Of a stretch of 64,000 nucleotides of DNA, positions 1 to 64,000 are shown one piece after another. The stretch's first letter is position 1, and the number at the start of each line of letters is the position of its first letter. Source of the DNA: Irineochytrium annulatum. Taxonomy: Eukaryota; Chytridiomycota; Chytridiomycetes; Chytridiales; Chytridiaceae. Location of the stretch: positions 186,001 to 250,000 of the forward strand of contig JADGJL010000003.1 of assembly GCA_027600665.1 (NCBI GenBank). The letters are read 5' to 3'. The translations under genes and the position numbers were made by a program. A model generated the notes under the pieces. That model saw only the letters and a program-made list of their open reading frames with translations, was not told where the DNA came from and did not search any database.

Positions 1-90
1 ACGGTAGCTGAAGCTTCACAGGTACTGGAACGACTTGCCAAACTTCAAGGCAAGACCGATACGTTTATGAGTGGCAATCGTCTGTATTAG
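1..90 (+). CDS. C-terminal end of an unidentified protein (partial)
   Basis: Frame 1 is open from the window edge and ends at a TAG at 88-90, giving 29 residues that finish in SGNRLY. A strong hairpin terminator lies about 80 bases further on, as expected at the end of a transcription unit. The fragment is too short to assign a family, and the 5' end lies outside the window. Confidence 0.6.
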   Translation, partial: TVAEASQVLERLAKLQGKTDTFMSGNRLY

Positions 91-167
91 ACGAGGAATC
101 ACACATATTACGCCCGTTCGAATCATAGGATGAAGATAACGGGTACTCGTGATTCAACGAATTGAAG

Positions 168-206
168 ATCAAAGGGACCTTCCATAGAAGGTCTCTTTTG
201 ATTTGC
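168..206 (+). terminator. Rho-independent terminator after the partial gene
   Basis: A 15-16 base inverted repeat (ATCAAAGGGACCTTC paired with GAAGGTCTCTTTTGAT) around a 4-base loop is followed by a T-rich stretch. It closes the partial gene at the left edge. Confidence 0.85.
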
Positions 207-240
207 TTTGACAAAACTAGAATGACGCCAGAGCCTTTTG

Positions 241-249
241 TGATACAAT
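241..249 (+). promoter_or_regulatory. Extended -10 promoter for the transglutaminase gene
   Basis: TGATACAAT fits an extended -10 element (TGnTAnAAT) 40 bases before the start codon. The TTGACA at 208-213 is 30 bases away, too far to be its -35 box, so recognition would rest on the extended -10. Confidence 0.45.
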
Positions 250-288
250 AAGGCGTGAGAACTTTGCAAAGAAGGGTGGGTTCCTTTC

Positions 289-1416
289 ATGGGTAAGAAC
301 GGGAAACGAATTATCACCGTACTGCTGGCAGGCTGTCTGATTGCTGTAGCGTTACCACGTACGGTTGATCTGGATCAACTGTATGCTGCATCAGGGACAT
401 CGGATATATCCACGGCAACGGATTTGCGCCAGACCTTGCTTACCGCAATGTCACAGCGGACGGAGGAACTTGTTTTTACATACAAAGGCAATGTGAAAGG
501 CCTCAAAAAACAATTACAAACCTCCATCGATGAGGCAATGAAGAGTGACCCCTATATCCAATATACCGTTAAAAGTTACGCATTTAATTATAAAGGCTCC
601 AATGTATCGGCCGAAGTACATGTGACGCTTTCCTACCGGGAGACCAAGGAACAGACCGATTATGTGAATCGTAAAGTTACGAACGTGTTGAAAGAAATCA
701 TCAAACCCGGCATGACGGATCATGAGAAGGTTAAGGTCATCCATGACTGGATTGTGCTTAACCTGTCCTACGATACTTCGCTCAAGAAATATACGGCCTA
801 CGACGGGCTTGTTACAGGCAGTACCGTCTGTCAGGGATACTCATTGCTGGCTTATCGAATGCTGGAGCGAGTAGGGATCGATAACCGGATTGTGGAAGGT
901 ACAGCAGGCGGGCAGCTTCATGCCTGGAATATCGTGAACCTGGACGGCAAGTGGTATCACATGGACACTACCTGGGATGATCCTACTCCTGACCGGAAAG
1001 GTAAGGTAAGCCACAGCTATTATTTGCTGAGTGATGATGAGATGGCACGTGACCATATCTGGACAGGCAAAAGCAAGTACCCCGCTGCGCCAGCCCCATA
1101 TCGAGAAGCTTTATTAAAGCTCGTGAAGGCTGGAGATAGCAAAAAGGCCGCTTATCAGAAGCTGTACCATGCTCTGGACTATTCCCTGTATGATGAACAG
1201 GATGCCGTTAAAGGTCATGCTGCGCTGAAGACCAAGGTTCAAGGTACACTGAAGGAAGGCGGAACCTCGCTCACGTTCAGGTACAAGGGTACGGAGGCTG
1301 GACTGATCGAAGATTTACAGGATTTGTACCAGCTTGGCATGAAATCGATATCTTATTATGTGTCCAAAATGGAAGGTACCACAGATCTACGTGTCAAAAT
1401 TAACTGGACGTTATAA
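289..1416 (+). CDS. Secreted transglutaminase-like protein
   Basis: This 375-residue protein begins with a basic N-terminus and a hydrophobic stretch (about residues 8-22) that looks like a signal peptide or anchor. A transglutaminase-like core follows, with the expected Cys-His-Asp triad visible as C181 (TVCQGY), H211 (QLHAWN) and D226 (HMDTTWDD). Such domains act as peptidases or cross-linking enzymes on proteins or cell wall; the substrate here cannot be told. It is a single gene between two terminators, just upstream of a cell-wall adhesin on the same strand, so an extracytoplasmic role is plausible. The start follows a GAAGGGTGGG ribosome site. Confidence 0.85.
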   Translation: MGKNGKRIITVLLAGCLIAVALPRTVDLDQLYAASGTSDISTATDLRQTLLTAMSQRTEELVFTYKGNVKGLKKQLQTSIDEAMKSDPYIQYTVKSYAFNYKGSNVSAEVHVTLSYRETKEQTDYVNRKVTNVLKEIIKPGMTDHEKVKVIHDWIVLNLSYDTSLKKYTAYDGLVTGSTVCQGYSLLAYRMLERVGIDNRIVEGTAGGQLHAWNIVNLDGKWYHMDTTWDDPTPDRKGKVSHSYYLLSDDEMARDHIWTGKSKYPAAPAPYREALLKLVKAGDSKKAAYQKLYHALDYSLYDEQDAVKGHAALKTKVQGTLKEGGTSLTFRYKGTEAGLIEDLQDLYQLGMKSISYYVSKMEGTTDLRVKINWTL

Positions 1417-1430
1417 ACATCGTTATAAGC

Positions 1431-1461
1431 AGGATGCTCCGCTTGAGGAGTGTCCTTTTTT
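1431..1461 (+). terminator. Terminator after the transglutaminase gene
   Basis: AGGATGCTCC and GGAGTGTCCT form a 10-bp stem with two G-U pairs around GCTTGA-type loop bases, followed by TTTTTT. Confidence 0.85.
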
Positions 1462-1579
1462 GCGTTCAATTTGTGTTCAACGACGAGGGTTTTAGTGTTG
1501 TCTATTTTTTGTATATGTCGCTTTGCTATTCTATTCTTCGGCGCATGCCAACATTACGTACGAGGAGGATATGCAAAAA

Positions 1580-4500
1580 ATGAGGAAAAAAGTGAGCATA
1601 GTGATCATTGCTCTGTTGCTGGTCACACAAATGATGCAGGGTTGGATATTAACACCAACGATGCATGCTCAGGATGAATTAACTAATTTGCCAGCCAGTG
1701 CAATCAGTGATACAGCGGTAGAAGACGGTTCGGCAGGTTCGGGAGAAGTGAAAGAAGATCCTGCCATTCCGGAAGAAGATAAGGATGTCAGTACTCCGGA
1801 AGATCAGGAGGATAATACGATGCATCTGCTTGGTGCAGCTGCAGGTCCGGTAATTACAGAGCAATTAATTACGAGTGTGCAGATGTACAATCAGGCACCG
1901 CAAGATAATGGAAATGGAACGATTGATATCAAAGGCGATAAGATTGAGGATATTCGTCCATCCATTCAGGATGAGGTGGCTGTCGTCTTTACATGGGGGC
2001 TTGCAAATGACACCCACAACTACAGCGATGGTTCCACGTTTACCTTCAACTTGCCGGATAAATTCATCATTGGATCACAGCTTAAGGGCGATCTGGATGG
2101 CGGTGTTGGGGAGTATGTGGTGAATCCAGATGGCACAATCATCTTTACCTTTAACGAACTGATCGAGCATGCGCAGTTGGAAGGCAACTTCTACGTGTGG
2201 ATTAAGTTTGATGAGAGCAAGATGGAAGATGGATTGAAACAACAGATAGACTTTAGCTCTGTAGGGCAAGGCAGCATTAATGTGCATTTTGCCAACACAG
2301 CCGTAGATAAATTGAAGAAATCGGGAAGCGCAAACAAAGACAATTTCAACTCGGATGAAATTAAATGGACTGTAGATTTTAACCAAGGCGAGAAGGCTTT
2401 GAAAAATGCGTTTCTTACAGATACATTGCCAACAAACCTTGAACTCAAGGGCAATATCGAAATTCGTGAATTGGAAGTGCAATTGAATGGATCTGTAAAA
2501 GAAGGTCCAATAGTTCAAACGGAACCACAGTTTCCAATTGTATTGGGAGACACGGATAAGGCCTATCGTGTAACCTATACGACAAGTGTTAAAGCACCAA
2601 CCACTGCTCCGTTCACCAATGTGGAGTTTCAAAACCAGGTTGCGCTTACAACGGATCAGAGCGAGCATAACGAAACGGATATTGGCCGAGTTCGTGTGAG
2701 TTTTAACGAGCCTTTGAACAAGTCCGGCCAAGATAGTGCGTATGATCCGGTGACACAGACAATCACATGGAAAGTGCAATATAACTACAATCAGCAAGAA
2801 ATCATGCAAGCGAATGCATGGATTGAAGACCGTTTTGATACGGCCAAACAGCAACTGATCAACAATTCCGTCAACGTATACCAAGTTGATATTAATGCGA
2901 GCGGAGCGGCTTCGAACAGAACGCTGGTGAATCCGAATGAATACACACTTGAAACGATAAATACAGGATTTGATGACGGCTTCAGATTACATTTTAAGAA
3001 CGACATTACCAAGGCCTATGAGATTGAATATGATACACAATCCATTCATCGTGTCTATACAAACGATACCATTACGAACACAGTGAACATGTATGATAAT
3101 ACTTCCAAAACAGGCCGGAAAGACATTCGGGAAGTCATTTTTGCCAAAAGCGTAAAAAGTGAAAACTTCAACACCAAAGAAATTGAATGGCAGATGGTGT
3201 TGAACCGTGATTTGCAGGACATGACGGATATCGTCATTACCGACAATTATGAAGGCAGACACATGAAGCTAATTCCGGGTAGTCTTCAAGTGACTGGGGT
3301 TAACAAAGACGACTTTGAATTGACTCCAGACCCGGCTGATCCTACGTATGAAAAAGGATTCTCCGTTCGCCTAAAGGACGGCGTTACCATTAACACGGAA
3401 CATGTCATTACCTATACGACAAGCTTTGATCCGACGGCAGGTATGCCAACGGATAATGAATATCGCAACTCGGCCAAGGTCGATTGGAAAGAGTCCAATG
3501 TAGCACAGACTGCGATTACCAAGTCGGCTATGGTCAAACCGCAAGAGTACACCATTCAAAATGGTAACAAAAAGGGCGAATACAGCGCCAAAGACAAAAC
3601 GATCACGTGGACAATTGATGTAAACTACAACTTGTTTGATATTCAGGAGGCTATCCTTAAGGATGCCTACACGGGTAACCAATCTTTTGTAGACGGTTCA
3701 TTAAAAGTTCATGAGTTAGAGTTACAGGGAGCCAATAATGTTACTGCTGTAGGTAGCGAGGTTCCGCTCACACCTGGTCAATTCCAGCTGAACCCGGACG
3801 GTAAAGGTTTTACATTGGATCTGGGTAACATCGGCAAAGCAGCTTATCGCATTCAGTATCAAACGAGCCTGGATGGACCTTATTCCGTCGAAGGCACGTA
3901 TGCCAACCAGGCTGTACTAACCGATGGTGAGGGCGGTGAAGAGCGCTTTAACAGATCAGCGAGCGTCACGCCAGCTCACGGTGGTGTGTATGTACAAAAA
4001 ACAGGTCAACAGATCGGTACAACGGATAAAGCATCATGGACGGTAAATATCAATCCAAGTCAATCTTATGTTCCAGCGGGTACATCATTAACAGATACCT
4101 TGTCGGAGAATCAAATTTTATTGGCGGACTCCTTAAAATTATATGCAACGAACCTGCCTGCCAACAATTCAGGCAATGTATCCAACAAAGCTGGACTGGT
4201 TGATCCGGCAGATTATGAATTGACCGTTGAAGGTAATACATTTACCCTCACCTTCAATAAAGATATCCATACGGCATTCATTCTAGAATATCAGTCCTAT
4301 ATTAATGCCGATCATGGCGCCCGAATTGAGAATAAAGTTGAATTTGCAGGTCAATCCTCCTCAGTGGTGGGAGAAGGCAATCAGGTAGGTATCAAAGTTT
4401 CATTGGCTGGAGCGGGTGGAGGAGCCTCTACAGGTCTGGGCAAGATTAGAATCCACAAAGTCAGTGATACTGGGCTTCCACTGGAAGGAGCCATATTCGC

Positions 4501-6103
4501 AATCTATAATGCGTCTGGAACTACGCTCCTGGAAACATTGAAACCAACGGACGAGAATGGTGTGGTTGAAAGCTCCAGAAACTATCGATTAAACAATCTA
4601 ACCAACGGTATACCTTATAAGTTAAAAGAATTATCTGCACCGGCAGGATACATGGTTGATCCAGAGTATGGCTCTGCCTCAGGTAAAACGATTGAATTCA
4701 AGGATGCGGATATTGCCTTTGACATTGAAAATAAAAAGATTCGACAAGGCTTCGAATTAACTAAGGTAGATGCCATTGAATCATCCAAGAAGCTCCAGGG
4801 TGCAACCTTTGAATTGTACTTGAACAATGGCGCAACCCGAGAGAAAATAGACGAGTTGACGACAGGGGAAGATGGGAAAATCGCCAAAGGTGATCTCTTA
4901 CCTGGGGATTATGAATTGGTAGAGGTTGTGGCACCCGAGTTTTATCAGTTGGATGCTACCCCGATTCCCTTCACCATCGTAGAGAATCAGACTCAGATTA
5001 TTACACTGACGAAGTCGAATGCCATAGGGGCAGGTGGCAAACTTGTCGTTACCAAAGTCAATGCGAAGGATCAGTCCGTATTAAGTGGAATTGAATTCGA
5101 ATTGCGTGATCACTCCAATGCGATCATCGATACGAAAGTAACGGATCTGAACGGGGTCATTGAATTCGATGGATTAACCTATGGTTCATATACATTGGTA
5201 GAGACCAAGGCAGAAGGTTTTGTCATTGAACAGCCGGAGACGCTTGTATCTATTATCAAACCGGAAACGCAATTGACTATTGAAAATAAAGAAAATAATC
5301 GTTCGGTGAAATTGATTAAAACCAATGCGGGTCGAACTCAGCATCTACAAGGTGCAGTGTTTGAATTACGGGCTCAAACTGCATTGATGGATGCAAATGG
5401 GAATTGGGAGTTCCACAAGGTAACAGGTCTGGATGAAGCCACACTGACAACCAATCAGCAAGGTGAAATTGTACTTAAAGACCTGGATGTCAATAAATAT
5501 CAGTTGGTCGAAATAAAAGCACCTAACGGATATATCTTGGACACAACACCTGTACCATTTGAAATTACGAACATACAAACCGAAGCCATAGTTGTAGAAA
5601 AAACAAATCAGGCTATCCCGGTATCGGGCGGTGGATCGAGTGGACCTTATAATCCGGGGACACCTACTACGGGTGTAACACCAGATCCGGAGAAACCAGT
5701 AACACCGGGACCAGAAAAACCAGGAACGTCTGTCCCAGGTACAGTGGTTACTGGACCTACTGAACCTGGAGACGGAACCGAGCTTCCAACAGATGAAGAT
5801 AACGGAGTAACTCCTCCTTCGCCTGGCGTCTCCAACGGTGACGACACTGCACCTCCAGCGGGGGATACAGATACAGCGGATGGGGATAGCGCATTGGCAC
5901 CTTCTGCGGGAACGGATACAGATGGATCGCAGGGGACTGGGAATTCTGCATCACAGCAGACCGGAAACTCTGCATCACAGGGAATGCTGCCGAAGACAGG
6001 CGAAGAGAGCACATGGGCTTTCACTGTGGCAGGCATGATGCTCATGGCATTGGGTAGTGTGGGATACGTTTACTTCCGACGTAGACAACTGCTTCAGCGT
6101 TAG
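1580..6103 (+). CDS. Giant LPXTG cell-wall adhesin with SpaA/Cna-B repeats
   Basis: A 1,507-residue surface protein. After a signal peptide (MRKKVSIVIIALLLVTQ) come five stalk repeats of the collagen-adhesin type, each carrying a W-containing strand such as IKWTVDFN, ITWKVQYN, IEWQMVLN, ITWTIDVN and ASWTVNIN. Four SpaA/Cna-B prealbumin-like domains span about residues 950-1360; the first opens GKIRIHKVS. A Pro/Thr/Gly-rich wall-spanning segment follows, then LPKTG at 1470-1474, a hydrophobic helix and the basic tail RRRQLLQR. These domains usually form intramolecular isopeptide bonds. The ATG at 1580 lies 11 bases after GGAGG; the ATG at 1571 is only 2 bases from it, and 1523 has no ribosome site. 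The neighbouring class D sortase probably anchors this protein. The ligand is unknown. Confidence 0.92.
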   Translation: MRKKVSIVIIALLLVTQMMQGWILTPTMHAQDELTNLPASAISDTAVEDGSAGSGEVKEDPAIPEEDKDVSTPEDQEDNTMHLLGAAAGPVITEQLITSVQMYNQAPQDNGNGTIDIKGDKIEDIRPSIQDEVAVVFTWGLANDTHNYSDGSTFTFNLPDKFIIGSQLKGDLDGGVGEYVVNPDGTIIFTFNELIEHAQLEGNFYVWIKFDESKMEDGLKQQIDFSSVGQGSINVHFANTAVDKLKKSGSANKDNFNSDEIKWTVDFNQGEKALKNAFLTDTLPTNLELKGNIEIRELEVQLNGSVKEGPIVQTEPQFPIVLGDTDKAYRVTYTTSVKAPTTAPFTNVEFQNQVALTTDQSEHNETDIGRVRVSFNEPLNKSGQDSAYDPVTQTITWKVQYNYNQQEIMQANAWIEDRFDTAKQQLINNSVNVYQVDINASGAASNRTLVNPNEYTLETINTGFDDGFRLHFKNDITKAYEIEYDTQSIHRVYTNDTITNTVNMYDNTSKTGRKDIREVIFAKSVKSENFNTKEIEWQMVLNRDLQDMTDIVITDNYEGRHMKLIPGSLQVTGVNKDDFELTPDPADPTYEKGFSVRLKDGVTINTEHVITYTTSFDPTAGMPTDNEYRNSAKVDWKESNVAQTAITKSAMVKPQEYTIQNGNKKGEYSAKDKTITWTIDVNYNLFDIQEAILKDAYTGNQSFVDGSLKVHELELQGANNVTAVGSEVPLTPGQFQLNPDGKGFTLDLGNIGKAAYRIQYQTSLDGPYSVEGTYANQAVLTDGEGGEERFNRSASVTPAHGGVYVQKTGQQIGTTDKASWTVNINPSQSYVPAGTSLTDTLSENQILLADSLKLYATNLPANNSGNVSNKAGLVDPADYELTVEGNTFTLTFNKDIHTAFILEYQSYINADHGARIENKVEFAGQSSSVVGEGNQVGIKVSLAGAGGGASTGLGKIRIHKVSDTGLPLEGAIFAIYNASGTTLLETLKPTDENGVVESSRNYRLNNLTNGIPYKLKELSAPAGYMVDPEYGSASGKTIEFKDADIAFDIENKKIRQGFELTKVDAIESSKKLQGATFELYLNNGATREKIDELTTGEDGKIAKGDLLPGDYELVEVVAPEFYQLDATPIPFTIVENQTQIITLTKSNAIGAGGKLVVTKVNAKDQSVLSGIEFELRDHSNAIIDTKVTDLNGVIEFDGLTYGSYTLVETKAEGFVIEQPETLVSIIKPETQLTIENKENNRSVKLIKTNAGRTQHLQGAVFELRAQTALMDANGNWEFHKVTGLDEATLTTNQQGEIVLKDLDVNKYQLVEIKAPNGYILDTTPVPFEITNIQTEAIVVEKTNQAIPVSGGGSSGPYNPGTPTTGVTPDPEKPVTPGPEKPGTSVPGTVVTGPTEPGDGTELPTDEDNGVTPPSPGVSNGDDTAPPAGDTDTADGDSALAPSAGTDTDGSQGTGNSASQQTGNSASQGMLPKTGEESTWAFTVAGMMLMALGSVGYVYFRRRQLLQR

Positions 6104-6155
6104 ATCGCACGCAGCACGTAATACAGGAATAGATCATTTTCAGATAAAACAGATA

Positions 6156-6224
6156 AAAACACCCTCTAGCTTCACAAGTGACCCAGAGTCACGGTGTGAA
6201 TATACTAGAGGGTGTTTTATTTTA
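6156..6224. terminator. Bidirectional terminator between adhesin and sortase
   Basis: AAAACACCCTCTAG and CTAGAGGGTGTTTT are exact inverted repeats with A/T tracts on both outer sides, placed between two convergent genes. A smaller internal pairing (GTGAC/GTCAC) sits in the loop. Confidence 0.9.
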
Positions 6225-6237
6225 TTTCGGTTGAACC

Positions 6238-6888
6238 TTAAGGAAGATCAAATCCAGCAACGTCAGGATTTACTTTAATGGCTCTTACAATTAACCGATG
6301 TGTTGGATTGACGAGTGGATCACAGGTAATCAAGGTAAGGACCTGTCCAAGTCCGGGGTCTTCCAGCACGGACAAGTCATTAGGCTCCACAACGGATATC
6401 CGATCTATCTTATAATGGATGATCGTTCGATCTGCCAGGGTGACTTCCATTGAATCGCCAATCTGGAGTTCTCCCAAGCGATTGAACAGTCGTCCTTTTT
6501 TGTGTGCGCGATGAGCGGCAATGGCGGCATTACCTTTGTTCCCAATCTTAGTGGTTTCGACAAGATGGGTTACAGCTACCTTCATGTTTGCTTCCGTGGC
6601 ACCCTCCAAAATCGGCAAGCGGACATCAATCTTGTCAATGGAGAGTACCCCCAACGTATCCGAAGATTCGTCTTGCACTATATCTGTATTGTCAGTAGTT
6701 GGCTCGGCGGAAGCTGCATCCTGTATGCCTTGTTCGAAGGCGTGATTCAGCTTGGACAAGCCGTCTTGCAGTTGCTCCAGATCGTGCATCACACGGGTTT
6801 GCTGCCAGTCATAATACGTGTCCCGTAGGAAAGGAAAGCTGATGATCAGCATGCCCAGCAGAATGAGCAGGATAGAGAATTTTTTCAT
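6238..6888 (-). CDS. srtD: Class D sortase
   Basis: A 216-residue transpeptidase that cleaves LPXTG-type signals and joins surface proteins to the wall. An N-terminal membrane helix (residues 4-20) is followed by the sortase fold with catalytic H126 (AIAAHRAHK), C189 in TLITC and R198. The TLxTC box and length fit class D (B. subtilis YhcS type). It converges on the LPKTG adhesin and is the only sortase in the window, so that adhesin is the likely substrate. The start has a GGGAG ribosome site. I am sure of the sortase call and less so of the exact subclass. Confidence 0.92.
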   Translation of the reverse strand: MKKFSILLILLGMLIISFPFLRDTYYDWQQTRVMHDLEQLQDGLSKLNHAFEQGIQDAASAEPTTDNTDIVQDESSDTLGVLSIDKIDVRLPILEGATEANMKVAVTHLVETTKIGNKGNAAIAAHRAHKKGRLFNRLGELQIGDSMEVTLADRTIIHYKIDRISVVEPNDLSVLEDPGLGQVLTLITCDPLVNPTHRLIVRAIKVNPDVAGFDLP

Positions 6889-7014
6889 TATGCATCAACT
6901 CCCGTTGTTCAAGAAAAATAGTATACCTTTATCTATTTTTACTTACAGACCTATACAAAATATGGACAGGAGACGAAAGGACGAAGAGGTACAGGAATGT
7001 TCGAAGGGGCCGTC

Positions 7015-7075
7015 ACCAAAAAAACTCCCCGTATCGCTACAGAATGAAAACTGCAACGCCACGGGGAGGTTTTAT
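7015..7075 (-). terminator. Terminator of the lysine permease gene
   Basis: On the minus strand AAAACCTCCCCGT pairs with ACGGGGAGTTTT, with a long A/T-rich loop and a T-tract. It sits 45 bases after the permease stop codon. Confidence 0.75.
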
Positions 7076-7120
7076 TATATAAAGTCAATTGTATCTGTAG
7101 ATGATAGTACGTTGGAGCTA

Positions 7121-8599
7121 CTATTTGTTACTTGGTGCATCGGTAGGTGTGAAATCACATTCCTTCAGCGGCACCACTTTGGTTTTTTTGATCCATTTGT
7201 AACCAAGCCACAACACGAGGAACAGGGGGACGCTCAGATAGGCAACGATGGCTCCACTCCAGTCGATCTCGTCACCCGTAAATGCCTGATAGTTCTGTCC
7301 AATAATCACGATAATACACAGGACAAAGGCAAAGATCGGCCCAAACGGGAACCAACGTGCCCGGTAAGGCAGATCGCTTAGGTCCCTGCCTTGTGCAACG
7401 TATGCACGACGGAAGCGATAATGACTGATAGCGATACCTAGCCAAGTAATAAAACCACACATACCGGATGCATTCAGCAACCAGGTATACACAATGCCAT
7501 CGCCGAATAGGGAGGCAAGAAATGCCAACATGCCAACGGCTGTGGTAAGCAGCAAGGCATTCATGGGAATGCCTTTTTTGTTCAGCTTACCGAGGAACCG
7601 AGGCGCTTTACCGTCTCGGGCAAGGGCATAGAGAACCCGGCTTGAAGCATACATGCCTGAGTTTCCGGCAGAGAGTACGGAAGTTAGAATAACGGCATTC
7701 ATGACGGAAGCCGCAATGGCGAGTCCTGCTTTTTCAAACACCAGTGTGAACGGGCTGACCCCGATATTTTCCAGATCTCCTTTGAGCAGATTCGGATGAG
7801 TATACGGAATGATCAGACTGATCACGGTAATCGCCAAAATGTAAAAAATCAGAATGCGCCAGAATACCTGCCGAATGGCACGAGGTACATTTTCGCGCGG
7901 ATTTTCACTTTCCCCGGCGGCTACTCCGATAAGCTCGGTACCCTGGAATGAGAATCCCGCAGCCATGAATACGCCTAACACGGCGAAGAATCCGCCATGA
8001 ATGGGCGCATCACCGATGGTGAAGTTACTGAAACCAACGGCTTCTCCGCCCATAATACCAAAGATCATAAGCACACCAACGGCCAGGAAGATAATAACGG
8101 TAGCTACCTTGATAATGGCGAACCAGTACTCGGACTCCCCGTATCCTTTGACGGACAGGACATTCAAGGCAAAGATCAGCACGAGGAACAGTAAGCTCCA
8201 TAACATGGACGAACTGTCGGGGAACCAGTATTTAATGAGCACTGTTGCGGCAGCAAGCTCTGCTGCGATGGTTACCGCCCAGTTATACCAGAAGTTCCAG
8301 CCCATGGCGAACCCGAGGGCGGGATCGACAAAACGTGCGGCATACGTATTAAATGAACCGGAGTCCGGCATAAAGGTAGCAAGCTCACCAAGGCTGGTCA
8401 TGAGGAAATAGACCATGATGCCAACGGCCGCGTAGGCAATTAATGCCCCGCCAGGGCCTGCGGTTGAGATGGCGGTACCACTTGCGAGAAACAGCCCGGT
8501 CCCAATTGAGCCACCGAGAGCGATCATCGTCATATGGCGTGCGCGTAATCCTTTTTTCAGGGAAGGTCTAGTTGTTGTTGGGTTACTGCGGTCTTGCAT
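7121..8599 (-). CDS. lysP: Amino acid permease, probably lysine-specific (LysP type)
   Basis: A 492-residue APC-superfamily transporter with about 12 membrane helices. The N-terminus (RARHMTMIALGGSIGTGLF, then AGPGGALIAYAAVG) is the consensus substrate-binding region of the amino acid transporter family and closely resembles E. coli LysP. Specificity is supported by context: its leader holds a complete lysine riboswitch, which points to lysine uptake repressed by lysine. The start ATG follows AAGGAG. It is transcribed alone and ends at its own hairpin. Proton-coupled import is inferred from the family. Confidence 0.9.
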   Translation of the reverse strand: MQDRSNPTTTRPSLKKGLRARHMTMIALGGSIGTGLFLASGTAISTAGPGGALIAYAAVGIMVYFLMTSLGELATFMPDSGSFNTYAARFVDPALGFAMGWNFWYNWAVTIAAELAAATVLIKYWFPDSSSMLWSLLFLVLIFALNVLSVKGYGESEYWFAIIKVATVIIFLAVGVLMIFGIMGGEAVGFSNFTIGDAPIHGGFFAVLGVFMAAGFSFQGTELIGVAAGESENPRENVPRAIRQVFWRILIFYILAITVISLIIPYTHPNLLKGDLENIGVSPFTLVFEKAGLAIAASVMNAVILTSVLSAGNSGMYASSRVLYALARDGKAPRFLGKLNKKGIPMNALLLTTAVGMLAFLASLFGDGIVYTWLLNASGMCGFITWLGIAISHYRFRRAYVAQGRDLSDLPYRARWFPFGPIFAFVLCIIVIIGQNYQAFTGDEIDWSGAIVAYLSVPLFLVLWLGYKWIKKTKVVPLKECDFTPTDAPSNK

Positions 8600-8654
8600 G
8601 GAAACACTCCTTCATTCGATATACTGATGTTTGCGATAATTGCTTCCTAAACAA

Positions 8655-8950
8655 AAAGACCACAGGCATCAGCCTGCGGTCTTTAATATTTCAATGTCCG
8701 CACCATGTCCCAGATGATTAAGATAGCTCAACACAGAAGAATTCATACCTTTATACAAAGGAAATGTACTTCCGTGACAGTTCTGCGCCTTTCGACAGCA
8801 GCCCCAGCCCACCGGACCGTATAAGGAACGTCCAGTAAGCTTCGGCGGGTGCACCTTTCGGCTGATCTCATAAGCGGCTCCTTAGCGCCTCCTTCAGCGT
8901 ACTGATCGCACCCGCGACCTCTACCTCACCATTCATGGATGAGGTGTATC
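8655..8950 (-). promoter_or_regulatory. Lysine riboswitch (L box) with intrinsic terminator
   Basis: Read on the minus strand, the leader contains the hallmark L-box segments in order: GGTGAGGTAGAGGTCGCGGG at the 5' side, then GATCAGTA, AAGGAGGCGCTAAGGAGCCG, and GCCGAAAGGTGCACCCGCCG. The distal strand GAGCTATCTT can close P1 against AGGTAG. The aptamer runs about 8719-8950. It is followed by a 13-bp terminator stem (AAAGACCGCAGGC/GCCTGTGGTCTTT, 8655-8684) with a T-tract. Lysine binding would favour the terminator and shut off the permease, by analogy with B. subtilis lysC. Confidence 0.93.
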
Positions 8951-8951
8951 T

Positions 8952-8979
8952 ATTGTCTATGAAATTATGAACAACACAA
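8952..8979 (-). promoter_or_regulatory. Likely promoter of the riboswitch-lysP transcript
   Basis: On the minus strand TTGTGT (8974-8979) and GACAAT (8952-8957) are separated by 16 bases, just upstream of the riboswitch 5' end. Both boxes are imperfect. Confidence 0.4.
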
Positions 8980-9078
8980 CTTAACACGGTGTGTTCAGTT
9001 TAGTAAACAGACAACCAGTATAACGCGCGTGCTTTTCCAGTGCAATAACAATTGTTGGATGTGAGGTTTGAGGAACGA

Positions 9079-10221
9079 CTATTCCTCTTTTTTGTTGCGG
9101 CCGGCCATCTGTTGCCATACCGTTCCGGCAGCTTGTTCGCCGGATTCGATTCGTTCCAGAGCCATCTTGGCTTGCAGGCTGACTTCGAATTCGGGATCAT
9201 CGGCTGCAACTCGCAACGCTTGCTCTGCTTCTTCTGTACCGACCTCATATAGAAAACGTGCAGCACGCCAGCGGACAAGTTTACTTTTATCCGATAATGT
9301 TGCTGTCATGGCTGGTGTGGCGGCAGGATCGCCGATATCAGACAAGGTATCCCCGGCCGTACGGCGTACCGCAGGTGAACTGTCCTGGAGCGCTTCATAC
9401 AGCAGTTCCATTGCTTCCGGTGTACGAATGTCACCCAGGTATACCACGGCCAAACGCCGGATCTGCATTTTGTCATCATGCAGAGCTTGAGCTACAAGCG
9501 GCAATCTTTCTGCTGTAGGCTCCATGCCGTCCAAGGCAGCATAGCGAACATTCCAGTCACTGTTACGCAAGGCCTCTTCGAGTTCGGCACCATCCAGTTC
9601 GCGACGACGCTCAATAAATTCTTCGGAGTTGGTACCATGTTCAATCGCCTGTTGGATGACCTGCTCCAGTCGTTCTGGCGGATAGGCCGCTTCCAGCTCT
9701 TGCTCAACTTCGCGTGCGATGTCCGGCAATTCGCCGTAACGAACGCCGTAATCACTCAGTTTACGTTCTTTGATCATGGTTGCACTGGCAACTTCGGTAA
9801 CGGCTTTGACAAAACGATCTGACAGCGAGATACGTTCTTCTTTGGCTCCGGCCTTAACCCTGATTTGCATGGGTACCCCTCTAAAGAACTGAACGAATAC
9901 CTGTGCTTCTCCGAAGTGTTCGCCAGATCCGTCCTCAGACTCAATCCAGTCCAGGTTGATGCCTTCCTGTCCGAGACGATTCTGGACTTCGCCGAGAATG
10001 ACAGACCAGTCTGCGTTTCCTTTGCGATCAAGCGCCACGAAGTCGGTCGTGTGAAATACACTCTTCACGCCGGGAATATGAAGCATCTGGCGAATGAACG
10101 CCGGGGCGGATCGTTCGTTGTCCAGTGTATATGTTCTGCGAATTCCGTCCTCCAGACGTTCATCGAGATGCAGCATCATCGTATTTGGACTCGGTGTTGG
10201 TTCAATGGAAACAATATTCAT
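9079..10221 (-). CDS. CvfC/YpgR-like HEAT-repeat protein with Nfu-type N-domain
   Basis: A 380-residue protein. Residues 1-85 resemble the Nfu/NifU N-terminal scaffold domain (IEPTPSPNTMMLHLDE, then GVKSVFHTTDFVALDR). Residues about 200-360 form HEAT-like helical repeats (WNVRYAALDGM, MQIRRLAVVYLGDIRTPEA, PAVRRTAGDTLSDIGDPAA). The combination is that of conserved virulence factor C of staphylococci and B. subtilis YpgR; its biochemistry is unsettled, with a regulatory or iron-sulfur related role suggested. The start has AGGAGG eight bases upstream. No strong terminator separates it from the lysP leader. Confidence 0.8.
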   Translation of the reverse strand: MNIVSIEPTPSPNTMMLHLDERLEDGIRRTYTLDNERSAPAFIRQMLHIPGVKSVFHTTDFVALDRKGNADWSVILGEVQNRLGQEGINLDWIESEDGSGEHFGEAQVFVQFFRGVPMQIRVKAGAKEERISLSDRFVKAVTEVASATMIKERKLSDYGVRYGELPDIAREVEQELEAAYPPERLEQVIQQAIEHGTNSEEFIERRRELDGAELEEALRNSDWNVRYAALDGMEPTAERLPLVAQALHDDKMQIRRLAVVYLGDIRTPEAMELLYEALQDSSPAVRRTAGDTLSDIGDPAATPAMTATLSDKSKLVRWRAARFLYEVGTEEAEQALRVAADDPEFEVSLQAKMALERIESGEQAAGTVWQQMAGRNKKEE

Positions 10222-10361
10222 CAGTGTAACCTCCTATAATACCAAATTCATCCTTAACCTCCCGTTAATTAAATCACACGGGTATTTCTCTATTTTACAT
10301 CAATGTGTGGAATCTGCGAAATTATCAAGAAGCGATATGGGCATATCTGACACTTAGTGTG

Positions 10362-10390
10362 AAGAAGTGCGAAATTTGTTAACACTTCTT
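10362..10390. repeat. Inverted repeat upstream of the pseudo-receiver gene
   Basis: AAGAAGTG at 10362-10369 and CACTTCTT at 10383-10390 are exact inverted repeats 13 bases apart, in the divergent intergenic region. It could be an operator or a hairpin. Confidence 0.5.
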
Positions 10391-10463
10391 TCATGTTCAC
10401 TCACAAACATTTTTAAACGAAAATTGGCACAATAATAGGAAGAAACAACTGGAGGTTATACTT

Positions 10464-10883
10464 ATGGAACCCATTACTGTGCTCTCGGATGGTAAACGTC
10501 GTATTGCATATGAGAATATTATTCAATTGTTCAGGAACTGGATGGAGGACTCAACATCTGGTTCTGCGATAGAAACACATCGGGGAAGTTGGGAAAATGC
10601 CCGGTATTGTATTGTTGATTATCAGATTGCCGAAGAAGCGGTGTCAGCAGCAAATGCCATTCGGGCTTTTATGCCACAACTTCCATTACTGGTCATTACT
10701 GATTTCAAATCCCTCATTCGGAAGCGACACCTGCAACAGATTACAGGCACAGGTGAGATGAAGATGTTTCTCTGGAACGAGCAAGACCCGGATCATCTCA
10801 TCAAGGAAATGGAGAATTGGTTTCATTCATCGTCTGTCCACAAATCAGAAATAGCCATACCGCCCATCTTATCCATGAGATAA
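10464..10883 (+). CDS. Small protein with degenerate receiver-like fold
   Basis: 139 residues, not recognised as a named family. The pattern YCIVDYQIAEEAVSAA, then MPQLPLLVITDF and MKMFLWNEQDPDHLIKEM, mimics the beta3-Asp, beta4 and beta5 segments of a response-regulator receiver. The acidic pair near the N-terminus and the conserved C-terminal Lys-Pro are absent, and no output domain follows. A phosphorylation-independent receiver-like partner is conceivable, the more so as a response regulator lies directly downstream on the other strand. The ribosome site is TGGAGG, eight bases before the ATG. Confidence 0.65.
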   Translation: MEPITVLSDGKRRIAYENIIQLFRNWMEDSTSGSAIETHRGSWENARYCIVDYQIAEEAVSAANAIRAFMPQLPLLVITDFKSLIRKRHLQQITGTGEMKMFLWNEQDPDHLIKEMENWFHSSSVHKSEIAIPPILSMR

Positions 10884-10931
10884 AAGAGGGATGTGGCTAT
10901 AGATTTTTAACTTCAATTGTTACGATCGTGA

Positions 10932-11630
10932 TTAGATCACATATTTATAGCCTGTTCCCCAAACCGTCTTAATATAACGTGGGTTCTTGGGGTCAGGCTC
11001 AATTTTTTTACGCAGACTTGAGATATGAACATCGATGGTACGATCCAGATAGGCGCGTTCGGAGCCTTTGATTCGATCCATCAGTTCATTGCGGGTGAAC
11101 ACTTTACCCGGATTTCGGTACAATTCCTTCATAATCTCAAACTCAATATGAGTGACCTCGATTTCAACACCATCCACAAACAGGGTTCTTCTGTACTCAT
11201 TCACATTCACATGCCCAGTAACCTCTGCCTGCTTGTCTTCCTTTGCCGGTTTATCCTGATAGGAAATGATTGATCTTCGCAGCAGTGCTTTAATCCGTGC
11301 ATCCAACTCTTTCAAACTAAATGGTTTGCACAGAAAGTCATCCGCACCATTATGTAATGCGCGCAGTCGATCGTTCAGCATGGTGCTTGCCGAGATCATC
11401 AGAATAGGCACAGTGGAGTGCTGGCGAAAGGCTTCTACGAGATCATTTCCATCCATTTCAGGAAGCATGAGATCCGTTACAACAATATCCGGTTGGAATT
11501 GTGGAAACAGTTGAAGAGCCTCGCGGGCATGTTGAACCCGTTCAGTGATGTATCCTTCCTCCTCCAGAAAGAAAGCAATCATGTCGGCCAGATTTTTCTC
11601 ATCCTCTATAAGAAGTACTTTGATCGTCAT
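10932..11630 (-). CDS. OmpR/PhoB-family response regulator
   Basis: 232 residues. The receiver domain (about 1-118) has E9/D10, phospho-acceptor D53 (VVTDLMLPEMDG) and K102 (CKPFS). A winged-helix DNA-binding domain follows (residues about 130-232, with LDRTIDVHISSLRKKIEPDP and the final WGTGYKY). It is transcribed away from a large sensor kinase whose gene starts 345 bases off, so the two most likely form a two-component pair. The start has a CAGGAG ribosome site. The signal and target genes are not visible. Confidence 0.92.
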   Translation of the reverse strand: MTIKVLLIEDEKNLADMIAFFLEEEGYITERVQHAREALQLFPQFQPDIVVTDLMLPEMDGNDLVEAFRQHSTVPILMISASTMLNDRLRALHNGADDFLCKPFSLKELDARIKALLRRSIISYQDKPAKEDKQAEVTGHVNVNEYRRTLFVDGVEIEVTHIEFEIMKELYRNPGKVFTRNELMDRIKGSERAYLDRTIDVHISSLRKKIEPDPKNPRYIKTVWGTGYKYVI

Positions 11631-11832
11631 AGGGTCACACTCCTGGTGAAAATAATATGTTAAGAAACTACTAAAAAAACGAGGTGAATTGCGAATAAAT
11701 GCCGCAAATTTTTTAATGTTTGTATTCCAAAATATAGGATGTATATGTAGAGAAGGAATAAACTTTTTTTATTGAGCTTCAATATCTTAGCATGAATGCA
11801 ATTAGGTTGCCGATGACTCAGAATTTCCCAAA

Positions 11833-11861
11833 TCTACACCAACTACTAATTACAGTATAAT
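11833..11861 (+). promoter_or_regulatory. Probable SigA promoter of the sensor kinase gene
   Basis: TCTACA (11833-11838) and a perfect TATAAT (11856-11861) with a 17-base spacer, about 70 bases before a leader ORF. The rest of the 345-base divergent region is A/T-rich, and I see no clear promoter for the response regulator in it. Confidence 0.6.
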
Positions 11862-11928
11862 AGATCAGAACGAGTTAAGGGGAAAAAATGTAGATTGTAT
11901 CCGCTTAAGTTTATAGGGGGAACCAACG

Positions 11929-11976
11929 TTGTTGTTGAAAACAGAAGAAAAAATGATTCATGAGGTTAACTGCTAA
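11929..11976 (+). CDS. Possible 15-codon leader peptide coupled to the sensor kinase
   Basis: A short frame opens at a run of TTG codons 8 bases after AGGGGG and reads to a TAA that overlaps the kinase ATG by one base (TAATG). The kinase itself has only a modest TGAGG site inside this frame. The arrangement suggests translational coupling or upstream initiation. Translation is an inference; no homology can be claimed for so short a peptide. Confidence 0.35.
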   Translation: MLLKTEEKMIHEVNC

Positions 11977-14822
11977 TGGATCATATAAAGAAGATACAGA
12001 TGCTGGATTGGGTGATCTCGAAGCTGCAGATTCCCTGGACTGGGACCTGCATACTAATTATGCTGGGCTCACTAAGCACTATTTTTCCACTGACGTTATT
12101 CTATGGTGTGCAAATTATGGTGGGCAGCGCAGCAGTACTCATTGCTCTTCGTTTGCATGGGGCTATCTATGGATTGGTCACCTTTACAGTCATCCATCTG
12201 CTGAATAACATCATTGCCGGCTTCGAGCCACGGAATTTAACCGTAATGATGGCGCATTTCATTGAATTGCTCTGGATGCTAGGTTGGCAGATTCGTTGGA
12301 AGAACGGAAGCCTAATCAAGGCAAATGCTGTCTTCTGGGTAGTGATGTTACTTCCGGTTATCTATTGCGGGCATTATGTGTTGGGCTTGGATATAGAAGA
12401 TTTGAAGTATGAGTATATGTATATTGCCGTGATTGGCATGGTGAATGCTCTAATTGCAGGTATTGTGGTGGATTTCTGGATCACTATGGGTGAGCAAAGA
12501 TTAAAACGCACGGGAACCATTCCACTCACAAGGATTGCGTTTAAATACGTAGTCGCCTTCGTGGTATTTGTTTCTCTCGTATTGTTATCCGCCGATAGCC
12601 AAAGACAGTTGAGTCAAATGAATGATGCCATATTACGTGAGATGAAATACGCATCGAGTGCGGTTGTACAGGATCTTGATGAAGAGTATGTTACATCCGA
12701 GAATATGGAACAAAATATGGCGCGTTATCATCATCTATTGGGTGTGAATGTGATACTGCTTGATCGGAATGATACAGTCATCGCTTCTGGTTTAGATACA
12801 CTTCAGCCTGGTGGGTACCTGGACATGGACAGGTTCAATATTCTGAAGTCGAAGGATAACCTCATGCTGAAAAGTTCTGCTAATATCCATTACAGCGATG
12901 TATTGAATCATTGGAGACAAGCCATCTTTATCTACGAAGCAAAAATGAAAAATATAACACCTTATCGGGTATTTATTGTGACTGACTCGTCCAAGTATTA
13001 CCCCCGAATTGAATCGATATATCTGACCACGCTGCAATCCCTGTTCATCATCATTGTGGCTTCTATGATTGTAGCGGCTCCTCTCAGTAGAAAAGTCGTT
13101 AGCCCACTGTTAAGACTGACCAGAATGACGGGTTCTCTGCCCAGAATATTGTTTCGAAACGGGAAGCTGGAGTGGCCCACCAGCCATGTAACCGAAGTAC
13201 AGATCCTGATTGGTAATTTGCGTAAAATGGCCGATGTGCTGCTGGAACAATTCGAACAGATTCGTCATGACAAGTTAACGCTGGAGGACAGGGTCGTAGA
13301 ACGCACCAAGGAACTCAAGAATAGTGAAGAGGTCAAACGTGCAATCATTGAATCCTCTATTGATGCCATTATCGCTGTGGACTCCAATGGACAGATCGTT
13401 GAGTTTAATCCAGAGGCTGAAAGAATGTTTGGGTTACGTCGGGAAGAAGTGATCCAACAGAAGGAAGCACCGTCTCTTTTCCAGGGGGCAAGCTGCATCG
13501 AGATCAAGAAATTGTTGGAGCGATTCGATTATGTTGAAGGTAAGAGATATACGATCGTAGATGAAATTTCAGGGATTCGCCGGGATGGTTCGGTCTTTCC
13601 GATTGAGTACAAAATTGTAGAAATTCAGCTTGGCAAGAATGAGACGTTATATAATTTGTTTATCAAGGATATTACGGAGCGGACCAGAGCAGAAGAAGAT
13701 CGTGTGCGTCATGCTCTTGCGCTGGAGAAGCTGAACCTGGAGTTGTTCAATGAAAAGATTGCCATTCAGGAACAGCGAGATATCAGTGAGCAATTTATTG
13801 AATCCGTACGGGAAGGGCTCGTGATGTCAGATCGATCAGGGACCATAACCATCGTCAACCGCAGGATCGAAGAGATGTTTGGTTTGGGTGATTTTCTGGG
13901 CAGATCTATTGAAGATTTGGCGCAGGCGATTGATACGATGGTATTAACGGATAATTTCAATCTGCTAGAACAGACCAAAGCATTTCTGGATGGTGAAACA
14001 GCATTTATTGAGACTGAATTTATATTTAACAATGCGGAGAAAAGTGTATTCTCGTTATATATGAAGCAGATGGATGTACCGGGGAAAAACCATGGCTTTC
14101 TGCTGGTCTTCCGGGACCGGACGGGAGAAGAACGGCTGGATCGGATGAAGAATGAACTGATCAGCGTGGTATCTCATGAGCTTCGAACGCCTGTAGCCAC
14201 CATTATGGGGTATGTGGAACTCATGATGATGTACGACCTTCCAGCAGCTCAGCAGCAGGAATTCATGCAGACGATCGCTTCCGAGGGCAAGCGGCTCAGC
14301 AGTCTGCTCGATGATGTACTCGATATTCAGCGCCTCGATAATGAGGGCATGACTTACCATATGACGTATGTACCGCTGGTTGAGTTGGTAGAAGGGGTTG
14401 CTGAACAGTGGAATATGAAGTCTGCCCAACGAATCTACGTGCATACGTTTAATGGAGACTTTTTTGCTTACGCGGACCAGAACAGGATGGTTCAGGTTCT
14501 GCATAATCTGGTGGGCAACGCAGTCAAGTATTCTCCAGGAGCCGATCGCATCGATGTTACGTTATGGGAAGAAGAGGAGTGGCTATGTCTTGATGTCCGT
14601 GATTATGGAATAGGGATTGCGGAGCAAGAGAAGGACATGTTATTCAACAAATTTTATCGAGTGGATAATTCGGACCATCGGCAGATTGGTGGAACAGGAA
14701 TCGGGTTGTACATTTCCCGTAAAATTGTAGAGGATCACAAAGGAACACTGACCTTTATATCTGCACCGGGCAAGGGAAGTACATTCAAGGTAAGACTGCC
14801 CAAGCAGGATGTATTGGTTTGA
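11976..14822 (+). CDS. Membrane sensor histidine kinase with two PAS domains
   Basis: A 948-residue kinase. Five or more hydrophobic helices (about residues 20-170) and one at 190-205 precede an extracytoplasmic loop (about 206-345), a helix near 350 and a linker. Two PAS-like domains follow (VKRAIIESSIDAIIAVDSN and EQFIESVREGLVMSDRSG). The HisKA domain holds H734 in VVSHELRTP, and the HATPase domain shows NLVGNAVKYS, GIGIAEQEKD and GTGIGLYISR. The multi-helix N-terminus resembles 5TM-type receptor modules, so it may sense a ligand in or at the membrane. The divergent OmpR-type regulator is the likely partner. It ends at a terminator 70 bases on. Confidence 0.9.
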   Translation: MDHIKKIQMLDWVISKLQIPWTGTCILIMLGSLSTIFPLTLFYGVQIMVGSAAVLIALRLHGAIYGLVTFTVIHLLNNIIAGFEPRNLTVMMAHFIELLWMLGWQIRWKNGSLIKANAVFWVVMLLPVIYCGHYVLGLDIEDLKYEYMYIAVIGMVNALIAGIVVDFWITMGEQRLKRTGTIPLTRIAFKYVVAFVVFVSLVLLSADSQRQLSQMNDAILREMKYASSAVVQDLDEEYVTSENMEQNMARYHHLLGVNVILLDRNDTVIASGLDTLQPGGYLDMDRFNILKSKDNLMLKSSANIHYSDVLNHWRQAIFIYEAKMKNITPYRVFIVTDSSKYYPRIESIYLTTLQSLFIIIVASMIVAAPLSRKVVSPLLRLTRMTGSLPRILFRNGKLEWPTSHVTEVQILIGNLRKMADVLLEQFEQIRHDKLTLEDRVVERTKELKNSEEVKRAIIESSIDAIIAVDSNGQIVEFNPEAERMFGLRREEVIQQKEAPSLFQGASCIEIKKLLERFDYVEGKRYTIVDEISGIRRDGSVFPIEYKIVEIQLGKNETLYNLFIKDITERTRAEEDRVRHALALEKLNLELFNEKIAIQEQRDISEQFIESVREGLVMSDRSGTITIVNRRIEEMFGLGDFLGRSIEDLAQAIDTMVLTDNFNLLEQTKAFLDGETAFIETEFIFNNAEKSVFSLYMKQMDVPGKNHGFLLVFRDRTGEERLDRMKNELISVVSHELRTPVATIMGYVELMMMYDLPAAQQQEFMQTIASEGKRLSSLLDDVLDIQRLDNEGMTYHMTYVPLVELVEGVAEQWNMKSAQRIYVHTFNGDFFAYADQNRMVQVLHNLVGNAVKYSPGADRIDVTLWEEEEWLCLDVRDYGIGIAEQEKDMLFNKFYRVDNSDHRQIGGTGIGLYISRKIVEDHKGTLTFISAPGKGSTFKVRLPKQDVLV

Positions 14823-14893
14823 ATGCAATGATGGATGAAGAGATGTGTCTCACTTCTTAATGATCCATATTTAATTATGATTCCTAGGAATAG

Positions 14894-14943
14894 AGCCTTT
14901 GCCCTTGAGCGCGTAAGCGTGATAAAGGGAAAGGCTTTTTTTG
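14894..14943 (+). terminator. Terminator after the sensor kinase
   Basis: AGCCTTTGCCCTT pairs with AAGGGAAAGGCT (one bulge), followed by seven T residues. Confidence 0.85.
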
Positions 14944-15037
14944 TTTTTCAATTTTCCCGGATAAAAAAACAACTTCTTTTGCAAACTGTCTATAGAGCCA
15001 TAATTTGCATCCCATGCAAAAGGAGGACGGCAGGAAT

Positions 15038-15142
15038 ATGTTCCGTAAACAAGAGAAAACACTCATCATCGTCTGTCTGGTTGCCGCTGTGGTTGTGCTG
15101 TATGCCGTTGTGAAAAGCATCATCCGAATCATGAGTTATTGA
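15038..15142 (+). CDS. 34-residue single-span membrane protein
   Basis: The frame encodes a short basic start (MFRKQEK), one hydrophobic helix (about residues 8-26) and a basic tail ending in RIMSY. AGGAGG lies 11 bases before the ATG. It sits between a terminator and the cytochrome bd-type oxidase genes, 64 bases before the subunit I start, so it may be the first gene of that operon. Small one-helix proteins often accompany bd oxidases, but this one is not recognisably a known family such as CydX. Its coding status rests on the ribosome site and composition. Confidence 0.6.
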   Translation: MFRKQEKTLIIVCLVAAVVVLYAVVKSIIRIMSY

Positions 15143-15206
15143 GATACACGTTCAAGCAGAGTAACTGCTGTCGTACATAACGATTATGTGAAAGAGGAGT
15201 GTAACC

Positions 15207-16553
15207 ATGTCATCCCTGGACCCTGTTTTGCTCAGCCGGATACTAACCGGTCTGACCCTGTTCGTACACATTATTTTTGCCTCTATCGGTGTAGGCGTTC
15301 CCCTTATGATTGCTTTGGCCGAGTGGCGAGGACTACGAACCAATGATATGCATTACACCTTGCTGGCACGTCGGTGGGCACGAGGTTTTGTCATCACCGT
15401 TGCCGTTGGTGTCGTTACAGGCACCTCGATCGGATTACAGCTTAGTCTGCTGTGGCCGATGTTTATGCGGGTAGCAGGTCAGGCCATTGCCCTGCCACTT
15501 TTTATGGAGACGTTTGCCTTTTTTATCGAGGCGATCTTTCTGGGAATTTACCTCTATACATGGGATCGTTTCAAAAAAAAATACACGCATATGCTGTTGT
15601 TGATTCCGGTAGCTCTTGGTTCATCTGCCTCTGCGATTTTCATTACGACGGTGAACTCCTTCATGAATCAGCCTCAGGGGTTCACCCTGATTAATGGCAT
15701 CATGAAGGACATTCATCCGATTGCTGCCATGTTGAATCCGGCAACACCAACCAAGGTGTCCCATGTACTCGCCTCATCTTACACTCTGAGTGCAGGTATC
15801 CTGGCGGGGATAGCCGCCTTCAGTTTGCTTCGGGGACGGGATCATGTGTATTACAAAAAAGCACTAAAACTCACGACGGTATCTGCGCTTGTCTTTGCCA
15901 TCAGCACCGTCATGATCGGGGACTCTTCCGGCAAATTCCTGGCGAAATATCAGCCGGAGAAGCTGGCTGCCGCAGAATGGCATTTCAAGACGATGAAAGA
16001 GGCACCGCTTGTCTATGGGGGCATTTTGGATGAGAACAATGAAGTAAAATACGCCATTGAGATTCCTTATGCACTCAGCATTTTGGCGGGGAATCGTCCT
16101 GATACGGAAGTAAAAGGTCTCGAAGAATATCCAGCGGACCTGAGGCCACCACTGTCCATTCATTATATGTTCGACCTGAAGGTCACAACCGGAGTGATCA
16201 TCCTGATGATTCCTGTGTTATATGTACTGCGTCGGTGGTTGCCAGGGCGCAAGCCATATCCCAAATGGCTGTTGCTCGGCATTGTCTTGCTGGGTCCTCT
16301 GGCCATGATTGCTATCGAGCTGGGGTGGATGTTCGCTGAAGTTGGCAGACAGCCTTGGATTTTACGCGGGTATATGAAGGTGTCGGAAGCAGCCACGACG
16401 TCGACTTCGGTAGGATGGATGCTGGTGTTGTTTATTTTACTGTATCTGATTCTATGTTTCTCGTGCATTCGAGTGCTCAGCAAGCTGTTCCGCAACAAGG
16501 AAGCAGAGAAGGAACTGGCGTCTCTGGGGCTTGAAGGAGGGATCGTGCATTGA
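15207..16553 (+). CDS. Cytochrome bd-type ubiquinol oxidase subunit I (CydA/YthA-like)
   Basis: 448 residues with about nine membrane helices. Haem ligands are visible: H21 in LTLFVHIIF and H186 in KVSHVLASSYTLSAG, the latter at the same number as in E. coli CydA. The GRQPW motif near residue 380 is also conserved. The enzyme oxidises quinol and reduces oxygen to water at the membrane. B. subtilis has a second bd-type pair, YthAB, and the small downstream gene here recalls the ythA-ythB-ytzL layout. The stop codon overlaps the next gene by four bases. The ribosome site is AGAGGAG. Confidence 0.92.
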   Translation: MSSLDPVLLSRILTGLTLFVHIIFASIGVGVPLMIALAEWRGLRTNDMHYTLLARRWARGFVITVAVGVVTGTSIGLQLSLLWPMFMRVAGQAIALPLFMETFAFFIEAIFLGIYLYTWDRFKKKYTHMLLLIPVALGSSASAIFITTVNSFMNQPQGFTLINGIMKDIHPIAAMLNPATPTKVSHVLASSYTLSAGILAGIAAFSLLRGRDHVYYKKALKLTTVSALVFAISTVMIGDSSGKFLAKYQPEKLAAAEWHFKTMKEAPLVYGGILDENNEVKYAIEIPYALSILAGNRPDTEVKGLEEYPADLRPPLSIHYMFDLKVTTGVIILMIPVLYVLRRWLPGRKPYPKWLLLGIVLLGPLAMIAIELGWMFAEVGRQPWILRGYMKVSEAATTSTSVGWMLVLFILLYLILCFSCIRVLSKLFRNKEAEKELASLGLEGGIVH

Positions 16554-17584
16554 GTTTCGAAATTGCAGGCATTGCGATATTGTGGACGTTTTTGTTCGGT
16601 TACCTGATTGTCGCTTCAATTGATTTTGGTGCTGGGTTCTTCAGCTTTTACAGCATTTTGACCGGGCACGAGAACAAAATTCATAACATCATTCAGCGCT
16701 ACCTGTCTCCCGTGTGGGAAGTGACGAATGTGTTTCTGATCTTTTTTGTGGTCGGATTGGTCGGGTTTTATCCGGACAGCGCCTTCTACTATGGGACTGC
16801 CTTGCTGGTGCCGGGTTCTTTGGCCATTGTACTGCTTGCCATCCGGGGGGTGTATTACGCCTACAATACTTATGGCAACCATGGGCAGAACAGCCGGATC
16901 TACATGGCATTGTACGGAGCGACGGGCTTGCTTATTCCGGCGGTATTCTCCACCATTTTGGCGATATCCGAGGGTGGAATCATTGAGCAGGTGGGCGAAG
17001 AGGTGTTTTTTCGCTGGCGTGAATTTTTGACGAATCCCTATACCTGGTCGGTTGTTTTGCTTGCACTGGTCAGTGTGCTGTACATCTCGGCGATGTTTCT
17101 TTCCTATTATGCAAAACGGGCAGGGGATGAGCCGGCATTTGAGGTGCTTCGAGAGTATGCATTGCTGTGGAGCTTGCCCACCATTTTTGCGAGTTTTCTG
17201 GCATTTCTGCAGATTAACAAACAGAATCCCGCACATTTTGAGCAGATGGTGAATATCTCATGGATGTTCATTGCTTCGTTTATCTGCTTTGTCATTGCGG
17301 TGTCGCTGGTGTGGAAACGCAAATATCTGGGCTGGTGTTTTATCGCTGTCATGCTTCAGTTTGCCTTTGCCTGGTATGGTTACGGGCGATCCCACCTTCC
17401 GTATATCCTGTATCCCTACATTAATATCTATGACAGCTTTACTAATCGTACGATGGGGATTGCACTGATTACGGCGTTCAGCCTGGGGCTGCTCGTGCTG
17501 ATTCCGTCGCTTGTGCTGATTATGAAGCTGTTCCTGTTCGATGCCAATTATGTACGTGGTAATTCTGGTAAAAAGAAAGGATGA
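16550..17584 (+). CDS. Cytochrome bd-type oxidase subunit II (CydB/YthB-like)
   Basis: 344 residues and about eight membrane helices, opening with the typical GYLIVASIDFGAGFF segment of CydB, where FGAG-type residues contact the haem-bearing subunit. It starts at a TTG nine bases after GGAGG; that TTG overlaps the subunit I TGA, implying translational coupling. Its own stop overlaps the next small gene as ATGA. It is the structural partner of subunit I in a two-subunit quinol oxidase. Confidence 0.92.
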   Translation: MSFEIAGIAILWTFLFGYLIVASIDFGAGFFSFYSILTGHENKIHNIIQRYLSPVWEVTNVFLIFFVVGLVGFYPDSAFYYGTALLVPGSLAIVLLAIRGVYYAYNTYGNHGQNSRIYMALYGATGLLIPAVFSTILAISEGGIIEQVGEEVFFRWREFLTNPYTWSVVLLALVSVLYISAMFLSYYAKRAGDEPAFEVLREYALLWSLPTIFASFLAFLQINKQNPAHFEQMVNISWMFIASFICFVIAVSLVWKRKYLGWCFIAVMLQFAFAWYGYGRSHLPYILYPYINIYDSFTNRTMGIALITAFSLGLLVLIPSLVLIMKLFLFDANYVRGNSGKKKG

Positions 17585-17790
17585 GTCTGTTCATGCTGCT
17601 GAACATGTTCCTACTTATGACTCCCTTGCTGTATCCACTATCTTCTGAGGGTGTCACGGGGATACCGGGTATAACCGGGTTGAGTTTTTTTGAGACATTC
17701 ACGATTATGTATGCCCCGCCACTTATCATTATGGCTGCGATTGTCTTTCTGTTCATATATCTAGCCGTATGCAAAAATCCGAAGGATTGA
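17581..17790 (+). CDS. Small membrane protein of the bd oxidase operon
   Basis: 69 residues with two hydrophobic stretches (about 3-18 and 42-63) and a short charged tail (CKNPKD). The start overlaps the subunit II stop (ATGA), so it is almost certainly translated with it. Position and size recall ytzL after ythB in B. subtilis, or small bd-oxidase accessory subunits generally. Sequence alone does not settle which; a role in assembly or stability of the oxidase is the likely inference. Confidence 0.7.
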   Translation: MSLFMLLNMFLLMTPLLYPLSSEGVTGIPGITGLSFFETFTIMYAPPLIIMAAIVFLFIYLAVCKNPKD

Positions 17791-17861
17791 TTAACTGGTA
17801 CGTGCATTCCCGTTTGGGGTAATCTGTTGTTAAGAAATCAGGAAGGGAGGATGACCCTTTC

Positions 17862-18911
17862 ATGCCTAAAATCTGTTATAACAACATTGATAATGTAAGT
17901 ACGGACAAAACGCTGAAGGAATTCAAGCAATGGAGGGAGCAGCGGCGCAATAAAGTGAAGGACTACTCCTACACCGTGCCCAAACACCCGCCTGAACTGG
18001 ATTATCTGCATGCCAATCGGGAGGACACGAGTATTACCTGGATTGGTCACTCCACGTTTTTCATTCAATATTATGGATTGAACATCGTGACTGACCCGGT
18101 GTGGGCCGAAAAAATGGGATTTCAACGAAGACTCGGTGCCCCGGGGATTCCGATTCAGGATATTCCACCATTGGATGTCATTCTGATATCCCATTCCCAC
18201 TATGATCATCTGCATCTGGCTTCCCTACGGAAGCTGATTACCGCCAAGACATTGCTGATCGTACCTGATGGTCTGAAGCGCAAGATGATTCGCAAAGGTT
18301 TCCATCGGTGCCATGAGATGAAGTGGTGGGAACATATTACACTCGGCGGAGTCAAAATAACCTTTGTCCCTGCACAGCACTGGACGCGCCGGACGCTGTT
18401 CGATACCAATACGTCCCACTGGGGCGGTTATGTGTTGGAACAGCATCATCTAGCGACGACCTCTGCAGCGGAAAGTGCTGCAACAAAGAGCGATCAGGAT
18501 CATTCATCCACGGCGGAATCAGGGAAGAACAAATCACCCAAAGATTCGGGTGGCCCGCCTGTGTTGTATTTTGTAGGGGATACAGGTTACTTCCAAGGTT
18601 TCAAGACGATTGGAGAGCGCTTTGACATTGGTATTACCCTGATGCCCATCGGTGCTTACGATCCAGAATGGTTCATGACTTCTCAGCATGTGACACCTGA
18701 AGAAGCACTACAGGGGTTCGTTGAAACCGGCTCTCAGCTTATGGTGCCCATGCACTACGGCACATTCAAGCTGGCAGATGATACGCCTAAGGAAGCACTG
18801 GATCGTCTGGAAGTTGAACGTGAACGGCTAGGCATTGGTAAAGAGCGGATTCGGGTGCTTGGTCATGGCGAAACGCTTCGCATTCGGCATGAAGAAGGTA
18901 AACAGGACTAA
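17862..18911 (+). CDS. MBL-fold hydrolase of the NAPE-PLD/UlaG-like type
   Basis: 349 residues. The metallo-beta-lactamase signature is seen in ILISHSHYDHLH, with further metal ligands likely in FVGDTGYF and MVPMHYGTF. The WIGHSTFFIQYYGLNIVTDPV opening is typical of the NAPE-phospholipase D-like branch. Between two core segments lies a hydrophilic insert (about residues 200-225, Ser/Lys/Thr-rich) that may be a surface loop. The substrate is unknown; family members act on phosphodiesters or lactones. GGGAGG lies about 12 bases before the start. Confidence 0.82.
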   Translation: MPKICYNNIDNVSTDKTLKEFKQWREQRRNKVKDYSYTVPKHPPELDYLHANREDTSITWIGHSTFFIQYYGLNIVTDPVWAEKMGFQRRLGAPGIPIQDIPPLDVILISHSHYDHLHLASLRKLITAKTLLIVPDGLKRKMIRKGFHRCHEMKWWEHITLGGVKITFVPAQHWTRRTLFDTNTSHWGGYVLEQHHLATTSAAESAATKSDQDHSSTAESGKNKSPKDSGGPPVLYFVGDTGYFQGFKTIGERFDIGITLMPIGAYDPEWFMTSQHVTPEEALQGFVETGSQLMVPMHYGTFKLADDTPKEALDRLEVERERLGIGKERIRVLGHGETLRIRHEEGKQD

Positions 18912-18984
18912 CAAAAGGGAGCCAAATATGTTAATGTAGGGGTATACCCGCATGAACAGTATTTTTACCAAGTCTTTAATCAGT

Positions 18985-19019
18985 AAAAAGCGGCCAATTT
19001 TCGAATTTGCCGCTTTTTT
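18985..19019 (+). terminator. Terminator after the MBL-fold gene
   Basis: AAAAAGCGGC pairs with GCCGCTTTTTT around a loop of about 14 bases, with a T-tract on the 3' side. The upstream gap also contains the palindrome GGGTATACCC at 18940-18949. Confidence 0.85.
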
Positions 19020-19126
19020 GTGTTATAATATGGTGCCAGAATAGGCATCGGGATATTGAATCCAGGATTTACGCAACTTGCTATTCATGCAGTATGCAGA
19101 TTAACCAATAAAGGATGGTATGCTTA

Positions 19127-20752
19127 ATGATCAGTACAAGCGGCATCACGCTCCGCTACGGAAAACGTGCACTTTTTGAAGATGTAAATATCAAATTCAC
19201 ACCAGGAAACTGTTACGGCCTCATCGGCGCCAATGGAGCCGGCAAATCAACATTTTTGAAAATTTTGTCCGGTGAAATTGAGTCAAACTCGGGAGAGGTG
19301 CACATCACCCCGGGCGAACGTATGGCCGTTTTGAAGCAAAACCACTTTGAATATGATGAGTATCCGGTTCTCGAAACGGTAATTATGGGCCATAGTCGCC
19401 TCTATGCCATTATGAAAGAAAAAGATACACTGTATGCCAAAGCAGACTTCACAGAAGAAGACGGACTGCGTGCAGGTGAGCTTGAAGGTGAATTTGCAGA
19501 GCTTAATGGCTGGGATGCTGAGCCGGATGCAGCGGCACTCCTGATCGGTCTGGGTATCGACCGTGACATGCACGATAAGAAAATGAATGAACTAAGTGGT
19601 AACGAAAAAGTTCGTGTCCTGCTTGCACAAGCATTGTTTGGTCGTCCAAACAACCTGTTGCTCGATGAGCCTACCAACCACTTGGATCTCGAATCCATTC
19701 AATGGCTTGAGAACTTCTTGATGGACTATGAAGGTACTGTTATTGTGGTATCCCATGACCGTCACTTCCTGAACAAAGTATGTACACACATTGCGGATAT
19801 CGACTTTGGTAAAATCCAGCTGTACGTAGGTAACTATGACTTCTGGTACGAGTCCAGCCAATTGGCACTTGCGTTGCAACGTGATGCCAACAAGAAAAAA
19901 GAAGAGAAGATTAAAGAGCTTCAAGCCTTTATTCAACGTTTCTCCGCGAATGCTTCGAAATCGAAACAGGCAACTTCCCGGAAGAAACAACTCGACAAAA
20001 TCACGCTGGATGACCTTCGTCCTTCGAACCGTAAATATCCGTTTATCAACTTCAAGCCTGAGCGTGAAGCCGGTAAACAATTGTTGACCGTAGATCGCAT
20101 CAGCAAATCCATTGATGGTGTAAAAATACTGAATGATATCAGCTTTGTCGTGAACAAAGGGGATAAAATTGCATTTGTTGGACCAAACGGGAATGCCAAG
20201 TCACTACTGTTTGATATTCTGATGGGTGAAACGGAATTGGATAGCGGCGAATACACTTGGGGTGTAACCACAACTCAAGCTTATTTTCCGAAAGACAACT
20301 CCAAATATTTTGATGGTGTAGACATGACGCTCGTGGATTGGCTCCGTCAATATTCCAAAGATCAGGATGAAACGTATCTGCGTGGATTCTTGGGACGTAT
20401 GCTGTTCTCTGGTGAGGAATCCCTGAAAAAGGCAAGTGTACTCTCCGGGGGAGAGAAAGTTCGCTGTATGCTGGCGAAAATGATGCAGACGGGTGCTAAC
20501 GCATTGATTCTGGATGAGCCTACGAACCACTTGGATCTCGAATCCATCACAGCGCTGAACAATGGTATGATTGATTTTGACGGCACTATGCTGTTCACAT
20601 CCCATGACCATCAGTTCATTCAAACCATTGCTAACCGGATTATCGAAATTACGCCGAATGGCATCATTGATCGCCAAATGAGCTATGACGAGTATCTGGA
20701 AAGTGATGAAATCAAAGAACTGCGCAATAAAATGTATCCGGTAGAAGCTTAA
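19127..20752 (+). CDS. ykpA: ABC-F ATPase, YkpA/YbiT type
   Basis: 541 residues with two ABC domains in tandem and no membrane helices, as in ribosome-associated ABC-F proteins. Domain 1 has a classical Walker A (GANGAGKS) and Walker B (NLLLDEPTNHLDLES). The interdomain linker is basic (FSANASKSKQATSRKKQLDKI). Domain 2 has signature VLSGGEKVRC and LILDEPTNHLDLES, but its Walker A reads GPNGNAKS, with Ala in place of the usual Gly. The sequence follows B. subtilis YkpA and E. coli YbiT closely. These proteins bind ribosomes; their exact role is debated. The ATG at 19127 is preferred over 19115 because it is 11 bases from AAAGGA. Confidence 0.88.
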   Translation: MISTSGITLRYGKRALFEDVNIKFTPGNCYGLIGANGAGKSTFLKILSGEIESNSGEVHITPGERMAVLKQNHFEYDEYPVLETVIMGHSRLYAIMKEKDTLYAKADFTEEDGLRAGELEGEFAELNGWDAEPDAAALLIGLGIDRDMHDKKMNELSGNEKVRVLLAQALFGRPNNLLLDEPTNHLDLESIQWLENFLMDYEGTVIVVSHDRHFLNKVCTHIADIDFGKIQLYVGNYDFWYESSQLALALQRDANKKKEEKIKELQAFIQRFSANASKSKQATSRKKQLDKITLDDLRPSNRKYPFINFKPEREAGKQLLTVDRISKSIDGVKILNDISFVVNKGDKIAFVGPNGNAKSLLFDILMGETELDSGEYTWGVTTTQAYFPKDNSKYFDGVDMTLVDWLRQYSKDQDETYLRGFLGRMLFSGEESLKKASVLSGGEKVRCMLAKMMQTGANALILDEPTNHLDLESITALNNGMIDFDGTMLFTSHDHQFIQTIANRIIEITPNGIIDRQMSYDEYLESDEIKELRNKMYPVEA

Positions 20753-20791
20753 ACGAAGCATCATCTACGGCGCATTTTCATAGGAACACGA

Positions 20792-20834
20792 AAGAACCGC
20801 AAGCCTCTGTGAAGAGGGCTTGCGGTTCTTTTTG
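20792..20834 (+). terminator. Strong terminator after ykpA
   Basis: AAGAACCGCAAGCCTC and GAGGGCTTGCGGTTCTT form a 16-bp stem with one bulge and a 6-base loop, followed by T residues. It can also serve the convergent small gene. Confidence 0.92.
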
Positions 20835-20866
20835 TAATCTAATGGGTTTCTCTGCGGCCTTAAGAC

Positions 20867-21055
20867 CTAAGATCCACCAGTACGGCGACGTTGGTTGTTA
20901 GGCTTCTTGTTGTTTTGACTCTTCATCGCTTTGGGTCCGCCTTCAAAGTAGGCGCTGGATTGGTTACCGGAATTTGCTTGTTCTTTCTTTTGCGCCAGCT
21001 TTTGGCGTATAGCATCCTGCAAACTGACCTTTTTCGGTTCGTTATTTTCGCTCAT
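20867..21055 (-). CDS. Small basic, probably disordered protein
   Basis: 62 residues, rich in Lys, Gln, Asn and Arg, ending NNQRRRTGGS. An N-terminal helix-like segment (VSLQDAIRQKLAQKKEQA) is the only structured-looking part. The ATG at 21055 is chosen because GGGAGGG stands nine bases upstream; a longer frame reaching 21199 lacks a ribosome site. I do not recognise the family. The composition suggests nucleic acid or ribosome contact, but this is only an inference. Confidence 0.65.
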   Translation of the reverse strand: MSENNEPKKVSLQDAIRQKLAQKKEQANSGNQSSAYFEGGPKAMKSQNNKKPNNQRRRTGGS

Positions 21056-21202
21056 CGTTATTTCCCTCCCGGTCTTACAGTAAGCCGTCCAGATTGGACG
21101 GGATGTACCTATTTTATACGTTTTATAAAAGCCCCACAAGGGCAACCTGATAAAATGCTCAAAACCTTTGGTTTTACCCAGGCCAACATTCTTTCTCATT
21201 AA

Positions 21203-21278
21203 CTACAGCCCTGCCGTCTGGCAACTTTGTTTCGGCTTGCCTACAGCAATGCAGCCTGGCAACACTGTTTCTGTAGAC
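21203..21278. repeat. Two imperfect 38-base direct repeats upstream of mneS
   Basis: Both copies begin CTACAG and share CTGGCAAC and TGTTTC at the same offsets (21203-21240 and 21241-21278). They lie 67 bases before the transporter start. Confidence 0.55.
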
Positions 21279-21344
21279 CCACACGCTCCGCATTTGGTAA
21301 CATGAAAAAACCGTAATACGAAACGTTAAAGGAGTGTCGCCCGG

Positions 21345-22232
21345 TTGAACGCTTATGAAGAAATTCGAAAAGGGGAGCGAGGGGCTTGGGTTAGTATTGT
21401 AGCCTATCTCGTCTTGTCCGCCTTTAAGCTGATCTGTGGATATGTATTTGCTTCCAGCGCCTTGTTGGCCGATGGTTTTAATAACCTTACGGATATTGTG
21501 GCATCTGTTGCTGTATTGATCGGGCTTCGGATCTCCCAGAAACCACCTGATTCGGATCATGCCTATGGTCATTTTAGAGCGGAGACTGTTGCTGCTTTGG
21601 TGGCTTCATTTATTATGGCTATGGTTGGGCTGCAAGTATTGGTTGAAGCGGTTCGCTCCTGGTATGAGGGAGCCTTTGTTGCTCCAAACCTCTGGGCGGC
21701 AGCTGTGGCTGTAGTCTGTGCTGTGGTGATGTTAGGCGTGTATCGTTACAATCACCGTCTGGCTAAACAGATTAATAGTCAGGCCCTGATGGCCGCGGCA
21801 AAAGATAATCGTTCGGATGCCTGGGTCAGCATAGGCGCTGCCGTGGGAATTATAGGTGCGCAGTTCGGACTCCCGTGGTTGGATAAAGTAGCTGCCATTG
21901 CTGTAGGTCTGTTAATCTGCAAGACGGCTTGGGAGATTTTTCGGGATTCTACCCATCGTCTTACCGATGGATTTGATCAAAAAGAGCTGACGGATCTCAG
22001 ATCCTCCGTAGCTCGTGTTCCCGGTGTTGAGAAAATCAAGGATGTCAAGGCACGTGTGCATGGAAGTCATGTACTTGTGGATGTGGTTATCGAAGTGGAT
22101 GGAGGCCTAACCTTGATTGAAGGCCATCAAATCTGTGACAGAGTGGAAGAGCGTCTGAAGCGATCGCATAACATCATGCATGTACATGTACATGTTGAAC
22201 CAAAGACAGAAGAAGTCACAGGGAACCCTTGA
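21345..22232 (+). CDS. mneS: Cation diffusion facilitator, MneS-like manganese exporter
   Basis: 295 residues with six membrane helices and a cytoplasmic C-terminal domain containing metal-binding His residues (VHGSHVLVDVVIEVD, then HVHVHVE). Helix 2 carries NNLTD (NxxxD) and helix 5 carries DNRSD (DxxxD), the residue pattern reported for Mn-type CDFs and unlike the His-containing zinc sites. The sequence is very close to B. subtilis MneS (YeaB). It should export Mn2+ in exchange for protons. The start is TTG, ten bases after GGAG. A 38-base direct repeat lies upstream. It is a single gene ending at a bidirectional terminator. Confidence 0.88.
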   Translation: MNAYEEIRKGERGAWVSIVAYLVLSAFKLICGYVFASSALLADGFNNLTDIVASVAVLIGLRISQKPPDSDHAYGHFRAETVAALVASFIMAMVGLQVLVEAVRSWYEGAFVAPNLWAAAVAVVCAVVMLGVYRYNHRLAKQINSQALMAAAKDNRSDAWVSIGAAVGIIGAQFGLPWLDKVAAIAVGLLICKTAWEIFRDSTHRLTDGFDQKELTDLRSSVARVPGVEKIKDVKARVHGSHVLVDVVIEVDGGLTLIEGHQICDRVEERLKRSHNIMHVHVHVEPKTEEVTGNP

Positions 22233-22258
22233 ACAGGGAGTGAACATCCTGGAAAATC

Positions 22259-22298
22259 AAAAGAGGACAGCCGCGATTGTGCGGGCTGTCCTCTTTAC
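22259..22298. terminator. Bidirectional terminator between mneS and the SH3-like gene
   Basis: AAAGAGGACAGCC and GGCTGTCCTCTTT are exact inverted repeats with an 11-base loop and A/T runs outside, between convergent genes. Confidence 0.92.
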
Positions 22299-22323
22299 TT
22301 ATCGTTAGAACGATTATACGATG

Positions 22324-22833
22324 TTACTGGATGGCAACGTGGATCCACGCTTTGCCTTTCCAAGTGTACACTTGCACCCACTCGCCACCGTCGAATCCGT
22401 CAACCACTTCACCTGTTGTATCGATGACTTGGGAGCTCAATGCACCGATTGGTTTACCGTTAGGTGCATCATAGAACCAAGTGCGCTCCAGAAGGTTCAG
22501 CAACATTGTAGGTGCCAGAACTTCATCGCCTGGTTTTACAAGTGGCTCTTCAAACATTTTATCATCTGTAGTTGTAGCTGGAGTTTCAGTTGTTGTCGAA
22601 GTACCTGTTGCACCTGTAGTGTCTGTTGTTGTACCGGTTACTGTCTCAGCAGTACCTTCTACGGTGTCTACAGCAGGTTTGTTCACTTCAACAGCCGGAG
22701 TTGTTGTCGTTGTTGTAGCTTCTGTTCCATATTCGGGAGTCACCGTTCCGGTAACCGCTTCCTCAGCACCAGCAGCGGCAGCCATCGAACCCATCAACGT
22801 TAAAGCAGCGGCAAAACTTACGATTTTTTTCAT
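22324..22833 (-). CDS. Secreted Thr-rich protein with SH3-like C-terminal domain
   Basis: 169 residues. A clear signal peptide (MKKIVSFAAALTLMGSMAAAAGA) is followed by a Thr/Val/Glu-rich low-complexity linker (about residues 25-95). A compact C-terminal domain of about 65 residues has repeated aromatic strands (RTWFYDAPNGKPIGALS, then GEWVQVYTWKGKAWIH), resembling bacterial SH3b wall-binding modules. The ATG at 22833 has GAGGAGG nine bases upstream; the longer frame to 22911 does not. The product is probably exported and may attach to the wall. It is not a recognised enzyme. Confidence 0.75.
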   Translation of the reverse strand: MKKIVSFAAALTLMGSMAAAAGAEEAVTGTVTPEYGTEATTTTTTPAVEVNKPAVDTVEGTAETVTGTTTDTTGATGTSTTTETPATTTDDKMFEEPLVKPGDEVLAPTMLLNLLERTWFYDAPNGKPIGALSSQVIDTTGEVVDGFDGGEWVQVYTWKGKAWIHVAIQ

Positions 22834-22913
22834 TTGTTTTTCCTCCTCGGTTAGGTATGTAATTTGTTGTCCTGTGTTAAAAGTAACCAAGCGAGCTACC
22901 TTATGAATCACAA

Positions 22914-22922
22914 ATTATAACA
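22914..22922 (-). promoter_or_regulatory. Extended -10 promoter of the SH3-like gene
   Basis: On the minus strand TGTTATAAT matches an extended -10 element about 80 bases before the start. A TTGACA further upstream is 24 bases from it, too far for normal spacing. The rest of 22923-23127 shows nothing else I can name. Confidence 0.45.
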
Positions 22923-23127
22923 ATATTTTCTTGCATTCTCCAGTGTCAACTGGCGCATATGTGGGTATATAGCAAGCCTGTAAATATCATACTTCGGTGG
23001 GATAAAACCGGGTTGGCTATCTCAAATAAGTCCTAATTTTATGGAATTCATGGGAGTGCAGTTTGGAATAAAGCAGGAGGGAGTGCAATACATAATATAG
23101 AAAAGTTGACCTATGCCTAAAAAACGC

Positions 23128-23166
23128 ACAAAAGCCAATCGGCTTGGTAGCACGATCGGCTTTTGT
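23128..23166 (-). terminator. Terminator of the DUF1328 gene
   Basis: ACAAAAGCC and GGCTTTTGT form a perfect outer stem, extended inward by ATCG/CGAT after one mismatch. It lies 40 bases beyond the stop of the small minus-strand gene. Confidence 0.75.
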
Positions 23167-23206
23167 ATGTATTCGTTAATATGACTCAGTCCAATTAGAG
23201 CTGAGT

Positions 23207-23371
23207 TTATCGCATTCGGCTGCGTCCCGTAATGAGGGAGATGACGAACAGTACAACAAAGATGAAGAAGAGTACTTTCGCGATTGAAGCAGCTGCTTCA
23301 ACAATACCGAAGAATCCAAAAATACCTGCGACCAGTGCAATAATTAGAAATAATACAGACCATTTCAACAT
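23207..23371 (-). CDS. DUF1328/YtjA family small membrane protein
   Basis: 54 residues, read as MLKWSVLFLIIALVAGIFGF and onward to LITGRSRMR. The GFFGI segment, two hydrophobic helices and the short basic C-terminus identify the DUF1328 (UPF0391, YtjA) family. These proteins are small, membrane-embedded and commonly stress-induced; no biochemical role is established. GAAAGG lies about 10 bases before the ATG. A SigB-type promoter site is found 72 bases upstream, which makes it a probable member of the general-stress regulon encoded in this window. Confidence 0.88.
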   Translation of the reverse strand: MLKWSVLFLIIALVAGIFGFFGIVEAAASIAKVLFFIFVVLFVISLITGRSRMR

Positions 23372-23442
23372 AAGGTTTCATCCTTTCGTTACTTGATTGT
23401 GGAGTGAGTTGTGTTCACCTCACCGCCCTGTGTAGTCTAACT

Positions 23443-23468
23443 TTAACCGAGGGCTATCCAGTTGAAAC
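23443..23468 (-). promoter_or_regulatory. SigB-type promoter for the DUF1328 gene
   Basis: On the minus strand GTTTCA (23463-23468) and GGTTAA (23443-23448) are separated by exactly 14 bases. This matches the form of sites before rsbV, yflT and ytxG and the general SigB consensus GTTT-N14-GGGTAT. Confidence 0.7.
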
Positions 23469-23517
23469 ATTGGTTTTTTTTCCAAGCGTGAGCATATTTG
23501 AAGTAACATGAAATTTT

Positions 23518-23543
23518 GTTTCGTCCGGGAAAACGCCGGGTAA
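23518..23543 (+). promoter_or_regulatory. SigB-type promoter for ytxG
   Basis: GTTTCG (23518-23523), a 14-base spacer and GGGTAA (23538-23543), 48 bases before the ytxG start. It lies back to back with the DUF1328 promoter. Confidence 0.72.
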
Positions 23544-23590
23544 CTATAGCAATAACAAACTGATGCACATATGGAAAGTGAGGTTCTTCT

Positions 23591-24100
23591 ATGATCTATC
23601 AAATTAGCGTGGCCCTGATTGCAGTGGCATTTGCAGTCCTTGTTTTCTTTTTAATTCGTACCTTGAAATCCGCTCAGGGTTCCTTGGACAATGTCTCACA
23701 GACATTGCAGGAGGTACAGAAGACCATTGATGAACTTAGTTATGAAGTGAAGCAAACGGTAAGACACGCCAATGATATTACGGTGGATGTCCAGCACAAA
23801 ATGAAAAAAATTGATCCTGTGATGGAATCTGTTGAGAATCTTGGTGAAGTGTTGAATGAAGTGACGGCGGCAGCCAAACAAGTCTCCACGACGCTGATGG
23901 CCAGATTTCAGACGAAACGAAACCATGCCGAAGATAAAACGCACGCTGAACCGTCTCATGTAACGGCACCACCTGCTACATCAACGGATCGTACCTTGCA
24001 ATCCTATGAAGCTACATATAATGGTGATGCTAAGGGCGGGAAGAACTGGATGAAGTATGTCGATGTTGCCGCGAATGTATGGCAACGAATGCGTAAATAA
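23591..24100 (+). CDS. ytxG: DUF948 general stress protein (YtxG-like)
   Basis: 169 residues. One N-terminal membrane helix (about residues 3-23) is followed by a long helical, probably coiled-coil segment (SLDNVSQTLQEVQKTIDELS to TAAAKQVS) and a Thr/His-rich tail. This is the layout of the DUF948 family, whose B. subtilis member YtxG is a SigB-dependent stress protein. A SigB-type promoter sits directly upstream. YtxG and YtxH are neighbours in B. subtilis; here a YtxH-like gene lies 12 kb away beside the sigB cluster. Confidence 0.82.
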   Translation: MIYQISVALIAVAFAVLVFFLIRTLKSAQGSLDNVSQTLQEVQKTIDELSYEVKQTVRHANDITVDVQHKMKKIDPVMESVENLGEVLNEVTAAAKQVSTTLMARFQTKRNHAEDKTHAEPSHVTAPPATSTDRTLQSYEATYNGDAKGGKNWMKYVDVAANVWQRMRK

Positions 24101-24168
24101 CATGATCGCTTTGTAATCCATGAAGAAACCTTCAGAGCGGTGATGAACCTGATGAAAGGGTGAGAATC

Positions 24169-24702
24169 ATGATGAAACTACTGCTTGTGATGTTTAGCGT
24201 AATTTCTCCCTTTTCCGTTCAACCGGCAGCGGTACCCGCTGCTCACGATATGCAATGGACGGCAATGGAGGAGAAGGCGTCAGAGGTAACTCTGGCTGTT
24301 GATCGATCCGAGACTTTCCAGCATTTTCGGACTCTGAATGGCATTTCTTTGGATGACACCATAGATGACTTGTCGGCCAAGAAGGGCCAGGCGGTGTATA
24401 AACAGGAAGATCCTTATCTGGGATGTCCTGAATATCACTTTCGGGATGTGAAGGTTGGTTTGTGTGAAGATACAGATGTCATTCAATATGTGCATATCGA
24501 TGCATCTGAAGATCACATCATGTTAAACGGAGAGAGGATCGAGATGAAGATTGAAGCGATCCATCATGCTCTTGGGAAACCATACTATGTGGCCGAGGAC
24601 GGAGAAGTATTTCTCCGTGGAGATCAGGCGCTAAAGGTATATATGAAGTCAGGCTCTAGCCAGATTGATGGCATTGATCTTTTTGATGATACCGTATCCT
24701 GA
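24169..24702 (+). CDS. Hypothetical secreted protein
   Basis: 177 residues beginning with a hydrophobic export signal (MMKLLLVMFSVISPFSVQPAA). The mature part is acidic, with a two-Cys region (YLGCPEYHFRDVKVGLCEDTD) that could form a disulfide. The pattern GISLDDTIDDLSAKKG, then YHFRDVKVGL and ALKVYMKSG, suggests a small beta-rich fold, but I recognise no family. Its ATG is eight bases after AAAGGG; the GTG at 24160 overlaps that site. It follows ytxG by 68 bases with no terminator, so read-through from the stress promoter is possible. Confidence 0.65.
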   Translation: MMKLLLVMFSVISPFSVQPAAVPAAHDMQWTAMEEKASEVTLAVDRSETFQHFRTLNGISLDDTIDDLSAKKGQAVYKQEDPYLGCPEYHFRDVKVGLCEDTDVIQYVHIDASEDHIMLNGERIEMKIEAIHHALGKPYYVAEDGEVFLRGDQALKVYMKSGSSQIDGIDLFDDTVS

Positions 24703-24721
24703 TATTGGTTAATACGAAATC

Positions 24722-24747
24722 GTTTCAATTCCAAATTGTATGGTTAT
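24722..24747 (+). promoter_or_regulatory. SigB-type promoter for yflT
   Basis: GTTTCA (24722-24727), a 14-base spacer and GGTTAT (24742-24747), 49 bases before the yflT start. Confidence 0.75.
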
Positions 24748-24796
24748 ATACTAAGTAGCTCGATACAGAAGATTAAATCAGAGGAGAGTGGAAACG

Positions 24797-25141
24797 ATGA
24801 ATTCAACCAATGAGCAAGCTTATGCAAAAGTGGTAGAAAACGGAGTCCAAGCGGTAGAAGCGGTGAAAGAATTGCAGATTACCGGATACCTTGCTGATCA
24901 TATCTTTGTTCTCGCCCATGAGAAGGATCGTACAGATCGAATTGCCGATACAGCAGATGCCAAAGAAATTGGCATAAAGGAAGAAGGCGTATTTGATTCC
25001 ATGGCGAATCTGTTCCGCTCACGCGGTGATGAACTCCGGGCCAAAATTGTTTCGATGGGCTTTACTGAAGCCGAAGCTGACTTTTACGAGAGTGAGTTGG
25101 ACAAAGGTAAAGTACTCGTCATTGCTAAAAAGAAAGATTGA
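24797..25141 (+). CDS. yflT: General stress protein 17M-like (YflT domain)
   Basis: 114 residues of the heat-induced stress protein YflT family. Typical features are the opening KVVENGVQAVEAVKELQITGY, the hydrophobic strand HIFVLAHEKDRTDRI, a central FDSMANLFRSRGDELRAKI and the terminal GKVLVIAKK strand. B. subtilis YflT (GsiB regulon, protein 17M) is controlled by SigB. The ATG at 24797 is preferred to the upstream GTG because GAGGAG lies nine bases before it. A good SigB-type promoter precedes it. A 24-bp perfect hairpin ends the unit. The molecular function is unknown. Confidence 0.85.
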   Translation: MNSTNEQAYAKVVENGVQAVEAVKELQITGYLADHIFVLAHEKDRTDRIADTADAKEIGIKEEGVFDSMANLFRSRGDELRAKIVSMGFTEAEADFYESELDKGKVLVIAKKKD

Positions 25142-25214
25142 TCCATATAGCGGTACAAGTTGAAGTTTGCTGAACATGGACAAACTTCTGAATCACTTAG
25201 GTAAAATGCTTAAT

Positions 25215-25266
25215 CAAAAACATAGATAAGGAATGGGGCTTTCCCCATTCCTTATCTATGTTTTTG
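25215..25266 (+). terminator. Exceptionally long perfect hairpin terminator
   Basis: Two 24-base arms (25215-25238 and 25243-25266) are exactly complementary around a 4-base loop, with an A-run at the 5' foot and a T-run at the 3' foot. It can stop transcription from either side and insulates yflT from the rsb cluster. Confidence 0.88.
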
Positions 25267-25491
25267 CAAGTTTGGAAGCGGGATCAGGACGCTGCAAAAA
25301 CAGGGCGAAAAGCGGTGAAGATTACCCGTGATGGTGCCATTTACTGATAGAGTTTTTTTGTTTTTACGATTATAGTTATACTAGGAATTATTATGTCTAC
25401 TGCCGTTTTGTATGAAAAATTTGTATAATTAACGTTCGTTTTTACCTAATAAGAATCGACAAACCCGGACGCCACAGATAAGGAGATATCA
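25267..25491 (+). other. Unexplained leader region before the rsb cluster
   Basis: This stretch has no ORF. A G-rich half (about 25270-25350) with several short self-complementary words is followed by T-rich DNA holding TATACT (near 25376) and TATAAT (near 25424) as candidate -10 boxes, neither with a convincing -35. I see no SigB-type site here and could not match the G-rich part to a riboswitch class. Confidence 0.4.
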
Positions 25492-26661
25492 ATGAGAATA
25501 CTTATTGTTGACGACAATCCGACGAATGTCATTATCATTCGAGAAATTCTGAAAAAAGAGAACTATCGTGACATTGTAACGGCGAGTTCCGCCATGGAAA
25601 TGTTCGAAGTGTTGGGAATTGGGGAGGAAAGCAACGAACTTCGTCCAAGACCGTCGGATATTGACCTGATTTTGCTAGATATGATGATGCCCGAGATGGA
25701 CGGTATCGAAGCCTGCAGTATTGTGCAAAAATTTGAAAATTTGAAGGATATACCGATTATTATGGTGACTGCCATCGGAGACTCCAAGAAACTTGCCGAA
25801 GCATTGGATGCAGGTGCATCTGACTATGTGACCAAACCGATTAATAAAGTCGAACTGATGGCCAGAATTCGACTCGCACTTCGTTTGAAACAGGAGAAGG
25901 ATTGGCATAAAGAGCGAGATCAACGTATTCAGGATGAACTCAAGTTGGCAGCAATGGTTCAAAATGCTGTATTAAGTCCGGCAATCAGGGACCCGTTGTT
26001 CCAAGTGCATGCCATCTATAAACCTTCTTTTGAGCTTGCAGGTGACCTGTATTCATGGTATCCGCTTGGGGAAGGGCGTTATGGTGTATTGTTGCTCGAC
26101 ATGATGGGACATGGGATATCTTCATCCCTGTTTACGATGTTTATCGCTTCTGTCTTGAAAGATACAGTGACCACCTACGTCGATCCAGAGAAGGTTATTC
26201 AGGAGTTGAACCGTCGCTTCAATCAGCTCCATTTAGGGAAACAATTGGTACAGTACTATTTCACCGCAATTTACCTGGTTGTGGATACACGGATGAAGCG
26301 TATTGATTATGTCAACGCAGGACATCCGCCTGCATTATTCTTCCAAGATGACGGCAGTGTCACTACTTTTGACAGCGTCTGCTGTCCTGTTGGTTTATTT
26401 GACAAAATGGATATTGAGCCACAAACGATCCATTATCAGGGCGATGGACATATTGCGCTTTATACAGATGGCTTATTGGAAACTGTTCAGGGTGGGCAGG
26501 AGGAACAACATGAATTCCTGGTCGAAAAACTGAGCGGTTCACATCAATGGAATGAAGATGCCATACAGGCACTGTTTTTTGACGACGAGATATCACAGGA
26601 ACGTGATGATGACAAGTGTCTGGTCTGGATTACGCTGGAAAAAGGAGCGGATACTGAATGA
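25492..26661 (+). CDS. rsbY: Receiver-PP2C phosphatase (RsbY/RsbU-like SigB activator)
   Basis: 389 residues. A receiver domain (1-125) has phospho-acceptor D63 (LILLDMMMPEMDG) and a Lys-Pro near 118 (VTKPINK). A linker (about 130-155) leads to a PP2C-type phosphatase domain with metal-binding AGDLYSW, LLDMMGHG and ALYTDGLLE motifs. In the partner-switch pathway such enzymes dephosphorylate the STAS antagonist RsbV and so free the sigma factor. This layout equals B. cereus RsbY, which is activated by phosphorylation from RsbK. The stop overlaps the kinase start as ATGA, so the two are co-translated. GGAG lies before the ATG. Confidence 0.9.
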   Translation: MRILIVDDNPTNVIIIREILKKENYRDIVTASSAMEMFEVLGIGEESNELRPRPSDIDLILLDMMMPEMDGIEACSIVQKFENLKDIPIIMVTAIGDSKKLAEALDAGASDYVTKPINKVELMARIRLALRLKQEKDWHKERDQRIQDELKLAAMVQNAVLSPAIRDPLFQVHAIYKPSFELAGDLYSWYPLGEGRYGVLLLDMMGHGISSSLFTMFIASVLKDTVTTYVDPEKVIQELNRRFNQLHLGKQLVQYYFTAIYLVVDTRMKRIDYVNAGHPPALFFQDDGSVTTFDSVCCPVGLFDKMDIEPQTIHYQGDGHIALYTDGLLETVQGGQEEQHEFLVEKLSGSHQWNEDAIQALFFDDEISQERDDDKCLVWITLEKGADTE

Positions 26662-29600
26662 AGATCAGAAATAAACTGCTGGTTGGATTTACCGCTCTGA
26701 TGGCTATTTTGATCGTGCTCACGTTTGTGAGTTATGAACGGCTAAACAGCAGTAATCAACAGATTGATCAGATGTATCAGGAACGTTATCTCAAAGTACG
26801 GTTCACTTCAGCAGCGCGCGGAGAGGTTAATGACATTGCTAAAGTGCTGGCTAACTTGTTGTTGAATCCCAAAAATTCGACTGCTGCTGCGGACGGTGAC
26901 CTGAAAGACATGAAAGATCGGGGGGATGGTTACCTCGCAGAGGTAAGAAACCGTGCGGACAGTGCACCTGAACATCAGTTGGTGGATCGTGTGAATACTG
27001 CATGGGGCGCGTATACAGACTATGCCACGAGACAGATTAGCCTGATGTCTCAAGGAAGGGCAGAAGATGCAAATAACTACCGCAATTCAACAGGGCTCGC
27101 GGTGCAGAAAGAAGCCGTAGATAGTTTGAATGCCCTCTCCCGATACCAGGATCAAGAGATTGATGCCGAGATCAAGAGCGCTAACGCTGCCTATACAAGA
27201 GCGGTGCAGATTACGATAAGCATCATGATTGCGGGATTGTTGCTTGCTCTGGGAGTGATCATGTGGGTACTGCCAAGCATCACTCGAGGTTTGAATACGG
27301 TATCCATGATGATTACCAGTTTCGGTAAAGGTCGTTACCGTACCATTCGGCGTATTCAGGTCAAATCCACTGATGAAATTGGTCAGATCGCCAGTGTTTT
27401 CAAAGATGTGTCCAGTGATCTGGAAGAAAAACTGGAAGTCGAGAAGGCTTACGTACAGGCTCAGCAGGATCAAAACTGGATGAACTCCAACATCGCAAGA
27501 GTTCCTGAGCTACTTCGTGGAATTGGCTCCATTCGTCAAATCTCACAAATGTTTATCAGCGAGTTCACACCGGTCCTTGGTGCTCAATTGGGGGTCGTCT
27601 ATCTGATTGATGAGGAGAAACATCCCGACGAATTGAGACGTTACGGTGCATATGCATTCGAAGAGAACGAAGACGTTGGAAAGGAAATGTACCGAATCGG
27701 TGAAGGCCTGATTGGTCAGGCCGCACTGGATATGACGCCTATTATTCTGGAGAATACGCCAGAGGATTATGTGCATATTGGATCAGCTTCAGGTTCAACA
27801 CGTGCTGCAGGTATCATGATCTATCCTGTCGTGTTTGAAGATGAACTGATTGGTGTTGTTGAACTGGCTTCCTTTGAAGGGTTCAATGAACAGCATAGAC
27901 AATTGTTTGCCCAACTGATCATGAACTTGGGTGTTATTTTGAACAACGTTCGTCGTCGTTTACGTGTTGAGGAACTGCTTCGTGAATCCCAGGCACTTAC
28001 AGAGGAACTACAAGTTCAATCGGAAGAACTGCAGACACAACAGGAAGAACTGCGTCGCTCCAATGAGAATCTGGAGGAGCAGACAGAAGCACTTAAACGC
28101 TCGGAGGAATTGTTGCAGCGTCAGCAAGAAGAACTGGAGCATTACAACACGGAGCTTATTGCCAAAACGCGGGCACTTGAAGAGCAGGTACGTGAAGTTG
28201 AAGAGAAAAATGACGAAATTGAGAAAACGAAGACACAGTTGGAACAACAAGCTACGCAACTGTCGATGACAAGCAAGTATAAGTCCGAATTTTTGGCGAA
28301 TATGTCACATGAACTTCGTACACCACTGAATAGTCTGCTCATTTTGTCTCAGCTATTGTCGGAGAACAAGGGTGGAAACCTGACTGATAAACAGCAGGAA
28401 TATGCCCAAACCATCTACATGTCGGGTGCGGATCTGCTGAAGATGATTGATGAGATTCTGGACCTGTCCAAAGTGGATGCTGGTAAGATGGATATCAATT
28501 ATGAGACGGTTCGAATGGAAGAGCTGACCAGCTTTGTTCAGCAAAACTTTGGACCGATGGCAAATAAAAAAGAGCTGAACTTGAACATCGAATTCGACAG
28601 CGACTTACCGGAATGGGTGTACACAGACAGTCATCGTGTCAAACAGATTTTGCGGAACTTGTTATCGAACGCATTTAAGTTTACCAATCGTGGTTCGGTT
28701 AGTCTGATTGGACGACGGATGAAACCGGAAGAACTCCCGGGATATATGAACACCAATCAGGAATATCTCGGATTCAGTGTGAAAGATACGGGCATTGGCA
28801 TTCCTTCGGACAAGACGGATCTGATCTTTGAAGCATTCCAGCAGGTAGATGGGACCACAAGTCGCAAATACGGTGGAACTGGCCTGGGATTGTCCATTAG
28901 CAGGGAGCTGGCACGTTTGCTTGGTGGCGCAATACAGGTGGAATCTTCCGAAGGCGAGGGTAGCTGCTTTACCTTGTACCTGCCGGATAATCATGAAGAG
29001 GAAGCACTGGTGGAGGAAGGGGCTTCAAAAGAAGCAGCTGTATCCTCAGAGGAGCTTTATGAACAATCCTTCGAAACACGGACCATGCTCTCAAGTCATC
29101 AGTCCATCCCATCTCCTGATCCAGAGCGAAGCGTGGGTACAGATCTGTCTCCTAGCCATACTCCGGATGTCACGCAGATCGAAGATGATCGGGAGAATCT
29201 CATGGAAGGTGACAAAATCCTTCTTATCATTGAGGATGATGTGAACTTTGCACATATTTTGATGGATATGGCGAGAGGAAGAGGATTCAAAGCACTTGTT
29301 GCCCTTCAAGGGGATAAAGGTCTGGACATGGCCCGTCAGTATCTGCCGGATGCCATCATCCTTGATATTCAACTGCCTGTTATGGACGGTTGGACCATTC
29401 TGGGTGAACTGAAGAGCAGTTCGGCAACACGTCACATCCCGGTACATGTCATCTCAGTCATTGATGATATGAAGCAAGGTTTGATGATGGGCGCCATTGC
29501 GTATCTGAAAAAACCTTCAAGCAAGGATTCACTGGATAAGGCTTTCTCGCATATCAAATCCTATACCGAGAATCAGTTGAAACGACTGTTGATTGTGGAA

Positions 29601-30383
29601 GATGATGAAATTCAGCGTAAAGCCATTATTGAATTGATTGGTCATGACGATGTTGCAATTACGGCAGTATCCACAGGTAGCGAGGCATTGAATGAATTAC
29701 ACAGCCAGCGTTATGACTGCATGGTACTGGATCTGATGTTAACGGATATGACCGGTTTTGAGTTGCTCGACCAGATTCGGGATGATGAATATCTGAACGA
29801 TCTGCCGATTATAATTTATACAGGCAAAGAACTGGATTCCAAGGAAGAAATGAAGCTGCGCAAATATGCGGAATCCATCATTATCAAGGATGTGAAGTCA
29901 CCGGAACGTCTGCTGGACGAAACCACATTGTTCCTGCACCGGGTAGAAGCCAATCTGCCGGAAGACAAGCGTCGCATCTTGCAGAAGTTACACAACAAGG
30001 AAACGTTGTTTGAAGGCAAAAAGATATTGCTTGTAGATGACGATATCCGTAATGTATTTGCTCTTTCAAGTGTCCTTGAAGGCTATCGAATGGATGTAAC
30101 ATTTGCAGAAAATGGCCGTGAGGCTCTGGAGATTTTAGAGAAAAATCCGGAATTTGATCTGGTACTGATGGATATGATGATGCCAGAAATGGACGGTTAT
30201 GAAGCGATGACACGAATCAGACAGATCCCGCAGTTTGAAAAGTTGCCTATTATTGCGCTCACGGCGAAAGCCATGAAAGAGGATCGCGGCAAATGTATTG
30301 AGGCCGGAGCATCTGATTATGTGAAAAAACCGATCCAGACAGATCAATTGTTATCCTTAATGCGCGTATGGCTGTATTCGTAA
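26658..30383 (+). CDS. rsbK: Giant hybrid histidine kinase with three receivers (RsbK-like)
   Basis: 1,241 residues. A membrane helix, a CHASE3-type extracytoplasmic sensor (about 30-180), a second helix (about 185-205) and HAMP lead into a GAF domain (about 290-430). A long Gln/Glu-rich coiled coil (about 435-535) precedes HisKA with H551 (NMSHELRTP) and an HATPase (GTGLGLSISREL). Three receivers follow with acceptors D903 (ILDIQLPVMDG), D1025 (VLDLMLTDMTG) and D1172 (LMDMMMPEMDG). The middle one lacks the usual Lys-Pro pair (IIIKDV). CHASE3-HAMP-GAF-kinase-receiver and the adjacent rsbY and rsbM genes match B. cereus RsbK, though three receivers is elaborate. Confidence 0.88.
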   Translation: MKIRNKLLVGFTALMAILIVLTFVSYERLNSSNQQIDQMYQERYLKVRFTSAARGEVNDIAKVLANLLLNPKNSTAAADGDLKDMKDRGDGYLAEVRNRADSAPEHQLVDRVNTAWGAYTDYATRQISLMSQGRAEDANNYRNSTGLAVQKEAVDSLNALSRYQDQEIDAEIKSANAAYTRAVQITISIMIAGLLLALGVIMWVLPSITRGLNTVSMMITSFGKGRYRTIRRIQVKSTDEIGQIASVFKDVSSDLEEKLEVEKAYVQAQQDQNWMNSNIARVPELLRGIGSIRQISQMFISEFTPVLGAQLGVVYLIDEEKHPDELRRYGAYAFEENEDVGKEMYRIGEGLIGQAALDMTPIILENTPEDYVHIGSASGSTRAAGIMIYPVVFEDELIGVVELASFEGFNEQHRQLFAQLIMNLGVILNNVRRRLRVEELLRESQALTEELQVQSEELQTQQEELRRSNENLEEQTEALKRSEELLQRQQEELEHYNTELIAKTRALEEQVREVEEKNDEIEKTKTQLEQQATQLSMTSKYKSEFLANMSHELRTPLNSLLILSQLLSENKGGNLTDKQQEYAQTIYMSGADLLKMIDEILDLSKVDAGKMDINYETVRMEELTSFVQQNFGPMANKKELNLNIEFDSDLPEWVYTDSHRVKQILRNLLSNAFKFTNRGSVSLIGRRMKPEELPGYMNTNQEYLGFSVKDTGIGIPSDKTDLIFEAFQQVDGTTSRKYGGTGLGLSISRELARLLGGAIQVESSEGEGSCFTLYLPDNHEEEALVEEGASKEAAVSSEELYEQSFETRTMLSSHQSIPSPDPERSVGTDLSPSHTPDVTQIEDDRENLMEGDKILLIIEDDVNFAHILMDMARGRGFKALVALQGDKGLDMARQYLPDAIILDIQLPVMDGWTILGELKSSSATRHIPVHVISVIDDMKQGLMMGAIAYLKKPSSKDSLDKAFSHIKSYTENQLKRLLIVEDDEIQRKAIIELIGHDDVAITAVSTGSEALNELHSQRYDCMVLDLMLTDMTGFELLDQIRDDEYLNDLPIIIYTGKELDSKEEMKLRKYAESIIIKDVKSPERLLDETTLFLHRVEANLPEDKRRILQKLHNKETLFEGKKILLVDDDIRNVFALSSVLEGYRMDVTFAENGREALEILEKNPEFDLVLMDMMMPEMDGYEAMTRIRQIPQFEKLPIIALTAKAMKEDRGKCIEAGASDYVKKPIQTDQLLSLMRVWLYS

Positions 30384-30469
30384 GTTCATTATTCGTATGT
30401 TCATTGTTTGGGTAATGAAAGACAATACGACGAATACGCAAGTAACAAATGAAGAAGTGGAGAGAATTT

Positions 30470-31342
30470 ATGACACCGTGGGAACCTACCGAGACGGGGG
30501 CAGATTTGGTCCGTATGCCGCAAGATGAAGAGCGCGAGCTGATCGAGATTGAGTTGCTGTTGGAAGGCATGCACCGTTTATATGGATATGATTTTAGAAA
30601 CTATGCACTGCCGTCCCTGAAACGAAGAATCTGGCATCATGCACATGCTGAAGGTGTTAAGAGCATATCCGGCTTGCAGGAGCGCGTTCTTCATGACCGT
30701 TCCGCATTTGACCGTTTTGTACAGAACTTATCCATCCCTGTAACGGAAATGTTTCGAGATCCTTCGCTTTTCCGAATGTTTCGGGAAAAGATTATTCCTA
30801 TCCTGAGAACCTACCCGTATATCCGAATATGGCATGCGGGTTGCTCTACCGGAGAGGAAGTCTATTCCATGGCCATCATGTTGCATGAGGAAGGACTGTA
30901 TGACAAGGCGAGAATCTACGCAACGGATATGAATGACCGCTCTCTGCAACAGGCCAAAGAAGGCGTATACGGTATTGAGAAGATGAAACTATTTACTACA
31001 AATTATTTGGAGGCAGGGGGTACCAGAGCCTTCTCCGAGTACTATACAGCGAAATACAATTCGGTGATATTTCATCCTTTTTTAAGGAAGAACATCATTT
31101 TCGCCGAGCATAATCTGGCAACAGACCGGTCATTTAACGAGTTTAATGTTATCTTTTGCCGAAATGTCATGATTTATTTTAATGATGAACTGCGGAACCA
31201 TGTGCATGGGCTGTTTCATGAGAGCTTGAGCCACTTTGGTATTCTGGTTCTAGGGTCGAAAGAATCGATACATTTTACAGAGTTCAGTGATACCTATGAG
31301 CCGTTAGACCGGACCGAAAAAATATACCGGAAGATCAAATAG
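30470..31342 (+). CDS. rsbM: CheR-type methyltransferase (RsbM-like)
   Basis: 290 residues. The N-terminal helical domain (about 20-90) and SAM-binding domain are those of Che[14 protein letters not shown], the SAM motif [24 protein letters not shown], and [11 protein letters not shown]. No chemotaxis receptor is near. In B. cereus the equivalent protein RsbM methylates the kinase RsbK and restrains SigB activity, and its gene lies beside rsbK as here. The long hydrophilic helices of the RsbK-like protein would be the natural substrate. The ATG at 30470 is chosen for GGAG seven bases upstream; the ATG at 30449 lacks such a site. Confidence 0.87.
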
Positions 31343-31358
31343 GGGGTTAGGGTTAGCC

Positions 31359-33035
31359 ATGGGGCTCAATGAACCAATCCACATATTATTGGTAGATGAC
31401 CGCCCTGAGAACTTGCTTGCTCTTGAAGCAGTTCTGGAATCGGAACAATATAAACTCGTTAAGGCAACTTCTGGAGAAGAGGCACTCCGCTGTCTGCTAA
31501 AAGACGAATTTGCGGTTATCGTTCTCGATGTGCAGATGCCTGGAATGGACGGAATTGAGACAGCAAAATTAATTAAGGCACGGGACAAGTCCAAGGATGT
31601 GCCGATTATATTCATCTCTGCGAATAGCAGAGAAGCGGAGCATTTGTTTGCCGGATATTCAGCCGGGGCTATTGATTACATGGTTAAACCATTTATTCCT
31701 CAGATTTTGAAATCCAAAATCGAGGGATTTGTGGAGATGTTTATCACCAATAAACGACTGAAGACTCAGACGATGCTGCTTCACCAGAAGACACAGGAAT
31801 TGGAGAAGATGAATCAACAACTCATTCAGGCCAAGGAAGAAGCGGAGATTGCAGCGAATGCCAAGACCGAATTCCTGGCGATGATGAGCCATGAGATTCG
31901 TACCCCGATGAACGGTGTCATCGGTATGGTGGATCTGCTGATGGAGACGGAACTGAAGGACGATCAGAAAGAATACGCAGACATCGTTCGTCGCAGTGCG
32001 GATGCACTCGTCACGGTCATCAACGACATTCTCGACTTCACCAAAATGGAATCCGGCAAAATGGAACTGGAAGAGCATCCTTTTGAAATCGTCTCCTGTA
32101 TCCGTGAAGTGCTGGGATTATTCGCTGCTGAAACAGGCAAAAAGAATCTGGAACTGGATTATTTCCTGGAAGATTCTGTTCCTGAATTAATTTACGGAGA
32201 CATGGCGAGGTTGCGTCAGGTTCTGTTGAATCTTATTGCCAATGCGATTAAATTTACTGATCACGGTGGAGTGTATCTGATCGTGTCTGTTAAGGAAGAA
32301 AAGGATGGACACCTGGCATTGGAGTTTGCTGTTAAAGACACCGGGATAGGTATCGCTTCAGACAAAGTTGACCGCCTGTTTCAGCCGTTTTCCCAGCTGG
32401 ATACATCAATGACACGTAAATACGGTGGAACTGGCTTGGGATTGGCAATCTGCAAGACTCTGGTTGAAATGATGGGTGGACAGATCTATCTGGATACAAC
32501 AGAGCAACGGGGAGCGACGTTTGTATTTACCATTCAGGCAAAACGCTATGTCGAAACTGAACTGGTCCAGAGGAGTGGGGAAGAGAATCTAACGGATGTA
32601 AAGAATGAGAATAAATATCCAACGGTATTAATTGTGGATGATCATCCGATTAATCAGAAGTTGATGTCGATTATGCTCGGTAAACTTGGGTTGCTCTCAG
32701 ACATTGCTGAAGATGGGCAGAGTGCACTCGATATGGTGAAGGGTAGCCCGTCTCCCTATGACTATGTGTTCATGGATCTGCAGATGCCTGTTATGGATGG
32801 TTTGGAATGTACACGGCGGATTCGAGAAAGCCTGCCCCCGTCCGATCAGCCGGTCATTATAGCTATGACTGCGAACGTGATGGAAGGTATTCAGCAACGC
32901 TGTATGGCTGCAGGTATGGATGATTATATTAGTAAACCAGTCAAAATGGGCAATGTAAAACAGAAAATATCCCAGTTTCAGAAACAACGACAAAGGCTAA
33001 ATTCAGGCCCTTCTGCTATGAATCAGGCCAATTGA
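31359..33035 (+). CDS. Second hybrid kinase: receiver-HisKA-HATPase-receiver
   Basis: 558 residues, no membrane segment. An N-terminal receiver (D57, [19 protein letters not shown]) is joined by a coiled-coil helix (about 130-165) to HisKA with H178 (MMSHEIRTP). An HATPase ([25 protein letters not shown]) and a C-terminal receiver (D473, [19 protein letters not shown]) follow. It starts 16 bases after the methyltransferase gene and precedes rsbV by 86 bases, so it is inside the stress cluster. It is not a component of the described B. cereus pathway. It may relay phosphate between the RsbK-like kinase and RsbY or bring in a second cytosolic signal. Confidence 0.88.
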
Positions 33036-33057
33036 AACAATTTCCAAACTCCTTTTT

Positions 33058-33084
33058 GTTTCACTCGTGCTGAAGTTGGGTTAT
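33058..33084 (+). promoter_or_regulatory. Autoregulatory SigB-type promoter of rsbV-rsbW-sigB
   Basis: GTTTCA (33058-33063) is followed after 15 bases by GGTTAT (33079-33084), or after 14 by GGGTTA. It lies 38 bases before rsbV. The same position holds the SigB promoter in the B. subtilis operon, giving positive autoregulation. Confidence 0.72.
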
Positions 33085-33121
33085 TAGGTAAGGAAACCAT
33101 TGATCAGGAGAGAGATGTCTA

Positions 33122-33460
33122 ATGAATACAAACAAAAATGAAAAATTCAATGCAAGAACTGAAACACAGGACGGCGTGTGCACGGTGTATCTGACTGGCG
33201 AACTGGATTTGTCGGTTGCTCCTGACTTCCGCTTGGTGATGGAGCCGCTGGTGGATAACAAGGAACAGGATCTCGTGATCAACATGAAAGAACTGAAGTA
33301 TATCGATAGTACAGGGATTGGTATCCTGTTATCTGTTTTGAAGGCAAGACATGGAATGGAAGCTCGCTTCGAAGTACAGGAAGTTCCTGCGCAAATTCAG
33401 AAACTTTTTGACATGACGGGCATCGCCAAATTCTTTGTCACTCAGAAGAATTCCCAATAG
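33122..33460 (+). CDS. rsbV: Anti-sigma factor antagonist (RsbV-like STAS protein)
   Basis: 112 residues forming one STAS domain. The phosphorylation segment reads YIDSTGIGILL, with S63 as the expected serine targeted by the RsbW kinase. LTGELDLSVAPDF is the usual beta-strand 2 region. Unphosphorylated RsbV binds RsbW and releases the sigma factor. rsbW follows after 18 bases and sigB overlaps rsbW, so the three form one operon. GGAGAG lies about ten bases before the ATG. The distinction from SpoIIAA rests on context: no spoIIAB/sigF gene features and a stress-gene neighbourhood. Confidence 0.9.
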   Translation: MNTNKNEKFNARTETQDGVCTVYLTGELDLSVAPDFRLVMEPLVDNKEQDLVINMKELKYIDSTGIGILLSVLKARHGMEARFEVQEVPAQIQKLFDMTGIAKFFVTQKNSQ

Positions 33461-33478
33461 GAAAGGATCGAAAAAGGA

Positions 33479-33931
33479 ATGAATGCAGAAGTTCAAAGAG
33501 TCACCCTTAATTTACCGGCGACAGCTGATTACGTTGATATTGTTAGACTCAATCTCTATGGAGTAGCATCAAAAATGGGATTTTCTTATGAAGACATTGA
33601 GGATATGAAAGTTGCTGTATCCGAGGCCTGTAACAACTCTGTACTGTATGCCTACTCACACGAAGGCGGCATGGTTGAAGTTGTATTCGAAGTGGATGGC
33701 GATACATTGTCCATTACTGTCAAGGACGAAGGTGCAAGCTTCGAGAACATGAACCCTGCTGTGTCACGTGCTGGTCTTCACGACAAAGAATTGACAGAAG
33801 CACAGATTGGCGGACTCGGGTTCTACCTGATGCAAGCCTTGATGGACGATGTCAGTGTGGAAAGTGAGACGGGCAAAGGTACGAAAGTAGTACTCGTAAA
33901 ACGTCTTGCAAGAAGTGAGGAGAAAGTATGA
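33479..33931 (+). CDS. rsbW: Anti-sigma factor / serine kinase (RsbW-like)
   Basis: 150 residues of the GHKL-ATPase anti-sigma family. The N box reads VAVSEACNNSVLYAY, the G1 box VKDEGASFE and the G2 region IGGLGFYLMQALMDDV. Such proteins sequester the sigma factor and phosphorylate their STAS antagonist on serine. The length equals that of B. subtilis RsbW (about 160). Its TGA overlaps the sigma factor ATG (ATGA), so stoichiometry of inhibitor and sigma factor is translationally tied. Confidence 0.9.
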   Translation: MNAEVQRVTLNLPATADYVDIVRLNLYGVASKMGFSYEDIEDMKVAVSEACNNSVLYAYSHEGGMVEVVFEVDGDTLSITVKDEGASFENMNPAVSRAGLHDKELTEAQIGGLGFYLMQALMDDVSVESETGKGTKVVLVKRLARSEEKV

Positions 33932-34701
33932 ATGAAAAAGTGACTCCCCCAGAGTCCATGTCTGAAGCTATTGGTTTGATCTGGGAATACCAGCAGACCC
34001 AAGATAATGAAATTGCAACAGTTCTCATCCGTAAATATGAACCGATGGTTAAGATGGCAGCAGGTAAAATTGCTCGGAATCGCCCCGATCTATACGAAGA
34101 TCTGTATCAGACCGGGCAGATGGCCTTGATTCGTTTGCTTAAGCAATACGATATCAACCTGGGTATTCCGTTTGAACCATATGCCATGAAAAGCATGATT
34201 GGTCATATGAAGAACTATTTGCGAGACAAATCCTGGTATATTCAGGTGCCCCGGAGAATTAAGGAAAAGGGAGCACTTGTGCAACATGCCATTGATGAGT
34301 TAACCGTGAAGCTGGAGCGCTCACCCGGTGTGAACGAAATTGCTGAATACCTTGATTTGACTGCAGAAGAGACGATTGAAGTTCTGGCTGGTCGGGAATG
34401 TTATCACTATGTGTCACTGGATTCTCCTCTATCTCAGGATGACAGTGCAGCAACATTAGGTGAACTGATCAGTGCGGATGTTAATGACTATGATTCGGTC
34501 GAAAAACGGATGGACTTGCAACAGGCATTGGGACAATTGAAGGAACAAGAGCAGCAGGTACTTATTCTAGCCTTTCAGGATGGCCAATCTCAGCGGGCAA
34601 TTGCCCAGAAGCTTGGTGTTTCACAGATGAGCGTATCTCGTATTCAGAAGCGAGCTACAGAGAAATTGAAACAGATCATGTCTAATGCTTCAATGTTATG
34701 A
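33928..34701 (+). CDS. sigB: SigB/F/G-family sigma factor (SigB-like)
   Basis: 257 residues of the group 3 sigma-70 family. Region 2 is visible in LYEDLYQTGQMALIRLLKQYD, region 3 in PRRIKEKGALVQHAIDELT and region 4 in QRAIAQKLGVSQMSVSRIQK. It directs RNA polymerase to general-stress promoters. Downstream of rsbVW, preceded by a SigB-type site and near several stress genes with matching promoters, it is best called SigB rather than SigF or SigG. A terminator follows within 80 bases. Confidence 0.88.
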   Translation: MNEKVTPPESMSEAIGLIWEYQQTQDNEIATVLIRKYEPMVKMAAGKIARNRPDLYEDLYQTGQMALIRLLKQYDINLGIPFEPYAMKSMIGHMKNYLRDKSWYIQVPRRIKEKGALVQHAIDELTVKLERSPGVNEIAEYLDLTAEETIEVLAGRECYHYVSLDSPLSQDDSAATLGELISADVNDYDSVEKRMDLQQALGQLKEQEQQVLILAFQDGQSQRAIAQKLGVSQMSVSRIQKRATEKLKQIMSNASML

Positions 34702-34738
34702 AAAATGGAACCCTAATGTTGTTGAGTACGGCATAAAT

Positions 34739-34778
34739 AAGGACACGTCATTGCACTGGAATGCATACGTGTCCTTTT
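34739..34778 (+). terminator. Terminator of the sigB operon
   Basis: AAGGACACGT pairs with ACGTGTCCTT, with an inner TTGCA/TGCAT pairing and a 3' T-run. Confidence 0.88.
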
Positions 34779-34834
34779 TGGGATCAAAAAAGATAAGTAT
34801 GCAATGAACGAACATAAGTGCAGGAGTGGATAAA

Positions 34835-35866
34835 GTGATTGTGAACCAAATCAAGTTGGAAAGTCGCCGTGACAAGTTATCTTGTTCGGACCATTGGCAA
34901 TGGTGGGATTGGGTTGCACCCGACAACAACAGTATGAACGATGCATTGGAGGAACTGACAGAGGCATTTCCGGACATGCAGTATTGGCTTCACAAAATTC
35001 CGGAAGTGGAATCGAATTATTTGTCCGTCCGTTTTGTGAACGGTACAGAGCCAGTCATATTTGGTTCCTTGTTATATGCGATCAAGAATGAGAGAGATGA
35101 CCAACGTCAAGATAATCAGATGTTTTTCTACGTCGATCGCAATCATCTGGTTACTTTGAATATGGATGACAATACACGAGGGATTATGAAGACGGATGAA
35201 CGTGCTCATATGTTACAGCAATGTAGCGAGGCCAGGGATGGGATGTTTGTACTTTTTCGAGCTATACTGCATTACTACCATGTGGGAATGGATCATTTTG
35301 AGATGAACCTGCGTGATCTGGAACGGAAGATGGAATCCCGCAATGCTCGCACCTTGATGGACCAGATTCTCGCCGCTCGATTTGAATTATTGTATTGGAG
35401 TAATCTGTTCATCCCTTACTCGGAACTGATGGCCGCTTCACATGAGGCTTACCTTGATGAAATCAATGAAAATCGATACTTCCAACAGCTCCAACATCGC
35501 GTAGAGCGAATGGAACGATTGTTTAGACACTACGAGAAAGAGATCGATACATTAATCTCTATTGATAATGCGATCTCCGGTGTGCGTGGGAATGAGATCA
35601 TGAAAACACTGACCATTGTCACCGCTGTGTTCATACCCGCCACGGCTGCCGGCGCGATATGGGGAATGAACTTTGAGAACCTGCCCTTTATCGATAAATC
35701 ATGGGGAGTTGTTCTGGTCCTTGTTGCCATTATCCTAAGCATGATTGGCATGTACGTATGGCTGATGATGAAAGGATGGACAGGGGATCTGCTCAAAGTG
35801 AAATCCTCACAGCCTTCAGCTGAAGAGATTGAGAAAAAAGGAGAAACGGAAAAACGTAAGGGATAG
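34835..35866 (+). CDS. CorA-like magnesium transporter family protein
   Basis: 343 residues. A long cytoplasmic helical domain ends in two C-terminal membrane helices. The first is followed by the GMN signature of CorA channels (AGAIWGMNFENLPF), and the second is VVLVLVAIILSMIGMYVWLM. It probably forms a pentameric divalent-cation channel. The C-terminal tail is charged and Lys/Glu-rich. The GTG at 34835 lies eight bases after AGGAG; the GTG at 34826 overlaps that site. It follows the sigB terminator and shows no SigB-type promoter, so its link to the stress cluster is positional only. Confidence 0.85.
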   Translation: MIVNQIKLESRRDKLSCSDHWQWWDWVAPDNNSMNDALEELTEAFPDMQYWLHKIPEVESNYLSVRFVNGTEPVIFGSLLYAIKNERDDQRQDNQMFFYVDRNHLVTLNMDDNTRGIMKTDERAHMLQQCSEARDGMFVLFRAILHYYHVGMDHFEMNLRDLERKMESRNARTLMDQILAARFELLYWSNLFIPYSELMAASHEAYLDEINENRYFQQLQHRVERMERLFRHYEKEIDTLISIDNAISGVRGNEIMKTLTIVTAVFIPATAAGAIWGMNFENLPFIDKSWGVVLVLVAIILSMIGMYVWLMMKGWTGDLLKVKSSQPSAEEIEKKGETEKRKG

Positions 35867-35886
35867 CTTGCGGTCGGTTAGTCTCC

Positions 35887-36252
35887 TTATTTCTTGTAAT
35901 CTTCAATATAGCCAAGCAAGTCAGCAATATATTGACCGACAATCGGCATATTGACGAATTGGCTGAGAATGAATGCGAGCAGACCCAGAACAACAAAGGT
36001 ACCTACGGTCAGACCGAGCCCTCGTGCCATACCTGCTGTGAAGTTGGTAATAATCCGCTTTTTGGGACTACTGTAATTCTCAATAATATCTTTGATCTGT
36101 GCTCTCTCCAGACTGTCCGCAATCTGGTCCAGACGTGTGTTCAATCGCTTTACCTCGTGTCGCAATTCAAAAGGATGATCGCTTGTATCGTACTGCTGTG
36201 CCGGTGTTCCCCCCGTAATTGGAGTATTACCGTTAATTGTAACTTTACTCAT
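35887..36252 (-). CDS. DUF5665-like membrane protein
   Basis: 121 residues. A helical N-terminal half (FELRHEVKRLNTRLDQIADSL) is followed by a basic hinge (SSPKKRIITNF), a Gly-rich segment (GMARGLGLTVG) and a membrane helix (about 82-105). This resembles the DUF5665 family of small Firmicute membrane proteins; no function is known. GAGGGGG lies before the ATG. It is the last of three minus-strand genes with a hairpin between it and the YtxH-like gene, so its expression may depend on read-through. Confidence 0.7.
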   Translation of the reverse strand: MSKVTINGNTPITGGTPAQQYDTSDHPFELRHEVKRLNTRLDQIADSLERAQIKDIIENYSSPKKRIITNFTAGMARGLGLTVGTFVVLGLLAFILSQFVNMPIVGQYIADLLGYIEDYKK

Positions 36253-36283
36253 AATTATTCCCCCTCAACTCGCATTGGATAAA

Positions 36284-36316
36284 AAATAGCCAGCTGGAGT
36301 GCAGCTGGCTATTGGT
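36284..36316 (-). terminator. Terminator after the YtxH-like gene
   Basis: On the minus strand AATAGCCAGCTG pairs with CAGCTGGCTATT around CACTC-type loop bases and is followed by TTTT. It lies only 31 bases before the next start codon, so it may act as an attenuating terminator. Confidence 0.85.
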
Positions 36317-36334
36317 CACTCGATCTATATCGCC

Positions 36335-36742
36335 TTACAGGCTAGTCGAGTTAAGTTCTTTACGTGCATCTTCCTTCGCTTCTACGGAAGCGGCAGCCAC
36401 TTCTTCAGATGCACGGGATGCTTCGTTAGCCACATCCGCGGATGCTTTTCTCACAGATTCCATGACATCATTGCGTCCTTGGTTTACTGTTTTTGCAATG
36501 TCGGAAGTTTTGGATGAGACCGTTTTAGCCAGTTCGGATGCTCTATCACCTACAACCGTTGCAACTTCTTTCGTGCGGTCAGTAACCATGCCTACTTTCT
36601 CGGAAAGGTCACCACGCAATTCTCGTCCTGGTTTAGGCGCAAAGAGTAGGGCCGCAGCCGCTCCCAGCAAACCTCCGATGAAAATCCCTTTGGCGAAAGT
36701 CGAACCCGTCTGTACAGGATATTGCTCTTCTGCTTTATTCAT
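36335..36742 (-). CDS. YtxH-domain general stress protein
   Basis: 135 residues. The Gly-rich membrane helix GIFIGGLLGAAAALLFAPKPG is the hallmark of the YtxH/GvpQ-like domain. A long amphipathic helical tail rich in Ala, Val, Ser and Glu follows (TKEVATVVGDRASELAK and similar 11-residue-like patterns, as in LEA proteins). B. subtilis YtxH is a SigB-dependent stress protein. AAGGAG lies ten bases before the ATG. It is 65 bases downstream of the GlsB-like gene, whose promoter is SigB-type, so co-transcription is likely. Confidence 0.85.
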   Translation of the reverse strand: MNKAEEQYPVQTGSTFAKGIFIGGLLGAAAALLFAPKPGRELRGDLSEKVGMVTDRTKEVATVVGDRASELAKTVSSKTSDIAKTVNQGRNDVMESVRKASADVANEASRASEEVAAASVEAKEDARKELNSTSL

Positions 36743-36807
36743 GTCTAATCACTCCTTCTTCAAATGTAAGAAACAAATACGAAACAACGAACACCTTGTT
36801 GCCCGAA

Positions 36808-37065
36808 TCAGGCAGCCTGTCTTAGCAGTCTGGACACAAGCCCCAGCAAGAAAACAAAGAGCGCTGTACCAATGATGGCAGGGATGATGGCAAAGTTACC
36901 GATAACGGGTCCCCAGTTACCAAGCAAAAGTGCTCCCAGCCAGGCTCCGGCAAATCCGGCAATCATTGCACCGATTATGCCTCCAGGCATGTTGTGACCG
37001 GCAAGTGCATCTCCGATCAAACCGATGATGACAGCCATCACAATGCTGATAATGATGCCCCACAT
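36808..37065 (-). CDS. GlsB/YeaQ/YmgE-family stress membrane protein
   Basis: 85 residues with three hydrophobic Gly-rich helices: IISIVMAVIIGLIGDALAG, GIIGAMIAGFAGAWLGALLLG, and NFAIIPAIIGTALFVFLLGL. This is the transglycosylase-associated (GlsB) family, widely stress-induced and without a proven activity. AAAGGAGG lies before the ATG. A SigB-type promoter with a 14-base spacer stands 63 bases upstream. It opens a run of three minus-strand genes (GlsB, YtxH, DUF5665) placed against the sigB operon. Confidence 0.87.
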   Translation of the reverse strand: MWGIIISIVMAVIIGLIGDALAGHNMPGGIIGAMIAGFAGAWLGALLLGNWGPVIGNFAIIPAIIGTALFVFLLGLVSRLLRQAA

Positions 37066-37127
37066 AACAACCGCCTCCTTTAAACTTGATGTAGGATGTT
37101 GTCTGTTCGCGTTTGCTTACTTCGTAT

Positions 37128-37153
37128 ATAAACGCCGTGCAACCCTGTGAAAC
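37128..37153 (-). promoter_or_regulatory. SigB-type promoter for the GlsB-YtxH unit
   Basis: On the minus strand GTTTCA (37148-37153), a 14-base spacer and GTTTAT (37128-37133). The -10 box differs by one base from GGTTAT. Confidence 0.62.
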
Positions 37154-37199
37154 AATAAAGGTGAGGATGAATGAACTGGAAATCAGAGGAATTCATTCT

Positions 37200-37901
37200 T
37201 TAGAGGCTCTGTTTAATACCTTTAATCATGCAGAAGATCCATGCCAATCCAGCGGCAAATCCCGTAAATACATCCGTAGGATAATGTACGCCGAGCATGA
37301 TGCGGCTCAGGCCAATCAAGAAAATAAAAATGATGCCGCATAGAACAGGAAGCCACACACTAGAAGAGTTGTGTCGCTGTTGCTCAATGGCCCAGATTAC
37401 AAAGAGCATGCCGTAGAAGCCCATGGAGATCATGGCATGTCCGCTGGGAAAGCTGTACCCGTGAACGACCAGCAGATGATCCAGTTCAGGTCTGCTTCGT
37501 CTGAAAAATTCTTTCAATAACGTGTTCAGGATCCACATCATGGCAAAACTTCCCGTGATCGCATATCCATATATAACAAACCTTGGGCTGCGTTGTATGA
37601 AGAAAAGAAGGGCGAAACCTCCTGCGGCTACAGCAGAGATTTTGAATGAGCCCAGCGCGGTTATAAATGCAGTGTAAGGAAATAGATACAGACGTGAATC
37701 CGAATTCAGATAAAATAATTGCTGAATTTCAGCATCCAGACGAATAATAGAATCATCGCCCAACCAGGCACCCAGACCTGCCATGATGAATACGACCGAA
37801 GCACTGATAGCCATACCAGCCAAACTCCAGTTGAAGAGGGGGCGTAACGACATGCCAGAGGTCGAACCTGATGAGAATGGTGTAGACATTTTGCGTGGCA
37901 T
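37200..37901 (-). CDS. PAP2-family membrane phosphatase
   Basis: 233 residues, about six membrane helices. All three PAP2 motifs are present: KEFFRRSRP, PSGHAM and SRIMLGVHYPTD. Enzymes of this type dephosphorylate undecaprenyl pyrophosphate or phosphatidic/phosphatidylglycerol phosphates at the outer membrane face. The ATG at 37901 is chosen because GGAG is nine bases upstream. A SigB-type promoter precedes it, so lipid-carrier recycling or lipid turnover may be raised under stress. Terminal helix sequences do not allow a choice between BcrC-like and PgpB-like activity. Confidence 0.87.
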   Translation of the reverse strand: MPRKMSTPFSSGSTSGMSLRPLFNWSLAGMAISASVVFIMAGLGAWLGDDSIIRLDAEIQQLFYLNSDSRLYLFPYTAFITALGSFKISAVAAGGFALLFFIQRSPRFVIYGYAITGSFAMMWILNTLLKEFFRRSRPELDHLLVVHGYSFPSGHAMISMGFYGMLFVIWAIEQQRHNSSSVWLPVLCGIIFIFLIGLSRIMLGVHYPTDVFTGFAAGLAWIFCMIKGIKQSL

Positions 37902-37950
37902 AGTGAGTTTCTCCTTCATTATGGTAGTCATGAACATAGATGATAAAGCT

Positions 37951-37976
37951 ATACCCGAAATGCATGTCGAAAAAAC
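37951..37976 (-). promoter_or_regulatory. SigB-type promoter for the PAP2 phosphatase
   Basis: On the minus strand GTTTTT (37971-37976), a 14-base spacer and a perfect GGGTAT (37951-37956), 50 bases before the start. Confidence 0.7.
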
Positions 37977-38076
37977 TGTAAAAACGTCGCTTTTGTACTA
38001 TACTATTTAAGATATCCCATGCGGCGTCGTGACGCAAAGCAGAGATGAAATTGGGAGCACAAAGGAGAGAACTCGC

Positions 38077-39096
38077 ATGGAGAGTGCCTTGTTAATTAAA
38101 GAATACCGTGCAGGCGTCATGGAATGCGCCCATTACGGACACATAAGTATTACGGATGAGAATGGCCGAATCGTATACTCGGCTGGCGACCCTCATTTTA
38201 GAGCGTTCACTCGCTCATCTGCCAAACCTTTTCAAGCTATTCCAGGAATCCGGGCAGGGATCGCCAGTCACTATGGCCTATCTGCACAGGAGATTGCCAT
38301 TATGTCCTCTTCGCATCGTTCGGAGCCGGAACACATTCGGGTGCTGGAGCAGTTATCCGGTAAAATCGGACTGGGTGAAGAGTGCCTGATCTGTGCACCA
38401 AGCTACCCGCTTAATGAAGAAAGCCGTAATCAATGGATACGTGGACAAGGAGAGAAACGCCGCATCTTGCATAACTGCTCCGGAAAACATCTGGGAATTC
38501 TGGGGTACAGTCAGATGAAGCAGGTTGATTTGGGCAGTTACGCTGAACCGGATCACCCCGTACAACGTGAAATTCTCGAAACGTTTGCCGACCTGGCAGG
38601 TATTGAGGAAAAAGAGATTAAGCTTGGGACGGATGGCTGCGGCTTTCCGGTATTTTCTTTGCCGTTATCAGCATTGTCGAACGCCTATCTGAAGCTCGCT
38701 TGTCCGGATCTTATCGCCGATCCTTCTACAAGAACAGCTGTAGAGACGATTACATCAGCCATGAATGAACATCCGTTAATGGTAGGGGGCACAGAGCGTG
38801 TAGATTCAGTACTGCTGGAAGACGATAACATTGTCGCAAAAGGTGGATTCAAAGGGGTATTCGGTTTTGGTCTGAAAAAAGAACGACTGGGAATCACCTT
38901 CAAGGTACTTGATGGTTCCGAGGAAGAGTGGGCCTTCATTACCCAATCCATCTTGAAACAGATCGGTTATTCCAATGAGAGAACCATTGCACGATTGGCT
39001 GAAGTGTTCCCTTCCGACATCCGTAATGATGAGGGTACCCTTGTAGGTCATGCAGATAGCGAGTTCATTCTCCACTCACTTGAAGATAGCGTATAA
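38077..39096 (+). CDS. Asparaginase (AnsA / asparaginase II family)
   Basis: 339 residues of the Rhizobium-type L-asparaginase family (class 3), unrelated to E. coli AnsA/AnsB. Recognisable segments are FTRSSAKPFQAIP, IMSSSHRSEPEHI, LHNCSGKHLGIL and LGTDGCGFPVFSLPL. It would hydrolyse asparagine to aspartate and ammonia in the cytosol. The ATG at 38077 is preferred over 38029 because AAAGGAG lies just upstream. TATACT at 37999-38004 may be its -10 box; the -35 is weak. It is divergent from the PAP2 gene. Confidence 0.85.
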   Translation: MESALLIKEYRAGVMECAHYGHISITDENGRIVYSAGDPHFRAFTRSSAKPFQAIPGIRAGIASHYGLSAQEIAIMSSSHRSEPEHIRVLEQLSGKIGLGEECLICAPSYPLNEESRNQWIRGQGEKRRILHNCSGKHLGILGYSQMKQVDLGSYAEPDHPVQREILETFADLAGIEEKEIKLGTDGCGFPVFSLPLSALSNAYLKLACPDLIADPSTRTAVETITSAMNEHPLMVGGTERVDSVLLEDDNIVAKGGFKGVFGFGLKKERLGITFKVLDGSEEEWAFITQSILKQIGYSNERTIARLAEVFPSDIRNDEGTLVGHADSEFILHSLEDSV

Positions 39097-39145
39097 CCTT
39101 AAGAAGGGGCGTGATTAGAGTTGCCGGACCCCGGGTAAAGATGAC

Positions 39146-39159
39146 ATACCAACTGGTAT
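39146..39159. promoter_or_regulatory. Palindromic operator candidate before the pirin gene
   Basis: ATACCA-AC-TGGTAT has two perfect 6-base arms, 77 bases before the pirin start. Such sites are typical of TetR- or MarR-type repressors. No regulator gene is next to it. Confidence 0.4.
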
Positions 39160-39235
39160 TTATCTAAACAATTCATATACACGCATGGACTGCCGCAGTA
39201 ATGTGGCAGCTCTAAACCCTTGGAGGTGGATGAAC

Positions 39236-39961
39236 ATGATTAAAGTGGTGACATCGGAAGAAAGGCACACGTCGGATCGAGGTTGGATACACAGTGAATT
39301 CAGCTTTTCCTTTGCGGATTATGATGATCCGAGCAACGCCCATTTTGGCTGTCTGCTGGCTCATAATGAAAACACGCTGATGCCGCAAGAAGGCTTTAAG
39401 AAACATCCACATCATGATCTTGAGCTTGTCAGTTATGTCATATCAGGTACACTCAAACATACGGATAGTATGGGAACAGAACAATTGCTTGAACCGGGTA
39501 CAGTCCAGGTGATGAGTGCAGGTACGGGAGTGGAACATTCCGAGACCAATCCGTCAGCGGATGAACCGGTACGATTTCTTCAGATGTGGTTTTTGCCATC
39601 GGAGCGTATGCTGAAACCATCCTATACGAATCGGAAAATAGAGCCACAGGAGCCTTTGAATCGTTTATGTCCGATTGTATCCGGGCAAGGGGGCGAGGGA
39701 ACCGAAGGCGCATTGCCTATTTCCCAGGATGTAACCTGTTACCTGTCCCATTTGGAGTCTGGGAAGAAGTTGATGTACCCGCAACATGAAGAGCGACGGA
39801 CACATCTTTTCCTGATCAGTGGACATGTGGAGATTCTTTGCTCGGATGGTAACTTCAGCCTGAAGCCGGGGGATGCTGCACGAATTCGTAAAAGCTGCGA
39901 TCTGCAAATTACGAGTACAGACAGTGAACCTGCCGAATTTGTTCTGGTTGATCTGCCTTAA
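39236..39961 (+). CDS. Pirin-family protein (quercetinase-like cupin)
   Basis: 241 residues with two cupin domains. The N-terminal one has the metal-binding residues expected of pirins: two His in GFKKHPHHDLELVSYVI and His/Glu in GTGVEHSETNPS. The length and the LQMWFLPSE segment match E. coli YhhW, which has quercetin 2,3-dioxygenase activity. Activity on flavonols or a redox-sensing role are both possible. The ATG at 39236 is nine bases from GGAGG; the ATG at 39230 is only three. A palindrome upstream may be its operator. Confidence 0.87.
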   Translation: MIKVVTSEERHTSDRGWIHSEFSFSFADYDDPSNAHFGCLLAHNENTLMPQEGFKKHPHHDLELVSYVISGTLKHTDSMGTEQLLEPGTVQVMSAGTGVEHSETNPSADEPVRFLQMWFLPSERMLKPSYTNRKIEPQEPLNRLCPIVSGQGGEGTEGALPISQDVTCYLSHLESGKKLMYPQHEERRTHLFLISGHVEILCSDGNFSLKPGDAARIRKSCDLQITSTDSEPAEFVLVDLP

Positions 39962-40009
39962 GGATCAGATGTACTTCCTATAACGATAGTCTTGAAACAA
40001 AAATAGGCG

Positions 40010-40057
40010 AAAAGGACCTGTTGCCACGTTGATGTGGAAGACAGGTCCTTTTTTTGC
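40010..40057. terminator. Bidirectional terminator between pirin and DUF1128 genes
   Basis: AAAAGGACCTGT pairs with ACAGGTCCTTTT across a 19-base loop, with A- and T-runs on both sides. Confidence 0.9.
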
Positions 40058-40066
40058 TTGCTTGGA

Positions 40067-40291
40067 CTAGGATTTACGAAGCTTACCCAGTTCAGAAGCG
40101 ACAGCTTCCACTTCGGAGATACTGAGATGTTCCTTGCCCAAAATCATTTCATACAGGTCAAACAGATCTTCATATTTCTCAAGTGGGAATGACGAAGCTT
40201 GCATGGCAGCACCGCTTGCCATACGCAGTTTGGTTTTGATCGCTTCAATCATATATTCCATATTGGCTGCTGTTGCTTGTGTTAAATCCAT
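40067..40291 (-). CDS. DUF1128 family protein (YfkK-like)
   Basis: 74 residues, all-helical, opening MDLTQATAANMEYMIEAIKT and continuing through KYEDLFDLYEMILGKEHLSISEVEAVASELG. This pattern is that of the DUF1128 family (B. subtilis YfkK), conserved in Bacillales and of unknown function. The ATG at 40291 fits better than 40303, because GGAAGGG abuts the latter directly. It is a single gene ending at a shared terminator. Confidence 0.8.
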   Translation of the reverse strand: MDLTQATAANMEYMIEAIKTKLRMASGAAMQASSFPLEKYEDLFDLYEMILGKEHLSISEVEAVASELGKLRKS

Positions 40292-40364
40292 CGTTAAATT
40301 CATCCCTTCCGTATCGGAAACTCTTGTTATTGTATCATGATTGGAAGTGCTCAGGCCAATGCTT

Positions 40365-40393
40365 TTGCGGGGAAACCAAGCATCGGTTACAAT
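40365..40393 (+). promoter_or_regulatory. Probable promoter of yyaC
   Basis: TTGCGG (40365-40370) and TACAAT (40388-40393) with a 17-base spacer fit a SigA-type promoter 57 bases before the start. Confidence 0.5.
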
Positions 40394-40449
40394 GATTGAT
40401 ACAACAACCGGTTTTCATGGAAAACAGAGTGTACTGGAGGGAATACAGC

Positions 40450-41007
40450 TTGGCAGCGTATAAGCGAGAAATGGTTCGCCATCAAGGAAGGGAAGTCCGC
40501 AAAGGCGTGCCTGCAGAGAATCTGATTTTATTTTTCGAAAATATCCTCAAACTTCACGCTCTAGATGAAATCACGTTTGTCTGCATCGGAACCGATCGTT
40601 CCACCGGGGATGCCCTGGGCCCGCTGACAGGGAGTATCCTGCAAGAGAATGGAATAGGTAACGTGATAGGCACGCTGTCTTCCCCTTGTGATGCAGACAC
40701 GCTGGAGAGGAAATTAGCACTCATTCCTGCACACCATGCCATCATAGCGATCGATGCGTGTCTGGGTCCCAAGCATGCCGTAGGTACATATTATCTCTCG
40801 AACAACCCACTCATTCCAGCTCAATCGGTTGGAGGGAAGCTCCCTCCTGTCGGACAATACAGTCTGGCAGCTGTGGTTAATGCCAATGGACCAAGGCCTT
40901 ATTCCATATTGCAGATGACCTCGCTTCACTCGGTCATGGAGATGTCCCGAACGATTGCAGACGCCGCAATTGAAGCATGGAAATGGAGACAAACGTTTCA
41001 TTCATGA
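40450..41007 (+). CDS. yyaC: YyaC-like spore protein (GPR protease-like fold)
   Basis: 185 residues of the YyaC/DUF1256 family. Conserved parts are FVCIGTDRSTGDALGPLTG, IAIDACLGPKHAVGTYYL and GQYSLAAVVNANGPRPYSILQ. The fold is related to the germination protease GPR and hydrogenase maturation proteases. B. subtilis YyaC is a sporulation protein of unclear function, so this gene supports a spore former. The start is TTG at 40450, nine bases after GGAGGGA. An upstream ATG at 40396 has no ribosome site. Confidence 0.87.
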   Translation: MAAYKREMVRHQGREVRKGVPAENLILFFENILKLHALDEITFVCIGTDRSTGDALGPLTGSILQENGIGNVIGTLSSPCDADTLERKLALIPAHHAIIAIDACLGPKHAVGTYYLSNNPLIPAQSVGGKLPPVGQYSLAAVVNANGPRPYSILQMTSLHSVMEMSRTIADAAIEAWKWRQTFHS

Positions 41008-41067
41008 GATGTAGGCTTAATAATATACAACCTGAATTATTTAATTCGCGCAGAGAGAGGGATTCAT

Positions 41068-41859
41068 ATGGAAAAAGTGATGTGTGATGGAACGACGATT
41101 TGTTATGCCGAACAAGGTAAGGGAGAAGCACTCATTTTGCTCCACGGATACTGTGGCAGTTCATCGTATTGGGATGAGGTCGTACCTGAACTGGCACGCA
41201 GCTATCGCTGTATCGTACCTGATCTGCGTGGACACGGGAAAACAGATGCACCTGTAGGAAGTTATACCATCGAACAGATGGGCAACGATGTATTACAGTT
41301 GATGGACGAGTTGAACGTGGAAAAGGCTGTCCTTCTGGGACACTCGATGGGGGGATATATTGCGCTCTCGATCGCACAACGTCACCCTGAGCGTTTGAAT
41401 GCATTTGGCCTGATTCATTCCACAGCCTACCCGGACAGTGAAGAAGCCAAAGAGAAACGCCTTCGTGCCGTCTCCACCATCCAAACGGAAGGTATCGTGA
41501 ATTTTGTAGATGGACTGGTTCCTGGCTTATTTGCACCGGAACATGTTGAGTCGTTATCCACGCACGTAACACGCGTGAAGGAAATTGGTTACCAGACCGC
41601 GCCTCAAGGTGCTGTTGGTGCTGCTCTTGCTATGCGTGAACGCCCGGATCGCCGCGATGTACTATCCGCCACTCCTTTACCTGTATTGCTGGTAGCAGGA
41701 GAGAAGGATGCTGTTATTCCGCCAGAACGTACATTTACAAGTGACAAGCCGCATATCGTGCAAGCTGTTATCCCGGGTGCGGGTCATATGAGCATGTATG
41801 AAGCTCCTGAAGAATTAATTCAGGTCATTAAGCAATTTATGTCTGGATTATCGAAGTAA
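41068..41859 (+). CDS. Alpha/beta hydrolase
   Basis: 263 residues with the classical fold. The oxyanion region is LILLHGYCGSS, the nucleophile elbow LLGHSMGGYIAL (GHSMG), the acid probably the Asp in VAGEKDAVIPP, and the catalytic His in PGAGHMSMYE. The YRCIVPDLRGHGKTD strand is typical of esterase/lactonase-like members. The substrate cannot be told. AGAGAGGG lies before the ATG. It follows yyaC by 60 bases and ends at a hairpin about 100 bases on. Confidence 0.85.
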   Translation: MEKVMCDGTTICYAEQGKGEALILLHGYCGSSSYWDEVVPELARSYRCIVPDLRGHGKTDAPVGSYTIEQMGNDVLQLMDELNVEKAVLLGHSMGGYIALSIAQRHPERLNAFGLIHSTAYPDSEEAKEKRLRAVSTIQTEGIVNFVDGLVPGLFAPEHVESLSTHVTRVKEIGYQTAPQGAVGAALAMRERPDRRDVLSATPLPVLLVAGEKDAVIPPERTFTSDKPHIVQAVIPGAGHMSMYEAPEELIQVIKQFMSGLSK

Positions 41860-41955
41860 TCAATGAAGTGATTTATGTTGATTTCATTAAAATATAGTTG
41901 GGTTCCTGGATAGTGTTGATTCCTTTTGGAGAATTATCGGTTCCCACATCATTTG

Positions 41956-41996
41956 AACCCCTGCAACGTCCTTTTTGGGATAAGCAGGGGTTTTTG
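41956..41996 (+). terminator. Terminator after the alpha/beta hydrolase
   Basis: AACCCCTGC pairs with GCAGGGGTT across a 19-base loop, then TTT. Confidence 0.88.
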
Positions 41997-42129
41997 TCAC
42001 TTCCATGGCCAGAGTAAAGACATGCGTCTTGTTTTTGGCTTTTTGTCATGGCATGAATTAAAATAACTACAATAGGACGTTAGGAGAGCGATTGAATGGA
42101 TAAGGTCGAATGATGAGGGGGCATACAGC

Positions 42130-42834
42130 ATGTTCAGAAAAGATTATCTGCTCCGCATGATGGAGGAAATGACTGAAGCAATAGGTAAAGTGTTCACGCT
42201 CAAACAGCAACGTAAGCACACCGAGGCATTGTCTGAACTGGATGAGCTGATGCGCAGGCAGTTTGGGCTAAACTTGTCTCTATTGAACTCGTTACCAGCT
42301 GAGGATGTTATTGAAATGTTCCGTTTTCGTGGAGTGATTGAAGTGGACAATTTGCAGCACGCCGCCAGGCTGATTGAAGAAGAAGCCTATATATATCAAG
42401 AGAAGGCCAAAGTGGAAGGGATAGAGGATCAGGAGAGAATGGACGCAGAGGATGAGGCTGTCATCCGATTGATGAGATCACTTCATTTTTACCTGTATGC
42501 ATTGAATCATGGCGCTAATCCCCAGTTATTAGATGCACCGCAACGGGTGGAGGGTGTATTGGGACTTACCAAAGAATATGAGCTCCCTGCCCGGACCGAA
42601 AGACAGCTTGCCCTGTATCGTGAGCAACAGGGACATTACGACCAGGCAGAGAACAGTTGGTACAGGTTGCTCCAGCTTGGTCCGGAATTCCCTGTAAGCT
42701 ACCAAGATGATGCACAGTCGTTCTATCAAAGGTTGAGCCAACTCACGGATGAACAATTGGAGCAAGGCGGTTTGCCGCGCAACGAAGTTGAAGAGGGGTT
42801 AGCCGAACTAAGTCGTCAAGAGATGAACTCATAA
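42130..42834 (+). CDS. DUF6483-like helical protein
   Basis: 234 residues, almost entirely helical. The start MFRKDYLLRMMEEMTEAIGKVF and the following QQRKHTEALSELDELMRRQFGL are typical of the DUF6483 family in Paenibacillus and relatives. The C-terminal part (LALYREQQGHYDQAENSWYRLLQLG) looks like a TPR unit, suggesting protein-protein contacts. Function is unknown. A GAGGGGG site lies ten bases before the ATG. Confidence 0.7.
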   Translation: MFRKDYLLRMMEEMTEAIGKVFTLKQQRKHTEALSELDELMRRQFGLNLSLLNSLPAEDVIEMFRFRGVIEVDNLQHAARLIEEEAYIYQEKAKVEGIEDQERMDAEDEAVIRLMRSLHFYLYALNHGANPQLLDAPQRVEGVLGLTKEYELPARTERQLALYREQQGHYDQAENSWYRLLQLGPEFPVSYQDDAQSFYQRLSQLTDEQLEQGGLPRNEVEEGLAELSRQEMNS

Positions 42835-42931
42835 ATATGAATTGTGCATCAAGGCTTGTTACCTGCCTTCACTTGGAGAGGGAACGGAAGTGTGGTATGG
42901 TAACGGTTGACCAAACCAAACCGAAAGTGAG

Positions 42932-44179
42932 ATGTACCCCGTGGATTCATTGCGAAAGCTTATACAAGACATCTTTGAACAGAATTCGCTGATTACAGCG
43001 ACCTGGAGCCAGCTGCGCAGACGGGACAATGTCTCGTATACCAAAGTGCAAGTCAAGCCGGTGACACTGAAGAATCAGCTGCATTATCAATTTGCATTTC
43101 ATTATAACAACAAAGTGCTGCACGAGAATTTGACTCCGGCTGAAGCGGCAGAGCGTATGACTTTGCTATGCGAAGAGACGTTTCGTCAAGGCCTACTCTG
43201 TACTACCGATGCAGACTATCAAATTTTGATCAGCAAAAAATATAAAGTATCGATTCTGACCAAATCGGCTTCCAAAACTGCGGTGGATCTGTCGCATAAT
43301 CGCAAGAAGCAATATGTATTGGAAGAGGGAGTACCCGTATCGTTCCTTGTTGAACTTGGCATTATGAACGAAGAAGGTCGTGTGTTGGCCCGCAAGTATG
43401 ACAAGTTCAGACAGATTAACCGTTTCCTCGAAATGGTGCAGGATGTCATTCCGCATCTGCCGGAGGGACGTCCACTTACCATTGTTGATTTTGGTTGTGG
43501 CAAGTCTTATCTGACTTTTGCGTTATATCACTATCTGTCTGTACAACAACGGCGTTCACTACAAATTATTGGGTTGGACTTGAAGGCGGATGTCATTGAA
43601 CACTGTAATGATCTAGCTAATCGATTGCACTATGGTGATCTGAAGTTTCTGGTTGGAGACATCGCGGACTACGATGAATTGAATGAAGTGGATATGGTTG
43701 TAACACTGCATGCCTGTGATACAGCTACCGATGCTGCTTTGGAGAAAGCGGTTCGATGGGGGGCTTCTGTTATTCTGTCTGTTCCTTGCTGTCAGCATGA
43801 ACTGTTCGACCAAGTAGAGGCTTCCGTGATGAATCCATTGTTGTCCCATGGCATCCTCAAGGAACGTTTCTCCGCACTGGCTACGGATGGAATTCGTGCC
43901 AAATTGCTTGATCTAATGGGATACAAGACACAATTACTTGAATTCATCGATATGGAGAATACACCTAAAAACATATTGATACGTGCTGTTCGCGGTCAGG
44001 CGGGTGAAGTGTCAGAGATGTGGAACGAATATACGGCTTTCCGTGATTTCATTCATGCCGATCCATATTTGGAGCGGGCTTGTGCGGATTTGCTCCCTGA
44101 TGATGGCAAGCAGGTTATTGGGAAATCAAAATCGAACAAAGAAACCGTTCAGGATTCCACGAATTGTGACATTTGCTAA
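42932..44179 (+). CDS. SAM-dependent methyltransferase
   Basis: 415 residues. The N-terminal 150 residues form a separate domain that may bind RNA or protein. The Rossmann-type methyltransferase core follows: motif I TIVDFGCGKSYLTFALYHYL, acidic motif II IGLDLKADVIEHC, FLVGDIADYD, and motif IV VTLHACDTATDAAL. A conserved VPCCQHEL segment lies after it. This corresponds to the Methyltransf_32 type, found in putative RNA methyltransferases; the target is unknown. The ribosome site is weak (AAAGTGAG), so the start is uncertain and the GTG at 42941 is an alternative. Confidence 0.82.
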   Translation: MYPVDSLRKLIQDIFEQNSLITATWSQLRRRDNVSYTKVQVKPVTLKNQLHYQFAFHYNNKVLHENLTPAEAAERMTLLCEETFRQGLLCTTDADYQILISKKYKVSILTKSASKTAVDLSHNRKKQYVLEEGVPVSFLVELGIMNEEGRVLARKYDKFRQINRFLEMVQDVIPHLPEGRPLTIVDFGCGKSYLTFALYHYLSVQQRRSLQIIGLDLKADVIEHCNDLANRLHYGDLKFLVGDIADYDELNEVDMVVTLHACDTATDAALEKAVRWGASVILSVPCCQHELFDQVEASVMNPLLSHGILKERFSALATDGIRAKLLDLMGYKTQLLEFIDMENTPKNILIRAVRGQAGEVSEMWNEYTAFRDFIHADPYLERACADLLPDDGKQVIGKSKSNKETVQDSTNCDIC

Positions 44180-44290
44180 GTGTGCCGATGCCAATCCAGG
44201 GACATACTGCAATTAGGGTCCTTGAATGTAAAGTTCAATATTATGCACATACGTTGTAGCAGGCAACACCATAACTGTTAGTTATGTATC

Positions 44291-44328
44291 AGACAGAAGG
44301 ACCCCTTTTCGGGATCTTCTGTCTTTTT
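44291..44328 (+). terminator. Terminator after the methyltransferase gene
   Basis: AGACAGAAG and CTTCTGTCT pair, with an inner CCC/GGG, followed by TTTTT. It overlaps the first bases of a longer frame for the next gene, which argues for the downstream start at 44371. Confidence 0.85.
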
Positions 44329-44370
44329 GTTATGCGTATCGAGCGGTGGAAGGAAGGAGGGTGGATAAGG

Positions 44371-46995
44371 ATGAAGAATAGGGCGATAGATAAGGGAGTT
44401 GTAAGGTATAAACGAGGGTATGCGGCGAGAGAGGAACTTATGGAACGAGCGTTTGAGGGGATTCACCACGCAAATGATAAAGAATATGTAGATAACAAGG
44501 ATATAGATAATGGGGGCAGTAGGGACGGTAGAGGCAGTAGGATCTGTAGAGACAGTACATATAATAGGGAAGAGACATACAACGAAGATGATATGTATAA
44601 AAAAGATGCTACATACCGTACAAATAGAGTTATGCAAACGGAGGGGTCAGGCAGTTCTTCTCGAAGTTTGAGATGTGAACATTATTCAGGGTCGGGATGG
44701 ACTTGGTCAGTGGGCATACTCTCCATTGTCTTGCTGCTCGCAGGATGTCTGAGTCGGGGACTGTATTATTCAGTGGATCTGTACCCTGTTAATCTGATCG
44801 CAGCAGGATGCAGTTTGATTATAATTGTGATAGTGCTATTTCTTACAGTTTTTCGTCCGCAGAAGGCGAGTGAACGGATACCCATGTCATTGGTACAGCG
44901 GCAGGGGAACATGGAACCAATGGTTGAGAAAATATTTCGATTGCCGGAGATTTGGCGGGTATTGTTGCCGCTAGCGATGATGACATGTTTTGGGCTACAC
45001 GCATGGACAGGCTCGGTGAGTAGACAGGGCAGTATGGATGAGATGCTGCGTTGGAGCCTGCTTGCGCTGTTCACGCTGCTCACCGCGATACTGGCTGCGC
45101 GCACGGATGGTGCGCGTTGGTTGGCTTGCGGTTGGCAGATGGCCGGCGGCTTGCTTGTGCTAAGCGGCATTCTTGCCGTGTGCGGAGTATTGCCGCTACC
45201 CTTCGGGGTAATGCGGACTGCTGACCCCGAGATCAGCTCCGCCGGAGCACGGCTCGGCGGATTATTGCAGTACCCTAATGCGTACGGTGCCCTTGTTGGC
45301 ATGTACGCATTGGAGCGGCTGTCGGCCGCCGCGCGAGTCTTGGCCCGGCCTGTGCCGGCCGGGCGAATCATCGCGGCAGTGCTGCCGCTCATGCCCGCGC
45401 AAGCCGCGCTCCTGCTGAGCGAGTCGCGCGGCGCTTGGCTGGCGACCGGCTGCGCCGCGGTCGCCGCCTTTGCTGTGCAGCGGCGCGGTGCCCGCCTGCC
45501 GCTACTGCTGGCCATGGCCGCGCCACTAGCGTGCGCGGCCTGGCTGTACCGCCAGCTGGCTGCTGCCCAGCTGGCGCCTGCACCCGTGCCGGGCCAGCTG
45601 GCACTGGCCGGGGCATGGGCAGCTGCGCTGCTCGGCACGCTGCTGCTGTGCCGCCTATGGCACAGCGGCGCCGCCAAGGCTCCGCGCGCCGCTGCCCTGA
45701 CGGCCATCGTGCTGGCGGAAGCCACCGCCGCACTGATGGCCGTGGCCTCCACCGCCGATCGCCTAGCGGCAGGTGTCGGCACGGGGGTATCCCGCCTGCA
45801 GATGTGGCGGGATGCCCTTCAGTTGTGGACCGAGGCCGCATGGCTTGGCCACGGGGGGGACACATGGCGCAACATGTTCCGCGCCATTCAATCCTCGCCT
45901 TATGTCGGAGGCGAGGTCCACAACGGCTTGCTTGATCTCGCCCTGGACACGGGCATGATCGGCATCCTGCTTGTCGCAGGGTGGTTTCTCCTCACCCTGC
46001 GAAGCACCTTTTATTTTGCACCGCAGCTTATGCCAGCAGTGCTTGTTTTTGGCCTGCATGGGGCGATGGACTTTGACTGGAGCTTCACCTTATTCTGGAT
46101 GCTTTTTATTTGGCTTGGTTCTTGGGCATCCGCATTGAAGACCGAAGCAGTGAAAGGCAAGCAATTGGGTGGAACTGCGGAATACACACCTTTCAGATCT
46201 GAATCCATATCCAAATCCATATCCAAATCCATATCCAAATTCAGATCCAGAGCCAGAACTGTTTTTTTTCAATCTTTATCAACTCAATTCAGCCTATCAA
46301 CTATCCCGATGCGTACCTTCTTTCGTATACTTCAGCGAGTGATTGCTCGGTTAATAAGGGCATCCGCAGTGATGATCATCCTTTTCTGGTTAGGTGGAAC
46401 AATGTGGCTGACCTCCCGCTTCGCCGTAGCAGAATTGCAGTACCGTCAGGCGATGACTGAACCGGAGGGAACTTCAGCACACAAGATGCATCTTATGGCT
46501 GCTTTTCAATCAAATCCGAATCGAACCGACATCATAATAACGCTTGCACGATCTCTCCCGGGGCAAGAAGCAACATCACTACTTCTGAACAGCTTGTCCC
46601 TTTCCCCGATGCAGCCTCAGAGTTACATCGAATTGGGACGATTGGCTGCCCAATTCGGCAAAGGGCAGCAGGCTGGAACATATTTTGAACAAGCGATCGC
46701 ATTGAACCGGTATGATGGCAATGGTCAATCCGTCGCTTTGTATTGGATGGAACAGGCAGCGCGGCGGGAATGGAAGGCAGGATATAGAGAACGAGCCCGA
46801 GAGACTGCCGCCGCTGGTGTACAGATGTATGAACGGTATCAACTGCTGGCTGAGGAAGTGAAAGCAGGGGGTGATCGCAATGATCGCCATTTTGTACTGG
46901 AAGAACATGCTCCAGGCTATGGAGAGAACCTGCGCAGGCTTGCGGGGGCTTCTTCTCCTCCATTTTCTCCAGAGTTGACCAAGCGTAGCCCTTGA
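44371..46995 (+). CDS. O-antigen-ligase-like membrane protein with TPR-like tail
   Basis: 874 residues. A charged Asp/Asn/Arg-rich cytosolic N-terminus (about 1-105) is followed by at least ten membrane helices. Wzy_C/O-antigen-ligase hallmarks are LLSESRGAWLATG, SRLQMWRDALQLWTEAAWLGHGG and VHNGLLDLALDTGMIGI. The C-terminal 150 residues form TPR-like helices (PQSYIELGRLAAQFGKGQQAG). Gram-positive members polymerise or transfer surface polysaccharide or teichoic-type units. The stretch 45,060-45,960 is far more GC-rich than its flanks, and residues near 612-623 are a tandem SISK repeat. The ATG follows AAGGAGG by ten bases. Confidence 0.8.
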   Translation: MKNRAIDKGVVRYKRGYAAREELMERAFEGIHHANDKEYVDNKDIDNGGSRDGRGSRICRDSTYNREETYNEDDMYKKDATYRTNRVMQTEGSGSSSRSLRCEHYSGSGWTWSVGILSIVLLLAGCLSRGLYYSVDLYPVNLIAAGCSLIIIVIVLFLTVFRPQKASERIPMSLVQRQGNMEPMVEKIFRLPEIWRVLLPLAMMTCFGLHAWTGSVSRQGSMDEMLRWSLLALFTLLTAILAARTDGARWLACGWQMAGGLLVLSGILAVCGVLPLPFGVMRTADPEISSAGARLGGLLQYPNAYGALVGMYALERLSAAARVLARPVPAGRIIAAVLPLMPAQAALLLSESRGAWLATGCAAVAAFAVQRRGARLPLLLAMAAPLACAAWLYRQLAAAQLAPAPVPGQLALAGAWAAALLGTLLLCRLWHSGAAKAPRAAALTAIVLAEATAALMAVASTADRLAAGVGTGVSRLQMWRDALQLWTEAAWLGHGGDTWRNMFRAIQSSPYVGGEVHNGLLDLALDTGMIGILLVAGWFLLTLRSTFYFAPQLMPAVLVFGLHGAMDFDWSFTLFWMLFIWLGSWASALKTEAVKGKQLGGTAEYTPFRSESISKSISKSISKFRSRARTVFFQSLSTQFSLSTIPMRTFFRILQRVIARLIRASAVMIILFWLGGTMWLTSRFAVAELQYRQAMTEPEGTSAHKMHLMAAFQSNPNRTDIIITLARSLPGQEATSLLLNSLSLSPMQPQSYIELGRLAAQFGKGQQAGTYFEQAIALNRYDGNGQSVALYWMEQAARREWKAGYRERARETAAAGVQMYERYQLLAEEVKAGGDRNDRHFVLEEHAPGYGENLRRLAGASSPPFSPELTKRSP
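46204..46239. repeat. Three exact 12-base tandem repeats inside the ligase-like gene
   Basis: TCCATATCCAAA occurs three times without change and is followed by a degenerate fourth unit. In frame it encodes Ser-Ile-Ser-Lys repeats in a cytosolic or periplasmic linker. Unit length is a multiple of three, so copy-number change keeps the frame. Confidence 0.9.
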
Positions 46996-47047
46996 CTCAC
47001 TGGTGAATAGTGACGCTGACCCGAGCGATATAACAATGGATGTCAGC

Positions 47048-47083
47048 GTCTCTAAAGTCTCTAAAGTCTCTAAAATCTGTAAA
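47048..47083. repeat. 9-base tandem repeat (GTCTCTAAA)
   Basis: Three exact copies of GTCTCTAAA at 47048-47074 are followed by a variant ATCTGTAAA. Confidence 0.9.
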
Positions 47084-47393
47084 TTTTGAAATCTAAACTG
47101 GCTGCCTCGCGGGGATGGTATACGTTTCTCTAAGGAACACAGGACGTCTTATTTGGCCTTTAGCTGCTCCTTTTAAATTGTAAAGAACTTCAGACACGTT
47201 ATTTCCACAACTCCCCTGACAGATACCCTATAATAGGCCGAAAATTCCGATATAACATGTTTCAGATTCCTTAAATTTCTGAGAGTGTTTCAAATCCTTG
47301 AATAAGGCGCCTCAGATTGGTTACCGCTCGTGGGCTTGAGCATAAGCATGAACATGTAAAGATACTGCCGGCTTTTTTCACAGCATCGTTTAT

Positions 47394-47560
47394 GTTCACA
47401 CTCGCTGTTCCTGTTCATGCACTAAGCGTTGTTCAAACTCCCGGCGTTGTTCAAACCCACTATTTATGTTCGCACTCTCTATTAGGCTCATATTCTCAGC
47501 TTTGTTGCACTCCCTGTTAAGGCTCATACTCCAAGCGTTGTTCACACTCCGTGGTGTTCA
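47394..47560. repeat. Degenerate 36-base composite repeat array
   Basis: Units at 47468-47503 and 47504-47539 are both 36 bases and share GTT at the start, GCACTC, TTA-GGCTCATA near the middle and AGC-TT at the end. Half-units starting GTTCAAACTC, GTTCAAACCC and GTTCACACTC flank them with about 18-base spacing. There are no conserved-repeat/unique-spacer features of CRISPR. Confidence 0.6.
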
Positions 47561-47655
47561 TTGGCTCCATGCTCCGTTCCAACCGTAACCGTACCCCTAA
47601 CCCAGTAGACATCTCCTGACTCCACCTATAAGAGAAGTTTTTTATTCCTGCATTT

Positions 47656-48003
47656 CTACAGGCGATATCCGCCAAATGCATGCTGAAACGCATCTTTTAA
47701 TGGTTCAACCTCTACTTCCCACAGCGCGGCAATTTCTGCACTGACATCCGTGTTCCACCACTCACATAATTTCTTGCGGTTGTCGCGATTTTCCCCAATC
47801 CAGATCAGATTCGCAATCACCTTGCCGTAATAATATTCTTCCGCCTGCTTCATCCGTTCGGGAGAGACATATACCTTTAGCCTTTTGGCTGTCCGGTACA
47901 ATTCCTTGCTGCATGCCCTGCGAATTCCCCTGGCGGAAGGAAGATTTTGACCGGATTGCGTATGTTTGACCGGCGGAGAACCGGGTATTGACTTGTGTGA
48001 CAT
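47656..48003 (-). CDS. Hypothetical protein
   Basis: 115 residues. A disordered, Pro/Ser-rich N-terminus (about 1-30) is followed by a basic helical region (RRACSKELYRTAKRLKVYVS) and a Trp-rich, acidic second half (LIWIGENRDNRKKLCEWWNTD, ALWEVEVEPLKDAFQHAFGG). I do not recognise a family. The ATG at 48003 is nine bases after GGAG; the GTG/ATG starts further up overlap that site. The length and even composition suggest a real gene. Confidence 0.6.
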   Translation of the reverse strand: MSHKSIPGSPPVKHTQSGQNLPSARGIRRACSKELYRTAKRLKVYVSPERMKQAEEYYYGKVIANLIWIGENRDNRKKLCEWWNTDVSAEIAALWEVEVEPLKDAFQHAFGGYRL

Positions 48004-48163
48004 CTTCTCACGCTCCTCTCCCCATACCATATGCGGAGTGCTGCGAACGGGACACTATCCCAACCTCTTGAAGTAGCAACGTATACAGGCCTGTGATAAA
48101 ATAGGGACGAACATCCATGGTGCGGAGGGGCACCGCCAATCAGGATGGAGAAAGAGGGTTGAG

Positions 48164-48778
48164 ATGGACTTTATTCATAACCTTGTCGGCCAATTGTTCG
48201 ATTGGATTCAAAGTCTCGGGTACTTTGGAATCATGCTTGGATTAATGTTAGAAGTTATTCCGAGCGAAATTGTGCTGGCGTATGGAGGGTTTCTCGTTTC
48301 ACAAGGTAATATCAACTTCTTCGGTGCTATGATTTTTGGTACGGTGGGCGGTGTGGTTGCCCAGTTATTTATTTACTGGATTGGCCGTTATGGCGGCAGA
48401 CCTGTACTGGAACGCTTCGGTAAATACATACTCATCCAGAAAAAACACATCGACCATTCCGAGGAGTGGTTTCGCAAGTATGGTGCAGGTGTCATTTTCA
48501 CGGCGCGTTTTGTTCCAGTGGTAAGGCATGCCATCTCCATCCCGGCTGGCATCACAAAAATGCACGTAGGTAAATTCATTTTGCTTACTACACTCGCTGT
48601 TATACCTTGGACTGCATTGTTTATATATTTAGGGATGATCCTTGGAGATCAATGGAAGCATATTGATGAGAAAGCGGCGCCATATGTTATGCCTATTTTG
48701 CTTGTCGCTCTCGCCCTTATGATCGTTTATGTACTTATTAAATGGATGAATGCTCGCAAAAAGAAAGGAAGTGTCTAG
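48164..48778 (+). CDS. DedA-family membrane protein
   Basis: 204 residues, four to five hydrophobic segments. The DedA hallmarks are EVIPSEIVLAYGGFL near the start and FTARFVPVVRHAISIPAG, whose two Arg residues are conserved in the family, followed by KMHVGKFILLTTLAVIPWTALFIYLG. DedA proteins are scramblases or flippases; some return undecaprenyl phosphate across the membrane. The extended -10 TGATAAAAT near 48,093 may be its promoter. Three bases separate its stop from the next gene, so the two form an operon. Confidence 0.87.
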   Translation: MDFIHNLVGQLFDWIQSLGYFGIMLGLMLEVIPSEIVLAYGGFLVSQGNINFFGAMIFGTVGGVVAQLFIYWIGRYGGRPVLERFGKYILIQKKHIDHSEEWFRKYGAGVIFTARFVPVVRHAISIPAGITKMHVGKFILLTTLAVIPWTALFIYLGMILGDQWKHIDEKAAPYVMPILLVALALMIVYVLIKWMNARKKKGSV

Positions 48779-48780
48779 TC

Positions 48781-49350
48781 ATGGGTAAACCCAACTTGTC
48801 TCACAAATTCGGTAAAGGTCTGCCACCGAAGGAATTTATCGAAAGTATGACCAAGAACCAAAGTGAATTCCAGGCCAACTATGATAGCTTTACTTGGTCG
48901 AACGAAGAGGATCGTGAGTTCTTTGAAAGCCTGAACCATCGCGACGACCTGCGTGTGTTAATTCTGGCTGCTGACTGGTGCGGGGATGTTGTGCGTAATA
49001 TTCCGGTTGTATTCCAGGCGCTTGAAATCTCAGGAATTCCAACTGAAGTTCTGATTATGGAGCACCATCCTGAAGTGATGGATGAGTTCCTGACGATGGG
49101 TGGCCGTTCCGTGCCAGTCGTTATTTTTGCAGATACAGGTGGTCATGTGCTTGGTCAGTGGGGACCTCGTCCGCAGCATGTACAGGAAGTCATGGTTGAA
49201 TTCAAACGCCTTAATCCAGATCGTGAAGCAGCAGATTATCAAGAGAATTTGGCTGTAGCGCGTCAAGAGATTGGTAAACGTTATGGGGAAGGAACGGAGT
49301 CACATGCGGCCATTATCCGTGAGCTGCGTGAACTGATTTCGGGTTACTAA
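48781..49350 (+). CDS. Thioredoxin-like protein with a single active-site Cys
   Basis: 189 residues. The central domain has the thioredoxin pattern LRVLILAADWCGDVVRNIP with a cis-Pro segment GRSVPVVIFAD. Instead of CxxC it has WCGD, so only one catalytic Cys remains, as in several Thioredoxin_9-type proteins. It could act in monothiol or bacillithiol-linked redox reactions, but this is an inference. The ATG at 48781 follows GGAAGTG by about ten bases; the reading frame extends further up, inside dedA. An MBL-fold hydrolase gene follows after six bases. Confidence 0.8.
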   Translation: MGKPNLSHKFGKGLPPKEFIESMTKNQSEFQANYDSFTWSNEEDREFFESLNHRDDLRVLILAADWCGDVVRNIPVVFQALEISGIPTEVLIMEHHPEVMDEFLTMGGRSVPVVIFADTGGHVLGQWGPRPQHVQEVMVEFKRLNPDREAADYQENLAVARQEIGKRYGEGTESHAAIIRELRELISGY

Positions 49351-49356
49351 GCCGAT

Positions 49357-49989
49357 ATGCTTAACATTCGCACGTTTACACTCGGCCCGCTTCAGACCAA
49401 TGCGTATCTCTTACAAGGAGATGATCCGGGCAAAGCCGTCATTATCGATCCGGGCATGAATCCAGGGCCGCTACTTAAGGCGATTCAAGATTTGGAGATC
49501 GAAGCTATTCTCTTGACACATGCTCACTTTGATCATATGGGCGGGGTAGATGAGATCCGTAAATTGAAGGGCTGTCCCGTTTATCTTCATGACTTGGAGA
49601 GTGACTGGCTTACGACCCCCAAATTAAATGGATCTTTGAATTGGCCGCAGGCGACACCACCACTTTCGACAGATCCTGCTGAATATGCCATGGATGAAGG
49701 GCAGAAGCTGAATCTGATTGGACATACGTTTAAAGTGTTCCATACACCTGGACATTCACCAGGCAGTGTAAGTTTGCTTTGTGATAACGATCTCTTTGCC
49801 GGTGATGTACTGTTCCGCATGGGTGTAGGCAGAACGGACCTCACAGGAGGACGTGAACGGGATCTGATTGATTCGATTCAGAACAAGCTGTATACCTTTG
49901 CTGATGAGGTTAAAGTGTATCCAGGACATGGTCCCAAAACGACTATTGGTTATGAGAAACAGAACAATCCTTACGTGTCCGCAAGATAA
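49357..49989 (+). CDS. MBL-fold hydrolase (glyoxalase II-like)
   Basis: 210 residues. All metal ligands of the glyoxalase II/MBL group are visible: LTHAHFDHMGG, FHTPGHSPGSVSLL, LFAGDVLF and the final VYPGHGPKTTIG. The start FTLGPLQTNAYLLQGDD is typical of B. subtilis YqgX-like hydrolases, which may cleave thioesters such as S-lactoyl conjugates. The gene follows the thioredoxin-like gene by six bases without a clear ribosome site, suggesting coupling. The dedA-thioredoxin-MBL order forms a likely operon. Confidence 0.85.
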   Translation: MLNIRTFTLGPLQTNAYLLQGDDPGKAVIIDPGMNPGPLLKAIQDLEIEAILLTHAHFDHMGGVDEIRKLKGCPVYLHDLESDWLTTPKLNGSLNWPQATPPLSTDPAEYAMDEGQKLNLIGHTFKVFHTPGHSPGSVSLLCDNDLFAGDVLFRMGVGRTDLTGGRERDLIDSIQNKLYTFADEVKVYPGHGPKTTIGYEKQNNPYVSAR

Positions 49990-50116
49990 TCCGACATGAT
50001 ATGTGAAGAAAGTCTGGACAAGTGACAACTTTTTCATTAGAATAGCAATTAGTTGTTACAAGCGTTAAGGCATCATCTAACTGAAGCATTACCAAGAAAC
50101 ACCCAACCTCGCGAAG

Positions 50117-50160
50117 CACGCAGACTGTGGTCTATACCCGGTTTGCGTTCTTTTTTGTTT
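50117..50160 (+). terminator. Probable terminator after the dedA-thioredoxin-MBL operon
   Basis: ACGCAGAC pairs with GTTTGCGT (one G-U pair), followed by TCTTTTTTG. From here to the element at 50290 I see no gene. Confidence 0.65.
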
Positions 50161-50289
50161 TCAGACCTTTTTATCACAGAATTAGCAGCCTTTTTTACTT
50201 TACACAGAGATGCAAGATGCGCTTCATCAAGCCAGTTTGAGACTAATAGCAAGTACAGATTGATTTAGAAATACAAATTAAAAAAACAG

Positions 50290-50519
50290 TATATAAGTTG
50301 AGCTACTCATTTACATGATAACGGAGAGGACAGAAAGAGCCTGAAAAGGCGAAGTGTTCGCCTAAAAGCTTTCTGGAAGAAAGCTGCATCGTAAGCATAC
50401 GCTTTCCCCGGATTTTCCCTTTAAGAAAAGGGAATCAAAAAATCTGGGGATAACAGCGATTGGAAGGTTATTCTGTCATCGTAGTGTCAGTGTAAATAAT
50501 CTTTAGTTCAACTTATATA
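50290..50519. mobile_element. MITE-like 230-bp inverted-repeat element
   Basis: The ends are TATATAAGTTGA and TCAACTTATATA, perfect 12-base terminal inverted repeats. Pairing continues imperfectly for about 50 bases (TTTACA, GACAGAA blocks). The centre contains nested hairpins: GGCGAA/TTCGCC, AGCTTTCT/AGAAAGCT, and CCCC...CCTTT/AAAGG...GGGG. No ORF is inside. Size, terminal repeats and lack of coding content fit a non-autonomous transposable element; a structured RNA is the alternative. The AT-rich TA ends suggest insertion at TA, but no clear target duplication can be shown. Confidence 0.65.
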
Positions 50520-50546
50520 GATCATGAGAGAGTGGGGAATATCAAA

Positions 50547-50792
50547 GTGGAGAAAATAAGAGTTATCCCATTGGGACAGCGTGTCGAGCATTCGATTATT
50601 GATGAAAACCGTCGCATATTGGAAAGTGTGAAAAGAGAAACTAGTACCAAGCGAACTTTAATACATAACCCTAGCGTGACCGGTGAAGTGATGAAGTCTG
50701 AGCAGAATATATGGACAAGCCGTGTGTTAAGAAATGGAGCCCACAAGCAACCGTGGTTCGACAAGCTGCAAGATTACCGGAATCAAGTCTGA
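50547..50792 (+). CDS. Small hypothetical protein next to sigY
   Basis: 81 residues from a GTG, basic and hydrophilic, opening MEKIRVIPLGQRVEHSIIDE and with QPWFDKLQDYRNQ near its end. No family is recognised. The GGGG of a weak ribosome site is nine bases upstream; a GTG at 50532 preceded by GAGAG would add five residues. It starts just after the inverted-repeat element, and a T-tract hairpin follows it. Coding status is moderately likely. Confidence 0.5.
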   Translation: MEKIRVIPLGQRVEHSIIDENRRILESVKRETSTKRTLIHNPSVTGEVMKSEQNIWTSRVLRNGAHKQPWFDKLQDYRNQV

Positions 50793-50794
50793 TT

Positions 50795-50826
50795 GCCCGG
50801 GAAATTGTCGGGTTAGATTTTTTTTA
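50795..50826 (+). terminator. Weak terminator before sigY
   Basis: CCCG (50796-50799) pairs with CGGG (50809-50812) and is followed by a long T-run. The stem is short. Confidence 0.45.
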
Positions 50827-50835
50827 AAATTTCAT

Positions 50836-50863
50836 TGAACGTTTCCGCAGAGCCTGTCGTATT
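50836..50863 (+). promoter_or_regulatory. ECF-type autoregulatory promoter of sigY
   Basis: TGAACG (50836-50841) and CGTATT (50858-50863) with a 16-base spacer match the ECF pattern (TGAAC-N16-CGT), like the SigY consensus of B. subtilis, 33 bases before the sigma factor start. Confidence 0.75.
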
Positions 50864-50896
50864 AACTCCAGATTGAACGGGAAGCAGGTGATGACC

Positions 50897-51427
50897 ATGA
50901 TCAAGGCAGCTGAACTTGAAGAAGTACGCAGAGCGGTATCGGGAGATGATAGTGCACTCGCAGCTTTGTTACAACGTAACTACACGTTTGTGTATAAGTA
51001 TCTTGTCAAAGTTACAATGGACGCGAATCTTGCGGAAGAGACCGTGCAGGATACGATGGTTCGTTGTATGGAGAATATCCATCGATATGATGGCACGTCT
51101 GCCTTTTCATCATGGATGATTACCATTGCGACCCGAATATATATCGACAAGACAAGACGCAGGAAGAGAGAGCAGAGCTGGCTTAGTCTTATCCGTGATC
51201 AGGCTGTACGTCGATTCCGCTGGCAGCTCGAGAGTCGGAATGAAGAATGGACAGATGTCATGGATGCGATGACAAGGCTGACACCTGAACATCGTGTGGC
51301 AGTACTGTTGAAGCATTATTATGGATACGGATATGACGAAATTGGCGAAATGTTGGGTATTCCCTCTGGAACGGTGAAGTCACGAACAGCCTACGGTCTC
51401 CGTCAGTTAAGAAAGGAGCTGGAATAA
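50897..51427 (+). CDS. sigY: ECF sigma factor, SigY-like
   Basis: 176 residues with regions 2 and 4 only. Region 2 includes VYKYLVKVTMDANLAEETVQ and GTSAFSSWMITIATRIYIDK; region 4 includes RVAVLLKHYYGYGYDEIGEM and SGTVKSRTAYGLRQLRKEL. It would direct RNA polymerase to TGAAC/CGT promoters, one of which stands upstream of the gene itself. The next gene resembles YxlC, the SigY anti-sigma factor, giving the sigY-yxlC-yxlD order of B. subtilis. The ATG at 50897 is six bases after AGGTG; other in-frame starts at 50873 and 50891 are possible. Confidence 0.87.
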   Translation: MIKAAELEEVRRAVSGDDSALAALLQRNYTFVYKYLVKVTMDANLAEETVQDTMVRCMENIHRYDGTSAFSSWMITIATRIYIDKTRRRKREQSWLSLIRDQAVRRFRWQLESRNEEWTDVMDAMTRLTPEHRVAVLLKHYYGYGYDEIGEMLGIPSGTVKSRTAYGLRQLRKELE

Positions 51428-51429
51428 GG

Positions 51430-51765
51430 ATGAGCAGATCAGATGATGAACAGGAACAAGAGGTTGTAGAGCGATTGCAGCAACACATGAGAGTACTTGA
51501 TGATGCGTTTGAGCCGGCAAACATACCTTCATTAGGTTCACTTGAAGCCCAAGTCAGAGAACGAAGACAGATCAGACGCCGAGCCCATTGGATCGAGATG
51601 ATCTGTTTCTGGTTGGTGGGATTGCTAGCCATTACGTTCGGGGCATTATTCCTCGTATCTGCTCCAGCTCTATATTTGGGTATTCAAGCTTTTGGTACAG
51701 TTGTTGCCGTGATTTTAGTTGTGATCTGGGCAGGACGGCGCCGGAAGGAGGTTCGTCATGAATAA
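51430..51765 (+). CDS. yxlC: YxlC-like anti-sigma factor
   Basis: 111 residues. An acidic, helical N-terminus (EQEQEVVERLQQHMRVLDDAF) that could bind the sigma factor is followed by a basic segment and two membrane helices (about 52-75 and 80-98). This is the layout of B. subtilis YxlC, which with YxlD restrains SigY. The gene starts two bases after the sigY stop and overlaps the next gene by eight bases, so all three form one operon. The first helix is bracketed by Arg residues. Confidence 0.78.
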   Translation: MSRSDDEQEQEVVERLQQHMRVLDDAFEPANIPSLGSLEAQVRERRQIRRRAHWIEMICFWLVGLLAITFGALFLVSAPALYLGIQAFGTVVAVILVVIWAGRRRKEVRHE

Positions 51766-51991
51766 AATGCATTATTCATTGGATGAAATTTCTCCATTGT
51801 GGCTTATACTGCTTGGCATTTTTCTCTTGGTTCAAGGCACATGGATCTTTCAGGACGCACGTAGACGTGGACGTTTCCCTTGGTTATGGGGATTATGGGG
51901 GATCACTGGATTTCCCACACCGCTCATCATATATTGGTTTGTCGTGATTCGATCACAACGCAAGCCAGGTGGATCCACAAAGAAAACATGA
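51758..51991 (+). CDS. Small membrane protein of the sigY operon (YxlD-like position)
   Basis: 77 residues, two membrane helices (about 13-28 and 42-66) separated by a basic loop (QDARRRGRFPWLWG). The segment ILLGIFLLVQGTWIFQDARRRG resembles PLDc_N-like small proteins. Overlapping yxlC by eight bases and preceded by GGAGG, it is translated with it. By position it would be the YxlD equivalent, the second component of SigY inhibition; sequence similarity cannot be judged here. Confidence 0.72.
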   Translation: MNKMHYSLDEISPLWLILLGIFLLVQGTWIFQDARRRGRFPWLWGLWGITGFPTPLIIYWFVVIRSQRKPGGSTKKT

Positions 51992-52209
51992 TTGTTTTAA
52001 TAGAGGTTATTTAGAAAAAATCGCTACTCCATTTCTAGCTTTATCCATCTTTTCGGTACTGTGTACTGTTCTTTTTGAACACGTATTAATAGAGAGGAAA
52101 AAGATTTTGCACAAATATGTTGTTTAATTCTAGTATTCCTAGACATCGTTATTCTTTTCTAGTAGACTATACAAATAAATATTAAGATAGACTACCAGGA
52201 GGTTAGACG

Positions 52210-52593
52210 ATGCTGCGATTAGGAGAGAAGGTTGTCATCGTCGCGGATGCGTTTGAGCAGAATCTTCCTGTGGGGGAATATGGTTTCATCATCGCTTATG
52301 ACCGGAATCCGGACAATGCGTTCGATTACGTGCTTCGAGTGCCGCAGGTGAATCGGAACTTCTTTGTTCCATCCGGCGACGTCGATCTGGAAGAGGTTCT
52401 GCTGAAGCAGGAAGCTGAGCGGGTCGAGCGAGAAGCGTTGATAGATTACGCCCTTGCGACACACAATGAGAAGCTGTTTCATCATTTGATGAACGGAGAT
52501 TTTCAAGCTGTGGAAGAGGAAGAGGAAACCGCGAACGATGTTATGTCTCAGGCGGATTTTATAAAGCAGGTTAATCTGCGTGCATGGATTTAG
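52210..52593 (+). CDS. Hypothetical small cytosolic protein
   Basis: 127 residues. The first half is a beta-rich domain (LRLGEKVVIVADAFEQNLPV, YGFIIAYDRNPDNAFDYVLRV) that resembles small SH3/KOW-like barrels. The second half is acidic and helical (LKQEAERVEREALIDYALAT, AVEEEEETANDV). I recognise no family. CAGGAGG lies seven bases before the ATG. It is a single gene with its own terminator directly after the stop. Confidence 0.68.
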   Translation: MLRLGEKVVIVADAFEQNLPVGEYGFIIAYDRNPDNAFDYVLRVPQVNRNFFVPSGDVDLEEVLLKQEAERVEREALIDYALATHNEKLFHHLMNGDFQAVEEEEETANDVMSQADFIKQVNLRAWI

Positions 52594-52601
52594 AATTTTG
52601 A

Positions 52602-52628
52602 GGAGTCGGCTGATGCCGGCTCTTTTTT
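52602..52628 (+). terminator. Terminator after the small cytosolic gene
   Basis: GAGTCGGC pairs with GCCGGCTC around TGAT, then TTTTTT. Confidence 0.9.
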
Positions 52629-52678
52629 ATTTTATAAGTTCGTTTTTAGCTTCCATGAAGACTGTCAGGTCATTTGCA

Positions 52679-52707
52679 TTGAATTGTCGAACTATCTCAC
52701 CTATAAT
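52679..52707 (+). promoter_or_regulatory. SigA promoter of gatCAB
   Basis: TTGAAT (52679-52684) and perfect TATAAT (52702-52707) with a 17-base spacer, 93 bases before gatC. The leader shows no T-box elements. Confidence 0.75.
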
Positions 52708-52799
52708 GAAAAAAGTTATCTTGAGACTTTAGCCCGTTAAACGAGCGATTCGTTTCAGGTCGTTTCGGGAATCAGAACGAATGAAGGAGGCATCCGCTA

Positions 52800-53087
52800 A
52801 TGAGTATTTCGAATAATGACGTTCAGCATGTGGCCAAGCTGGCCCGACTCAACTTGACTGCTGAAGAAGAACAGACCCTGACAGGTCAGCTGAACGCGAT
52901 TTTAAAATATGCAGAAAAGTTGAATGAGCTGGATACGGAAGACATCGAACCCACCACTCACGTTCTGCACGTAAGCAATGTCATGCGTGAAGATGAGACC
53001 AAAGAAAGCCTGTCGATTGAACAGGTGATGCGCAATGCACCGGAAGAAGAAGACGGGCAGTTTAAAGTGCCTGCTGTAATGGAATAA
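52800..53087 (+). CDS. gatC: Aspartyl/glutamyl-tRNA amidotransferase subunit C
   Basis: 95 residues, typical GatC length. The conserved start VQHVAKLARLNLTAEEE and the later LDTEDIEPTTHVL and MREDE segments are diagnostic. GatC links and stabilises GatA and GatB in the complex that converts Glu-tRNA(Gln) and Asp-tRNA(Asn) to the amidated forms. AAGGAGG lies eight bases before the ATG. It heads the gatC-gatA-gatB operon. Confidence 0.96.
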   Translation: MSISNNDVQHVAKLARLNLTAEEEQTLTGQLNAILKYAEKLNELDTEDIEPTTHVLHVSNVMREDETKESLSIEQVMRNAPEEEDGQFKVPAVME

Positions 53088-53114
53088 CGGACAACCGGAA
53101 GGAGGACAAACACT

Positions 53115-54572
53115 GTGAGTTTATTTGAACAATCGTTGCCTGAGTTACATAACAAGCTGCATGCCAAAGAGCTGTCGGTCAGCGATCTGGTGGATCAGGC
53201 ATATCAGAATATTGGTGCGCATGACGATAAGGTTAAGGCGTATTTGGCACTGGATGAAGAACAAGCACGCGCTCGTGCACGTCAACTGGATGACCGTCTG
53301 GTTAGCGGTGAGGAGAAGGGGTTGCTTTTCGGCCTGCCTGTAGGAATTAAGGATAACATCGTGACGAACGGACTGCGTACGACGTGCGGCAGCCAATTTC
53401 TACGTAATTTCGACCCGGTGTATGATGCAACAGTTGTCGAAAGATTGAAAGCTGCGGACACCGTGACTATTGGTAAACTCAACATGGACGAATTCGCCAT
53501 GGGTGGCTCCAATGAGAACTCAAGTTTCTCCCCTGTACGTAATCCATGGGCACTTGATCGTGTTCCAGGAGGCTCCAGCGGTGGTTCTGCAGCAGCTGTG
53601 GCTGCGGGAGAAGCATACTTCACGCTCGGATCAGACACAGGTGGCTCCATCAGACAACCTGCTTCGTATTGTGGTGTTGTTGGATTGAAGCCGACATATG
53701 GACTTGTTTCCCGCTTTGGTTTGGTTGCATTTGCCTCATCTTTGGATCAGATTGGACCTTTGACGAAAAATGTTGAAGATTCTGCTTATGTATTGCAAGC
53801 CATTGCCGGTTATGACGCGAAAGATTCGACATCTGCAAAAGTAGAGATTCCGGATTATTTGAGCGGACTGACAGGTGATGTTAAAGGACTTCGTATTGCT
53901 GTTCCGAAGGAATACATCGGTGAAGGCGTCGATCCACAAGTGAAAGAGACCGTTCTGTCTGCATTGAAAGTTCTCGAAGGACTTGGGGCAACATGGGAAG
54001 AAGTATCCCTTCCGCATACCGAATATGCGGTCGCTACGTATTACCTGCTCGCATCTTCGGAGGCTTCTTCGAACCTGGCTCGATTTGATGGCGTGCGTTA
54101 TGGCGTGCGTGCAGACAATCCGGATAACCTGCTGGATCTGTATCATCAGTCCCGCAGTCAAGGCTTTGGTCCCGAAGTGAAACGACGTATTATGCTTGGA
54201 ACGTATGCACTCAGCTCGGGTTACTATGATGCCTATTATCTGAAAGCACAGAAAGTACGTACATTGATCAAGCAGGATTTCGACAATGTATTTGCCAAAT
54301 ATGATGTGATTATCGGACCAACGGCGCCAACTACGGCGTTCAAACTCGGTTCACAGGTGGATGATCCGCTTACGATGTATCTGAACGATATTTTGACGAT
54401 TCCGGTCAATCTGGCTGGTGTACCTGCCGTGAGTATTCCATGTGGATTCTCGGATGGATTGCCTGTCGGCCTGCAAATTATCGGTAAAGCCTTTGATGAA
54501 ACAACCGTATTGCGTGTAGCGCATGCGTTTGAACAAAATACAGAATTCCACAAGCAGCGTCCGCAGCTGTAG
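53115..54572 (+). CDS. gatA: Aspartyl/glutamyl-tRNA amidotransferase subunit A
   Basis: 485 residues of the amidase-signature family. The Ser-cisSer-Lys triad is seen as K79 (PVGIKDN), S154 ([10 protein letters not shown]) and S178 ([11 protein letters not shown]), at the same numbers as in S. aureus GatA. It hydrolyses glutamine and channels ammonia to GatB. GTG start with AAGGAGG 12 bases upstream, 27 bases after gatC. Confidence 0.97.
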
Positions 54573-54598
54573 ACTGCCCGGAACGGAGGAATATAGAA

Positions 54599-56038
54599 AT
54601 GTCCGCATCTAAATATGAAACGGTCGTTGGACTTGAAGTCCACGTGGAGTTGCATACAAACTCCAAAATTTTCTGTGGCTGCTCCACAGCATTTGGAGCT
54701 CCGCCGAACACCCATACCTGCCCGGTCTGTCTCGGACATCCGGGCGTACTGCCTGTACTGAATCGTCAGGCGGTAGACTACGCCATGAAGGCAGCGATGG
54801 CCCTTAATTGTACGATTGCTGATGTCAGCAAGTTTGACCGTAAAAACTACTTTTACCCTGACTCACCAAAAGCCTATCAAATCTCTCAATTTGATCAGCC
54901 GATCGGTGAGAACGGCTGGATTGATATCGAAGTGAACGGCGAGACGAAACGAATCGGCATCACGCGTCTTCACTTGGAGGAAGATGCAGGGAAGCTTACA
55001 CATGTCGATGGCGGATACGCGTCATTGGTAGACTTCAACCGTGTTGGTACTCCACTGGTGGAGATTGTATCCGAACCTGAGATTTCTTCTCCGGAAGAAG
55101 CACGTGCATATCTTGAAAAATTGCGCGCAATCATGCAGTACTGTGATGTATCGGACGTGAAGATGGAAGAAGGTTCACTGCGTTGTGACGCCAACATCAG
55201 TTTGCGCCCACATGGACAGGAGAAGCTGGGAACAAGAGCCGAGCTGAAAAACATGAACTCCTTCCGTGGTGTTCAACGTGGTCTCGAATATGAACAATAT
55301 CGTCAGGCTGAAATTCTGGACGATGGCGGTGAAGTGGTTCAGGAGACGCGTCGTTGGGACGAAGCTCAAGGAAAAACACTGTCGATGCGTGGTAAGGAAC
55401 AGGCGCATGACTACCGTTATTTCCCGGACCCGGATCTCGTGAAGCTACATATTGATGCAGCCTGGAAAGAGCGCATCAAGGCTACCATACCTGAGCTTCC
55501 AGACGAACGTAAAGCTCGTTACACAGCTGATTACGGATTGCCTAGCTATGATGCAGAGGTGATTACTTCTTCCAAGGCTATCGCTGATCTTTTCGAAGAT
55601 AGTTTGAAATTCACTCAGGATGCCAAATCCGTATCCAACTGGATTATGGGTGACTTGCTGGGTTACCTGAATACGAGCAATCTTGAGGTGACTCAGGTTC
55701 CACTGACAGGTCAAGGTTTGGGCGAGATGATCGGACTGCTGGAGAAGGGCACCATTAACAGCAAAATCGCCAAAACCGTATTCAAGGAAATGCTGGAGAG
55801 CGGTAAGCTTCCACAGCAGATCGTTGAAGAGAAAGGTCTTGTGCAGATTAGTGATGAAGGAGCCATTCTTGCCATCGTTGAGCAGGTTGTAGCGAATAAC
55901 CCTCAATCCGTAGAAGACTATAAAGCCGGTAAACAAAAAGCCATTGGCTTCCTTGTTGGTCAGGTTATGAAAGAAAGTAAAGGCAAGGCGAATCCTGCTT
56001 TAGCCAACCAACTGCTTGCAGATGTACTGAACCGCTAA
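54599..56038 (+). CDS. gatB: Aspartyl/glutamyl-tRNA amidotransferase subunit B
   Basis: 479 residues. The GatB catalytic cradle ([36 protein letters not shown]-type [11 protein letters not shown], and [21 protein letters not shown]) is followed by the helical and tail YqeY-like domains ([20 protein letters not shown]). The paired Cys of CGCSTAFG and CPVCLG probably bind zinc. It phosphorylates the misacylated tRNA and completes transamidation. GGAGGA precedes the ATG; a terminator follows the operon. Confidence 0.97.
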
Positions 56039-56060
56039 TCCTTCCGGTGAGGCCGGACAG

Positions 56061-56095
56061 AAAGAGGCTCGTCCCTGTGACAGCCTCTTTTTGGT
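56061..56095 (+). terminator. Terminator of gatCAB
   Basis: AAAGAGGCT pairs with AGCCTCTTT around 12 loop bases, then TT. Confidence 0.88.
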
Positions 56096-56134
56096 ATTAA
56101 TAGATACAAATGTATTTCGGACGGGGGATCGGAT

Positions 56135-56599
56135 ATGAACATTCAACCATTGTCATTGAGTGATGTGGAGATGTTGGGGCAGTTATGGAGACTACAACAT
56201 GTGGCCTATCGATTGGAAGCCGAAATCATCGGATTTCAAGAGATTCCTCCTTTGATGGATACGATGGAGACACTTCGGGATTGTGGAGAGAGCTTTTACG
56301 GCTGTATCCATGATGACGGAGAGCTTATCGGGGCTGTCGCTGTAGCGGAAGAAGAGGAGAATACACTGACCATTACACGTATGATGGTGCACCCGGATCA
56401 CTTTCGCAAGGGAATCGCAGCATCTTTGATGACGTACGTGTTGGAACAGCATGCGGATCTACCGCGTTATATCGTCTCCACAGGAACGCTGAATCAACCC
56501 GCTGTCAATCTGTACACCAGATTTGGTTTTCATCCCGTGGAAGTCACACAGATTGCACCTGGAGTGGAATTAACGACTTTTCACAAGAATAAACTTTAA
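56135..56599 (+). CDS. GNAT-family N-acetyltransferase
   Basis: 154 residues. The acetyl-CoA-binding motif A is seen in RMMVHPDHFRKGIAASLMTYV (R/Q-x-x-G-x-A), with the following strand IVSTGTLNQPAVNLYTRFGF. The substrate is not evident; amines or protein N-termini are both possible. GGGGGAT lies before the ATG. It is 32 bases upstream of mgtC on the same strand and may be co-transcribed. Confidence 0.85.
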   Translation: MNIQPLSLSDVEMLGQLWRLQHVAYRLEAEIIGFQEIPPLMDTMETLRDCGESFYGCIHDDGELIGAVAVAEEEENTLTITRMMVHPDHFRKGIAASLMTYVLEQHADLPRYIVSTGTLNQPAVNLYTRFGFHPVEVTQIAPGVELTTFHKNKL

Positions 56600-56631
56600 T
56601 AATATGAACAACTTGAGGAGGAATACCGACT

Positions 56632-57342
56632 TTGGGCGATCCCTGGTTCATTGATGAGTGGCACATTTTATTACGATTATTGCTGGCTATGCTGCTTGGA
56701 GGGCTCGTAGGCCTGGAGCGGGAACGGTCCAATCATGCGGCCGGTTTGCGTACCCATATTCTGGTATGTCTTGGTTCTGCATTAATTATGATGTTGTCTG
56801 TTTATGGTTTTAAAGATTTTGCTAATGAATTAAATGTAAGGATCGATCCAGCACGTCTGGCCACTGCTGTAATTACGGGTGTTGGATTCCTGGGAGCAGG
56901 AACAATTCTCTTCACTGGTAAATCCATTACCGGACTGACGACAGCTGCTTCAATCTGGGTTGTTGCAGCCATTGGGCTTGCAGCAGGTGCGGGATTCTTT
57001 TTTGCCTCCATCGTATCAACGGTCCTGGTATTGCTTAATCTATGGGTCTTCAATAAGTTAGAGTTGAGGTATTTACGAGGGAACAAACTGCATGTGGTTA
57101 CACTTCATACTTTGTCAGAACCCGGTTTTCTAGAGCAACTGTCCTCATGCATGGAACAGGAGAAGATCAAAATTCGTAAAATCACCGTGAATGAACAAGA
57201 CCTGGCATATGCCGAGATGGTGTCAGTTGAACGTAAAATTGAGATTGTGTTACATGTTCAGGTACCACATGATTTCAAAACGGTAGGCTTGGTATCCAAG
57301 TTAAGACAGTGGGAACACGTTACCAAGGTATCGGTCGAATAA
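56632..57342 (+). CDS. MgtC/SapB-family membrane protein
   Basis: 236 residues. The N-terminal half has four to five membrane helices with the family hallmarks LLLAMLLGGLVGLERERSNHAAGLRTHILV, ITGVGFLGAGTILF and TGLTTAASIWVVAAIGLAAG. The C-terminal half is a soluble ACT-like domain (VVTLHTLSEPGFLEQLSS to VERKIEIVLHVQV). Such proteins affect magnesium homeostasis and acid growth, often by binding other membrane proteins. The start is a TTG 11 bases after GAGGAGG. Confidence 0.87.
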   Translation: MGDPWFIDEWHILLRLLLAMLLGGLVGLERERSNHAAGLRTHILVCLGSALIMMLSVYGFKDFANELNVRIDPARLATAVITGVGFLGAGTILFTGKSITGLTTAASIWVVAAIGLAAGAGFFFASIVSTVLVLLNLWVFNKLELRYLRGNKLHVVTLHTLSEPGFLEQLSSCMEQEKIKIRKITVNEQDLAYAEMVSVERKIEIVLHVQVPHDFKTVGLVSKLRQWEHVTKVSVE

Positions 57343-57351
57343 ATGAATTAC

Positions 57352-57387
57352 AACCCTCCCCAGGCCAGTAGTGCCGGAGGGTTTTTG
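57352..57387 (+). terminator. Terminator after mgtC
   Basis: AACCCTCC pairs with GGAGGGTT, then TTT. An inner GGC/GCC pairing may extend it. Confidence 0.88.
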
Positions 57388-57489
57388 GTCATATCCATAT
57401 TTCTTCCAGTTACTCTCCTTGCTCTTTAGGGTACTATCTAACCAAATGCATGAAGAGCGGAAGGTCAGTTCAGAAGAGAGGAGTATGTT

Positions 57490-58083
57490 ATGAAACGGAG
57501 ACGTCAATCAAACAGAAAGAACAGCACGGGTCAGAGCAAACCGATCAGGAATCGGACTCACAAGTTTATTGCGGGATTACTGAGTGCCATTATACCTGGC
57601 TTGGGTCATATTTATCTGAGATTGTACATGAGAGGTTTGACCTTTATGCTGCTTGTTTTGCTTGACTTGTCAGCAGTGCTTTACTTCTCATCCATTGGTA
57701 TACAGATCAATGTGCCACTGCTTATCCTGCTGGCTTTGTGTATCCCGGTTATTTACTTTTACAATGTATATGATGTACTGCAATCTGCGGATTGGGTCAT
57801 GATGCGCAGACGTAGAGCCGTAACCCAGGCAACCGCGGACAAGCCATTATCCAACGAACGTTCTATACGAGATGCAATGATGGTCTGGGAGAGAGGAATA
57901 TCGTTTGGATTACTTTTAATTGTGGGAGGATCATTGATGGTGCTGTTTTTCCGCAAACCGCGCTGGTTCCAAGAGATCCTTGCCATGTACGGCGGATATT
58001 CGTTTGCGGTTCTCATGATCGCAGGAGGTTTGCTTCTGTTTGGGCGTGAGTTCTGGGTCATGTTGAACAAGAAAAAATTGTAG
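57490..58083 (+). CDS. Membrane protein paired with a DUF4097 protein
   Basis: 197 residues. A very basic N-terminus (MKRRRQSNRKN) is followed by the IPGLGHIYL segment, typical of short TM2-like small membrane proteins, then four to five helices in two pairs (about 48-85 and 135-190). It resembles no enzyme. It lies 26 bases before the DUF4097 gene and is probably its partner in the membrane. GGAG is seven bases before the ATG. Confidence 0.7.
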   Translation: MKRRRQSNRKNSTGQSKPIRNRTHKFIAGLLSAIIPGLGHIYLRLYMRGLTFMLLVLLDLSAVLYFSSIGIQINVPLLILLALCIPVIYFYNVYDVLQSADWVMMRRRRAVTQATADKPLSNERSIRDAMMVWERGISFGLLLIVGGSLMVLFFRKPRWFQEILAMYGGYSFAVLMIAGGLLLFGREFWVMLNKKKL

Positions 58084-58109
58084 TCGAAGCGATACAAGGA
58101 GGGAACGTG

Positions 58110-59519
58110 ATGAACCGTAAAGTCCGGGTTGGCCGCTATACGGCTGCCGCCTTAATCGTAGCGGTCGGTGTGCTGTTGATTATGGATAAACGGTGGGGAA
58201 CTGACTATGTATATGAGATGGTGGACTGGTGGCCATTTTTGCTCGTTGTTCTAGGTGTTGAATATATTGTGCTGTTCCTCTGGACGCGCAGAAGGAAAAA
58301 AGTGCAATCGGATAAGCCGAGCAATCCTGATGAACAAGTCAAAGTACGTTTCAGACCCGATGCCAAAGGCATTCTGGCCTCACTGATTTTGGCGGCTTCC
58401 GTATTTATCGTCACCGAGCAGGATCACTACATGCACTTATGGAATAGAGTAAGTCTAAATCTCGGAGCGGCATCCATGGACTACAGTCAAGCGGCAGGAT
58501 ATATGGAGGATAAGGGCACGATTCGTGTACCTGTTCGCATGGATACGTCGGATCTTGTAGTCGAAGGTGTCAACGGAGATATCTCGGTGCAACGGGGTGA
58601 TACGGAGGAGATTGAGGTACGAACGGTTGTCTGGGTAGATCAGACGACGGAAGTACAGGCAAAGGCGGTTGCAGCAGCCTCTTTTGTAGAGACCGATGGT
58701 ACAAAAGTCATTCATATCAAGGCTACAGGCAAGACGTATGGAGATAATGAAAAAACGCAGCCACGTATGAATCTTACTATCACAATCCCAGATGATCGTC
58801 GTTTTAATCTGGATATTCGAACTTCTAATGGAGCCATATTATTAAACCGTCCGGAAGCGATTAGTACCATACTGGCCGAAACGGGTAACGGACGTATCCG
58901 GATTACCAATGCTGTTGGAGATATCTCAGGGAAAACCTTGAACGGAGATGTCATTGTAGCCAACGCCATTGGTAATGTAGATCTGGACAGTAACCGTGGA
59001 GACATGAAGGCTCGAGGGGTATCCGGTGATGTCGATCTAACCACACAAGTGGGAAGTATCAGTATTGCAGACTCCGTAGGCGAATTCACCGCAGAGACAC
59101 GTAACGGTAATATTACGCTGGATGGAGCCAATCTGGGTATCAAAGCTCAATCGCTTAATGGCAGTATTAACATTGTATCTTCCAAAGTCGGGGGAGACTG
59201 GGATGTGTACAGTGCTGTGGGAGCCATTAACGTATTACTTCCTGATCGCGGAGACTACAGTCTTGCGGGTTCCAGCAGTTATGGAGATCTAAGTACCGAT
59301 CTGCCTTTCAAAGTACAGAACAAAACCATAGAAGGGCAGCTGGGCGAAGGTGAGTATAGGGTGAAAATCGAAGGAAATAGCGATCTTACCATTCAGCGGA
59401 ACCCGGCTGTATCTACGCCTGAAACAGTCCCACCTGATTCTGAAGATACGGCTGAAAATCTGGAACAGACTACCGAGGACGGACTAAATTCCCAGGATGA
59501 TTCTACAGAGGTTCCTTGA
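58110..59519 (+). CDS. LiaF-like/DUF4097 beta-repeat membrane protein
   Basis: 469 residues. Two or three N-terminal membrane helices (about 10-25, 34-50 and 84-100) have a LiaF/LiaI-like core (GVLLIMDKRWG, WWPFLLVVLGVEYIV). The remainder forms repeated beta strands of the DUF4097 adhesin-like type (FNLDIRTSNGAILL, NGRIRITNAVGDIS, NGDVIVANAIGNV, RGDMKARGVSGDV), which can stack as a solenoid. A Glu/Thr/Asp-rich tail ends the protein. Such proteins are linked to cell-envelope stress sensing. The ATG at 58110 is six bases from AGGAGGG; a GTG at 58107 is also possible. Confidence 0.77.
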   Translation: MNRKVRVGRYTAAALIVAVGVLLIMDKRWGTDYVYEMVDWWPFLLVVLGVEYIVLFLWTRRRKKVQSDKPSNPDEQVKVRFRPDAKGILASLILAASVFIVTEQDHYMHLWNRVSLNLGAASMDYSQAAGYMEDKGTIRVPVRMDTSDLVVEGVNGDISVQRGDTEEIEVRTVVWVDQTTEVQAKAVAAASFVETDGTKVIHIKATGKTYGDNEKTQPRMNLTITIPDDRRFNLDIRTSNGAILLNRPEAISTILAETGNGRIRITNAVGDISGKTLNGDVIVANAIGNVDLDSNRGDMKARGVSGDVDLTTQVGSISIADSVGEFTAETRNGNITLDGANLGIKAQSLNGSINIVSSKVGGDWDVYSAVGAINVLLPDRGDYSLAGSSSYGDLSTDLPFKVQNKTIEGQLGEGEYRVKIEGNSDLTIQRNPAVSTPETVPPDSEDTAENLEQTTEDGLNSQDDSTEVP

Positions 59520-59527
59520 CTGCCGCG

Positions 59528-59557
59528 TTGACAATAAACTTGTAATCGCCGTACAAT
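59528..59557 (+). promoter_or_regulatory. perR promoter with overlapping palindrome
   Basis: TTGACA (59528-59533) and TACAAT (59552-59557) are 18 bases apart. TTGTA-N7-TACAA (59540-59556) is a perfect inverted repeat that overlaps the -10 box. It is not a canonical Per box (TTATAATNATTATAA) but could be an operator. Confidence 0.6.
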
Positions 59558-59686
59558 AAATATACACTGGCAAGATTACACGGCATGAAAGATGGATTGT
59601 CGTTCTTCATGGCCGGGAATCAACTCTGTGCGAGGAGACAGTTAATGACTCTTCACCAGAGAATGAAAGGTAAGGCGGTGGGTTTT

Positions 59687-60109
59687 ATGGCAACACGTGT
59701 CCAACATGCGTTGGAGCATCTGAAAACGACCGGTGTCCGTATTACACCCCAGCGTCATGCCATATTGAACTATCTGATGGAATCCATGGGGCATCCGACA
59801 GCCGATGAAATTTACCGAGCCCTTGAACCCCAATTTCCCAGTATGAGCGTGGCAACGGTATATAACAATTTGAAGATGTTTCTGGAAGCTGGCATGGTCC
59901 GGGAATTGACATACGGAGATAATTCAAGCCGCTTCGATGCCAATGTGACGGATCATTATCATGTTATCTGTGATCAATGCGGCAAGATTGAAGACTTTAG
60001 CTATCCTTCACTGAAAAGTGTAGAGCTTCAGGCGGAGTCTAGTACAGGATTTGAAGTACACGGCCACCGATTGGAAGTGTATGGCGTTTGCAAAAGTTGC
60101 AGGGATTAA
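59687..60109 (+). CDS. perR: Peroxide-sensing repressor PerR (Fur family)
   Basis: 140 residues of the Fur family. The regulatory metal ligands of B. subtilis PerR are all present, shifted by one: H36, D84, H90, H92 and D103. The structural zinc site has two Cys pairs, CDQC (95/98) and CKSC (135/138). The DNA-binding helix region SVATVYNNL is typical. With Fe or Mn bound, it represses catalase and related genes; peroxide oxidises the metal-site His. The ATG at 59687 is used although a longer frame reaches 59585, because the family starts at this point. In B. subtilis perR, ygzB and ygxA are also neighbours. Confidence 0.95.
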
Positions 60110-60129
60110 GAGAGTTGAATTACAATATT

Positions 60130-60169
60130 AACGTGCAGAATTCAGTATGGATTCTTCACGTTTTTTTTT
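60130..60169 (+). terminator. Terminator after perR
   Basis: AACGTG pairs with CACGTT, with an inner AGAAT/ATTCT stem, followed by nine T. Confidence 0.88.
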
Positions 60170-60250
60170 AGCATTTATGCAAAACATTCATTTTTAAAAC
60201 AACTTATGCGCACATCCTTATGATTCAGCATAATTAACGGAGGTAGACGT

Positions 60251-61981
60251 TTGGGTAGAAAAAGCAGATATACACGTCAGAAGCGACGTTCATTTTGGCC
60301 CGGTTTTCTCGGGGCTTGTCTGATCGCTGGAGGGGCTTACTGGCTTATAACAAATGTATGGTTGAACCAGATCCATGAAGACCCCGATTGGGTAGGGAGA
60401 AGCCAGCCTATTTTTGTAGATGGGCAACTGATGGATGGAGACGCCTTGGATACAGGAGATCAACTCAAGTTGCCTGTAAAGGTGCTGCAAGAAGCAGTTG
60501 ATGCGGGCATACGTTACGAACCAGATTCAGGCGATATCATTATTGCCTCCCCTCAGCGAGTTCTTCATATGAAAGAGGACAGCACACAAGCAGAACTTAA
60601 TCACAAAGATTATCCTATGACCGTAAAACCTGAGGTGAAGGATGGAGAAGCATACATTCCGCTCAAACCATTGAAGGAAGTGTACGGCATCGCCATACAG
60701 GAAGATTCGGTAACAGGTGCTGTACTGCTGATGCGCGGAGGAGACACGATACAATATGCAGAGATTGATACGCTGTCATCCAAAGCAGATAAGACGGTGC
60801 CGTTATATAAACGTGGGGGAGAATCCTCACCAATCATTGCCGATATGGAAAAGGATGCAAGGGTACGTGTATGGCAGACAGGTGATGAACAGAGTTTTGT
60901 TCAACTCGATAATGGATATGCCGGATATGTAGATAATGATCATATTGCACTCACGGAGAAAAAGAAGGTGGACACGCCCAAGTATACGCTGACTGCAGCA
61001 GAGAAGAAGTGGCAGAATAAACCGGTGAATCTGGTTTGGGAAGCCGTGTACAACCGTCAGCCTGATGTAGGCTCTATCGGCAAAATGCCTGGTGTGAATG
61101 TGGTCAGCCCCACATGGTTTCACATTACGGATGGACAAGGCACGGTGAAAAGCAAGGGAAACCAAGCTTATGTGAACTGGGCTCATCGTTCGGGTATGGA
61201 AGTATGGGGACTTATGGATAACAGCTTTGACCCGGACGTTACCAAAGAAGCTGTCGCTTCTTACGAGACACGTACTCATATTATTGAGCAGATGTTGGAG
61301 TATGCACAGACGTATCAATTGGATGGGATCAATATCGACTTTGAGAACGTGTATACCGATGACGGGCCGAATATTACGCAGTTTGTGCGCGAGATCAAGG
61401 CGATGGCACGCATACATGGATTGATGTTATCGATCGATGTAACACCAAAATCGAACAGTGAAATGTGGTCCGCCTTTCTGGATCGCCGTGCATTAGGTTC
61501 TTTTGCAGACTATGTCATTGTGATGGCTTATGATGAACATTGGGCGGCCAGTCCCAAGGCTGGGTCGGTAGCGTCTCTCCCATGGACTGAGGCTTCCCTG
61601 AGACGCATACTTGAGGAGGATGAAGTGCCTTCTAACAAATTGATCATGGCGGTTCCGCTCTATACAAGAATCTGGACGGAAGAGAAGAATGATCAAGGGG
61701 AGGTTAAAGTGTCTTCCAAAGCGGTAGGCATGAATACCATCGTGGAACTGATCCAAGAAAAGAAACTCAAACCCGAACTGGATCAGGCAAGTGGACAAAA
61801 CTATGTGGAATATGAGGAAGAAGGAGCTACCAAGAAAATATGGATCGAAGATGCCGTGTCCCTTCAGGCGCGAGTGGATTTGATCGCTTCCTTGAAGCTG
61901 GGCGGAGTAGCGGCATGGAATCGGAGTTTTGCTAACGCCTCTGCATGGGAGGTATTGAAGCAGGCCGGTTACCAGAAATAA
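60251..61981 (+). CDS. GH18 glycoside hydrolase with SH3-like domain
   Basis: 576 residues. A basic N-terminus and one membrane helix (about 17-37) anchor it. A copper-amine-oxidase-like domain (about 50-165) and an SH3-like domain (about 180-235, ending NGYAGYVDNDHI) precede a GH18 barrel. The barrel has the active-site segment LDGINIDFENV with D358, D363 and catalytic E365, and MAYDEHW and WNRSFAN near the end. The GH18 type is that of SleL/YdhD-like peptidoglycan or spore-cortex glucosaminidases. TTG start with GGAGG. It sits between perR and ygzB, an insertion relative to B. subtilis. Confidence 0.87.
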   Translation: MGRKSRYTRQKRRSFWPGFLGACLIAGGAYWLITNVWLNQIHEDPDWVGRSQPIFVDGQLMDGDALDTGDQLKLPVKVLQEAVDAGIRYEPDSGDIIIASPQRVLHMKEDSTQAELNHKDYPMTVKPEVKDGEAYIPLKPLKEVYGIAIQEDSVTGAVLLMRGGDTIQYAEIDTLSSKADKTVPLYKRGGESSPIIADMEKDARVRVWQTGDEQSFVQLDNGYAGYVDNDHIALTEKKKVDTPKYTLTAAEKKWQNKPVNLVWEAVYNRQPDVGSIGKMPGVNVVSPTWFHITDGQGTVKSKGNQAYVNWAHRSGMEVWGLMDNSFDPDVTKEAVASYETRTHIIEQMLEYAQTYQLDGINIDFENVYTDDGPNITQFVREIKAMARIHGLMLSIDVTPKSNSEMWSAFLDRRALGSFADYVIVMAYDEHWAASPKAGSVASLPWTEASLRRILEEDEVPSNKLIMAVPLYTRIWTEEKNDQGEVKVSSKAVGMNTIVELIQEKKLKPELDQASGQNYVEYEEEGATKKIWIEDAVSLQARVDLIASLKLGGVAAWNRSFANASAWEVLKQAGYQK

Positions 61982-62161
61982 TAGGCTCATGCTCGGTGTT
62001 CGACGAATGGCTTCTCTTGTTGTTCTCTGCCAAGCCAGAAGTCGCTCCCGCTTGATACCACCTTATATGTAATCTATCATTTTATTAGCTATAGGAATCA
62101 TAACTTAATTTCATATCTCGACTATTAAACAGCAACAAGGACTTACTGATAAGAAACGTCC

Positions 62162-62196
62162 AAAAAGGTCCGGTAGACATACCGGGCCTTTTTTGT
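62162..62196. terminator. Terminator between the GH18 gene and ygzB
   Basis: AAAAAGG-CCGGTA and TACCGGGCC-TTTTTT pair with small internal mismatches between convergent genes. No other feature is seen in 61982-62247. Confidence 0.75.
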
Positions 62197-62247
62197 TCTT
62201 CAATGAAATTAGGGCAAAGACATTTAGCGGTTGGAGATCATTTCGTG

Positions 62248-62628
62248 CTAACCATCAGTGGGGGGAACTGTTGTGGAAGGCGCTTTCAGTTGTTGACTGG
62301 TCATATTGGCCTTATTAGGATCCAGGGTGAGGATGGTATGACAGAACATACATCGATCCGTTTTGCCCAGCATTTTGGTTAACTTCCCGCATTCCGGACA
62401 GTCGACTTGTACTGCGCTGGTGGAGAGCATACCCGCCCAGAAATAAATGGCTAGACTGGCCATCATGGCGATCAATCCGATGACAAGTCCTACAGCTGCG
62501 AATACCTTGCCAGCATGTCCCCAGAAAACAATTCCTGCTGTTCCCAGTATCATTAGGCCCATCCCTAGCATGGTCAGTAGTAATCCCCAAGTGCGAAAAG
62601 CATTAATTTTTGCTGATTTAAAAATCAT
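62248..62628 (-). CDS. ygzB: YgzB-like membrane protein (UPF0295)
   Basis: 126 residues. Two membrane helix pairs (about 13-35 and 42-68) lead to a C-terminal zinc-ribbon-like segment VDCPECGKLTKMLGKTDRCMFC with four Cys in two CxxC pairs. The order IYFWAGMLSTSAVQV then the ribbon is diagnostic of YgzB. Function is unknown. In B. subtilis it lies between perR and ygxA. Here it is on the opposite strand relative to its neighbours. GGAG is ten bases before the ATG. Confidence 0.88.
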   Translation of the reverse strand: MIFKSAKINAFRTWGLLLTMLGMGLMILGTAGIVFWGHAGKVFAAVGLVIGLIAMMASLAIYFWAGMLSTSAVQVDCPECGKLTKMLGKTDRCMFCHTILTLDPNKANMTSQQLKAPSTTVPPTDG

Positions 62629-62750
62629 GAAAAATGCTCCTATCGTATGAGTAGTATCGGACCTGGAAAAGAAGGAAACTTTAGTCTGGATGTAGAATTA
62701 CATTATAACTGACTTGGCGCTTATCTGCCATGAAATGTATGGAGGGAATC

Positions 62751-63629
62751 GTGGAATTAAAGAACCTTGCTTTTTTGTCCGAACAGTCGGAAGAGACAGG
62801 GGCAGTTGGGGCTATCGCTTATTCCCACCCGGGAGAGCGATTCCACGGCTCCCTAATTCAAGATTTCGAATTATTGGTACTTGTTGTTCATAATGATGAT
62901 CAATTAAAATCGGCGGTGGGACATTACAGATATGGTGATCTTCGTTATCAAATGATCTATGCAAGCCGTCATGAATTAAAGAGTAGTATAGTTACCGGGA
63001 ATCACAATAATCTTACCGAGTGTCTGATTGAAGGTGAGATTATATGGGAAGAGGACAGCGCCTTAAGCGATTTGCGACAAGAACTGTCTGCCTTTGGTAC
63101 AGAATTACGTGAGCAGAAGCTCCTGCATGAATTCACCAGTTTCTTGAGGATGTATGTGGAGGCGAAACGTCATATCCAGGAAGGTCATGTTGTAGATGCC
63201 TACTACAATGTATTAGAAGCTCTGGGCAACTGGGCAAGAATTGTATTGATTGAACAGGGGATATACCCGGATCATGCCGTCTGGACACATGTGCAGAATC
63301 TGGATCGTGCTTTGTGGAAACTATACCAAGAGCTTACGGTAAGCTCGGAGACACTGGAGCAGAGAGTAGAGCTTGTACTGCTTGCCTGTGAGTTTTCGGT
63401 AATGTCCAAAATGAGTGAATGCTCAGAGCTGCTGCTACGTGTGTTAAGAAGTCGCAAGGAGCCTTGGAGCATCAATGAACTTGTTCATCATCCGCAGTTA
63501 AGATTCGTTCGAGAAGATCTACCTCTGGTTATACGCAAGTTGGTCTTTCGTTCTATAGTAAAAGAATCGCCAGGGTGGCCATCTATCGAAGGAGAGGGTC
63601 GGGAAATTCGGTATTGGATTGAGACATAA
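62751..63629 (+). CDS. ygxA: YgxA-like nucleotidyltransferase-fold protein
   Basis: 292 residues. The first half resembles a degenerate nucleotidyltransferase domain (FHGSLIQDFELLVLVVHND). The middle part is a helical HEPN-like domain (FLRMYVEAKRHIQEGHVVDAYYNVLEALGNWARI). A winged helix-like domain ends it (SINELVHHPQLRFVREDLPLVIRKLV). B. subtilis YgxA has the same position next to ygzB and before rrnD. Function is unknown. The start is a GTG five bases after GGAGG; the ATG at 62739 overlaps that site. Confidence 0.82.
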   Translation: MELKNLAFLSEQSEETGAVGAIAYSHPGERFHGSLIQDFELLVLVVHNDDQLKSAVGHYRYGDLRYQMIYASRHELKSSIVTGNHNNLTECLIEGEIIWEEDSALSDLRQELSAFGTELREQKLLHEFTSFLRMYVEAKRHIQEGHVVDAYYNVLEALGNWARIVLIEQGIYPDHAVWTHVQNLDRALWKLYQELTVSSETLEQRVELVLLACEFSVMSKMSECSELLLRVLRSRKEPWSINELVHHPQLRFVREDLPLVIRKLVFRSIVKESPGWPSIEGEGREIRYWIET

Positions 63630-63663
63630 CCTTCTTCAAAAGTCTGGCAATAATTGATCGCAT

Positions 63664-63692
63664 AAGGGAGGGGAAACCTTCCTTTTTTGTTT
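63664..63692 (+). terminator. Terminator after ygxA
   Basis: AAGGGAGG pairs with CCTTCCTT (one G-U), then TTTT. It separates ygxA from the rRNA promoters. Confidence 0.78.
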
Positions 63693-63715
63693 GTTTAATA
63701 ATTTATAAAAAAATG

Positions 63716-63745
63716 TTGACTCTGATTCACGATATATGATACATT
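63716..63745 (+). promoter_or_regulatory. rRNA operon promoter P1
   Basis: TTGACT (63716-63721) and TACATT (63740-63745) with an 18-base spacer. Confidence 0.8.
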
Positions 63746-63844
63746 ATATTTCGTTCCTCAAACGAGATTATCGCCAACAAACGATAAATTCTTCAGAGGA
63801 AAAGTGAAGAACTAACGCATCAAAAAAAGAAATTAAAAAAGTTC

Positions 63845-63874
63845 TTGACGAAAACAAACGAAATGTGATACATT
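63845..63874 (+). promoter_or_regulatory. rRNA operon promoter P2
   Basis: TTGACG (63845-63850) and TACATT (63869-63874), again with an 18-base spacer, about 129 bases after P1. Confidence 0.85.
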
Positions 63875-64000
63875 ATTTAAGTCGCCGCCGAAACTTGGTT
63901 GAGACGAAAAGAAGTGAAACAAATCGTGTTTGATCTTTGAAAACTGAACAACGAGTGAGTAAACATTCTGCTTGCAGAATGAACGCGAAAGTTTGAAACA
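63875..64000 (+). ncRNA. 5' leader of an rRNA operon (16S gene lies beyond the edge)
   Basis: The sequence TTTGATCTTTGAAAACTGAA followed by CAACGAGTGAG is the conserved antiterminator-like leader found before 16S and between 16S and 23S genes in Paenibacillus and Bacillus. CATTCTGC/GCAGAATG forms a hairpin. The window ends before the 16S 5' end. Confidence 0.85.

Follow-up and report, generated by a model that had tools for sequence, protein, structure and literature searches.

The sigB cluster of the window (the whole 64,000-nucleotide stretch of DNA that was analysed) encodes a second histidine kinase, Rec-HK, which is probably the middle link between a membrane sensor and the partner switch and not a spare input, because relatives without the sensor retained it. 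Judged from sequence comparisons, the two kinases would act as a two-tier cascade in series, RsbK to Rec-HK to RsbY, a reading to which we assign a probability of about 0.6. Natural deletions and a fusion in Paenibacillus gave this ordered and testable answer, in which Rec-HK stands between the sensor and RsbY.

Organization of the sigB cluster

A preliminary description had listed seven genes in one strand run, and all seven open reading frames were found in place on the + strand, forming an RsbK-RsbM-RsbY-RsbV-RsbW-SigB set with the second kinase inside. Open reading frames and Pfam matches identified rsbY (25492-26661), a receiver with a PP2C (SpoIIE) phosphatase; rsbK (26658-30383), arranged as 4HB_MCP-(HAMP)-GAF-long signalling helix-HisKA/HATPase-three receivers; rsbM (30449-31342), a CheR-type methyltransferase (CheR_N and CheR); and Rec-HK (31359-33035), previously called an extra hybrid kinase, whose REC, HisKA, HATPase and REC matches and structural model gave the order REC1-82-residue continuous helix-DHp/CA core-REC2. 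These were followed by rsbV (33122-33460), a STAS anti-anti-sigma factor; rsbW (33479-33931), an anti-sigma kinase (Pfam HATPase_c_2; NCBIfam PRK04069 above its cut-off); and sigB (33928-34701), with sigma regions 2-4 in Pfam. A YflT-domain stress protein gene, yflT (24788-25141, + strand, Pfam), lies upstream of the cluster and was present in 78 of 80 loci. ATGA overlaps join rsbY to rsbK and rsbW to sigB, the remaining intergenic gaps are 16-86 bp, and Rfam gave zero matches across 22000-37000.

The gene-order comparison suggested earlier, alongside the profile searches that gave the Pfam and NCBIfam identities, showed the same order and strand of the seven genes in 80/80 loci retrieved via SigB, so the cluster is not a chance assembly; rsbK, rsbM or Rec-HK is truncated or split in four of these loci (L004, L034, L059 and L083). 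The co-location of a hybrid kinase, a CheR methyltransferase, a receiver-PP2C protein and rsbV-rsbW-sigB identifies a module of the B. cereus RsbKMY/SigB type. The sigma factor grouped with SigB, as described, rather than with SigF or SigG. Sigma_B was its best NCBIfam equivalog at 201.8 bits, under the model cut-off of 315, compared with 133.0 for SigF and 101.7 for SigG, and in a tree of 38 rows it joined the SigB proteins of other clusters, while the remaining sigma factors of five genomes fell elsewhere (separating branch support 82/75, with long branches flagged by the tool).

Motif searching located a putative SigB promoter, GTTTCA-N15-GGTTA (or GTTTCA-N14-GGGTTA), inside the cluster before rsbV (33058-33083, + strand) and another before yflT (24722-24746, + strand). 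The window held 3 sites of GTTTCA-N13-15-GGKTA against 0.08 expected. The exact motif preceded rsbV in 65/80 loci (0/1600 shuffles) and the motif preceded yflT in 67/78 (1/1560 shuffles), and its conservation at both places points to sigB autoregulation. A B. subtilis-like promoter before rsbY (GTTTAA-N12-15-GGGTAT) was rejected, as sites with <=2 mismatches occurred in 21/80 loci and 62/400 shuffles, barely better than chance.

The RsbK sensor and RsbM

The sensor had been read as CHASE3-HAMP-GAF with three receivers. GAF and the three REC domains were recovered by Pfam, whereas CHASE3 was absent from the Pfam matches of RsbK and 4HB_MCP_1 was matched instead; HAMP fell below threshold in the window (E 0.09) and exceeded the cut-off in a relative (L149). 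Among 102 RsbK proteins of 1100-1300 residues, His551 and REC3 Asp1172 were kept in all 102, REC2 Asp1025 in 101 and REC1 Asp903 in 99; the REC1 lysine position was Lys in only 61. As a possible mark of a methylatable signalling helix, the motif T[ED]ELQxQSEEL occurred in 106/121 RsbK-type kinases with rsbM in the locus and in 0/15 without, these 15 being two related groups and not independent. In L121/L122, rsbM persists without rsbK under purifying selection (omega 0.029), which a pure role in RsbK methylation fails to explain.

Conservation of Rec-HK

Rec-HK adjoined rsbM in 130/130 sampled genomes of the order having a close rsbM, and it is no local addition. Its REC1 residues Asp13, Asp14, Asp57 and Lys110 were invariant (119/119), and residue 87 was Ser in 102 proteins and Thr in 17; the N-terminal receiver therefore has the intact Asp, Thr/Ser and Lys of the canonical LvrB-type REC. 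His178 was kept in 119/119, the N-box and G1 box in 117, G2 in 113 (6 gaps) and the REC2 Asp in 94 (24 gaps). In the AlphaFold2 model a continuous helix (114-195) joins REC1 to DHp. The Lys-to-His spacing in 118 loci was 68 in 100 and 61, one heptad shorter, in 5; it was 200-204 in 8 loci, read as a PAS insert, and 5 were unmatched. The continuous helix and heptad-compatible spacings together make this a signalling helix of the LvrB type.

Within the window's tier, REC2 was absent in both rsbK-less genomes versus 1/129 others (Fisher 3.5e-4). In the wider set, 20 rsbK-bearing loci also lacked REC2 in the same ORF (some being split genes), so the link between REC2 and RsbK is limited to the window's tier.

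Natural losses and fusions

RsbY kept Asp63, Thr93 and Lys115 of its receiver in 118/118 aligned sequences and the Asp residues of its PP2C domain in 117-118/118. In the RsbY tree the window fell in clade B, and ten K-only, B. cereus-like Bacilli loci fell in the other clade. Clade B had a Rec-HK-type core in 37/37 rows and rsbK was repeatedly gone; clade A had an RsbK core in 18/19, the exception being L152 with its frameshifted rsbK, and Rec-HK was missing from 10/19 loci. No Rec-HK lay within ~20 kb of L203, L204 and L206-213. A charge swap in RsbY alpha-1, REIL versus EKIL, tracks the two clades, with KEIL, QEML and REML as intermediates; it lies beside, and not at, the named specificity positions, and was kept as a clade marker only, not as a specificity determinant.

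Three places on the RsbY tree, all in clade B, showed loss of rsbK with retention of Rec-HK (L117, L121/L122 and L134). L117, L121/L122 and L134 retain rsbY-(rsbM)-Rec-HK-rsbV-rsbW-sigB, and L134 additionally lacks rsbM. No full-length RsbK was found elsewhere in genomes G260, G288 and G245, and the 254 genomes that matched the RsbK sensor did not include G235. L152, scored as 'hk2only' by script, has a frameshift-split rsbK and was excluded from the loss count.

In five loci (L149, L150 and L187-189) the 4HB-GAF sensor half of RsbK was fused to a Rec-HK-type core. Four of the five entered the tree, where the fused cores grouped among Rec-HKs (96/91; with sigB-linked ones 97/91), and they shared 60-64% identity with the window Rec-HK core and 40-42% with the window RsbK core. 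The fused loci held no rsbM or Rec-HK, and their genomes gave no Rec-HK match at 1e-120; an RsbM-like CheR was found elsewhere in three of the five (G046, G091 and G153; 1e-92 to 1e-99). The five fused genomes probably represent one event, and the total of independent events is probably about four.

A probable cascade in series and its alternatives

In the cascade favoured here, membrane RsbK would detect stress and be tuned by RsbM through methylation of its signalling helix. Active RsbK would phosphorylate cytosolic Rec-HK at REC1 (Asp57), and phosphorylated REC1 would remodel the continuous helix and release the kinase core, as in LvrB. The freed core would autophosphorylate His178 from ATP and then transfer the phosphoryl group to Asp63 of RsbY, whose PP2C domain would dephosphorylate RsbV~P; RsbV would capture RsbW and SigB would be released. 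SigB would in turn boost rsbV-rsbW-sigB from the promoter preceding rsbV. Two further receivers, Rec-HK REC2 and RsbK REC3, probably inhibit or act as sinks. In the window's clade the donor to RsbY is most likely the Rec-HK core, with RsbK upstream through the Rec-HK receiver. RsbK cannot be an absolute requirement, as the rsbK-less genomes leave REC1 without a known donor. A phosphorelay had been proposed earlier; no Hpt domain occurred in the Pfam matches of ten window proteins, and relaxing the threshold to E 5 for RsbK and Rec-HK gave none either, making a strict relay unlikely, and a kinase-to-kinase cascade fits better.

The rsbK losses, the fused Rec-HK-type cores, the clade split, the pairing without RsbY, the constant REC1, the REC2 link in the window's tier and the LvrA-LvrB-LvrC precedent all speak for a series; REC1 lacking a known donor in rsbK-less genomes, rsbM retention without rsbK, the CheR elsewhere in three fused genomes, the few independent events and the failure of the REC2 link in the wider set speak against it. 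The preliminary description had instead given the partner switch two kinase inputs. With parallel inputs, RsbK would phosphorylate RsbY directly, as excerpts of PMC4574943 have it for B. cereus, where no Rec-HK takes part, and Rec-HK would be an independent RsbY kinase driven through REC1 by another kinase. Loss of rsbK with Rec-HK kept is compatible with two such redundant donors, but loss in the clade B rows examined was one-sided, as the Rec-HK-type core was missing in 0/37 while RsbK went repeatedly; the fused proteins employ the Rec-HK-type core, and the RsbK-Rec-HK pair also co-occurs without nearby RsbY. We therefore regard parallel inputs as unlikely. It is quite improbable that RsbK is the RsbY kinase and that Rec-HK serves mainly as a phosphatase or phosphate sink resetting RsbY (or RsbK) after stress. 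Rec-HK does have two receivers, and a hybrid-kinase receiver can inhibit, as reported for the B. cereus RsbK REC in excerpts of PMC4574943, but in the rsbK-less clusters, which keep rsbY-rsbVW-sigB, it is the sole cluster kinase and has a low dN/dS, and its catalytic residues are retained nearly everywhere. The same wiring might also run with opposite sign, RsbY~P being the weaker phosphatase and the cascade restraining SigB until stress stops it. Phosphorylation by RsfS inhibits the receiver-PP2C protein RsfR of M. smegmatis (PMC10950880, in part), but excerpts of PMC7522486 and PMC9847131 describe B. cereus RsbY as activated by phosphorylation, and we hold this version to be very improbable.

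Receiver specificity positions did not help to choose. The HK853-RR468 positions were mapped onto the cluster receivers by a numbering that we presume to apply. They came from the titles of rewired HK853-RR468 structures (4jav) and were tabulated in place of covariation statistics, because residues at the interface hardly vary among members of the window's clade. Rec-HK REC1 (ENAV) resembled RsbK REC3 (RNAV), and RsbY (TNII) resembled Rec-HK REC2 (INLM), which fits a series; 'H_REC2' entries reading ENAV are REC1 matches in proteins without REC2. RsbY differed little between its two clades at these positions, and in the K-only clade, too, RsbY (VNVI, INII) departed from its own RsbK REC3 (RNAA), so the comparison is non-discriminating and was set aside.

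Distribution beyond the cluster

The RsbK-Rec-HK pair was also found without rsbY or sigB in the locus (L123-126 and L129). In Proteobacteria and Deinococcota, a REC-kinase followed a multi-receiver sensor kinase in 10/12 plasmid records examined, which does not favour the earlier view that this lineage had enlarged a B. cereus-type pathway; the B. cereus-like Bacilli loci, which have one receiver and lack a Rec-HK gene, may be reduced relatives. REC1 stayed constant while the kinase core varied, with another core in L194-202 and L205, which we take to be KinA-like, and an HWE core in L234 and L235. One tentative possibility is that Rec-HK is a cross-phyla output adaptor for CheR-methylated multi-receiver sensors, in which REC1 would be the constant sensor plug and the exchanged core would pick the output (RsbY-SigB in Paenibacillus, KinA-like in other Bacilli, HWE in Alphaproteobacteria). 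RsbM would then also methylate the Rec-HK helix, and rsbM would for that reason survive where rsbK is lost. The series reading also suggests how a sensor module can be redirected to another output when a single kinase core is replaced. Multi-receiver RsbK-type kinases without Hpt occur in distant bacteria, and the route to output bears on them as well.

Comparison with known systems

The kind of module is known and the variant is new, and the interest of the cluster lies in its wiring. RsbK, RsbM and RsbY have been reported in 2 Paenibacillus genomes (excerpts of PMC9847131). Among the matches listed in open-licence literature, judged by title and the start of the abstract, no second kinase in a sigB cluster and no sensor-CheR-Rec-HK module was recognised. 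As far as the excerpts of PMC4574943 and PMC9847131 go, the window shares with B. cereus a membrane-bound hybrid kinase that carries a GAF domain and a signalling helix, an orphan CheR, a receiver-PP2C RsbY and RsbV/RsbW/SigB. RsbK ends in one receiver in B. cereus (PMC4574943, same excerpts) and has three in the window; the window cluster also differs by the Rec-HK gene conserved between rsbM and rsbV, and by its RsbY clade, the latter comparison being with the ten K-only Bacilli loci and not with B. cereus by name. RsfS-RsfR/SigF of M. smegmatis also leads a two-component system through a receiver-PP2C phosphatase into a partner switch, but in the parts of PMC10950880 seen it has one kinase without a receiver, no RsbM homologue and an inhibitory phosphorylation of RsfR.

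A close precedent for the proposed wiring is LvrA-LvrB-LvrC of Leptospira, in which, according to excerpts of PMC13269768, experiments support a hybrid kinase activating a Rec-controlled kinase that feeds a receiver-bearing anti-sigma factor. A text search of that paper found neither CheR nor RsbK. Rec-HK has the domain order of LvrB (8vc9), which, among 60 PDB matches listed, aligned with the Rec-HK profile across both REC and kinase (45-392, E 2.2e-19). Foldseek aligned the two over ~400 columns (E 2.8e-21) with TM 0.26 and rmsd 27 A, so the likeness is one of domain order rather than arrangement. The Lvr output is a receiver-anti-sigma factor, whereas that of the window is a receiver-PP2C phosphatase on RsbV. 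With this cluster, soil bacteria amenable to laboratory work would provide a second sigma/anti-sigma system where an LvrB-type mechanism may operate.

Rec-HK in the RsbKMY cluster of the window and its relatives

The preliminary description had placed seven genes with their domains on one strand of the window (rsbY, rsbK, rsbM, a gene for a REC1-kinase-REC2 protein termed Rec-HK, rsbV, rsbW, and sigB), and ORF, Pfam, and NCBIfam analyses bore this out. Rec-HK consisted of REC1 (residues 9-121), HisKA (168-233), and HATPase (280-394) domains followed by REC2. The cluster neighbours encoded YflT, YtxH, DUF948, DUF1328, and Transgly_assoc proteins. Since the SigB of the window was 100% identical (rounded) to those of Paenibacillus sp. 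OVF10 and strain ISL-58, the window is, judged by sequence, a Paenibacillus contig. Its assembly (G000; 26.9 Mb, 1082 contigs) was treated as possibly intron-bearing and without relatives, and window positions 1-64000 belonged to contig C325 (250,121 bp), a bacterial contig in a mixed or eukaryote-type assembly.

The order and strand of the seven genes were kept in 80/80 named loci found with SigB, a set of 80 kept out of 152 and biased toward close SigB. Among the listed genomes whose rsbM match reached 75% identity or more (n = 130), Rec-HK adjoined rsbM in 130/130 and rsbK did so in 129/130. By both results, Rec-HK is not an insertion. A CheR match at 1e-30 was obtained in at least 281/296 genomes drawn evenly from the order containing Paenibacillus, the weak matches among them presumably being chemotaxis CheR. 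Eight loci (L004, L034, L059, L083, L131, L152, L196, and L200) carried split or shortened cluster genes, through sequencing error or real decay, and L120 held two SigB-like genes (668-1444 and 5266-6042), each with its own rsbW.

Loss of rsbK and of REC2

Three loci, L117 (genome G260), L121 (G288), and L122 (G245), retained rsbY, rsbM, Rec-HK, rsbV, rsbW, and sigB and were missing rsbK; a search of these genomes found no full-length RsbK elsewhere, and the 505-bp gap remaining in L117 gave no significant rsbK match. At L134 (G235), Rec-HK directly followed rsbY, and both rsbK and rsbM were missing; the best rsbM match in G235 reached only 7.6e-31, and a search for the RsbK sensor at 1e-20 matched 254 genomes, G235 not being one of them. 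The losses occupied three separate places on the RsbY tree, each nested within rows having both kinases. The genes left behind are under purifying selection, with omega of 0.008-0.168 for L121 versus L122 (Rec-HK, 0.042) and 0.02-0.152 for L031 versus L134. Because rsbM was under strong purifying selection in L121 and L122 despite the absence of rsbK (omega 0.029; 26 synonymous and 3 nonsynonymous differences), RsbM may have a second substrate besides RsbK.

Within the window's tier (131 genomes: the 130 plus G235), Rec-HK was without REC2 in three (G116, G235, and G260), with G257 (L137), whose Rec-HK gene is split, scored as REC2-bearing. The tier's two rsbK-less genomes were both without REC2 (Fisher 3.5e-4, kinship ignored), and these paired losses stood far apart on the tree. 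REC2 was missing from the same ORF in 26/119 loci of the wider set, some by split genes, and since 20 of these had rsbK, the link between REC2 and rsbK is confined to the window's tier.

Two RsbY clades and sensor-core fusions

The RsbY tree split in two at support 99/92; its 56 rows represented the window, the named loci (18 of the 80), and the fetched unnamed loci in which RsbY was intact (37). Clade B (37 rows, including the window) comprised 28 rows with both kinases, four with Rec-HK only, and five fused, rows that are not independent and reflect about four independent events. Clade A (19 rows, likewise not independent) comprised ten with RsbK only, eight with both kinases, and L152 with a frameshifted rsbK, absences here referring to about 20 kb around rsbM. 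By these counts, every clade B row has a Rec-HK-type core but some have no RsbK, and clade A shows the opposite pattern.

In the five fused loci (L149, L150, and L187-189), rsbY was followed by a 4HB-GAF kinase of 878-921 residues and then by rsbV-rsbW-sigB, with neither rsbM nor Rec-HK in the locus. No receivers were detected on the fused kinases by profiles (5/5) or by Pfam (L149 and L188 scanned), and no Rec-HK match at 1e-120 was found in any of the five genomes; three (G046, G091, and G153) had an RsbM-like CheR outside the locus. In a kinase-core tree of 82 rows that included four of the five proteins, the fused cores fell within the Rec-HK clade (96/91), beside sigB-linked Rec-HKs (97/91) and apart from RsbK cores. 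They were 60-64% identical to the Rec-HK core of the window and 40-42% to its RsbK core, and in 5/5 genomes the fused core ranked first among matches to the window core. The fusion junction lay in the signalling helix, the end of which was Rec-HK-like in the two sequences displayed. Where the locus contained rsbM, 106/121 RsbK-type kinases had the helix stretch T[ED]ELQxQSEEL; where it did not, 0/15 had it, these 15 comprising the fused group and the giant kinases of L135, L136, and L139-146. These last ten are further loci of the order in which rsbM was absent and Rec-HK adjoined a GAF-HK-REC kinase, of 1063 residues in L135 and 1895-1921 in the other nine; the L142 kinase, the one scanned, had nine HAMP stretches.

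Kinase pairs beyond close relatives

An rsbM match at 1e-42 was found in 62/398 Bacilli genomes, and 20 loci were fetched from the farther ones. Ten (L194-202 and L205) carried rsbK, rsbM, and a REC-kinase gene with rsbY absent from the locus, rsbK being split in L196 and L200. Their REC-kinase cores differed from that of the window, with a motif that we take to be KinA-like (four sequences displayed); PAS domains were present in 3/3 scanned, and the REC1 signature ENAV or ENSV was retained in 10/10. The other ten (L203, L204, and L206-213) had an RsbK with one receiver, rsbM, and rsbY, Rec-HK being absent from the locus. Twelve plasmid records were examined (Alphaproteobacteria, Betaproteobacteria, and Deinococcota; the four highest in the list and a spread of eight). 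A REC-kinase gene followed the sensor kinase in ten of them, with none in L238 and L239. By profiles, the sensor kinase bore three receivers in 11/12 and two in L237; the locus contained CheR in 6/12 and annotated CheB in 3/12. The cores of the ten REC-kinases were of HisKA or HWE type.

A putative SigB promoter motif

The motif GTTTCA-N13-15-GGKTA had three sites in the window versus 0.08 expected: one in front of rsbV, one in front of yflT, and one about 72 bp ahead of the DUF1328 gene (23207-23371, minus strand; 54-aa membrane protein), where GTTTCA-N14-GGTTA lay at 23444-23468 on the minus strand. This gene is, from its upstream site, a likely further SigB target. The exact motif preceded rsbV in 65/80 loci, yflT in 67/78, and rsbY in 1/80; among 16 farther loci it preceded rsbV in 11 and was absent in L119, L121, L122, L134, and L137. 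On this pattern, rsbV-rsbW-sigB probably have a SigB promoter of their own. The cluster genes upstream of rsbV presumably use a different promoter.

Comparison with known systems

In an AlphaFold2 model of Rec-HK (mean pLDDT 80.4, pTM 0.43), residues 114-195 formed a single helix linking REC1 to DHp; the REC-to-His distance was 68 residues in 100/118 proteins and 61 in five. LvrB is activated when LvrA phosphorylates its REC and in turn phosphorylates LvrC, a putative anti-sigma factor (PMC13269768). LvrB matched Rec-HK by profile (E 2.2e-19) and by Foldseek (8vc9; E 2.8e-21 over about 400 columns), and because the TM score was 0.26 and the rmsd 27 Å, the match supports a likeness in domain order only. 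RsbKY and RsbM have been published for two Paenibacillus genomes (PMC9847131), and searches of open-licence literature found no description of Rec-HK within this cluster. Our claim of novelty is therefore limited to the wiring: the RsbKMY cluster itself was already known, and what is new is the proposed place of Rec-HK in it, by which signals would pass in series from RsbK through Rec-HK to RsbY.
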